In this document: piece by piece, positions 1 to 34,274 of the stretch
Position numbering within the stretch: the first letter of the stretch is position 1
Layout: each line of letters opens with the position of its first letter
Source of the DNA: Terriglobales bacterium
GTDB taxonomy: Bacteria; Acidobacteriota; Terriglobia; Terriglobales; Acidobacteriaceae
Length of the DNA: 34,274 bases
Assembly (NCBI GenBank): GCA_015655585.1
Contig: JAATEV010000014.1
Location: forward strand, 1 to 34,274
Direction of reading: 5' to 3'
The notes under the pieces: generated by a model
What the model saw: the letters and a program-made list of their open reading frames with translations, nothing else
The model's database searches: none
Told to the model about the DNA's origin: nothing
Position numbers and translations under genes: made by a program

Positions 1-158
1 CGGGCGTGGGCCTTCAGTGAGTTGGGCCCGGTGATTCCCTGCTGCGCCCAGGCCAGTGTGGGCGATGCGAGCGTGAATGCCGCTGTCTGCAATGCCGCTG
101 CCTGGGCCAGCGTGGAGAGAAACTCTCTGCGGGAGCGACCTGCCAGTGGATGCTCCAA
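1..158 (-). CDS. Tat-exported protein, N-terminal fragment (possibly a glycoside hydrolase)
   Basis: The gene runs off the left edge, so only its first 52 codons are visible. It reads from a TTG start at 156-158 that sits six bases behind a strong AAGGAGG Shine-Dalgarno (165-171); no ATG in this frame is as well placed. The translation opens with a twin-arginine signal: GRSRREFLSTLA, a hydrophobic alanine-rich stretch, and a likely cleavage site after SPTLAWA. The mature part begins QQGITGPNSLKAHA. A 'SLKAHA' segment just after the signal is reminiscent of the start of GH10 xylanases, which would fit the other carbohydrate-active genes here, but that is a weak resemblance. It lies 79 bases after the stop of the TonB-dependent receptor on the same strand and may share its transcript. 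Confidence 0.6.
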   Translation of the reverse strand, partial: MEHPLAGRSRREFLSTLAQAAALQTAAFTLASPTLAWAQQGITGPNSLKAHA

Positions 159-237
159 ACCGATCCTCCTTATGCGAGGTGAGAGAAACAGATTCGGCAG
201 CGCGTTCCGACGCCGCGCTGCCAGGGAGTTTGCGCGT

Positions 238-3200
238 TTAGAAGACCAGCTTGAGCGAGAACTGCGCGATGCGGGGATCGTTTGCGGAGGCCCCGTTCTG
301 CGGAGTGGTTCCGGTGATCTGGCCGAAGGTTCCGCCCAGCGTGGTGTTGGGATCGCCGAAGTTGGTGTGGTTGAAGATGTTGAAGTACTCGGCGCGGAAC
401 TGCACGGAGAACCGGCCCTCCGTGTAAAGATTGCGAACGACAGCCATATCGACGTCGGTGTAACGCGGGCCGACGAAGGAGCCTTTCACGATGTTGCCGT
501 AGCTGTTGGAAGGGTTCGCGGCGTTGGCGATGGGGTTCGAGAAGCTGGCGGGGTTCAGCCAGTTCTTGCAGTGGGCGGTGGGCGAGCAGGCCGCGCCGCC
601 GTAGGGGTTGCCAGAGAGAACGGCGCGATCGCGATTCTGGCCGGAGCCATCGACGTTATTGGAGCTTGCGTTCACGGTGAGGGGGTCGCCGCTGCGCGTC
701 TGGAAGAGGCCGGAGACCTGCCAGCCATTGACTAAATAGCGAGCGACGGCGGGGGCGTCCTTGAACACCTTGGGGACCGGATAGACGAAGGAGATCGAGG
801 CCACGTTGCGGTGGTCGAAGTCCGAGGGGCCGTAGTCGAGCCGCCGGAAGTTGTGTTCGAAGATGGGCAGGACGTAGGAGTTGTTGGAGGCGATGGCGGT
901 GGAGGACTGGTTATACGGCGTGTTGTCGATGGCCTTGGACCAGGTGTAGTTGCCGAGGATGGTGAGGCCGTTGCGAAGACGCTGCTCGACCGAGACCTGA
1001 AGCGAGTTGTAGAGAGAGTTGCTGCCGGTGTTGGCCTCGGTGATGGCCTGGGTGAAGCAGGAGTTGTTCGTCGCGCAGCCGGAGGGGTTGTAGATGCGGC
1101 GGCCATAGCGGGGATCGGTGGTGGCGACCGCAGAGGCAGTGAGGAAAGGGTTGATCTCGACGGGGCTCCACTGGTGGCTGCTGTGCGAGGCGACGTAGCC
1201 GAGACGAAAGAGCAGATTTTTGGTCATCTGCTGTTCGAGGGTCAGGTTCCACGAGTAGGTGATCGGCGTGGAGAAGGGGCGGAAGGGATCGTAGGTGAGG
1301 AAGGCCTGCGGCGGAATGGGCGAGGTGTTCGGCGGAGGCTGGGGTGCTGGAAATGGATTGGCGGTGCGGGAGCTTGCGTAGGGATCGGAGAAGTTGATGA
1401 CGACGTTGTTAGCCGAGTTGGCCGCAATGGCCGAGCTGATGTTGACGTTGGTGATGAAGGGCGAGGTGTTGGAATAGATGTTATAGAAGACGCTGCTGAT
1501 GCGGCTGTCGTAGAAGGTGCCCGCGCCTCCGTGAATGCTGGTCTTGCCGTCGCCGAAGACGTCCCAGGCGAAGCCGAGGCGCGGCATGAAGTGGGTGTAG
1601 TTGTTGGGGATGCCGTTGGGGTTGAAGCCGGAGTCGCCTGCGAAGAGGAGACCCGCGGGAGCGAGCGGATACAGGCTGGAGTGGGTGCCCGCCGTGTAGG
1701 CCGAGGGGAAGAAGCTGCCCATGCGGCCTTCGCGCTCGTGCCACGGGATGAAGGGCTCGTAGCGGACGCCGTAGCTGAGGGTGAAGCGGCGACCGATCTT
1801 CCAGGAGTCCTGCGCGTAGAGACCGAAGAAGTGTCCACGCAGGGCGAGGAACTGGCCTGAGGCCTGGGCGAAGTTCTGCACATAGCCGAGGAGGAAGCTG
1901 GCCATGGCGTCGTTGGTGACGTTGGCGTTGAAGGTGAAGAGGCCGGGCTGCTGGAAGAGATTGTTGACGTCTACGGAGGATTGCTCGCCGTGGAAGCCGA
2001 AGCTGATGTTGTGATTGCCGAGCTGGACGTGAACGTCGTCGCCGAGCGTGTAGTTGGCGCGGGCGAAGTCGGCCAGCGGGTTGCCGCCGATATTGAAGAA
2101 GGTGCTGCCGACGAGGATCTGGTTGATCTGCTTGAAGGCTGGCTGCCAGATGTTGACACCGAGATCGGAGACGTCGATGGAGCCGGGCAGAGGGCCGCGG
2201 TTCGCGTCCTCAAGCTGGTAGCTGAGGATGAAGTTGTTCAGTATATGGCTGGTGAAGGTGTGGGTCTCGGAGACCAGCGCGTTGTAGTAGTGGATGCTGG
2301 CCTGATCCTGATAGGTAAGCAGGTTGCTGAGGTCGAGCACGCCGTCGAGATGATAGGAGTCGGAGAAGTAGCGCGCGGTGATGCTGTCCTTGGAGCCGAG
2401 ATCCTGATCGAAGCGGGCGGTGACTTCGCCGAGATTCGTGAAGTTGGGCTGCACGAAGGTAAAGCTGCCGGAGGCGTCCGGGGTGGGCAGGTACTTCAAC
2501 AAGGCTAACGAAGCCGAGTTGAAGGAGCCCGTGGGGACATGCGCGGTGTAGGAGTTGCCGCCGTTGGAGGTGTAGGGGTAGCACTGTCCGGCGTTCGCGG
2601 GATTGGTGGCCTTAGCAGGGTCGGCGATGCAAGCTCCGTTGAAGGCGGCGCTGCCGGGGGCAGCGGCGGTGGTGAAATTAAAATTTCCGGCGAGCTGGGA
2701 GGCGGTGGGCAGGGTGTCGGCCGTGGCGCTGACCGACGCGGTGTGGGCGATGGTCTTCTGGTAGCCGACGAAGAAGAACGAGTGATGGCTGTGGAAGAGG
2801 CCGGGAATCATGACCGGGCCGCCGACGGTGCCGCCGAACTGGTTGCGCTTGAGGGGATCGACCGTTTTGACGTTTTTGACGTAGCTGAAGTAGTTGGCCG
2901 CGTTGAAGTAGCGGTTGCGGAGGAACTCGAACAGATCGCCGTGGAACTGGCTACCACCGCTCTTGGTGATGATGTTGACGACACCACCCGCGTTCTGGCC
3001 GTACTCGGCGTTGTAGTTGCTGGTGGCGACGCTGAACTCCTGCACGGCGTCGGGCATGGGGAAGGGCGCGTTGACGTTGGTGTACTCGTCGATGTTGTTG
3101 CCGCCGTCGAGCAGGTAATTAGTCTGGCCCACGCGGGTTCCGTTGGCGGTGATGGTAACAGCCTGCGGGAAGGTCTTGGTATTGCCCTGGTCGGCCTGGG

Positions 3201-3714
3201 CGTTGGGCGCAATGGCTACACCGGCGACGAGCGTGGTGAGAGAGGCGGCGTTGCGTCCGTTGAGAGGCAGCTCATTGACCTGCTGCTGGCCGACCACTTG
3301 GGAGACTCCGCCGGTGGAGAGGTTAATCTGGGCGGCGCTGGCCTCCACCGTGACCGTCACGGTCTCCGAGCCGATGTTGAGCGTGGCGTTGGCGGTGACG
3401 CTCTGGTCGGCCTGCAGGAGGATGCCGGGCTGGCTGTACTTCTGGAAGCCCTTAGCGGTGATGTCGATCCGGTAGTCCGACGGCGGCACCGACGGGAAGA
3501 CGTAAAGGCCGGCTCCGTTACTTTGAACTGTATTGACGCTGCCGGTCTTCGTCTCGGTGAGCACTACGGTAGCGCCGGGAACAGCGGCACCGGTGGAGTC
3601 GGCAACGGTGCCGGAGATGGTTCCGAGTCCCTGACCGCAGGCGGAATGGGCGAGGCAGAGAAGGACAGCGCAGGCGAGGACGAATCCTCGAAGACTCCGA
3701 AATGCGGCGATCAT
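238..3714 (-). CDS. TonB-dependent receptor, Oar-like, with carboxypeptidase-regulatory-like domain
   Basis: An outer-membrane transporter of about 1,158 residues, the usual size for the Oar-like receptors that are expanded in Acidobacteriota. The start at 3714 (MIAAFRSLRG) is preferred over the upstream in-frame ATG at 3831, because it has a CAGGAG ribosome site seven bases upstream and begins directly with a signal peptide (LACAVLLCLAHSACG). Domains in order: signal peptide (about 1-27); a carboxypeptidase-regulatory-like beta-sandwich (GTISGTVADSTGAAVPGATV, about 30-110); a plug domain (ELPLNGRN, then a glycine-rich NAEYGQNAGGVVNIITKSG segment, about 120-260); and a long beta-barrel ending in the expected C-terminal phenylalanine (FSLKLVF). 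Substrate cannot be read from sequence. Neighbouring exported proteins and the two DUF1680 glycosidases make plant-derived oligosaccharides plausible. The downstream Tat-signal gene may be co-transcribed. Confidence 0.9.
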   Translation of the reverse strand: MIAAFRSLRGFVLACAVLLCLAHSACGQGLGTISGTVADSTGAAVPGATVVLTETKTGSVNTVQSNGAGLYVFPSVPPSDYRIDITAKGFQKYSQPGILLQADQSVTANATLNIGSETVTVTVEASAAQINLSTGGVSQVVGQQQVNELPLNGRNAASLTTLVAGVAIAPNAQADQGNTKTFPQAVTITANGTRVGQTNYLLDGGNNIDEYTNVNAPFPMPDAVQEFSVATSNYNAEYGQNAGGVVNIITKSGGSQFHGDLFEFLRNRYFNAANYFSYVKNVKTVDPLKRNQFGGTVGGPVMIPGLFHSHHSFFFVGYQKTIAHTASVSATADTLPTASQLAGNFNFTTAAAPGSAAFNGACIADPAKATNPANAGQCYPYTSNGGNSYTAHVPTGSFNSASLALLKYLPTPDASGSFTFVQPNFTNLGEVTARFDQDLGSKDSITARYFSDSYHLDGVLDLSNLLTYQDQASIHYYNALVSETHTFTSHILNNFILSYQLEDANRGPLPGSIDVSDLGVNIWQPAFKQINQILVGSTFFNIGGNPLADFARANYTLGDDVHVQLGNHNISFGFHGEQSSVDVNNLFQQPGLFTFNANVTNDAMASFLLGYVQNFAQASGQFLALRGHFFGLYAQDSWKIGRRFTLSYGVRYEPFIPWHEREGRMGSFFPSAYTAGTHSSLYPLAPAGLLFAGDSGFNPNGIPNNYTHFMPRLGFAWDVFGDGKTSIHGGAGTFYDSRISSVFYNIYSNTSPFITNVNISSAIAANSANNVVINFSDPYASSRTANPFPAPQPPPNTSPIPPQAFLTYDPFRPFSTPITYSWNLTLEQQMTKNLLFRLGYVASHSSHQWSPVEINPFLTASAVATTDPRYGRRIYNPSGCATNNSCFTQAITEANTGSNSLYNSLQVSVEQRLRNGLTILGNYTWSKAIDNTPYNQSSTAIASNNSYVLPIFEHNFRRLDYGPSDFDHRNVASISFVYPVPKVFKDAPAVARYLVNGWQVSGLFQTRSGDPLTVNASSNNVDGSGQNRDRAVLSGNPYGGAACSPTAHCKNWLNPASFSNPIANAANPSNSYGNIVKGSFVGPRYTDVDMAVVRNLYTEGRFSVQFRAEYFNIFNHTNFGDPNTTLGGTFGQITGTTPQNGASANDPRIAQFSLKLVF

Positions 3715-4062
3715 AGTGGTCTCCTGGGAAATGCTGCGGAAGTATTGCGAGAGAGACTGCGATGCTGTCTGCTGATATCGCCTGGGAGGAGATGTCGGTT
3801 GGCTGGTTCCGCTCCGGGCAGGATCTTGCAATCAATAGGCACGCTTTTGACTCTCCAGATCGTTCGGCTTCCATCGATCCCGCGCCAGATGGTCTGGCTT
3901 GTCCGACGCGGAATGGAGCTTGAACTGATCGGAGAGCTTTCTAGAGGCACAGGCAGACGAGAAGGGAGACAGGTACAGTCCCTGACCGTCAGGTTTTGAT
4001 CTATCTCATTCATTTTTAGCAACTTGAAGGAGAGGCCCGGACGGCGTCTCCTGCCTGAAAAA
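3715..4062. other. Intergenic region upstream of the TonB-dependent receptor (348 bases)
   Basis: It must hold the receptor promoter and the 3' end of the preceding transcript. I see the receptor ribosome site (CAGGAG) but no convincing -35/-10 pair and no U-tailed terminator. Short reading frames cross it on the minus strand, but they have neither a ribosome site nor a recognisable product. Confidence 0.5.
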
Positions 4063-5358
4063 TTACTCGACCGAAACCGCCAGCACGCGGGGAGGGCCGG
4101 GCGTCTCGTCGGTCACATCGGTTCCAAGGACGATCTGAACGTTGCGGTGGGCCGCCTCCGGAGGGATGGAGGAGCTGAGGGTCTGCATGAGCTGCGGATC
4201 GGTGAGGAACTCCCCGGCGGCCTGGGTACCGTAGGTGTAGAGGCCGCCGACGGCGATAAGGACGTGGCCGGTATCCGAGTTCCAGATGCGCGAGATAAGG
4301 GCGTAGTCATGCAGCACAGGAGCGCTGGCTCCGTGGTGATGCTCACGGGACTGGTCAGTGCGCCAGCTCCAGGCACGGGAGGCCGGAGCCTTCTGGTCCT
4401 TAATATAGACAAGGTGGTTGTCCGCATCGAGCGCAAGCGAATAGCGAAGCCGGTGCGTCAGGCGAAGACTCCACTCGTTGTTGAATGCCCCTACCAGAAC
4501 GACCGGGCCTTCGCGCAGGTCGGAGAAGGAGCTGGCGTTCTCGCTGCGGATGAGCGTCTTTTTGCCATGCGCCTGCAACAGTCCGACGATCCGGGCGATG
4601 GTCACCATATCGGCAAAGGGGACATTGGAGGAGGCGGCGGTGTGTACCGTCGGCAGTGGGCCGTCCTTCCCTTCTTCCTCGCTGACGCCGAAAGGACTGA
4701 CGGTGGGGGGGCCGTCGGGCACGTCGCCGACGGCGAGCAGAACGGGACCGGGCGCATCGAGCAGCGGCCTCCAGAAGAGCTCCTGCTCCGGAAGATGGTG
4801 GAAGCGGGTGTAGAGCAGGATGGCGGCAAGGAAAAGAAGCAAGGCTCCGCCCAGAACCCACGGTCGCTGCCGGGCAGAGGGCGGTTCGGCCGGAGGCGGT
4901 TCCTGTGGCAGCAAGGGCTCGGCAGCGAGCAGAGGAGGGTCGGCGATCACAGTGTCGGCGATGCCGATCTCGGGGTCCGCCGGAAGGGACTGGGCAGGTA
5001 GCGAGAAATGAGGAACATAGGAGCCTGGAACAAGGCTCATACGAAGCTCGAAGCGGTGCTTCTCCTCGCCGTAGTAGATGGCGAGACGCTTGCGAAGCTC
5101 GTTGGCTGCGGTGCGGACAACGTGGTCGACGTTGGTATCGTAGGTGAGGGTGCGCCCGAAGACCTCGATGCCGATCGTGCGTTCCTTGATCTGGTCAGCG
5201 GCGCCCTTGAGGGTACGATCGACGACGTAGCGCAGAAACTCGATGGAGCGCTTGCTGGAGCGGAAGACGGGATCCTGAACCAATAGCTCAAGCTGCTCCC
5301 GAACCATCTCTTCGGTTAGTTCCGCACCTGGGATCTGCTCTACTTCCGTCTTCAGCAT
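4063..5358 (-). CDS. Membrane-anchored protein with N-terminal Acidobacteriota-type winged-helix-like domain
   Basis: A 431-residue protein. Residues about 18-118 (FRSSKRSIEFLRYVV, IKERTIGIEVFGR, YDTNVDHVVRTAANELRKRLAIYY, PGSYVPHF) match a domain I know from many acidobacterial and rhizobial proteins. There it precedes a transmembrane helix and TPR, TolB-like or cyclase-like modules, and it is thought to resemble a DNA-binding winged helix. A proline-rich linker (about 137-165) leads to a single transmembrane helix at about 167-184 (WVLGGALLLFLAAILLYTRF). The remaining 245 residues should lie in the periplasm and match nothing I recognise. This layout would suit a one-component regulator with a cytoplasmic DNA-binding domain and an outer sensor. 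It lies upstream of the TonB-dependent receptor, which it might control. The ribosome site is weak. The function is inferred, not established. Confidence 0.7.
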   Translation of the reverse strand: MLKTEVEQIPGAELTEEMVREQLELLVQDPVFRSSKRSIEFLRYVVDRTLKGAADQIKERTIGIEVFGRTLTYDTNVDHVVRTAANELRKRLAIYYGEEKHRFELRMSLVPGSYVPHFSLPAQSLPADPEIGIADTVIADPPLLAAEPLLPQEPPPAEPPSARQRPWVLGGALLLFLAAILLYTRFHHLPEQELFWRPLLDAPGPVLLAVGDVPDGPPTVSPFGVSEEEGKDGPLPTVHTAASSNVPFADMVTIARIVGLLQAHGKKTLIRSENASSFSDLREGPVVLVGAFNNEWSLRLTHRLRYSLALDADNHLVYIKDQKAPASRAWSWRTDQSREHHHGASAPVLHDYALISRIWNSDTGHVLIAVGGLYTYGTQAAGEFLTDPQLMQTLSSSIPPEAAHRNVQIVLGTDVTDETPGPPRVLAVSVE

Positions 5359-5595
5359 ATCGATACCGACAGCTCTCTTTGGTCAGGTTGATTCCAGCAT
5401 CGGGCTCGCCTTGCTACAGTCGCAAGAAGCGATTCCGGAGCGCTGACCATACTACTTCAGAGAGGCATCTTCTGGGGAGCACTCACCTGACTGCCTGTTG
5501 CAGAGAGAGAAACAGCCCGAACCGTTATCTGCAAGACATTGATCTGTTTGGGTTTGCCGAACTTGATTTGAGGGGGGACGTCTCTTGAAACTTTA

Positions 5596-5687
5596 TGGCG
5601 GAGAATGGGGGATTCGAACCCCCGATAGAGCTTTCGCCCTATAACGGTTTAGCAAACCGCCGCCTTCAGCCACTCGGCCAACTCTCC
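5596..5687 (-). tRNA. tRNA-Ser (anticodon GCT)
   Basis: On the minus strand the cloverleaf is complete. The acceptor stem GGAGAGT pairs with ATTCTCC, there is a discriminator G and an encoded CCA. The D arm is GCCGAGTGGCTGAAGGC, and the anticodon arm CGGTTTGCTAAACCG reads anticodon GCT (codons AGC/AGU). The long variable arm (about TATAGGGCGAAAGCTCTA) is typical of serine tRNAs, and the T arm contains GGTTCGAATCC. Length is 92 bases with CCA. Confidence 0.97.
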
Positions 5688-5723
5688 GTCTTTGATGTTG
5701 CAGGTACAAACTTGGCTGAGGTC

Positions 5724-5729
5724 ATTATA
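5724..5729 (-). promoter_or_regulatory. -10 box of the tRNA-Ser promoter
   Basis: A perfect TATAAT on the minus strand ends 36 bases before the first base of tRNA-Ser, leaving room for a short 5' leader. A TTGTCG about 19 bases further upstream is a possible but poor -35. Confidence 0.5.
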
Positions 5730-5865
5730 GCTTGAGGCTGGGGGATATCGACAAGGTGGTTTGGATTTGTGGCTGTCGAAAAAAATGTGGCAGTGGCGTG
5801 AACACCAATCGGGGAGGTTTGGGGTAGTAACGGCGAACGCATTGCCGGGGCTCCGGCGCTGGCGA

Positions 5866-5899
5866 GGCGAAGGCTTGGCTGAGTGGCCGGGCCTTCGCC
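5866..5899 (-). terminator. Terminator-like hairpin downstream of ppa
   Basis: Perfect 9-base arms GGCGAAGGC (5866-5874) and GCCTTCGCC (5891-5899) with a 16-base loop lie 13 bases past the pyrophosphatase stop codon. No U tract follows, so it may be an mRNA-stabilising 3' structure rather than a classical intrinsic terminator. Confidence 0.4.
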
Positions 5900-5911
5900 C
5901 CCTGAAGCGAC

Positions 5912-6469
5912 TTACTTGTGGGGAACCGGCTTGGGCTGGGGGTTCGCCTTGTTATCGATGAAGCGCTGCTGCGCCTCCAGCACCTTGCTGCGGGCGAAGG
6001 AGGCGTCGTGCCACTCCTTCACCTCGACGCGCTTGCCTTCGAGGTCCTTGTAGATGGCGAAGAAGTGCGTGATCTCCCGGAGCATGTGGGGATAGATCTC
6101 GGAAAAGTTCCATACATCCTTGTAGCGGGGGTTGCCGTTACCCACACAAAGAATTTTCTCGTCGCCGAGTCCCTGGTCGAGCATCTCGAGGACGCCGATG
6201 GGACGGACCTCCATGACGCAGCCCGAAAAGCTGGGGCAATCGACCAGCACAAGGCAGTCGAGCGGGTCGCCGTCTTCGCCAAGGGTGCTGGGAATGAAGC
6301 CGTAGTCGCCGGGATAATGGACGGGCGAATAAAGGTTCCGGTCGAGACGGAAGACGTGAAGGTCTTTGTCGTACTCGTACTTGTTGGTGCCTTCGTACGG
6401 GATCTCGATGACGGCGTTAATCACTTCAGGGCTGTTTGCGCCCACGGGAAGTTCCAGGTAATTCACCAT
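5912..6469 (-). CDS. ppa: Inorganic pyrophosphatase (family I)
   Basis: A 185-residue cytoplasmic enzyme that hydrolyses pyrophosphate to two phosphates, drawing biosynthetic reactions forward. The family I signature is clear at about residues 62-72 (GEDGDPLDCLVL), supplying the metal-binding aspartates. The earlier IEIPYEGTNKYEYDKDLHVFRLDR contains the conserved IEIP and KYE elements, followed by YPGDYGFIPSTL. The length is normal for a bacterial family I enzyme. The start at 6469 gives the expected N-terminus, though the ribosome site is weak. It is transcribed divergently from purS, with the promoters sharing the 128-base gap. Confidence 0.96.
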   Translation of the reverse strand: MVNYLELPVGANSPEVINAVIEIPYEGTNKYEYDKDLHVFRLDRNLYSPVHYPGDYGFIPSTLGEDGDPLDCLVLVDCPSFSGCVMEVRPIGVLEMLDQGLGDEKILCVGNGNPRYKDVWNFSEIYPHMLREITHFFAIYKDLEGKRVEVKEWHDASFARSKVLEAQQRFIDNKANPQPKPVPHK

Positions 6470-6583
6470 AAAGTCAGGGTCTCTTCTCTTATTCGTGAAA
6501 GATTCTCACTTGCGGAGTGATGCTCGCCGTATTGCTCTGCTGGCGATTGTGGGCCCGTTCAAGAACAAAAGCCGCACCTTGTC

Positions 6584-6589
6584 TATAAT
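6584..6589 (+). promoter_or_regulatory. -10 box of purS, leaderless promoter candidate
   Basis: A perfect TATAAT ends eight bases before the purS ATG at 6598, which places the expected transcription start at or one to two bases before the start codon. No Shine-Dalgarno is present at a usable distance. The -35 region is poor. Confidence 0.55.
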
Positions 6590-6597
6590 CAGTCAGG

Positions 6598-6843
6598 ATG
6601 AAGGCTCATGTCTATGTCACGCTGAAACGAACGGTGCTGGATGCCCAGGGGCAGACAGTTGCAGATGCATTGCGGCGGATGGAATATCGCGGCGTTGCCG
6701 ATGTACGGCAGGGAAAGTATTTCCTGCTGACCTTGGAAGATGGATTACAAAAAGACGCAGCACAGGCCGAGGTGGAGCGCATCGCGCGCGAAGTCCTGAC
6801 CAACCCTGTGATCGAAGAGTTTACGTTCCGACTGGAAGACTAA
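6598..6843 (+). CDS. purS: Phosphoribosylformylglycinamidine synthase subunit PurS
   Basis: An 81-residue small subunit of the multi-subunit FGAM synthase (PurS-PurQ-PurL). This enzyme converts formylglycinamide ribonucleotide to the amidine in purine synthesis, and PurS bridges the glutaminase and synthetase subunits. The full length matches the family: KAHVYVTLKRTVLDAQGQTVADAL at the start, then YRGVADVRQGKYFLL, and an ending VLTNPVIEEFTFRLED that contains the conserved NPVIE element. purQ and purL, which often sit next to purS, are not in the window. The start codon is probably the first or nearly the first base of the mRNA (see the promoter entry). Heme genes follow 77 bases later on the same strand. 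Confidence 0.93.
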   Translation: MKAHVYVTLKRTVLDAQGQTVADALRRMEYRGVADVRQGKYFLLTLEDGLQKDAAQAEVERIAREVLTNPVIEEFTFRLED

Positions 6844-6920
6844 ACGCGTTTTTTTGCCTGGGTTCTTCGCGGCCAATCGCCGGTTGCTGTCGAATGTGAA
6901 TTTTCGACGCTGTCGCGCGG

Positions 6921-8093
6921 ATGGCCGATAAACGGAATCGACGCTTGCGCCAGCCTGAGCTCGGACAGGCGAATGGAGAGCCTTTGCGGGATACCTCAAT
7001 AGAACACGCTCCAGAGACGCAGCCCGACTCGCCTGGCGGCGGAAGCCGGTTTGTGCAGGCCTGCCTGCGGCTGCCTGTGGACAGGACGCCGGTATGGTTT
7101 CTGCGGCAGGCCGGGCGCTACATGCCGGAGTACATGGCTGTGCGGAAGCACCACTCCCTGCTGGAGATCTGCCGCACGCCGGAGATTGCCGCCGAGGTGA
7201 CGATTACGGCGGCGGAACGGCTGGGCGTGGATGCGGCGATCATCTTTGCCGATCTTCTGCTGCCGCTGACGCCGATGGGGCTGGACTTCGAGTTTGTGGC
7301 GGGCGAAGGCCCGGTGGTGCATACGCCGGTGCGCTCGCTGGAGCAGATTCAGGCTCTGCGAACGGATCGCACCGACGACCTGCTGTACGTGGCGCGAGCG
7401 ATTGAGCAGGTGGCCGGGCACTTTTCCGCTCCGAGGGCCGACGGCGACACGCTGGGCATCATCGGGTTCTGCGGGGCTCCGTGGACGCTGGCGGGCTACA
7501 TGATCGAAGGCGGCAAGCAGAGCGGCGGCGACCGGAACTACATCGAGACGAAGAAGCTGATGTACTCGAACGAGGCGGCGTGGTCTCTGCTGATGGAGAA
7601 GATCGTCACGGTGCTGGCAGACTATGCCCGGCAGCAGGTGGAGGCCGGGGCGGACGTGATTCAGGTCTTCGATAGCTGGGTCGGCAAGTTGAGCGTGCAG
7701 GACTACAGGCAGTATTGCCTGAGCTGGACGACGGTGCTGGTGCAGCGGATTCGGGCGATGGGCGTGCCGGTGATCTACTTCGGCGTGGAGACTGCTTCCC
7801 TGCTGTCGGCGATGAGCGAGACCGGTGCGGACGTGATTGGGCTGGACTGGCGGACTCCGCTGGAGGATGGCTGGAAGGCCGTGGGGCCGGGATGCGGCGT
7901 GCAGGGGAACCTTGACCCAATCGCGCTATTTGCTCCAAACGATGTCCTGAAAGACCGCGTGAAGCAGGTGCTGGACGCGGCGGCACGGCGGCCGGGACAC
8001 ATCTTCAACGTAGGCCACGGCATTGTTCCAGGAACTCCGGTGGAGAACGTGATCAAAGTGGTGGAGTGGGTGAAGGAGTTGGGAAGACGATGA
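6921..8093 (+). CDS. hemE: Uroporphyrinogen decarboxylase
   Basis: A 390-residue cytoplasmic enzyme that removes four acetate carboxyls from uroporphyrinogen III to give coproporphyrinogen III. Diagnostic elements are RTPVWFLRQAGRYMPEY (residues about 55-71, the substrate-binding arginines), IIFADLLLPLTPMG with the catalytic aspartate, GFCGAPWTLAGYMIEGG (about 183-200), and a C-terminal GHIFNVGHGIVPGTPVENV. The first 43 residues are hydrophilic and absent from most homologues. The ATG at 6921 has no good ribosome site, so translation may start further in, for instance near the GTG of RFVQACL. It is followed by hemH with a 4-base ATGA overlap, so the two are translationally coupled. Confidence 0.95.
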   Translation: MADKRNRRLRQPELGQANGEPLRDTSIEHAPETQPDSPGGGSRFVQACLRLPVDRTPVWFLRQAGRYMPEYMAVRKHHSLLEICRTPEIAAEVTITAAERLGVDAAIIFADLLLPLTPMGLDFEFVAGEGPVVHTPVRSLEQIQALRTDRTDDLLYVARAIEQVAGHFSAPRADGDTLGIIGFCGAPWTLAGYMIEGGKQSGGDRNYIETKKLMYSNEAAWSLLMEKIVTVLADYARQQVEAGADVIQVFDSWVGKLSVQDYRQYCLSWTTVLVQRIRAMGVPVIYFGVETASLLSAMSETGADVIGLDWRTPLEDGWKAVGPGCGVQGNLDPIALFAPNDVLKDRVKQVLDAAARRPGHIFNVGHGIVPGTPVENVIKVVEWVKELGRR

Positions 8094-9070
8094 CCTCCGC
8101 GACGACGAAGGCCGCTGTACTGCTGCTGGCCCATGGAACGCTGGACGTACTGGGCGAGATGGCGGAGTATCTGGACAGGGTGACGAGTGGCCGCACGGTT
8201 CCGCAGGAAGTGATTGAAGAGCTGCAACATCGTTACGCGCTGATTGGCCTGGGCGAAACGCCGGGGGCGGAGCCTCCACCTTTGACCAAATGGACCCTTT
8301 TGCAGGGGCGGTTGCTGGAGCAGGAGTTGGGCGGCACGCCGGTGTATGTGGGGATGCGGAACTGGCGTCCTTATATCGCCGATGTGGTGGCGCAGATGCG
8401 TGAGGACGGCGTGACGCAGATCAAGGCGATCTGCCTGGCTCCGCAAAACTCACGGACGAGCGTTGGGCTATATCGCAAGGCGTTGCTGGCAGCGGCTACA
8501 GGGATGGAAGTGGAGTTCGTCGCTGGGTGGGCGGAGCATCCGCTGCTGGCGGAGGCGTTTGCAGAGCGGCTGCGTCCGGTGTGGGACTCAGCCTGCGCGG
8601 AGACGGGCGAGCGCGTGCCGGTTCTGTTTACAGCCCACAGCGTTCCTACGCGGACGGTGATGATGAGCGATGGCCAGCGTGATTCGTATGCCGACGAGTC
8701 GAAACGTACTGCGGAGTTGGTGGCGGAGCGGCTCGGGCTTGGCGAGAGGGACTGGAGATTTGCATTCCAGAGCCAGGGCGTCAGCGGTGGGCCGTGGATT
8801 GGGCCGACGGTGGAAGAGACTCTGAAGGAGATCAAGGCCGAGGGCCATGCCGGGGTTGTGTTGCAGCCAATCGGGTTCCTCTGCGACCACGTCGAGATTC
8901 TTTATGACATCGATATCGCCTTTAAGGCGGCGGCGCAGGAGCTGGGACTGAAGCTATGGCGGCCGGAGAGCCTGAACGATTCGCCGACGCTGGTGAAGGC
9001 GCTGGCCGGGATCGTCTCGGGAAGTTACAAGGCGACCGTCGATGAGGTCACGACGCCGGTTGCGGGGTAG
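8090..9070 (+). CDS. hemH: Ferrochelatase (protoporphyrin or coproporphyrin type)
   Basis: A 326-residue enzyme inserting ferrous iron into a porphyrin. The ATG at 8090 is chosen over an in-frame start at 8066 because it overlaps the hemE stop as ATGA, with purine-rich sequence just upstream. Ferrochelatase hallmarks are VLLLAHGTLD near the start, GMRNWRPYI, the active-site histidine in LFTAHSVPTRTV, and the late GVVLQPIGFLCDHVEILYDIDI, whose acidic residue lines the metal site. In Gram-positive bacteria the same gene order, hemE-hemH-hemY, belongs to the coproporphyrin-dependent route. Sequence reading alone cannot decide which porphyrin is used here, since neither hemQ nor hemN is present. 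Confidence 0.93.
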   Translation: MTSATTKAAVLLLAHGTLDVLGEMAEYLDRVTSGRTVPQEVIEELQHRYALIGLGETPGAEPPPLTKWTLLQGRLLEQELGGTPVYVGMRNWRPYIADVVAQMREDGVTQIKAICLAPQNSRTSVGLYRKALLAAATGMEVEFVAGWAEHPLLAEAFAERLRPVWDSACAETGERVPVLFTAHSVPTRTVMMSDGQRDSYADESKRTAELVAERLGLGERDWRFAFQSQGVSGGPWIGPTVEETLKEIKAEGHAGVVLQPIGFLCDHVEILYDIDIAFKAAAQELGLKLWRPESLNDSPTLVKALAGIVSGSYKATVDEVTTPVAG

Positions 9071-9096
9071 GCTGCAACGACGGTTGGGGAGAGGCG

Positions 9097-10482
9097 ATGA
9101 AGCGTATAGCGGTGGTGGGGGGCGGCATAGCCGGAGTGACGGCTGCGTATGAGCTGTCGAAGGCTGTTCGCGAGGGCGCCGACGTTGAGTTTGTACTCTT
9201 CGAGCAATCGAACCGGCTGGGCGGCATCGTAGAGACGGTGCGCGAGGGTGGGTTCATTCTGGAAGGTGGGCCGGACGGCTGGGTAACGGAGAAGCCTTGG
9301 GCCCGGGAACTGGCCGAAGAGCTTGGGCTGGGCGACGAGCTGATCTACTCGAACGACGAGACGCGGAAGACCTATGTGCTGGTGGATCATCGTCTGCGGG
9401 CTATTCCGGATGGGATGCGCATGATGGTGCCGTCGGACCTGGACGCGCTGGATGCTTCGGACCTCTTCAGCGACGAGGCGAAGACGGCGTTTCGCGAGGA
9501 GTTGGGACGCGCCGAGAGCCTGAAGGCGGAGGCTCCCGGCGAAGACGAGAGCATTGCTGCGTTTGTGCGGCGGCACTTCGGCGACGAGGTGTTGGAGAAG
9601 ATCGGAGCGCCTCTGTTGAGCGGGGTCTTTGGGGGCGACGTGGCGCAACTGAGCGTACAGGCCGTGATGGCTCCCTTTGTGAGAATGGAACGCGAACACG
9701 GCAGCCTGATCGCAGGGTTGCAATCGCGAGTCTCCGAGCAGGCCGCGCCGATCTTTACGACGATCCGTAGCGGCGTGGGAACACTGGTCGAACGGATGAT
9801 TGCAGCGATCCCCGAGGAGTCGGTTCGGCTGGGCGCGGCGGTGAAGTTCGTCTCCAACGGAGACGAGGGCTGGCTGGTGGGCACGGCAAAGGGAGTGGAA
9901 CGGTTTGATGCGCTGATGATGTCCGCTCCCGTGGATGTGGCCGCGACGCTGCTGCGGCCTGTCGATACGCGCGCCGCGGAGTTGATGGAGATGGATGCCA
10001 GCTCGGCCGTGATCGTCGCGTTCGGATTTCCCGATGCATCGAAGTTCTCTATTCCCGAAGGGTTCGGGTTCCTGGTGCCGTCCTCGTCGGAGGAGAGCCT
10101 GCTGCTGGCCTGCACATTTGTGGACCAGAAGTTCAAGGACCGCGTACCGCAGGGAGGACGCCTGATACGAGCTTTCTTCGGCGGAGCGGCGGCGGAGCGG
10201 ATGATGCGCTGCGGCAACGATGAAGCCGCAGCCGTGGCGCGCATGGAGCTGGCGCGCATCCTTGGCCCGCTGCCGGAGCCGCAGATCACCATCGTCCGCC
10301 GCCTGCCGCGCAGCCTGCCGCAGTATGGGGTGGGGCATCTGGAACGCATGGCGGAGCTGGACCGCCGCGTGACGCTGCTTGGAGAGCTGTCGCTGCTGGG
10401 GAACGGATATCGCGGCGTGGGGCTGCCCGACCTGGTACGCGACGCCCGCGACGCCGTCCGGCGAACCGTGGGAAAAAGTTGA
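9097..10482 (+). CDS. hemY: HemY-type protoporphyrinogen/coproporphyrinogen III oxidase
   Basis: A 461-residue FAD-dependent oxidase taking six electrons from protoporphyrinogen IX or coproporphyrinogen III, with O2 as acceptor. The dinucleotide-binding motif VVGGGIAGVTAAYEL is at residues 6-20. It is followed by FEQSNRLGGIVETVREGGFILEGGPDGW, the FAD/substrate contact region of the HemY/HemG2 family. LLSGVFGGDVAQLSVQA (about 185-200) and the C-terminal LLGNGYRGVGLPDLVRDARDA are also typical. The start at 9097 has a GGGGAGAG ribosome site a few bases upstream, and the gap to hemH is only 26 bases, so hemE-hemH-hemY form one operon. It may act on coproporphyrinogen (CgoX type) if the organism uses the coproporphyrin branch. 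Confidence 0.93.
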   Translation: MKRIAVVGGGIAGVTAAYELSKAVREGADVEFVLFEQSNRLGGIVETVREGGFILEGGPDGWVTEKPWARELAEELGLGDELIYSNDETRKTYVLVDHRLRAIPDGMRMMVPSDLDALDASDLFSDEAKTAFREELGRAESLKAEAPGEDESIAAFVRRHFGDEVLEKIGAPLLSGVFGGDVAQLSVQAVMAPFVRMEREHGSLIAGLQSRVSEQAAPIFTTIRSGVGTLVERMIAAIPEESVRLGAAVKFVSNGDEGWLVGTAKGVERFDALMMSAPVDVAATLLRPVDTRAAELMEMDASSAVIVAFGFPDASKFSIPEGFGFLVPSSSEESLLLACTFVDQKFKDRVPQGGRLIRAFFGGAAAERMMRCGNDEAAAVARMELARILGPLPEPQITIVRRLPRSLPQYGVGHLERMAELDRRVTLLGELSLLGNGYRGVGLPDLVRDARDAVRRTVGKS

Positions 10483-10504
10483 TTTTTCCGCGCCTCCTGC
10501 GGTT

Positions 10505-10542
10505 GGTCAAAATTTGACCGCGGGTCCCGGCCAAGATAGTCT
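10505..10542 (+). promoter_or_regulatory. Probable promoter of the cobalamin operon, -35 inside a perfect palindrome
   Basis: GGTCAAAATTTGACC at 10505-10519 is a perfect inverted repeat (7-base arms around one A). Its right arm supplies a TTGACC -35 box (10514-10519). Seventeen bases later lies a weak -10, TAGTCT (10537-10542). The implied transcription start at about 10548-10550 coincides with the first paired base of the riboswitch (10549). The palindrome could be a repressor operator or the foot of a hairpin at the end of hemY. Confidence 0.45.
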
Positions 10543-10548
10543 TCTTCT

Positions 10549-10704
10549 ACATCTGGTGTTGGGAAGACGGTGCAAATCCGTCGCTACCCCGTAACTGTAA
10601 GCGCCGAGGATTTTTGACGGTTTGTTCTAAGCCACTGGAGTTTCTTCTGGGAAGGCGAGTCAAAAAAGGCCGAGGACGCGCAAGTCAGGACACCCGCCGG
10701 ATGT
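10549..10704 (+). ncRNA. Cobalamin (AdoCbl) riboswitch
   Basis: The closing helix P1 pairs ACATC (10549-10553) with GATGT (10700-10704). Between them are the elements conserved in this class: GGTGTTGGGAAGACGGTGCAA, then ATCCGTCGCTACCCCGTAAC, then TGTAAGCGCCGAGGAT, the receptor loop strand with GCCACTGG and CTGGGAAGG, and finally the B12 box AAGTCAGGACACCCGCC (about 10682-10698). It precedes cobU and should reduce expression of the eleven-gene cobalamin operon when adenosylcobalamin is abundant. Confidence 0.93.
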
Positions 10705-10718
10705 CAATTCAGGCTTGA

Positions 10719-10822
10719 TTCAGCTTCGCTGGGAGAGCTGAAAAGCATTCTCGCAGACCCCACATACGGTCTGCATGAGCGCCGCCTCCATCTTTAAATT
10801 CCCGCTTTGCCCCTATGGGGCA
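10719..10822 (+). promoter_or_regulatory. Chain of hairpins between riboswitch and cobU (expression-platform candidates)
   Basis: Three perfect hairpins follow the aptamer. TTCAGCT/AGCTGAA (10719-10725 with 10736-10742) carries a GGGAG in its loop. GCAGACC/GGTCTGC (10753-10759 with 10768-10774) ends at the base before an ATG at 10775. TGCCCC/GGGGCA (10808-10813 with 10817-10822) stands four bases before the AAGGAG of the internal ATG. None has a U tract, so control of translation is likelier than termination. Confidence 0.4.
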
Positions 10823-10846
10823 GACAAGGAGTTGGCTACGCAAGAT

Positions 10847-11392
10847 ATGCGCCAAGGTTCGGTGACACTGGTGCTCGGCGGCGTGCGCAGCGGCAAGAGC
10901 CGTTACGCGCAACACCTCGCCGCGCAGCAGGAGCGTGTGATCTTCGTGGCCACGGCCACGGCCTCCGACGAGGAGATGCGGATCAAGATCGAGCGGCATC
11001 GTGAGGATCGCCCCGGCCAGTGGCTCACCCTGGAAGAGCCGTTGGAACTGGCCCAGGCACTGGCAAAGCACCAGCCGGAGTGCGACGTCATTCTGATCGA
11101 CTGCCTGACCGTCTTCGCCGCAAACCTTCTGGAAAAAGAGGGCGAAGACCGCGCCGCCATCGAGAACCGCGTCGTGGCGTTGTGCGAGGCCCTGCGCGTG
11201 GCGGACTGCAATGTCATTCTTGTCTCGAACGAGGTCGGCAGCGGCGTGGTTCCGGCTTATCCGCTGGGGCGTAGGTATCGCGATCTGCTTGGCGAGATCA
11301 ATCAACGCATTGCAGCCATTGCAAACGACGTAGTGCTGATGGTCGCCGGATTGCCACTTGCACTGAAGGGACACATCGAGGTGCAGCCATGA
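10847..11392 (+). CDS. cobU: Adenosylcobinamide kinase / adenosylcobinamide-phosphate guanylyltransferase
   Basis: A bifunctional enzyme that phosphorylates adenosylcobinamide and transfers GMP from GTP, giving adenosylcobinamide-GDP for CobS. The P-loop GGVRSGKS lies at residues 11-18. [18 protein letters not shown] carries the histidine that forms the guanylyl intermediate. [14 protein letters not shown] and [25 protein letters not shown] are the family's other conserved blocks. The ATG at 10847 gives the classical N-terminus ([12 protein letters not shown]) and follows an AAGGAG, though at a long spacing of 15. An in-frame ATG at 10775 would add 24 residues with no family resemblance and abuts a hairpin with no ribosome site. 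It is the first gene of the cobalamin operon and overlaps cbiA by ATGA. Confidence 0.93.
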
Positions 11393-12783
11393 AGGGGTTT
11401 CTTCTGGCCGGTACTGCGAGCGGCGTAGGCAAGACAACCATCGCACTGGCAATTATGGCCGGGCTGCGAAGGCGCGGCCTCGCAGTGCAGCCCTTCAAAT
11501 GCGGCCCCGACTTTCTGGACACGACGCATCACACGCAAATCTGCGGCCGCCCCTCGCGCAATCTCGATACATGGATGCTCAGTGTAGAAGCCAATCGCGA
11601 CGTGATCCGCAATGCAGCTAAAGACGCCGACGTGTTGATCGCCGAGGGTATGATGGGCCTGTTCGATGGCAAGAGCGGAGACGCTGAGACGGGCAGCAGC
11701 GCGGAGATTGCGAAGCTCCTGAAGCTGCCCGTAGTTCTTATCGTCGATGCCGCAAAGACGGCACGCAGCATAGCCGCTGTCGTACTTGGATTCGAATTGT
11801 TCGACCCAGAGTTACAAATTTCCGGAGTCATCCTGAACCGCGTAGCGAGCGAGCGTCACTTCGCAATGCTGCAAACCGCAATTCATGCATCGTGCAAGAC
11901 AAAGATCCTCGGATGGTTCCCCAAGGAAGCGGCGATCACGATCCCTGAAAGACATCTGGGCTTGCATCAGGCGGACGAACAATCCTTGCAAGAGGAAGCC
12001 ATGGCCGCGCGGGTCGATACACTGGCCGCGCTTGCCGAAAAGCATCTTGAACTGGATAAGCTGCTGGAACTTCATTGTGGAATGGAGTTTGCCGAGAGCA
12101 GACGCCTCGCTGGAACTACTGCGCAGGCAAAAATAAGAATCGGTGTAGCGCGCGATGCCGCGTTCTCCTTCTACTACGAGGACAATCTCGACCTACTGCA
12201 GGAGCACGGCGCGGAGTTGGTTCCCTTCAGTCCGATTCGAGACGGGCAGCTTCCGAACAATCTCAACGCGCTCTATCTTGGCGGCGGCTATCCTGAACTC
12301 CATGCCCGTGAGCTAAGCGCAAACAGCGCGATGCGCGATGCGATCAAGACCTTCGCTGCAACCGGCAAGCCCATCTATGCAGAGTGCGGCGGCATGATCT
12401 ACCTCTCCAACGCCCTGAGAAATATCGAAGGCGAAGACCATGCACTCTGCGGCGTGCTTCCACTCTCGTTCGAGATGACCGGCAAACTGGTTCACTTCGG
12501 CTATGCAACGGTCGAGTTCGTCAACGACTGTTTGCTTGGCCCCAAAGGAACAATCATCCGGGGACACAGCTTTCACTACTCGCGCATCGCCGCCACGCCG
12601 CAGCTTGCAACGAGTTACCGAGTGCAATACTCCATGTCCGGTAAGGAAGAGCTTGAAGGCTTTCAAAGCGAGAACATCCTCGCGAGCTATATTCACCTGC
12701 ACTTCCGCTCCAACCCTGTTGTCGTCGAAAACCTTATCGGGGCAATTCACCGCGCCGCTTCCCCGCAGGCGGTGGGCGCATGA
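11389..12783 (+). CDS. cbiA: Cobyrinic acid a,c-diamide synthase
   Basis: A 464-residue glutamine- and ATP-dependent amidotransferase that amidates the a and c carboxyls of cobyrinic acid (CbiA in the anaerobic nomenclature, CobB for the hydrogenobyrinate enzyme). The N-terminal dethiobiotin-synthetase-like half has the P-loop [11 protein letters not shown] (residues 7-17) and [13 protein letters not shown]. The C-terminal class I glutaminase-like half has [17 protein letters not shown] and the nucleophile Cys333 in [11 protein letters not shown], with a late HSFHYS. The start ATG overlaps the cobU stop (ATGA). Its presence means the organism can process cobyrinic acid, although no corrin-ring genes lie in the window. 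Confidence 0.94.
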
Positions 12784-13862
12784 AGCAGACCGCACTGCTC
12801 GCTGAAACCATCGCTGCGATAGCTCCTCCGAGCAGTGTCTGGCACGCTCGTGCCCGCGCTCGGCTCGACACCCTGACAAAACCGCTGGGCAGCCTCGGAC
12901 GCCTGGAAGACATCGCCGCGCAGATCGTGGCCATCCATCGTGAGTGCGCGACCACTCCTTTGCGCAAAGCCGTTTATGTATTTGCCGCGGACCACGGCAT
13001 CACAGCAGAAGGGGTCAGCGCATATCCCGCGGAAGTAACGCAGCAGATGGTGATGAACTTTCTTGCAGGCGGAGCCGCGATCAACGTTCTCGCGAGACTC
13101 CATCATGTGGAGATGAACATTGTCGACGCAGGCGTCAACGCAGATTTCGCTGACGTCCCCGGTCTGCTGCATCGCAAGGTACGCCGAGGCAGTCGCAATA
13201 TGCTGCACGAAGCCGCAATGAGCGACGATGAGTTGGCTCAGGCACTCTCAGTGGGGACCACACTGGCCAGTGCCGCGAAAGAGGCTGGGCTGCAACTACT
13301 CGCCGTCGGTGAGATGGGCATTGGAAACACAACCGCGGCCAGCGCCATTACGGCAATGCTGACGGGCAAGCCCGCCACCGAAGTCACCGGCAAAGGCACG
13401 GGACTCGATGACAGCGCCCATGCAAACAAATGCCGCGTCATCTCGGCGGTCATCGACGAGCATCGCAAAATATGTAACAAGAATGGAACAATTTATCCGC
13501 TGGAGGTTCTGCGTTGTGTTGGCGGATTAGAGATCGCTGCCATGACCGGCATGATCCTCGGCGCAGCCATGCATGGAATCGCGATCGTCATCGATGGCTT
13601 TATATCGAGCGCCGCCGCGGCTGTTGCCTTCGCAATCGAACCAAAGATCGCTGGCTATCTCTTCGCGGGGCATCAGTCTCAGGAACCCGGCCACAGAGTT
13701 CTTCTTGAGTTCATGAGACTGCGGCCGATTCTCTCGCTGGACATGCGGCTTGGCGAAGGCACTGGGGCCGTACTTGCGATGCCGGTGATCGAGTCCGCGC
13801 TCGCGCTCTATAACGAGATGGCCACCTTCACCTCAGCAGGCATCAGCGAGGCGGGCCTGTGA
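12780..13862 (+). CDS. cobT: Nicotinate-nucleotide:dimethylbenzimidazole phosphoribosyltransferase
   Basis: A 360-residue enzyme that activates the lower ligand. It exchanges nicotinate of NaMN for 5,6-dimethylbenzimidazole to give alpha-ribazole 5'-phosphate. Family marks are LTKPLGSLGRLEDIAAQIVAIHR (about 32-54), FAADHGITAEGVSAYPAEVTQQMVMNFLAGGAAINVLAR, GEMGIGNTTAASAITAML, and the catalytic glutamate E326 in DMRLGEGTGAVLAM. Length is normal. The ATG overlaps the cbiA stop by ATGA. With bluB later in the same operon, the cell can make and activate its own dimethylbenzimidazole. Confidence 0.95.
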   Translation: MKQTALLAETIAAIAPPSSVWHARARARLDTLTKPLGSLGRLEDIAAQIVAIHRECATTPLRKAVYVFAADHGITAEGVSAYPAEVTQQMVMNFLAGGAAINVLARLHHVEMNIVDAGVNADFADVPGLLHRKVRRGSRNMLHEAAMSDDELAQALSVGTTLASAAKEAGLQLLAVGEMGIGNTTAASAITAMLTGKPATEVTGKGTGLDDSAHANKCRVISAVIDEHRKICNKNGTIYPLEVLRCVGGLEIAAMTGMILGAAMHGIAIVIDGFISSAAAAVAFAIEPKIAGYLFAGHQSQEPGHRVLLEFMRLRPILSLDMRLGEGTGAVLAMPVIESALALYNEMATFTSAGISEAGL

Positions 13863-14623
13863 AGAAGACTTCCGGCATTCTGCGCTCCGGCGAAGACCTG
13901 CTCGCAGCTTTCCAATTTCTCACGCGCATTCCAATGCCATCGGTAGAGTTCGAAGCAGATTCACTGGCTCGCGCAACCAAGTTCTTCCCTATCGTTGGCC
14001 TTGCGGTTGGCTCTGGCGCAGTGATGCTGCAATGGCTTCTGCTGCCTCATCTCAACCGCGCCATTGTTTCCCTCGCCGTGTTGCTCTACCTGGTTCTCAT
14101 CACCGGCGGCCTTCATGAAGACGGTCTTGCAGACGTTGCCGACGGATTTGGCGGAGGCTGGAACAAGGAGCAGATACTTCTCATCCTAAAGGACAGCAGG
14201 ATTGGCAGTTATGGCGCAGCATCGCTGGTTCTATCACTGCTTGGCCGCTATCTTCTCCTTGCTGCGCTGCCTCTGCAGCACTTCGCAGGTTATGTTATTT
14301 CAGCTCACGTATTATGCCGCTGGAGCGCGCTTCCACTCAGCTACTTTCTTCCTCCGGCACGGACTACAGAAAGTCAGGGCGCACGCATCGCCCGTCTTAC
14401 CTCACTCTCTTCCTTACTTATCGGCTCTGCCATCAGCTTCTTGATTGTCCTGTTCGCACTACGATCCGCCGCGCTGGCGCCTATTCTCTTCGCTCTGCTG
14501 CTCACTGCTCTTAGTGGCTGGTTCTATTCCAGAAAGATCAGCGGCGTAACAGGCGACTGCTTCGGCGCTACAAATCAACTCACCGAGATCGCGATCTATC
14601 TCTGCGGAGCGTGGCAGGCATGA
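13859..14623 (+). CDS. cobS: Adenosylcobinamide-GDP ribazoletransferase (cobalamin synthase)
   Basis: A 254-residue integral membrane enzyme joining adenosylcobinamide-GDP to alpha-ribazole phosphate, the last condensation of the pathway. It has about six hydrophobic segments and the conserved metal-binding region GGLHEDGLADVADGFGGGWNKEQIL with LKDSRIGSYG (residues about 80-120). RWSALPLSY and GVTGDCFGATNQLTEIAIYL come later. Translation begins at GTG in a GTGA overlap with the cobT stop. The nearest candidate ATGs would lose conserved sequence. The product anchors the late steps at the inner membrane together with CbiB. Confidence 0.94.
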   Translation: MKKTSGILRSGEDLLAAFQFLTRIPMPSVEFEADSLARATKFFPIVGLAVGSGAVMLQWLLLPHLNRAIVSLAVLLYLVLITGGLHEDGLADVADGFGGGWNKEQILLILKDSRIGSYGAASLVLSLLGRYLLLAALPLQHFAGYVISAHVLCRWSALPLSYFLPPARTTESQGARIARLTSLSSLLIGSAISFLIVLFALRSAALAPILFALLLTALSGWFYSRKISGVTGDCFGATNQLTEIAIYLCGAWQA

Positions 14624-15204
14624 GCGCGATTCTCTTCATTCGTCACGCGGAGACCGACCTTGCAGGTACATTCTGTGGCCACTCGAATCCATCGCTCAAC
14701 GCGAAAGGGCGCGTGCAAATTTCCGAACTTCTTCTTGCGCTCAGAACAGAGGAGATTCACCATGTGTATGCCAGTGATCTGGCGCGTGCGCAAGAGACCG
14801 GAGAGGCGATTGCAAAGGCCCGTCATCTCCAATGCCACGTGAGGCCAGCATTGCGCGAGATTCATTTCGGACGATGGGAAGGAAGAACATGGGAGGAGAT
14901 CGAGCGCCTGGATTACGCCTATGTGCAACGATGGCTAGCCGAATATCCTGATCTTCCGGCTCCTGAAGGAGAGTCCTTTGCTGACTTCAAAGGCCGCGTA
15001 ATCAGCGAATTGGATTGCCTTGCAGACGACGCCAAAATGGGCACTACCGCTGTTGTCACCCACGCAGGAGTCCTTCGCATCGTCCGCCAGCATTTGTTCG
15101 GCCTCTCTCAGGAAGAGTCCATGCAGCAGCTTCCTTACTGCTCCATCCTTCGTTATACAGTCGCAGCGACTGGAGCTTATGACGTGCAGGAGGTTTCTCT
15201 ATGA
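14620..15204 (+). CDS. cobC: Alpha-ribazole phosphatase, histidine phosphatase family
   Basis: A 194-residue phosphatase of the histidine (phosphoglycerate-mutase-like) branch. Given its place in the operon it should remove the 5'-phosphate of alpha-ribazole phosphate or of cobalamin phosphate. The catalytic histidine is in FIRHAETD (His9). GHSNPSLNAKGRVQISEL, VYASDLARAQETGEAIA, LREIHFGRWEGRTWEEI and VVTHAGVLRIV (second histidine) complete the active site. The ATG at 14620 is chosen over a GTG at 14611 because it forms the ATGA overlap with cobS seen at every junction in this operon. Members of this broad family differ in substrate, so the specific call rests on context. Confidence 0.88.
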   Translation: MSAILFIRHAETDLAGTFCGHSNPSLNAKGRVQISELLLALRTEEIHHVYASDLARAQETGEAIAKARHLQCHVRPALREIHFGRWEGRTWEEIERLDYAYVQRWLAEYPDLPAPEGESFADFKGRVISELDCLADDAKMGTTAVVTHAGVLRIVRQHLFGLSQEESMQQLPYCSILRYTVAATGAYDVQEVSL

Positions 15205-16061
15205 GTTCCTCCGGAGTAGAAGTTCATGAACTGATCGGTTGGGGATTGGATGATTATTCTTTTCGCAACTCTTCTTCCGAATTGGATATAGCCAGCCGAG
15301 ATAGACACGCATCGCAGCAGCTATCCCAGGAGCCTTCTTGCAAAGCTTCAACAGCGTTGGTTGACACTCCACCGCGAGCGGAAGAGCTCTTCCGCAGCTC
15401 TATGCAAAGGACCGATCTGCATCGCGAATATGCAGACCTCGATTGGACGCTCGGCATCATTGACCTGCGTCAACTGCTCGCGTTTCAGCGGAGACTTGTC
15501 TTCGATTCAGAGATACAACAGCGGCCAACTCCATCACAGGATCACTGGCCTGAACTTTTTTCACTTTGCCTTGGAGGCAAGAGAGAGATCGAGCACTCTC
15601 TACAGAGAGTCATAAGCAACGACTCTTCTTCGGAGTTCACGATTCAATCGAGCAATCCCGATCTACAGCTACGGTTATCTCCAGATATCGACTCTTGCAA
15701 CTGTTTTCCTTTTTCTCTTTATGGAGGGAGCCCGTTCCTTGAGGTTGCGGAGTTCCGCCAACGGTGGCTTTTGCGGGATGGTTATCATCGCGCATACCAT
15801 CTCTTGAAGGCTGAAGTGCATCATGTTCCCGCCGTGGTGATTCGCGCCCGAACGATAGAAGAGGTTGGTGCAGTGCAGCCGTGGTTCTTCGGCGAAGAGG
15901 TTCTCTTCTCGGCTCGACCTCCACGCGTTACAGATTTTCTATGTCCAGAATTGGTTCTCCGATACAAGAGACAGCGTTTCAGAAAAAGCATCCACATTCG
16001 CATCGAAGAATCTTTCGAACCGGTTCACGAACCATCCGATCATTCAGGAGACACTCTATGA
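15201..16061 (+). CDS. Unknown protein of the cobalamin operon with ParB/sulfiredoxin-like DGYHR motif
   Basis: I do not recognise a named family for this 286-residue protein. It has no signal peptide or membrane segment. Residues 1-75 are low-complexity and hydrophilic. LDWTLGIIDLRQLLAFQRRLVF (79-101) followed much later by FRQRWLLRDGYHRAYHLLKAEVHHVPAVVI (185-214) resembles the ParB/sulfiredoxin fold, in which a 'D-G-x-H-R' loop binds nucleotide phosphate. That fold also serves the free-serine kinases SerK (Thermococcus) and SbnI (Staphylococcus). The gene overlaps its neighbours by ATGA at both ends, so it is co-translated with the cobalamin genes. The operon has CobD but no PduX-type threonine kinase, so L-threonine kinase is my best functional guess. 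An accessory reductase or regulator is the alternative. Its base composition is somewhat lower in G+C than that of the first operon genes. Confidence 0.8.
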   Translation: MSSSGVEVHELIGWGLDDYSFRNSSSELDIASRDRHASQQLSQEPSCKASTALVDTPPRAEELFRSSMQRTDLHREYADLDWTLGIIDLRQLLAFQRRLVFDSEIQQRPTPSQDHWPELFSLCLGGKREIEHSLQRVISNDSSSEFTIQSSNPDLQLRLSPDIDSCNCFPFSLYGGSPFLEVAEFRQRWLLRDGYHRAYHLLKAEVHHVPAVVIRARTIEEVGAVQPWFFGEEVLFSARPPRVTDFLCPELVLRYKRQRFRKSIHIRIEESFEPVHEPSDHSGDTL

Positions 16062-16636
16062 GCATCGCAACCACACGAGGAGACGGGGGACAAACCGGAC
16101 TGGCAGGCGGGATTCGTGTCTCCAAGGCAGACCTCCGTGTCGAGTCCTACGGCTCCGTCGATGAGCTCAATACCGTGCTCGGCTTCGCACGAAGCATCTG
16201 CACCAACAAAGATATTTGTAACTGGACTGAGAACATTCAGCGCACACTCTTTCGTCTCGGCTCGGCCCTTGCCACGCCTCCCGAGAGCAAGAAGCAGCCA
16301 CCTTCCATCACAACAGAAGACGTAGACACCCTGACCAACCTCGTTCATCAGATCGAAGCGACCGAAGGTATCCTCTCCGATTGGTCGTTGCCCGGAGCCC
16401 ATACAGAGTCCGCCGCATACGAGGTTGCCCGCACCGTGTGCAGACGCGCAGAGCGCAACGCTGTGCGTCTTGCGGCAAGCGGCGTCGAAGTGAAGCCGGA
16501 GATCCTCGCCTACCTGAATCGCCTGTCGGACCTGATCTGGCTCTTCGGGCGATTGATTGAGCTGAACGCCGGCGTGGATGCGCGACTTCGTACCGAAGCA
16601 ACCTCCGGGCCTAAGTGGTCACGAGCATGGAAATGA
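16058..16636 (+). CDS. pduO: Cob(I)alamin adenosyltransferase, PduO type
   Basis: A 192-residue enzyme that transfers the adenosyl group from ATP to reduced cobalt, making the upper ligand of coenzyme B12. The N-terminal ATP loop TTRGDGGQTGLAGG (residues 5-18), VESYGSVDELNTVLGFAR, LPGAHTESAAYEVARTVCRRAERNAV and the final LNRLSDLIWLFGRLIE are the PduO/MMAB family signature, distinct from CobA/CobO. The ATG at 16058 forms an ATGA overlap with the preceding gene and begins just before the ATP loop; a longer in-frame extension to 15881 would lie wholly inside that gene. The reductase that makes cob(I)alamin is not obvious here. Confidence 0.94.
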   Translation: MSIATTRGDGGQTGLAGGIRVSKADLRVESYGSVDELNTVLGFARSICTNKDICNWTENIQRTLFRLGSALATPPESKKQPPSITTEDVDTLTNLVHQIEATEGILSDWSLPGAHTESAAYEVARTVCRRAERNAVRLAASGVEVKPEILAYLNRLSDLIWLFGRLIELNAGVDARLRTEATSGPKWSRAWK

Positions 16637-17316
16637 AGAGAGCGCCCGGCTTTGAACAAGAACATCGCGACGGCATCTACAGAGCTATCCGCGAACGCAG
16701 AGATGTGCGTCGCGGCTTCCTGCCTGAACCGTTGCCCGATGAGCTGCTGTATCGTTTGCTCGAAGCCGCCCACAATGCGCCGTCCGTAGGATTGATGCAG
16801 CCGTGGCGCTTCATCGTCGTGAAGGATGCGAGCGTGCGCCAGAAGATTCACAAGCTCTTTCTTGAGGCGAACCAAACGGCGCAGACCAGCTACGAAGGCG
16901 AGCAGCGAGCGCTCTACTCCGGGATGAAGCTCGAAGGCATCCTTGAGGCTCCACAAAATTTGTGTGTGGTGTGCGACTCGCAGAGCACGCAAGGTCATGG
17001 GCTGGGCAGGCATACCATGCCCGAGACCGCGCTCTACTCCACCGTCTGCGCTGTGCAGAATCTCTGGCTCGCAGCTCGTGCAGAAGGCGTTGGCGTTGGC
17101 TGGGTCAGCATTCTCGCTCCCGACCGCCTGCGCAGCGCTCTGAACATTCCGGAAAACATGACTCCCGTTGCCTATCTATGCCTCGGTTACGTCGAGGCCT
17201 TCGCCGATACGCCTGACCTGGAAAAATTCGGCTGGGAAAAACGCACTCCGCTCAGTAGTGTTCTCTCTTTCGATCGCTACGACAGCAGTGAGGAAACGGA
17301 GAAGCCTGCACGATGA
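16633..17316 (+). CDS. bluB: 5,6-dimethylbenzimidazole synthase BluB
   Basis: A 227-residue flavin-dependent, O2-requiring enzyme of the nitroreductase fold. It cleaves its own reduced FMN to give 5,6-dimethylbenzimidazole, the lower ligand of cobalamin. RAIRERRDVRRGFLPEPLPDELLYRLLEAAHNAPSVGLMQPWRFIVV (about 17-65) is the BluB version of the FMN-binding region. GLGRHTMPETALYSTVCAVQNLWLAARAEGVGVGWVSIL is the second diagnostic block. The ATG at 16633 is chosen because it overlaps the pduO stop by ATGA; ATG 16627 and GTG 16615 are in frame just upstream. Its presence points to an aerobic life and to true cobalamin rather than another cobamide. Confidence 0.93.
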   Translation: MKRAPGFEQEHRDGIYRAIRERRDVRRGFLPEPLPDELLYRLLEAAHNAPSVGLMQPWRFIVVKDASVRQKIHKLFLEANQTAQTSYEGEQRALYSGMKLEGILEAPQNLCVVCDSQSTQGHGLGRHTMPETALYSTVCAVQNLWLAARAEGVGVGWVSILAPDRLRSALNIPENMTPVAYLCLGYVEAFADTPDLEKFGWEKRTPLSSVLSFDRYDSSEETEKPAR

Positions 17317-18902
17317 GCGCGCGCTCCATCATGATTCTGGGCACAAGTTCGCATGTAGGCAAATCGCTCCTCACTGCCGGGCTCTGCCGCATCTTCGCGC
17401 AACAAGGCCATCGTGTCGCTCCATTCAAGTCGCAAAACATGTCGCTGAACTCAGCCGCCACTGTGGAAGGACTTGAGATTGGCCGCGCGCAGGCCTTGCA
17501 GGCGGAGGCCGCAGGGGTACCCGCCTCCGTGCACATGAATCCCATCCTCATCAAGCCTTCGGGAGACTCTTCATCGCAGGTGGTTGTTCGCGGCAAGATC
17601 TGGGGCCAGATCACTGCTGCGGACTACCATCGCCGCCGCGTCACGGAGTTGTTGCCGATTGTGCGCGAAAGCTACGAGATACTCGCCAGCAAGCACGACG
17701 TAATCATTCTCGAAGGAGCCGGCTCCCCCGCGGAGATCAATCTGAAGCAGCACGACATCGCCAATATGCGCATGGCAGAGATGGCCAACGCCGCGTGCCT
17801 TCTGGTCGGCGACATCGATCGCGGAGGAGTCTTCGCTTCATTGCTGGGCACACTCGAACTGCTCACAGCCGAGGAGCGAGAGCGGGTAAGAGGATTCGCA
17901 ATCAATAAATTTCGAGGCGATGCAAACCTGCTGACTCCGGGCATTCAAATGATCGAAGAGCGCGTGCACAAACAATGCATTGGCGTCGTTCCGTATCTGC
18001 ACTCCCTGGCACTGGAAGAGGAAGACAGCGTAGGCCTGAACGCGGCCAAGCAATCGACCTGGAGCAAGGAAGATCTCGCGAACCACTCCGCAGAGCGGCC
18101 ACTCCGCATCGCAGTTCTAGCACTTCCCTTCTTCTCGAACTTCACAGACTTCGACTCTCTTCGCAGCGAGCCCTCCGTCTCATTGCGATTCTGCAATCAG
18201 GCTGAAACTATCGCGCAAGCAGACATCGTCATCCTCCCCGGCACCAAACAGACCGTGGACGATCTTCAATGGATGCGCAGCAATGGTCTCGACCACGCTA
18301 TACAGAGCTTCTCCTCAAAGGGGCTGGTCGTCGGCATCTGTGGAGGGATGCAGATGCTGGGTGAAACGATCAGCGACCCGTTCGAGATCGAGCATCGTGG
18401 CACTACGGAAGCTCTCGGACTGCTGCCATTGCAAACGATCATGCAGACCAGGAAGACTACCCGGAACGTCTCAGGCAGGTTCGCAGCAACGACTTTGTTT
18501 GGACAGACAATCGAACCCCTTCCTCTGAGTGGATACGAGATCCACATCGGCCAGACGATCTACTCCCCGCACGCAAATCACTTCGCTACCTTTTCTGTTC
18601 CAGACGACAGCAAAGACGGCTGCATCAGTGCAAACACTCAAGTCTTCGGCACTTATCTTCACGGCGTATTTGATGACGATGCGTTTCGCCATCACTTTCT
18701 CAGTGCGGCACGCGCTTTCTATGGGCTCAACAAGACAGGCGAACTTACACAATGGAAGCTTCTCCGCGAAGCATCTCTCGACAGGCTGGCATCTGCACTA
18801 AGTCGATCTCTGGACATGGAGAAGATATTCAACTGGGTCAACCTCACTTACAACAGACCCGAATCAACCAGCCAAATTCCCAGCGTTGAGGCCGTGCAGT
18901 GA
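17313..18902 (+). CDS. cobQ: Cobyric acid synthase
   Basis: A 529-residue glutamine-dependent amidotransferase that amidates the b, d, e and g carboxyls of adenosylcobyrinate a,c-diamide to give adenosylcobyric acid. The N-terminal synthetase domain shows IMILGTSSHVGKSLLTAGLCRIF (residues 6-28), VAPFKSQNMSLNSAAT, and VILEGAGSPAEINLKQHDIANMRMA. The C-terminal class I glutaminase domain carries the nucleophile Cys343 in GLVVGICGGMQMLGE, and a TYLHGVFDDD block with the catalytic histidine. Length is slightly above the usual 480-510. The start is an ATGA overlap with bluB. Confidence 0.95.
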   Translation: MSARSIMILGTSSHVGKSLLTAGLCRIFAQQGHRVAPFKSQNMSLNSAATVEGLEIGRAQALQAEAAGVPASVHMNPILIKPSGDSSSQVVVRGKIWGQITAADYHRRRVTELLPIVRESYEILASKHDVIILEGAGSPAEINLKQHDIANMRMAEMANAACLLVGDIDRGGVFASLLGTLELLTAEERERVRGFAINKFRGDANLLTPGIQMIEERVHKQCIGVVPYLHSLALEEEDSVGLNAAKQSTWSKEDLANHSAERPLRIAVLALPFFSNFTDFDSLRSEPSVSLRFCNQAETIAQADIVILPGTKQTVDDLQWMRSNGLDHAIQSFSSKGLVVGICGGMQMLGETISDPFEIEHRGTTEALGLLPLQTIMQTRKTTRNVSGRFAATTLFGQTIEPLPLSGYEIHIGQTIYSPHANHFATFSVPDDSKDGCISANTQVFGTYLHGVFDDDAFRHHFLSAARAFYGLNKTGELTQWKLLREASLDRLASALSRSLDMEKIFNWVNLTYNRPESTSQIPSVEAVQ

Positions 18903-19855
18903 GCAGCCGCGCAATCATTACAGCAGCCTACTTGTTTGACTGGATCGCGGGAGATCCTGAATGGTTCCCGCACCCAGTACGCCTTATCGGAAAGTACATC
19001 GACCACGGCGAGCGACTCTCGCGGCGCCCCGGCCAGAGGTCTTCTACCGAACTCGTCTATGGTGGAGCGCTCGCAGCTACGACAATCGCCTTGTCGTATC
19101 TAGGCACTTCTTATGCTATCCAGTGGAGCTATCGACGAGGCCGATGCTTCGGAGTTGTCACGGAAGTTGCATTAGCATGGACCTGTTTAGCGTCTCGCAA
19201 TCTGCACGACGAGGCCACCGCGGTTATCGATGCGCTTGAAGCGGATGACGTAGTGCGAGCTCGTAAGAGACTGGCAAGGATCGTAGGACGCGACACAGAG
19301 CATCTCGATGAGCAGGAGATCTGCCGGGCAGTAATCGAAACCATTGCGGAGAGCGCTTCCGATGGCATCATGGCTCCGCTCTTTTATATGGCCTTGGGAG
19401 GCGCTCCGCTCGCTATGGCTTATAAAGCGACGAACACACTCGATTCCATGATCGGCCATGCAGATGAAAACTACTTTTATTTTGGGAAAATTGCAGCACG
19501 CCTGGATGATATTGCTAACTTCCTGCCATCCCGTCTTACTGCACTGAGTATCGCCGCAACTACTACTCTTATCCCGAAGACTAGTTTCTCCTCAGCCCTG
19601 ACTACATGGAACCGTGATGGAGGCAAGCATAAAAGTCCGAACGCCGGACAGCCCGAGAGCTCCATGGCAGGAGCCTTGCAGGTGAGGCTTGGAGGAAAAA
19701 ACTTTTACGACGGAGAGCCAATCGAAGCTCCCTTGATCGGCGAGGCCTTTGCATCTCCATCGATAGAGCACGCCAAGCGGGCGATTCGAGTTGTCTCGAT
19801 TGTCTCCATCCTTGGAGCCGTTGCGGTTCTCCTACTGAGAGGACGACGGCGATGA
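18899..19855 (+). CDS. cbiB: Adenosylcobinamide-phosphate synthase
   Basis: A 318-residue membrane protein that attaches (R)-1-aminopropan-2-ol phosphate to adenosylcobyric acid. The family opening is clear: LFDWIAGDPEWFPHPVRLIGKYI (residues about 12-34). RKRLARIVGRDTEHLDEQEICRAVIETIAESASDGIMAPLFYMALGGAPLAMAYKATNTLDSMIGH (about 118-188) is the strongest diagnostic block, and the AGALQVRLGG near the end is also typical. Translation begins at GTG in a GTGA overlap with cobQ. The next gene, cobD, supplies the aminopropanol phosphate. Confidence 0.94.
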   Translation: MSSRAIITAAYLFDWIAGDPEWFPHPVRLIGKYIDHGERLSRRPGQRSSTELVYGGALAATTIALSYLGTSYAIQWSYRRGRCFGVVTEVALAWTCLASRNLHDEATAVIDALEADDVVRARKRLARIVGRDTEHLDEQEICRAVIETIAESASDGIMAPLFYMALGGAPLAMAYKATNTLDSMIGHADENYFYFGKIAARLDDIANFLPSRLTALSIAATTTLIPKTSFSSALTTWNRDGGKHKSPNAGQPESSMAGALQVRLGGKNFYDGEPIEAPLIGEAFASPSIEHAKRAIRVVSIVSILGAVAVLLLRGRRR

Positions 19856-20964
19856 CCAGCGGACAGACGAAGCAAGAACCGATGCATGGCGGCCAGTTGC
19901 GCAGTATCTCCGCGACCTATGGAATCGCGCTCGACGACCTCATCGACTTCAGCGCAAACATCAACCCGGCAGGCCCACCCGCCTCTGTCATCCAGGCAAT
20001 ACACGCGTCGCTTGCGGACCCGCGAACGCTGACGAACTATCCCGACCTTGAACTTGCCGAGCTGAAACAGAGCATCGCAGATCAAAATGGAGTAAGGCCC
20101 GAACATATATCCGTTGCCAACGGCTTCGTCCCCCTGCTCGATGCAGCCCTGCGCTCGCTTCGCATCAAGCGCTGCCTGCTTCCCGTTCCCTGCTTCAACG
20201 AGTACCAGCGGACGCTTGAGAATCTGGAGATTGAAGTCGTCCCCTATCTGCTATCGCAGGAAAACTGCTGCTCTTACAATCCCGATGCCCTCTTCGAATC
20301 GCTTCAATCGAACGAGTGCGATGCGATCCTGTTTGCGAATCCCCAAAACCCCACTGGAGTCGTCAGCAATCAGGCCTCCATGAGACGACTCATCGAGAAA
20401 GCCGCGCAGCATCGGATCAATATATTTCTGGATGAGGCATTCATCGATTATTGCCCGGACAACTCGCTCTCGCGTGACGCGATCGGTTTCTCGAACTTAA
20501 TCGTATTTCGCTCAGTAACGAAATTTTTCGCAGTTCCCGGACTGCGAGTGGCCTACGCCATCTGCAATTCTTCTCGAACGCAGGCGATTCATCGCTACAT
20601 CGCGCCATGGCCTGTCACAAAGCTTGCAGCGGATGCAGTCTGTGCGGCACTGAGCGACCGCGACTACGAAGAACGATCCCGTGTTGAGAATGAAACGTGC
20701 CGCGCATGGCTGGTCCGCGAGCTTCACCGACTGGGCATCGAGACCTATCCTTCGAGCACTAACTTTCTTCTGCTCAAACTTCCCCCGGAGATCGAAGCAT
20801 CGCTACTTCGGGAGAAGATGATTCGCGAGCAGAAGATCGTCCTTCGCTCGTGCGGTAACTTCGAAGGACTCGATCCCGGCCACCTGCGAACGGCTATCCT
20901 CTCACAGGTGCAGAACGAAAGACTTGTCCGGGGTCTCGAACAAGTCTTATCGACTCTCCAATAA
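19852..20964 (+). CDS. cobD: L-threonine-O-3-phosphate decarboxylase
   Basis: A 370-residue PLP enzyme of the class I/II aminotransferase fold. It decarboxylates L-threonine phosphate to (R)-1-aminopropan-2-ol phosphate, the linker of the nucleotide loop. MHGGQLRSISATYGIALDDLIDFSANINPAGPP (about 11-43) is the CobD opening. FANPQNPTGVVS, the aspartate in IFLDEAFIDY, and the Schiff-base lysine K224 in FRSVTKFFAVPGLRVAY are the cofactor residues. It resembles HisC, but the context and the N-terminal HGG decide for CobD. The gene overlaps cbiB by ATGA and ends the operon, three bases from the stop of the convergent glycosidase gene. Confidence 0.92.
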   Translation: MTSGQTKQEPMHGGQLRSISATYGIALDDLIDFSANINPAGPPASVIQAIHASLADPRTLTNYPDLELAELKQSIADQNGVRPEHISVANGFVPLLDAALRSLRIKRCLLPVPCFNEYQRTLENLEIEVVPYLLSQENCCSYNPDALFESLQSNECDAILFANPQNPTGVVSNQASMRRLIEKAAQHRINIFLDEAFIDYCPDNSLSRDAIGFSNLIVFRSVTKFFAVPGLRVAYAICNSSRTQAIHRYIAPWPVTKLAADAVCAALSDRDYEERSRVENETCRAWLVRELHRLGIETYPSSTNFLLLKLPPEIEASLLREKMIREQKIVLRSCGNFEGLDPGHLRTAILSQVQNERLVRGLEQVLSTLQ

Positions 20965-20967
20965 GAG

Positions 20968-22824
20968 CTACCAAAGTGGGTATGGCTTCGCCTTCCGGTC
21001 AAAGTACATCTGGTACGGGAAGCCTTCGTTGTAAGCATAGAACGGACGGAAACGAAGCCGGATGTTCTTTCCGTCCGGGCGTTCGACGCGATACATCCCC
21101 GGCACAGCCGGAGCGGAAAAATGCGATGCCAGCGGACTATCGTCCGCAATCAGCAGCTTATTCAGAGCCTCGTCATCGCCCGGAAGAATGAAGTCAGGAT
21201 CGTGGTAGTCATAGTCCAGAGCAAGCACAACAGGCCCACGCACAACCGCAACACGATCCGGGTTCTGCTGATCGACAGCTTCCATCCGCAGAAGCATGGG
21301 GACATGAATCTCTACCTTGTCTCCGGGGTTCCACTCGCGTGACAGGCTCGCCCATGTGCCGGGCTTGCACGCAACGGATGCAGCAGCTCCATTCACCTTG
21401 ATCGACATGTTCTGGCACCACTCCGGAACCCGGAACCGCAAATCGAACTTCTTGCGCTGCTTCATGTCGAAGCTCAACGAAACCATGTCCTTCAGCGGAT
21501 ATTCCGTCTGCTGAGTTACTTTGATCTCGTCTCCCTGATGCTTCCAGCTCAATTCCGAAGGAACATATAAGTTGACATACAGCCCGGATGAATCCTTGAA
21601 ATAAATAAGGTTGTAATAGTCCGCAAGATTCTGAAAGTAAGTTCCCGAGCAACAGGTGAAGTTATCCCAGCGATCGACCTTCATTCCTCCCGAAACGCGG
21701 TAGTCGGAGTAATAAAAATTGCGTCCGCCTTCCGTCACCGGAAGCGAAGCTCCAACGCCGTTATAGAAGAGTTTCTCGATCCAGTCCCCGTAACGGGCCT
21801 CGCCCGTGAATTGCATAAGATGCTGAGACATTTTGAAAGCTCCCCACGTGCCGCATCCCGTCTCAAACGTATCAGACCTCGTATCCAGGGCTTTACCAAG
21901 GCTTCCATCCGGAGCCATAAAGCGTTCGTTCGGCCCATAGCCGCCCGTTGCATAACACTGCCGCCGCTGCATGTAGTCGTAGGCATTTTTCAGAACACGC
22001 AGGGTCTCCGGATCGCCACTCACGGCGTAGTACATTGCTGCACTGCTGAAGGTATTCACATGGCTGAAGGCATGAACTCCATGAGCATCCGCCGGATCTG
22101 CCGTGGCCGCAAACTTATTCCAATAACTCGGATAGAGCCATACCTCGGCAAAGCTCTTATACTTCGGATCGCCCGACACCTGGTAAGCCCGATATAGATT
22201 TTCCGAGAGCTTGTACCACTCCCCCGGCTTACCCGAGTAGTAGACATTATCTTCTTTGATAGCCGGCATTCTTTCGCGACTTAGATTTTTCTCCGCCCAT
22301 CTGGTACTTTTCTCCAGCAATGCCATCGCGGTCTTATCCCCCACATAGACATGCATATCCACCAGACCGCAGTTCAGCTTTGCAAACTCCACTCGCGGAT
22401 TATCATCCGGGCCAATCGTCTTCGCCCATTCGTTCAGCAGATAGGTCGCCTTGTCGCGATAAGCCACGTCTCCCGTGGCACGGTATAGACGCGACATCGC
22501 GCTCATCCAATCGCCCAGCAATCCGCCCGTGCTCCTCGCCGCCCATCCTCCAAGCGTCTTACCCGGAGCGGGCAGCCCCGCCGCCGCACGAAAACCGTGC
22601 AGAATATCGTCATCCGAAAGCCCCAGATAGTAGCTTCTCGCGACCTCCACCTGATTCTGCCATCGGCTCTTCAGCAGCCGAACCCCTTGAAACTCGAACG
22701 ACTCCATTTTGACCGCGGGCTGCGTATCCGCAAATGCGGAAGAGCTATGCGAAGCATAGGCCAGCGTTGCAACCGTAGACGAGGCAGTCTTCAAAAAATC
22801 GCGGCGAGAAATACGATGGTTCAT
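20968..22824 (-). CDS. Tat-exported DUF1680 (GH127-like) glycosidase, variant metal site
   Basis: A 618-residue exported protein of the beta-L-arabinofuranosidase superfamily (DUF1680). The twin-arginine signal RISRRDFLKTASSTVATLAYA (residues 4-24) is followed by an (alpha/alpha)-barrel with LYRATGD, YQVSGDPKY and FTGEARYGDWIEKLFYNGV repeats and C-terminal beta-sandwich sequence. In characterised GH127 enzymes the zinc ligands are Glu-x-Cys plus a Cys-Cys pair. Here the corresponding stretch reads DTFETGCGTWG (E321, C324), one residue longer, and the pair is FTCCSGTYFQ (C391, C392) instead of CCPPN. It probably belongs to a distinct DUF1680 subgroup with another substrate. The ATG has a CAGGAGA ribosome site and lies 47 bases after the GH127 paralogue, so the two form an operon. 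Confidence 0.88.
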   Translation of the reverse strand: MNHRISRRDFLKTASSTVATLAYASHSSSAFADTQPAVKMESFEFQGVRLLKSRWQNQVEVARSYYLGLSDDDILHGFRAAAGLPAPGKTLGGWAARSTGGLLGDWMSAMSRLYRATGDVAYRDKATYLLNEWAKTIGPDDNPRVEFAKLNCGLVDMHVYVGDKTAMALLEKSTRWAEKNLSRERMPAIKEDNVYYSGKPGEWYKLSENLYRAYQVSGDPKYKSFAEVWLYPSYWNKFAATADPADAHGVHAFSHVNTFSSAAMYYAVSGDPETLRVLKNAYDYMQRRQCYATGGYGPNERFMAPDGSLGKALDTRSDTFETGCGTWGAFKMSQHLMQFTGEARYGDWIEKLFYNGVGASLPVTEGGRNFYYSDYRVSGGMKVDRWDNFTCCSGTYFQNLADYYNLIYFKDSSGLYVNLYVPSELSWKHQGDEIKVTQQTEYPLKDMVSLSFDMKQRKKFDLRFRVPEWCQNMSIKVNGAAASVACKPGTWASLSREWNPGDKVEIHVPMLLRMEAVDQQNPDRVAVVRGPVVLALDYDYHDPDFILPGDDEALNKLLIADDSPLASHFSAPAVPGMYRVERPDGKNIRLRFRPFYAYNEGFPYQMYFDRKAKPYPLW

Positions 22825-22871
22825 ACTATCTCCTGACTAATTTTAAAATATCGACTTATAAAAATCGGAAA

Positions 22872-25289
22872 CTAACTTACTCGCCACTCCAGAAGCCCCA
22901 ACTCACGCCACTCCATATCCTTCGTAAGAAACATAGCTGCCGGAGGTCCGATCTCGCCCGCCTTGTACTGCTTCACCTGCGGCTCAATCTCCAGCCGGAT
23001 CGCCGTAGTAGTCACCGGCTTGAACGACATCGTATTGAACTGGTCTTTGCTGACACTGTACGCCGCAAGATTCTCCACCGGTCTCCACGCATCCCCGTCC
23101 TTATAGAGAACCCGCCACGACACAGGCGCGTGGCAGAATCTGCGGTCATCGAACCAGTACACCTCCGTCGAGCTGACCTGTTTCGGCTGCTTGAACTCAT
23201 ACTCCACCCACGCAGGAGAACCCGTCTCCGGCCTCATCCTGAAGTACAGATTCGACTCATCGGCCGAGCTCAACGGGTCCTTGCCATCGTAAAGCGCCCG
23301 AATATCATCGTTCTGATCGTTATAGCCGGTCCACTTCTTCTCCACTCCCCCGGACGTCCGCACCGCGCCAATCGTCGCCGCAGGCTGCGGGTCGAACCAC
23401 GCGCCCTCCGCTGTACGCGGCATCCATACCGCCATCTCGCCCATGCCGCGATTCGACCACGCATAATAAGGAATCGCCACCAGCCGATGCGGCCTCGTCT
23501 GCAACGCACCGCCGTTCCCGACGCGGCCAACCGCCTGCACCGACGCCTCAATCACCTCCACCCCACCCAGAAGGTTCGCGTCCCACCGAGCCTTGAAGCT
23601 CGTCTGCTTCGGAATGAAGATGTTCAGTGCGTGCCCATCGTTATCCGGCCACTCCGCGCAATAGACGAACGGCCCCCGTTGCAGCGCAATCCTTCCGCGA
23701 TCTTCCTTCGCCTCGTCCCGCGACTCCACCAGCCGAACCGGCATCGGCAGCGCAAGCTCGATCACATCGTTCTTCCTCCACTCGCGTTCCATCCGAACAT
23801 ATCCCTGCTCCAGCCGGATCGCCACCGGCCTTCCATTCACCGAAACACGCGGCGTCTCCGCCAGCTTGTCCGCGAAACGATACAGATCGCCCGGCATCAC
23901 CTCGTTCCTCGCCCACCCCGGCACGCGCACCAGAACCGCAAATCTCCCCGTCTGCTCCGGATCAACTGTGATCTTCACCGCTCCATCCCACGGGTAGCGC
24001 GTCTCCTGCTTCAGGCTCACCACGCGGTCTTTCAACTTGATCTTCGCGCTGCTCCCCACAAAGAGATTCACATAGATCGAGTCCTCCGAGCGAGCATAGA
24101 TATAGCTCCCCAGCGACGCCGTCAGACGAACCACATTCGGCGGACAGCAAGGCACATCGATCCACTCGAACCGCTCATAGTTCCCGAACGACTTCAGCGG
24201 ATTCTGATAAAAGAAGCGATCCCCCTTCATCGACACGCCCGTAGCGAATCCGTTGTACAGAATCCGCTCCATCACATCGATGTACTTCGCATCGCGATGC
24301 AGCAGAAACATCTTCTGGTTCCAGACGATGTTTCCATACGAAGCGCAGGTCTCGTTCCACGCGCTCAGGTTCGGCAGATCATAATCGCCGCCGTACTGCT
24401 CGTGAAAACGGATCGACCCGATGCTTCCAGTCACGTAGGTCTTCTTATAAACCGCATCCTGCCAGATCTTTTCACTCGCAGCCGCGTACTCCGGGCTGCC
24501 TGTCAACGCCGCCATCTCCGTTAGCGGAATATAGAGGAACGTGGCGCGCACGCAGTGCCCTACGGCCTCATCCTGTTCAATCACCGGCTTATGGTCCTGC
24601 GCATAGGTCGGATCGATCGCGTACTCGCCCGTCCTCACAACCCCCGGCTTGCCTCGCGAATCCAGAAAGAACCTCGCCGTCTCCAGCAGCTTCGGGTCAC
24701 CCGTCTCCTTGTAGAGTTGGAGCAGCCCGATCTTCTGCCCCTCATGCTGCGAGATGTAGACCTTCTTCCCTTCCCCGAAGTTCGCCTCGATGACCTTGCA
24801 GTCCTCAAGCGCCGAATCCAGCATCTTGCGCTTACCCGTCGCGCGATAGTACGCGACCGACGCCTCCAGAAAATGTCCCGGCAGCCGCACCGCTCTATCC
24901 GGGTCGGCAAGCCTCGGTTTAATCGCCTCCACCATCGAGTCGATGATCTTGTCCGTATACTCCTCCAGCTTCGGGTCCGGCTGTTTGGCCAGCATGTAGG
25001 CCGCGCCCTCCACCAGCTTCGACGCGCCAAACGGGTCCGCCCGCTTCATCCGGTCGTAGCAGTGCCAGATCGAGACCTCGCGATTGACCTTCATTCGCGG
25101 AGCCCAGAACTCGTCCGTCACGTCCACATCGGTCAAGGGAACTTCCTTCACCATGTTGGCCGGCTCAGGCTCTGCGGCCCATGCCATTGCGTTGAACAGT
25201 TGAATCCCGGGTAGCAAAGAGCCACCAAAGACAAGCAGCGTCCTGCGGTCAATCCCCTTGGAGGTCTCGCGGGAGGAAGAATCAGCCAT
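22872..25289 (-). CDS. Exported GH127 beta-L-arabinofuranosidase with C-terminal binding-like domain
   Basis: An 805-residue protein. The ATG at 25289 is preferred to the longer frame at 25415 because of an AGGAA ribosome site six bases upstream and a signal peptide close behind it (DRRTLLVFGGSLLPG, twin arginine at 15-16; cleavage near AWAAE). The catalytic barrel carries the canonical GH127 ligands: E313 and C315 in WNETCASYGN, and C381-C382 in VPCCPPN. It therefore should release L-arabinofuranose from beta-linked plant arabino-oligosaccharides. After the family beta-domains, residues about 660-805 (WVEYEFKQPKQVSSTEVYWFDD, SWRVLYKDGDAWRPVENL, IRLEIEPQ) look like a discoidin or F5/8C-type sugar-binding module. 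It is the first gene of a two-gene operon with the variant paralogue. Confidence 0.93.
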   Translation of the reverse strand: MADSSSRETSKGIDRRTLLVFGGSLLPGIQLFNAMAWAAEPEPANMVKEVPLTDVDVTDEFWAPRMKVNREVSIWHCYDRMKRADPFGASKLVEGAAYMLAKQPDPKLEEYTDKIIDSMVEAIKPRLADPDRAVRLPGHFLEASVAYYRATGKRKMLDSALEDCKVIEANFGEGKKVYISQHEGQKIGLLQLYKETGDPKLLETARFFLDSRGKPGVVRTGEYAIDPTYAQDHKPVIEQDEAVGHCVRATFLYIPLTEMAALTGSPEYAAASEKIWQDAVYKKTYVTGSIGSIRFHEQYGGDYDLPNLSAWNETCASYGNIVWNQKMFLLHRDAKYIDVMERILYNGFATGVSMKGDRFFYQNPLKSFGNYERFEWIDVPCCPPNVVRLTASLGSYIYARSEDSIYVNLFVGSSAKIKLKDRVVSLKQETRYPWDGAVKITVDPEQTGRFAVLVRVPGWARNEVMPGDLYRFADKLAETPRVSVNGRPVAIRLEQGYVRMEREWRKNDVIELALPMPVRLVESRDEAKEDRGRIALQRGPFVYCAEWPDNDGHALNIFIPKQTSFKARWDANLLGGVEVIEASVQAVGRVGNGGALQTRPHRLVAIPYYAWSNRGMGEMAVWMPRTAEGAWFDPQPAATIGAVRTSGGVEKKWTGYNDQNDDIRALYDGKDPLSSADESNLYFRMRPETGSPAWVEYEFKQPKQVSSTEVYWFDDRRFCHAPVSWRVLYKDGDAWRPVENLAAYSVSKDQFNTMSFKPVTTTAIRLEIEPQVKQYKAGEIGPPAAMFLTKDMEWRELGLLEWRVS

Positions 25290-25480
25290 CTGGATTTCCT
25301 GTTCTTTAGGAGTTGTAAGTATGGCGTGAATTCTACCAAGCCTCTGACGAACTCTGCTTCGCCCAGACCGTCGCAACCGCCCGGCAAAAATCACTGTCAA
25401 GCCCCGGAAACGCAAATCCCCGCGTCAATCCTGAGCAATTCATGTGGCGTACTAGTTTGCCCAGTCCTTTAAAATAGAAA
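25290..25480. other. Region upstream of the GH127 operon
   Basis: The first 191 bases of the 387-base gap between the GH127 start and the next gene should hold the promoter of the glycosidase pair. A perfect TTGACA lies on the minus strand at 25395-25400, but no -10 box stands at the right distance. The rest of the gap is a strong hairpin and a tract of ten G, listed separately. Confidence 0.35.
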
Positions 25481-25526
25481 GAGGCAAAGAAAAAGCTCCG
25501 GCGCTCCGGGGCTTTTTCTTTGCCTC
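25481..25526 (-). terminator. Strong, symmetric intrinsic terminator
   Basis: Perfect 16-base arms (25481-25496 and 25511-25526) enclose a further CCGG/CCGG pairing and a CGCT loop. The core reads AAAAAGC-stem-GCTTTTTC, so an A tract precedes and a T tract follows the G+C-rich stem on both strands. On the minus strand it would end the transcript of the 25677-26261 gene before it reaches the GH127 operon. Confidence 0.8.
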
Positions 25527-25664
25527 AAAATACGTTCCGCAAAATTGGATCAAACCGGGGAGTTAACTACTAAAATAATAACCAGGCAATCAACTTTCAA
25601 ACTGAGAAAATATCGAAGTCCAAACCTAAGCCTCATGAATAGAATACTTTGCGCAATATCTGGC

Positions 25665-25674
25665 GGGGGGGGGG
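25665..25674 (+). repeat. Homopolymer of ten G (C10 on the gene strand)
   Basis: Ten consecutive G on the plus strand, two bases past the stop codon of the minus-strand gene ending at 25677. Such tracts slip in replication and sequencing. Here it lies in the 3' untranslated region. Confidence 0.9.
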
Positions 25675-25676
25675 AC

Positions 25677-26261
25677 TCACCCCAGGGCAAGCTCTTTGTT
25701 CCGCAATAGCCCCACCACGGCGTCCAAAGCCTCGCCCCAGCGCTCTTCGGCGTTCTGCGGATCGTGCCCCAGCGCCTTGATGTAGAGGCTCACTGCAAAC
25801 CCTTCCTGCGGTCCCGTCAGGTCGACCAGCGCCGGGCGAAGCACGCAGTCCAGCATCGCAAACGGATGATCCAGCCCCGTGGCATGGCGCATCAGCCGGT
25901 GCAGCATCTGCTCCTGCTGGTGGAACGAGGTGAAGATCGACCGCTCGCGCCACAACAGGTCAATGTAGCTGGCGAAACCCGCCGGAGCATCCTCGGCTTC
26001 GTGATCCAGCTCCAGCCGCAGCGTCTCCAACTCCTCGGAGTCCATCGGCCACGCGTCGCACTTCGCTGTAAACACGGGTGAGCGCGATGCGTTCAACGCG
26101 CGCAACGCATGGAGCAGCGCCGGATGTTGTTCCGCCTCGCTGATATGGTCCAGGTCATAGGGATTCTCGCGCAGATCGACAAACTGATAGGACGCCCCCG
26201 ACCAGGGCACCACCAGCACAGGATCGTCCGCCGAACATTCCACCGACCATTCAGAGAGCAT
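25677..26261 (-). CDS. Conserved-looking hypothetical protein
   Basis: I do not recognise this 194-residue protein. It is acidic, soluble and without signal peptide or membrane segment. Visible features are an N-terminal beta-rich stretch (VLVVPWSGASYQFVDLRENPYDL), an acidic helical middle (SEELETLRLELDHEAEDA), an aromatic segment (SFHQQEQMLHRLMRHATG), and a final helical stretch (WGEALDAVVGLLRNKELALG). Codon use and composition match the neighbours, which supports a real gene. It begins 45 bases after the YheT-type hydrolase on the same strand, so the two probably share a transcript that ends at the strong hairpin at 25481-25526. Ribosome site weak (AGAAG). Confidence 0.7.
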   Translation of the reverse strand: MLSEWSVECSADDPVLVVPWSGASYQFVDLRENPYDLDHISEAEQHPALLHALRALNASRSPVFTAKCDAWPMDSEELETLRLELDHEAEDAPAGFASYIDLLWRERSIFTSFHQQEQMLHRLMRHATGLDHPFAMLDCVLRPALVDLTGPQEGFAVSLYIKALGHDPQNAEERWGEALDAVVGLLRNKELALG

Positions 26262-26306
26262 AAACTTCTATCATACAAAGCTTTCCGGGCAAGCCGATCA
26301 GAACGC

Positions 26307-27344
26307 TCAGGCGCGATCGAGCAGGAACCGCAGCAGCGTATGCTCCGCCCAGTATCCGTCGTAGCCCCGGCCAGCATCCGGCTGCGCCAGAAACGCGCAG
26401 TGTCCGCCACGCGCCGTCTCGATCAACGAGACGTTCGGATTCGCGAGCAGTTTCGCCCGGCTCTCGTCCGTCAGGCGGATAAACGGATCGTCCAGCGCGT
26501 TCAGCACCAGCGCAGGAACGGCGATACGGTCGAGAACACGAGCAGCGGCGGCTCGATAGTAGTAGTCATCGGCCCCGGCAAAGCCCGAGTACAGCGCAGT
26601 AATCTTGTCGTCGAATTCGCGCAGCGAATGAATGCCGTCTGCACGATGCGGATCATAAGCCCGAGGAAACAGCCGGGCCTTCCTGCGAAACCGCTTCAGC
26701 AGCGCACGCAGGAACTTGATCTCGTAGACGCGGTTCTGCGGCTCGTGCAGCGCGTCGGCCGAAGGCCCAAGGTCGATCGCGGGCGAAACCCCGATCACTG
26801 AGCGAAGCTCCGCCGGCGCCCCGGCCCCCAGATCTCCCGCCAGCTTCAGCACCAGGTTTCCGCCCATCGAGTAGCCGATCAGAGAGACCGAGCGCAGCCC
26901 ATGCCGCGCAACAAAAAATTTCATCACTGCCAGCACGTCGCTCGAAAGCCCCGAGTGATACAGCGTAGGCGTCAGCCCCTCGGTTCCGCCGCAGTTCCTC
27001 ATATTCATGCGGACAATGTTGCAGCCCGCCCGCCAAAGCTTGCTGGAGTTCCCGATCACGTACTGCGAGCTAGAGGAGCCTTCGAGTCCATGCACAATGA
27101 TCGCCGTAGGCCGCGCCGCCCGCACCGCCTCCGGCTGCCAATGGCTGTCGCACCGCACCCGGCTGGCAATCTGGCTGGCAGTGGCAGGCCATACCTCGAC
27201 CATCTCGGTCTCCGGAGCGGGCAGGTCGTTCACGCGGTGCAGGTAGTTGCCCACAATGGTCTGCAAGTGGCCGTTGCGCAGGTAACGCCGCGGCTCGAAC
27301 TCCGCGGCGTGTACAGCAATGGATTCCAACTCGACGGCAGGCAT
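26307..27344 (-). CDS. YheT-type alpha/beta hydrolase
   Basis: A 345-residue cytoplasmic alpha/beta-hydrolase of the YheT/ABHD1-3 group, whose members hydrolyse esters of uncertain identity. The family start RRYLRNGHLQTIVGNYL is followed by IIVHGLEGSSSSQYV (oxyanion region), MNMRNCGGTEGLTPTLYHSGLSSDV, the nucleophile serine in LIGYSMGGNLVLKLAG, an aspartate in LVLNALDDPFI, and the catalytic histidine in RGGHCAFL. The ATG at 27344 is preferred to the TTG immediately before it. AGGGG stands just upstream. It precedes the hypothetical gene at 25677-26261 in a likely two-gene operon. Confidence 0.9.
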   Translation of the reverse strand: MPAVELESIAVHAAEFEPRRYLRNGHLQTIVGNYLHRVNDLPAPETEMVEVWPATASQIASRVRCDSHWQPEAVRAARPTAIIVHGLEGSSSSQYVIGNSSKLWRAGCNIVRMNMRNCGGTEGLTPTLYHSGLSSDVLAVMKFFVARHGLRSVSLIGYSMGGNLVLKLAGDLGAGAPAELRSVIGVSPAIDLGPSADALHEPQNRVYEIKFLRALLKRFRRKARLFPRAYDPHRADGIHSLREFDDKITALYSGFAGADDYYYRAAAARVLDRIAVPALVLNALDDPFIRLTDESRAKLLANPNVSLIETARGGHCAFLAQPDAGRGYDGYWAEHTLLRFLLDRA

Positions 27345-27432
27345 CAACCCCTGCCTCCCCTACTGCCGATCAACTCAAAAGACGCACCCGCACAGAAGCT
27401 GGGCTTACAGCCCAAGGTTCCGGCACAGATGC

Positions 27433-27515
27433 GCGTCATGGAAGAGGGTACGAGAGCCGATGCTTGGGAGACGCTGGACAAAGTAGAGCCGCAGGATTAA
27501 GTTTTCGAAGAGTTC
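27433..27515 (+). repeat. Diverged direct repeat, copy A
   Basis: The 66 bases 27435-27500 match 28558-28623 at 56 positions without gaps, and weaker similarity continues about 15 bases further. Copy A lies upstream of the methyltransferase gene and copy B downstream of it. Each copy is preceded by a small hairpin (TGGGCT-TAC-AGCCCA here). Confidence 0.75.
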
Positions 27516-27584
27516 AGGGCCACGAGATATAAACTCCGCACGCTGATTCTAAACCAACGATACGATACCGCAACCAATACCCGC

Positions 27585-27590
27585 TATAAT
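27585..27590 (+). promoter_or_regulatory. -10 box of the methyltransferase gene, leaderless promoter candidate
   Basis: A perfect TATAAT ends seven bases before the ATG at 27598, so transcription should begin at the start codon. There is no Shine-Dalgarno. The arrangement is nearly the same as at purS. Confidence 0.55.
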
Positions 27591-27597
27591 CTCACGC

Positions 27598-28458
27598 ATG
27601 ACGAGCCGGACAGAATACTTCCTTTGGGCGTTCAAACGATCTCTTCGTGATAACCAAGCTGCGAATGCCTGCCCGGCCTGCGGAGCAACCAACAATCTCG
27701 TCGTACACCGCAAGTATGGCGTAACCGCTCTACGGGAATGCCGGAACTGCTCACTTCGGTTTCGTACACCGAAGGACGATCCGGAAGAGATGAAAACCTT
27801 TTATGTTGACGAAATATACAAGCAAGGTTTCACTACCGATTTGCCATCCGATGCAGAATTGCAAGCCATGATGAGCAATCGGTTCTCCGGAACGGAAAAG
27901 GATTTTGGATATCGGATCGACACACTCACCGCCGCTGGTCTAAAACCAGGTTCACGCATTCTGGATTTCGGCTGCTCGTGGGGGTACGGCAGTTGGCAGA
28001 TGAGACAAGCCGGATTCGAAGTATTCTCCTTTGAAATCGGCCGGGAACGTGCACGCTACGCAAGAGAAAAGCTTCAGTGCACCATGGTCAGCGACCTGCA
28101 GACACTGCATGGAAAAGTTGATTGCGTTTTCTCTTCCCACGTCATTGAGCATCTTCCGAACCCACGGATTTTATTCGATGAAGCGGAGAAGGTTCTGCGT
28201 CCGGGAGGTCTCTTTGTCTGTTACTGCCCAAACGGAGCAATGGAACGAGAGAAAAAAGACACGAGTGCGTATCACCGGAACTGGGGCAAGGTGCATCCGC
28301 TCATGTTGACGCCGGAATTTCTGAAAGGTGAAGCTCAAAAGCGCGGCTTCGAGCAATATGCTTTTTGGGGCAGTCCAGCAAGCAAGGACGACATTGCCGC
28401 TTTTCGTGGTGGAGCACTTGAAGGCTCCGAACTGCTGATGATAGGCCGCCGACCTTAA
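27598..28458 (+). CDS. SAM-dependent methyltransferase with N-terminal zinc ribbon
   Basis: A 286-residue class I methyltransferase. Four cysteines at 25, 28, 48 and 51 (CPAC ... CRNC) form a zinc ribbon. Motif I, ILDFGCSWGYGSW (121-133), binds S-adenosylmethionine. VDCVFSSHVIEHLPNP and VLRPGGLFVCYCPNG are motifs of the same fold. This layout is found in methyltransferases that act on sugars or on lipid-linked intermediates of polysaccharide synthesis, but the substrate here is unknown. The gene stands alone, between two copies of a diverged repeat. It has visibly more A+T than its neighbours (for example GAAATATACAAGCAAGG), and probably lacks an mRNA leader. Horizontal acquisition is plausible. 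Confidence 0.88.
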   Translation: MTSRTEYFLWAFKRSLRDNQAANACPACGATNNLVVHRKYGVTALRECRNCSLRFRTPKDDPEEMKTFYVDEIYKQGFTTDLPSDAELQAMMSNRFSGTEKDFGYRIDTLTAAGLKPGSRILDFGCSWGYGSWQMRQAGFEVFSFEIGRERARYAREKLQCTMVSDLQTLHGKVDCVFSSHVIEHLPNPRILFDEAEKVLRPGGLFVCYCPNGAMEREKKDTSAYHRNWGKVHPLMLTPEFLKGEAQKRGFEQYAFWGSPASKDDIAAFRGGALEGSELLMIGRRP

Positions 28459-28555
28459 GCTCTTGATCGTGTAGGACTCAAGGAAACACTTATCGCTGAA
28501 TAGAACTCAGGCACCTCCAGGCAGGGGAGAACCCAGCCGGAGGCTGTATGAATAT

Positions 28556-28638
28556 GCGTCATGGATGAGGATACGAGAGCTGATGCTTGGGAGACGCTGG
28601 GCAAGGTAGGGCCGCAGCGCTGACTTCTCGGAAGGTTT
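28556..28638 (+). repeat. Diverged direct repeat, copy B
   Basis: Partner of the copy at 27433-27515. It ends where tRNA-His begins on the opposite strand and is preceded by the small hairpin CAGCC-GGA-GGCTG. In both copies one frame stays open to a stop at the same position (TAA in copy A, TGA here), although the upstream part of copy B is interrupted in that frame. Confidence 0.75.
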
Positions 28639-28713
28639 GGGGCGGCTAGTGGGGTTCGAACCCACGACATCCGCTGCCACAGAGCGGCGTTCTGCCACTG
28701 AACTATAGCCGCC
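28638..28713 (-). tRNA. tRNA-His (anticodon GTG)
   Basis: The minus strand gives the extra 5' G typical of histidine tRNA (G-1, pairing with discriminator C73) and the acceptor GCGGCTA/TAGCCGC. The D arm contains AGTTCAGTGGCAGAAC. The anticodon arm CCGCTCTGTGGCAGCGG reads GTG, the T arm contains GGGTTCGAACCC, and CCA is encoded. Length is 76 bases. Confidence 0.96.
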
Positions 28714-28723
28714 GTATACTGGA

Positions 28724-28729
28724 ATTATA
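28724..28729 (-). promoter_or_regulatory. -10 box of the tRNA-His promoter
   Basis: A perfect TATAAT on the minus strand, ten bases before the 5' G of tRNA-His. The leader would be only a few bases long. Confidence 0.55.
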
Positions 28730-28776
28730 GCATCGGAAGCCTGCGGAGCAACACGCAGAAGCGAGAGAGAGGGATC

Positions 28777-29295
28777 ATGTCCTTTGCCGCGAAGCCCGAG
28801 GTTCTATCCCCCCGCCTGAAGCGCGCCGAAAAAGCGTTCGACGACGAAAGCCTCGACCTGCTCTCCCATGTTCTCGACGACTTCATCCGCATCCCCGGCA
28901 CCTCCATCCGCTTCGGCCTGGACGGCATCGTCGGCCTCATCCCCGGTATCGGCGACATCATCGGAGGCATCGCCTCCTGCATCATCATCATCGCCGCCTG
29001 GATTCGCGGCGTCTCCTACGTCGTCGTAGCCCGCATGGTGGCCAATCTGGCCATCGAGGTCCTCATCGGCATGATCCCCATCTTAGGCGACATGTTCGAC
29101 ATAGCCTGGCGCGCCAACCGCCGCAACTACGCCCTGCTGACCGGCAGCCTGCATGAGCCGCGTAAGAACACCATCCAGAGCTGGATCTTCCTGGCCTGCC
29201 TCTGCCTGCTCCTGCTCGCCCTGATCCTGCTTCCCATGCTGCTGCTAACCTGGCTCTTCAAAGACGCCGCACACAAGCTCTTCGGCACCCTATAG
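28777..29295 (+). CDS. DUF4112 membrane protein
   Basis: A 172-residue protein of the DUF4112 family, whose function is unknown. The family core is plain: LDDFIRIPGTSIRFGLDGIVGLIPGIGDIIGGIASCIIIIAAW (about 33-75), with proline-glycine repeats, then LIGMIPILGDMFDIAWRANRRNYALL (about 95-120). A third hydrophobic segment (IFLACLCLLLLALILLPMLLLTWLF) lies near the C-terminus. It is an inner-membrane protein with three to four hydrophobic stretches. A GAGAGGG ribosome site precedes the ATG at 28777. It stands between tRNA-His (opposite strand) and tRNA-Pro (same strand), with no partner gene. Confidence 0.92.
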   Translation: MSFAAKPEVLSPRLKRAEKAFDDESLDLLSHVLDDFIRIPGTSIRFGLDGIVGLIPGIGDIIGGIASCIIIIAAWIRGVSYVVVARMVANLAIEVLIGMIPILGDMFDIAWRANRRNYALLTGSLHEPRKNTIQSWIFLACLCLLLLALILLPMLLLTWLFKDAAHKLFGTL

Positions 29296-29331
29296 CCCCC
29301 TCAAAAAACAATGCGCTAAACTAGATAAAGT

Positions 29332-29408
29332 CGGGGCGTAGCGCAGTCTGGTAGCGCATCTGCTTTGGGAGCAGAGGGTCGGGGGTTCGAATCCCTCCGC
29401 CCCGACCA
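29332..29408 (+). tRNA. tRNA-Pro (anticodon TGG)
   Basis: The acceptor CGGGGCG pairs with CGCCCCG, followed by discriminator A and an encoded CCA. The D arm contains AGCGCAGTCTGGTAGCGC, and the anticodon arm CTGCTTTGGGAGCAG reads TGG. The T arm contains GGGGGTTCGAATCCC. The C1-G72 pair is usual for bacterial proline tRNAs. Length is 77 bases. Confidence 0.97.
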
Positions 29409-29431
29409 TTTACTTTCAATTACTTAGACGA

Positions 29432-29632
29432 ATGGGTGCAGATGCAGATGGGCTAAGGTATGCCGCCCCCCAATTCTGCTCCATTCACCAGCAGAACTAT
29501 CTGCCCGGCGATGAGTGCCGCGAATGCGTTTGTGCCTCGCGCTTATCTTCGGCAACAGCCTGCACGTACAGATACAGAGTGATGTCATGCCGTTGCATGA
29601 CGCATCAGCTTTTGCGTCGTCTTCACGATTGA
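29432..29632 (+). CDS. Doubtful small ORF with zinc-ribbon-like cysteines
   Basis: A 66-codon frame begins 24 bases after tRNA-Pro. Its first half contains FCSIHQQNYLPGDECRECVC, a Cys-x2-His ... Cys-x2-Cys pattern like a small zinc ribbon; the second half looks random. No ribosome site precedes the ATG. It could be a remnant of a phage or plasmid gene beside a tRNA, or chance. The rest of 29409-29677 shows nothing I can name. Confidence 0.25.
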   Translation: MGADADGLRYAAPQFCSIHQQNYLPGDECRECVCASRLSSATACTYRYRVMSCRCMTHQLLRRLHD

Positions 29633-29677
29633 GTTGGAGGACATCAGAAGCAATGCAGCGGCACATCTGAAGGCACG

Positions 29678-30817
29678 CTAAAGGTTCGGAAGCGCAAGTA
29701 TGAGCTTCATCAATTCGGCTTGCCGGCGCGATCCGGTTTTGGCCAGTACCCGCTTGGTATGGAACCGCGCTGTTTCATAAGCAATCTTGAGCTGATCGGC
29801 AATTTCGCGTGCGCTTCTTCCTTCACCAAGCAGATCGGCGATACGGGCTTCCATAGGTGAGAGACCATATAGAACACGGAGCAAAGCCGCTTTGGAGGCA
29901 GAGCGACGAGAGGGATCTCCCAGAAAAACCAGCGCGGCCAACGCCTCCATTCCCAAAAGCGATGACCGATGAGGAACAATCGTGAGTTGCAAGGGTGATC
30001 CGTTCAGGCGTGGCACCAGAATGGCCGCTGGAGCAGAAACGGTAAAACTGCTGGTGATGACATCCCGGATGGCCGCCTGAAGACGTGTATTCTCTTCAAT
30101 CTCCCGAAGATAGAGCTGCCCATTCGATGCTCGGATGCCGTCGCCCGTGCGAAGCAAAGATTCCGCCTCTTTGCTTGCAAGGATAACCTTGCCTTTGCGA
30201 TCCAGGCCAATGACGGCGTGCTCATAGGCCTCCAATGCGGTCTCTATCCCCAACAGATGAGACTGCATCTGTGTCATCTGGATGTGGAGCGAAAGTGCAC
30301 GCTGTAGATGGGGCAGCAGTGTTTGGTAGACCCTCCCCTCGTGCTCTTCAAACGGGCCACTCTGTTTGGGCCGCTGGCAACTCAGATAGGTGGCGGGCAA
30401 ATTGCCACTGAGAGGGATCTTGATCCCCATACTGTGGTGCATCCTGTAGGGCCTGAAGAAATCGTTGTAAAACTCGCTTTTCTCCAGATGAACGTCGGGC
30501 AGAGCCCGATTGCCATAGCGAACTTCGCCATCCGCAAAATGACGGTCGCAGGCCGCTGCCAGTGGGTTGATCGAAGCGTAGTAATTGACGTATGCATCCC
30601 ATGCGTTTGGATCTATCCTCGCCCTCGAGACGAGGTTCTCTCCAGGAAGGTGGGCGAAGAGAGTCATGGATTCTCCATGAATCGCCTCAGACATCCCATC
30701 CAGAACGGAACTCCACAGCTCCGGCTGTTGCACGGCGGCATAGATCGTTTCGATCAGGTTAAGCAGATTTTTAGTGCTTCCAAAGGCGACTTCCGAGTCT
30801 TCGAGCGTGGGGGGCAT
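29678..30817 (-). CDS. LuxR-type transcriptional regulator with PAS-like sensor region
   Basis: A 379-residue regulator. The C-terminal 65 residues hold the LuxR/NarL helix-turn-helix (LSPMEARIADLLGEGRSAREIADQLKIAYETARFHTKRVLAKTG). The N-terminal part (IETIYAAVQQPELWSSVLDGMSEAIHG ... YYASINPLA ... FFRPYRMHHSMGIKI) and a middle PAS-like stretch (AYEHAVIGLDRKGKVILASKEAESLL) match the sensor layout of a group of stand-alone LuxR proteins with unidentified signals. There is no receiver domain. The ATG at 30817 is preferred to the TTG at 30859 because GGAGAAGG lies upstream of it. It diverges from the giant repeat protein gene, with 168 bases between the two starts, and is a reasonable candidate for its regulator. 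Confidence 0.88.
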   Translation of the reverse strand: MPPTLEDSEVAFGSTKNLLNLIETIYAAVQQPELWSSVLDGMSEAIHGESMTLFAHLPGENLVSRARIDPNAWDAYVNYYASINPLAAACDRHFADGEVRYGNRALPDVHLEKSEFYNDFFRPYRMHHSMGIKIPLSGNLPATYLSCQRPKQSGPFEEHEGRVYQTLLPHLQRALSLHIQMTQMQSHLLGIETALEAYEHAVIGLDRKGKVILASKEAESLLRTGDGIRASNGQLYLREIEENTRLQAAIRDVITSSFTVSAPAAILVPRLNGSPLQLTIVPHRSSLLGMEALAALVFLGDPSRRSASKAALLRVLYGLSPMEARIADLLGEGRSAREIADQLKIAYETARFHTKRVLAKTGSRRQAELMKLILALPNL

Positions 30818-30985
30818 CGGTATCAGGGCCTTCTCCAGATGAACTGAAGTAAAAAGCAAAATATTTGCGGACTTGCGTCATTATCCGATGTCACGAGGAG
30901 ATCGGCAATAGCTCCCATTTGGGTTAAGCGGATTCCATCGCAGACATGTGAAAGTTGCCCTATCTGACTTAAAGGGAGTTTCCTC

Positions 30986-33900
30986 GTGCAAGGTTTTTCT
31001 GAGTTGAGAAGTTGCCGTACTGTTCGTCGTTCTTCCGGTCTGTTCTTCTGTGGGGTCCTCTGTCTTCTGCTTGCCATACCCTATGTTGCGTCTGCACAGA
31101 GTGCCCCGGTAGTCACCACGACCCAACTCACTGTCCTGTCAGGCGGCAGCGCAACCGGATCGGTGCAGGCCAATACCCCGGTCACCCTGCAGGCCACGGT
31201 CATTGCCGCCAACAACACGCAGGTCATTCCCGGACAGGTGATCTTCTGTGACGCCTCGAACGATAAGGTCAGCAAAGGCATCATGGCAGACTGCGTGGTC
31301 CCCATTGCCACGGCACAGACCAAGGGCCATACCGAACAAACCGGCAACGGCCCCACCAGCTATGGCCAGGCCAGCATTACGATCTACCCTGCCGCGGGCA
31401 ACCGCCGCTATGAGGCCGTCTTTCTTGGCAACAGCCATTACAAGATCAGCTCCAACACCACCACTCTGACGGTGACTGGAGCGGCCGCGACCACCACGAG
31501 TCTTGCCGTCAGCGGATCGTCGCCCAACTACAGCCTGACCGCCACCGTGAATACACCCGGTTTTAGCGCCGCGACCGGGAGCGTCGACTTCAATGACACG
31601 ACCACCGGAGCCAGCCTCGGATCGGTCGCTCTGAGCCAGGCCACTGCCGTCAGCTCGCTTGCTATCACCTCCCAGCCCCAAAGCAGCGATAACGGCGCGT
31701 GCAGCATTACCTCAGGGGACTTCAATAACGACGGTATTGCCGATTTTGCGGTCGGCGTCGGCGATTGCGTGGGTCCGGATGGCAGCAAGTCCGTTGCCGC
31801 TCTGCAGATCCTTCTTGGCAAGGGCGATGGCACCTTCACCTCTGGCACCTCCCTATTTCAGAACAACAATGTCACAGCAGTGACTGCCGGCGACTACAAC
31901 AATGATGGCTTCGTCGACCTCATCGCCGATGCTGACAATCGTTACTTCCTGGCCGGTAACGGCAATGGCAGTTTCAGCGCAACGAGCCTGGGGAACTCTT
32001 GTGGTTCCGTGAACATGCTGACTGCGGACTTCAATGGAGACGGCAATCTGGACTTCGCTGTGAATTGCCCATCGACACAAAACAACAGCGCCGGTGCCAC
32101 CCAGATCTATCTGGGCGGTGGCAATGGCTCCTTCACTGCCGGTGCAAGTGTCCCCGCTGGGGGGTATACCCTCAATGCCTTCGGCAGTGCGGATTTCAAT
32201 AGCGACGGTTTTCCCGACTTAGTTATAGGCAGCGCGGATTTCAGTTCCATCGCCGTTTACCTGAACGACGGCACCGGAAGCTTTCAGGCCGGGACTTCAT
32301 TCCCTGTGCCGAGCAGCGGCATTGCTCTTGCAGTAGGAGACTTCAATGGCGATGGCAATGCAGATGTAGTCATCGACAGCGAAGAACAAGTAGAGCCAGG
32401 CGCCCCCGACATCTCGCTCCTCACTCTAGAGCCAGGCAATGGCAATGGAACCTTCGGCCAGCCTGTCGCGACCAATATCACCGGTGTCCAAAGCAACACA
32501 GATGGATTCTCCATGGTCGCCGCCGATTTCAACGGCGACGGGATTACAGATCTCGGCATGATCTCAGGCAACAATACCGCTCCAGACGTGGGCTCCGTTC
32601 TGGCCCTGGGTTCCGCTTCCGGCAGCTTCCGCATCTCTGCCTCCGTCCTTACACAGGAGACCGGCGATCCCGATTATTTTCCGGGTGCAGTTGGCGACTT
32701 CAACAAAGACGGCATCCCCGACATCCTCATCTCCAGCAGCGACATGACTACCGCCTACGCCATCGCCGTCGGCCAGAATTTTACCCAGACGGCGACGCTC
32801 TCTCCTGTGAACCCCATTGGAGCGGGCACTCACAATGTCACGGCCAGCTACGGTGGTGACACGATGACCACAGCCAGCACCTCAGCCGCCATCAGCCTGA
32901 CCGCGGCGTCCGCCGCTACCACGCTGGCGCTTGCTGCCGCACCAACTTCGGCCACCTTTGGCTCGCAGGTTGTACTCACCGCCACGCTGACGCCTTACGC
33001 ATCCGGTCAGCTCACCACGGATAACGAGCCGAACAATATAGTGTTTCTGAACGGAAACCAGGCTATTGGCACGGCCACGCTTAAGACCGGCCTAGCTACC
33101 CTGAACCTTACCTCATTGCCTGTGGGCGCTAACAGCATCACAGCGCGATACACGGGAGATGCGAACTTCGCAGCATCCACCTCTTCGGCTGTTACCGTAA
33201 CCATCTCGCAATCCGCAAACCTCCCGACGGCCCCCACACTCACACCCTCATCACTGACCTTCAGCGGCACAACGGTCGGCTCTACCAGCGCGGCGCAGAG
33301 CATCACCGTCCGGAACACCGGCACTGTGGCCCTCAACATCAGCTCCATCGCGGCCAGCGCGAACTTTGCTCAGACCAATACCTGCGGCAACAGCTTGGCC
33401 GCAGGCGCGAGCTGCACCGTCAGCGTGACCTTCTCACCTGCCTCAACCGGCAGCCTTACGGGCACACTTACCATCACGGACAATGCCGCTTCGCAAACAC
33501 AAACCGTTGCACTCTCCGGCACCGGTACTGCTGCGAGCATCGGCATTACCGCCACCAATGTTCCTGCCGGAGGCTTTACCATTTCCACCTCCGGGACTAC
33601 GGCCATCCTTCTTTCCATTACGCCTCCGTCCGGCTACACCGGCAGTATTCCTGTCACCTGCCACGTCACTTCCAAGAGCACTGGCACCGTATCCAACACG
33701 CCTACATGCATCGTGAATCCCTCTACCGTCAATGCCACTGGTGGCGGAGCACTCACAACATCGCTAACCATTACCACCGGCGGGCAAAGTGCGCAGCTTG
33801 AGCACTTCAATCGTTCCAGCGGCATTGCTCTGGCAGGTCTGCTACTTGGTGTGTGCTTCATTCCTCGCCGACGTTGGAATGGCGCTCTTCTGGCTATCCT

Positions 33901-34060
33901 TTGCACCTTCATACTCGGCTTCGCTGCGGGCTGCGGTGGCAGTAGCAACAACAATCCTTCAAGCCCTGGCGGAACCACTTCCGGCAACTACACAGTAACG
34001 ATTACTGCAACAGCGGGCAGTGCGACCGGTTCGGCCGATCTCCCCTTTATCGTCCAGTAA
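30986..34060 (+). CDS. Giant exported Ig-like / FG-GAP (VCBS) repeat protein
   Basis: A 1,024-residue exported protein starting at GTG with a GGGAG ribosome site. A signal peptide (cleavage after about residue 37, VASA-QS) is followed by Ig-like beta-sandwich sequence (VTLQATVIAANN). Seven FG-GAP/VCBS repeats with the calcium loop D-x-N-x-D-G-x-x-D come next, at about residues 245, 303, 348, 403, 452, 513 and 571. A second Ig-like unit follows (LTATLTPYASGQ). Then comes an ASPM/SPD-2/Hydin-like choice-of-anchor unit (LTFSGTTVGSTSAAQSITVRNTG ... TLTITDNAASQTQTVALSGTG), and another beta unit. Near the C-terminus are two hydrophobic segments around FIPRRRW, ending GFAAGCGGSSNNN, then a last short beta domain. 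Such proteins are frequent in Acidobacteriota and probably serve adhesion or surface binding. The exact ligand is unknown. Confidence 0.88.
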   Translation: MQGFSELRSCRTVRRSSGLFFCGVLCLLLAIPYVASAQSAPVVTTTQLTVLSGGSATGSVQANTPVTLQATVIAANNTQVIPGQVIFCDASNDKVSKGIMADCVVPIATAQTKGHTEQTGNGPTSYGQASITIYPAAGNRRYEAVFLGNSHYKISSNTTTLTVTGAAATTTSLAVSGSSPNYSLTATVNTPGFSAATGSVDFNDTTTGASLGSVALSQATAVSSLAITSQPQSSDNGACSITSGDFNNDGIADFAVGVGDCVGPDGSKSVAALQILLGKGDGTFTSGTSLFQNNNVTAVTAGDYNNDGFVDLIADADNRYFLAGNGNGSFSATSLGNSCGSVNMLTADFNGDGNLDFAVNCPSTQNNSAGATQIYLGGGNGSFTAGASVPAGGYTLNAFGSADFNSDGFPDLVIGSADFSSIAVYLNDGTGSFQAGTSFPVPSSGIALAVGDFNGDGNADVVIDSEEQVEPGAPDISLLTLEPGNGNGTFGQPVATNITGVQSNTDGFSMVAADFNGDGITDLGMISGNNTAPDVGSVLALGSASGSFRISASVLTQETGDPDYFPGAVGDFNKDGIPDILISSSDMTTAYAIAVGQNFTQTATLSPVNPIGAGTHNVTASYGGDTMTTASTSAAISLTAASAATTLALAAAPTSATFGSQVVLTATLTPYASGQLTTDNEPNNIVFLNGNQAIGTATLKTGLATLNLTSLPVGANSITARYTGDANFAASTSSAVTVTISQSANLPTAPTLTPSSLTFSGTTVGSTSAAQSITVRNTGTVALNISSIAASANFAQTNTCGNSLAAGASCTVSVTFSPASTGSLTGTLTITDNAASQTQTVALSGTGTAASIGITATNVPAGGFTISTSGTTAILLSITPPSGYTGSIPVTCHVTSKSTGTVSNTPTCIVNPSTVNATGGGALTTSLTITTGGQSAQLEHFNRSSGIALAGLLLGVCFIPRRRWNGALLAILCTFILGFAAGCGGSSNNNPSSPGGTTSGNYTVTITATAGSATGSADLPFIVQ

Positions 34061-34076
34061 TCTACCCTCAACCCAT

Positions 34077-34119
34077 AACATGCGAAAGCGGCCTCTATCA
34101 GAGGCCGCTTTCGCATGTT
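34077..34119 (+). terminator. Very stable terminator hairpin after the repeat-protein gene
   Basis: Two perfect 20-base arms (34077-34096 and 34100-34119) flank the 3-base loop ATC, 17 bases past the stop codon at 34060. There is an A-rich and a T-rich step inside the stem but no T tract after it. It is suited to end transcription in either direction. Confidence 0.75.
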
Positions 34120-34274
34120 CCCTTGGTCGGGCAGCTTTCCTCTCTGGCTCGATTGTGTATCTTCAGTTTTTTGGGATGACGACGAAGGGCCCTGGTTCAA
34201 GTTGTGGATCATGTCCCAGGAATGCCGGGCGCCGCACCGCAGGCGACGCGAAGGCAAGATCCCACGCCGGAGAC
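34120..34274. other. Right-edge sequence with no gene recognised
   Basis: The last 155 bases show no credible coding frame. On the minus strand a frame crosses the terminator hairpin and enters the repeat-protein gene, which argues against it being real. The stretch includes a run of six T at about 34169-34174. Confidence 0.4.

Follow-up and report, generated by a model that had tools for sequence, protein, structure and literature searches.

A cobalamin riboswitch in the window (the whole stretch of DNA that was analysed, 34,274 nucleotides, which forms contig C52 of a 3.1-Mb assembly that is 74.7% complete) heads an operon of eleven overlapping genes on one strand, in the order cobU-cbiA-cobT-cobS-cobC-X-pduO-bluB-cobQ-cbiB-cobD (Table 1). 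Inspection of the sixth of these, gene X, confirms the plus-strand reading frame given in an earlier note on this DNA, together with the overlaps by which that note had tied the gene to its neighbours. The tetranucleotide ATGA joins the cobC stop to the gene X start at 15201-15204 and the gene X stop to the pduO start at 16058-16061, and AGGAGG stands immediately 5' of the gene X start. The motifs reported for the product are likewise present, DGYHR at residues 193-197, HVPAVVI at residues 208-214 and IIDLRQLLAFQRRLV at residues 86-100.

Table 1. Positions in the window of the operon and of features within gene X.
Feature	Position	Strand	Basis
Cobalamin riboswitch	10537..10715	+	Rfam RF00174, 88.1 bits, E 1.1e-20
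cobU	10775..11392	+	PF02283
cbiA/cobB	11389..12783	+	NCBIfam PRK01077, above cut-off
cobT	12780..13862	+	TIGR03160, above cut-off
cobS	13859..14623	+	PF02654
cobC, alpha-ribazole phosphatase-like	14611..15204	+	PF00300; TIGR03162 142 bits, below cut-off of 163
Gene X, candidate L-threonine kinase with predicted ParB/sulfiredoxin-type fold, 286 aa	15201..16061	+	ORF, overlaps, family, predicted fold
Box I, residues 86-100, IIDLRQLLAFQRRLV	15456..15500	+	D88, F95-Q96-R97-R98 invariant
Stretch between boxes, residues ~104-170 (approximate), one helix and beta-hairpins	15510..15710	+	DSSP of models
E181, invariant acid ahead of box II	15741..15743	+	44-copy alignment
Box II, residues 191-214, LRDGYHR...HVPAVVI	15771..15842	+	44-copy alignment, SerK/SbnI comparison, scores
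pduO-type cobalamin adenosyltransferase	16058..16636	+	PF01923, TIGR00636
bluB	16615..17316	+	TIGR02476, above cut-off
cobQ/cbiP	17313..18902	+	PRK00784, above cut-off
cbiB, aminopropanol-phosphate attachment	18899..19855	+	PF03186
cobD, putative threonine-phosphate decarboxylase, 370 aa	19852..20964	+	PF00155 (aminotransferase class); named from operon position and enzyme class

Gene X is unclaimed by Pfam at E-values up to 5 and has no NCBIfam match at 0.01, and PDB sequence searches with gene X, A1 and A2 as queries returned no relevant match. The portions of the open-licence PMC literature that were retrieved hold no description of gene X or of a threonine kinase with a ParB fold.

Other genes border the operon on both sides. 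Directly 5' of the riboswitch (6921-10482) lie the haem genes for uroporphyrinogen decarboxylase, ferrochelatase and protoporphyrinogen oxidase; of the 42 X-positive CbiB loci described below, 11 have the latter two at the corresponding position, and other loci may be cut. The 3' side is occupied by two adjoining genes for GH127 beta-L-arabinofuranosidase-like proteins (20968-25415, minus strand). Near the start of the window, a minus-strand open frame of 1197 codons (238-3831) is probably the true gene at that position, and the plus-strand frames lying over it (811-1860 and 2539-3999) matched no Pfam family.

Distribution of gene X and its association with CbiB

Gene X is an old gene of the Acidobacteriaceae, and its named carriers include Edaphobacter and Granulicella as well as Terriglobus and other members of the family. 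Searches of 200 family genomes gave matches in 17, the window's own included, or in 16 once the distant match in G063 (28%) is set aside. When 16 relatives were fetched, gene X was found within the cob operon in 15 and between cobC and pduO in 14, with a placement between cobS and pduO in locus L022, where cobC was not found; G063 is the sole one of the 16 whose match lies outside the operon. A contig scan with the single gene X sequence gave no match. Repeating it with an alignment gave 34 loci (several of them the same genomes under other names), all of them in the operon, with cobC upstream in 33 and the contig cut at that point in L090. Across a phylum sample of 396 genomes, matches were obtained in 17, comprising 16 Acidobacteriaceae and the distant G371; for the match in G524, a TGA is reported inside the span. 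One contig labelled Rhodanobacteraceae (L100) carries a whole Acidobacteria-type operon that includes gene X and is either misbinned or transferred.

The 77 fetched copies and that of the window were thinned to 44 at less than 88% identity, and 22 positions are invariant in this non-redundant set: L80, W82, D88, F95-Q96-R97-R98, P178, E181, R188, L191-R-D-G-Y-H-R197, F229, P240-P241 and D245-F246. Seventeen of these residues lie in or near two stretches termed boxes I and II, a clustering that looks, from the alignment, like an active site. The recurrence of this slot among relatives in many genomes, together with the 22 invariant columns, makes the arrangement more than chance.

Proteins of the broader DGYHR family are found elsewhere too. 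One distantly X-like protein, which has the motif LKDGYHR (L033, 8946-9860, minus strand), lies between genes that by eye are motA/motB-like and flagellin-like, and G371 holds two distant paralogues (L219, 3506-4489, minus strand; L220, 7919-8956, plus strand), each adjoining a protein of 701-769 residues that by eye appears membrane-bound. The distant paralogues of G063 and G371 were considered as replacements for gene X and rejected, their neighbours by eye not being cob genes.

To learn which part of the pathway gene X accompanies, its distribution was compared with that of CbiB, for which searches gave 24 matches in the same 200 family genomes and 51 in 398 genomes. Loci were fetched for the 50 matches other than that of the window. 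Where the junction between cobC (or cobS) and pduO is legible, as in 44 clusters, gene X is present in 42, or in 43 of 45 with the window; many of these clusters are close relatives and hence not independent. The six uninformative matches are G111 and G199, which are cut before the junction, G040, which is a fragment with a stop, and G063, G071 and G100, where divergent CbiB proteins stand in other settings. G063 combines CbiB with a CobD-containing fusion, and its sole X-like gene is a distant paralogue in a motility context; the fusion is one frame of 849 residues (L225, 6084-8630, minus strand) that joins CobD to a part judged CobQ-like by eye, and CbiB in this genome adjoins a protein like CbiS/CbiZ (75 bits against a cut-off of 250).

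The association also holds when whole genomes are compared. Among the 200 family genomes, all 16 with gene X have CbiB, and none of the 176 lacking a CbiB match has gene X. Within the 26 CobT-positive genomes, gene X occurs in 16 of the 20 with CbiB versus none of the six without it (Fisher p 0.0009, a value that ignores relatedness). A search of those six with the Pfam CbiB profile confirmed the absence of CbiB; completeness in three of them is 68-85%. Together with the locus itself and the loci of relatives, this co-occurrence supports the membership of gene X in the cobalamin operon that the earlier note had proposed.

The two clusters without gene X belong to G137 and G142 (both 77% complete), where CbiB is present and the cobC-pduO junction is readable. 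In both, bluB lies on another contig, and in G142, which thus has CbiB, CobD and BluB without gene X, a divergent cobD (36%) stands beside that bluB. Four extra genes in these operons were scanned for a substitute kinase and rejected, being NMT1-like, an amidase, an FAD-binding protein and a TonB receptor.

In G092 (99% complete) and G073 (68%), cobC directly abuts pduO, and neither gene X nor CbiB is present. G092 otherwise keeps the order cobT-cobS-cobC-pduO-bluB. These junctions indicate that gene X is not tied to cobT, cobS, cobC or pduO. The nucleotide-loop, adenosylation and dimethylbenzimidazole (DMB) genes thus seem able to do without gene X, which appears to accompany the CbiB section of the pathway; its occurrence only with CbiB, and never in CobT-positive genomes that lack CbiB, points to the aminopropanol branch. 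The G092 operon may be decaying, since pduO and bluB are each split between two frames there (L195, 10598-11977, plus strand), through frameshifts or assembly errors; pduO is likewise in two frames in G073 (L199).

Predicted fold and the two conserved boxes

Structure prediction was performed on the full-length protein with AlphaFold2 (16 sequences; pLDDT 87.1, pTM 0.83) and on residues 75-271 as a trimmed AlphaFold model (44 sequences; pLDDT 89.9, pTM 0.81). Foldseek comparison of the trimmed model with the PDB ranks first SerK, the ADP-dependent free serine kinase of Thermococcus kodakarensis (PDB 5x0b, 5x0e-5x0k), through entry 5x0k with E 0.064 and probability 0.77. Among the best 50 of 130 matches, the first 36 are ParB, Noc, KorB, PadC, SerK (with 1vk1 counted as such), sulfiredoxin and Atu1540 (five matches, whose title names no family), at E up to 1.2, and the first clear outsider appears at rank 37 (E 1.3, probability 0.02). 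TM-scores by query length for the 36 are 0.16-0.31 and no PDB match reaches E 0.001, the best being that of SerK, so that the fold call rests on the consistency of the matches. The full-length model is more mixed: its top four matches are PadC and ParB (E 0.11-0.27), outsiders begin at rank 5, and SerK is absent among the best 50 of 149. The viral set gave as its best match a putative ParB/sulfiredoxin protein of a phage (E 0.0027, probability 0.99).

Profile comparison was carried out with a ParB set of 28 of 30 loci (L245 left out, L254 too short), drawn from a longer match list. Alignment of the 44 gene X sequences to these with hhalign was not significant (probability 2.6%, E 0.018) and left DGYHR unaligned, with an E-value better than those of 12 unrelated controls (best 0.063); PF02195 (ParB_N) gave no match to gene X in Pfam. 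Taken with the box II scores given below, the predictions support a ParB/sulfiredoxin-type core for gene X, as the earlier note had suggested, and a predicted core shared with the CTPase domain of ParB, Noc and KorB.

Box II is of the same kind as that of the serine kinases. D193-G-Y-H-R197 is present in all 44 copies of gene X, and SerK has DGHHR, so that both share DG-x-HR with an Asp-to-Pro distance of 17; the same distance follows DGVHR in SbnI, the free serine kinase of staphyloferrin B synthesis (PDB 5uje, 5ujd, 6nr6). In contrast, the 28 ParB sequences all have GERR and none has DGxHR. With a position matrix of box II, the highest score among 2,420 unrelated ORFs was -9.8, and both SerK (-3.0) and its Pyrococcus furiosus relative (-2.5) exceed it. 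The SerK level is also attained by seven of the 28 ParB sequences, and three of the 2,420 ORFs beat the weaker SbnI score (-11.1). Neither SerK nor SbnI matches gene X at the sequence level.

Box I differs from that of the serine kinases. SerK reads PHE30 and SbnI LHE, whereas across residues 84-101 of gene X a conserved Glu is lacking: in every column there Glu occurs in at most one of the 44 copies, and the sole conserved acid is D88. E30, which we take to be a catalytic residue of SerK, is mutated in deposited structures according to their PDB titles, and by eye it falls on A94 or Q96 of gene X. The spacing is also unlike, with 97 residues from Q96 to D193 of gene X and 39 from E30 to D69 of SerK. 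In ParB, QPR occurs in 27 of 28 sequences and FQPR in six; the FQRR of gene X, with its Q96-x-R98, is similar by eye and not above background. We leave this resemblance out of the evidence, since the ParB scores (-7.6 to -23.7) do not stand out from those of unrelated ORFs (median -17.0; 448 of 2,420 at -12 or above), and the gap-free best registers that set the Q and R of ParB on Q96 and R98 in 12 of the 28 likewise score within background.

Judged by the E30 residue, gene X is not a SerK, and its product could either be a kinase that uses a different base or bind NTP without being a kinase. The lack of the SerK glutamate speaks against a simple reading of gene X as a relative of SerK and SbnI, as does the substrate: PMC5120207 describes the characterised SerK as serine-specific, with threonine not used.

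A further family was considered. PF23719 ('Antitoxin VapB-like') gives sub-threshold matches around DGYHR in 37 of the 44 gene X copies (best E 2.3e-5); membership was rejected at 12.6-17.6 bits in the members with scores shown, and 12.6 bits in the window copy, against a Pfam cut-off of 27.

A candidate threonine kinase and alternative roles

The CbiB part of the pathway needs CobQ, CbiB and CobD, all encoded in the operon, and an L-threonine kinase, to which no gene is assigned. To our knowledge, threonine phosphorylation is the only NTP-requiring reaction of this branch that lacks a gene here, which makes a kinase the likeliest single reading of gene X. PduX is a GHMP kinase and BluE is not known outside Rhodobacterales; these known bacterial L-threonine kinases catalyse the reaction, in the same pathway, that we propose for gene X, which in contrast matches no GHMP family in Pfam or NCBIfam. 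The operon had been described as lacking PduX, and none was recognised among the GHMP-family proteins of three carriers of gene X (G000, G150 and G168, with three each). NCBIfam names eight of the nine as galactokinase, homoserine kinase (ThrB) or IspE (three in G000, three in G150, two in G168), and the ninth, in G168, was seen via a galactokinase-like motif alone. The evidence is permissive, the window's own genome being incomplete and PduX-less annotation being common among real producers: according to PMC6461909, a pduX annotation is missing from the majority of genomes of experimentally verified cobamide producers. As to BluE, which the earlier note called unrelated to PduX, the papers disagree, one terming it non-orthologous (PMC8123684) and the other a PduX homologue (PMC6249242).

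We therefore propose that gene X encodes an NTP-dependent L-threonine kinase with a ParB/sulfiredoxin-type core that serves the B12 linker, a reading to which we give about an even chance. The enzyme would produce L-threonine O-3-phosphate from free L-threonine, for decarboxylation by the operon's CobD to (R)-1-aminopropan-2-ol O-phosphate, which CbiB would then attach to adenosylcobyric acid. The DGYHR turn of box II would hold the nucleotide phosphates, aided by the invariant FQRR of box I. Because the glutamate of SerK is missing, another invariant acid would be needed as catalytic base, and D88, E181, D193 and D245 are the candidates. An O-phospho amino acid is also what SerK makes, and SbnI, like the enzyme proposed here, acts within a biosynthetic pathway. 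Nucleotide binding, the kinase reaction and threonine as acceptor are the inferred parts of this proposal.

The most credible alternative, which we nonetheless hold to be rather unlikely, is that the product of gene X binds nucleotide without being a kinase and has an accessory or regulatory part in the CobQ, CbiB and CobD steps, its ParB-type core acting as an NTP switch or a scaffold, for example by assembling CbiB with its substrates. The missing glutamate at the E30 position and the invariant Q96-x-R98, which by eye recalls the Q-P-R of ParB, would suit such a role, and co-occurrence with CbiB fits it as well as it fits a kinase. The ParB fold is described in PMC12704722 as a versatile NTP-using module that acts as switch, enzyme or scaffold. 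Against this reading, Pfam names neither ParB_N nor another DNA-binding domain in gene X, box II has a DGxHR that the ParB set lacks, and the gathering of invariant residues around the boxes resembles an active site.

It is improbable that gene X phosphorylates free L-serine, or both serine and threonine, in which case CobD would yield ethanolamine phosphate and the cell would produce either a norcobamide or a mixture. The serine specificity of SerK in the text cited above (PMC5120207) favours this, as does the PDB name of SbnI, O-phospho-L-serine synthase. Against it, no norcobamide is known to us from these bacteria.

A role in adenosylation or DMB synthesis beside pduO and bluB, such as a corrinoid reductase or a partner in FMN supply, would account for the direct overlap with pduO and for the joint loss of gene X and bluB from the operon in G137 and G142. 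We consider it quite improbable: pduO stands beside cobC without gene X in G092 and G073, BluB-like matches occur without gene X in four CbiB-less genomes (G092, and G029, G054 and G094 at 41-44% identity) and on the other contig in G137 and G142, and gene X persists in G429 and G741, whose operon loci contain no bluB.

Some CobD proteins are themselves threonine kinases, for example the bifunctional archaeal MM2060 of Methanosarcina with its C-terminal extension, and ThrB is present in G000, G150 and G168; it is nevertheless very improbable that such an enzyme supplies threonine phosphate while gene X has an unrelated operon role, given that the CobD here, at 370 residues, has no room for that extension and that gene X is tied to CbiB in its distribution.

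Returning to the threonine kinase, we suggest tentatively, and with slightly less than even confidence, that the Acidobacteriaceae recruited a ParB/sulfiredoxin-fold protein with a SerK-like DGxHR box as a dedicated threonine (or threonine/serine) kinase for the B12 linker, as a further independent solution to this step that uses a base other than the SerK glutamate. By annotation, many cobamide producers have no known gene for the threonine-phosphate step (PMC6461909). If true, the proposal would close this gap for a group of soil bacteria and improve the annotation of B12 synthesis, and it would add a new reaction to those of the ParB/sulfiredoxin fold and a threonine kinase with a quite different fold.
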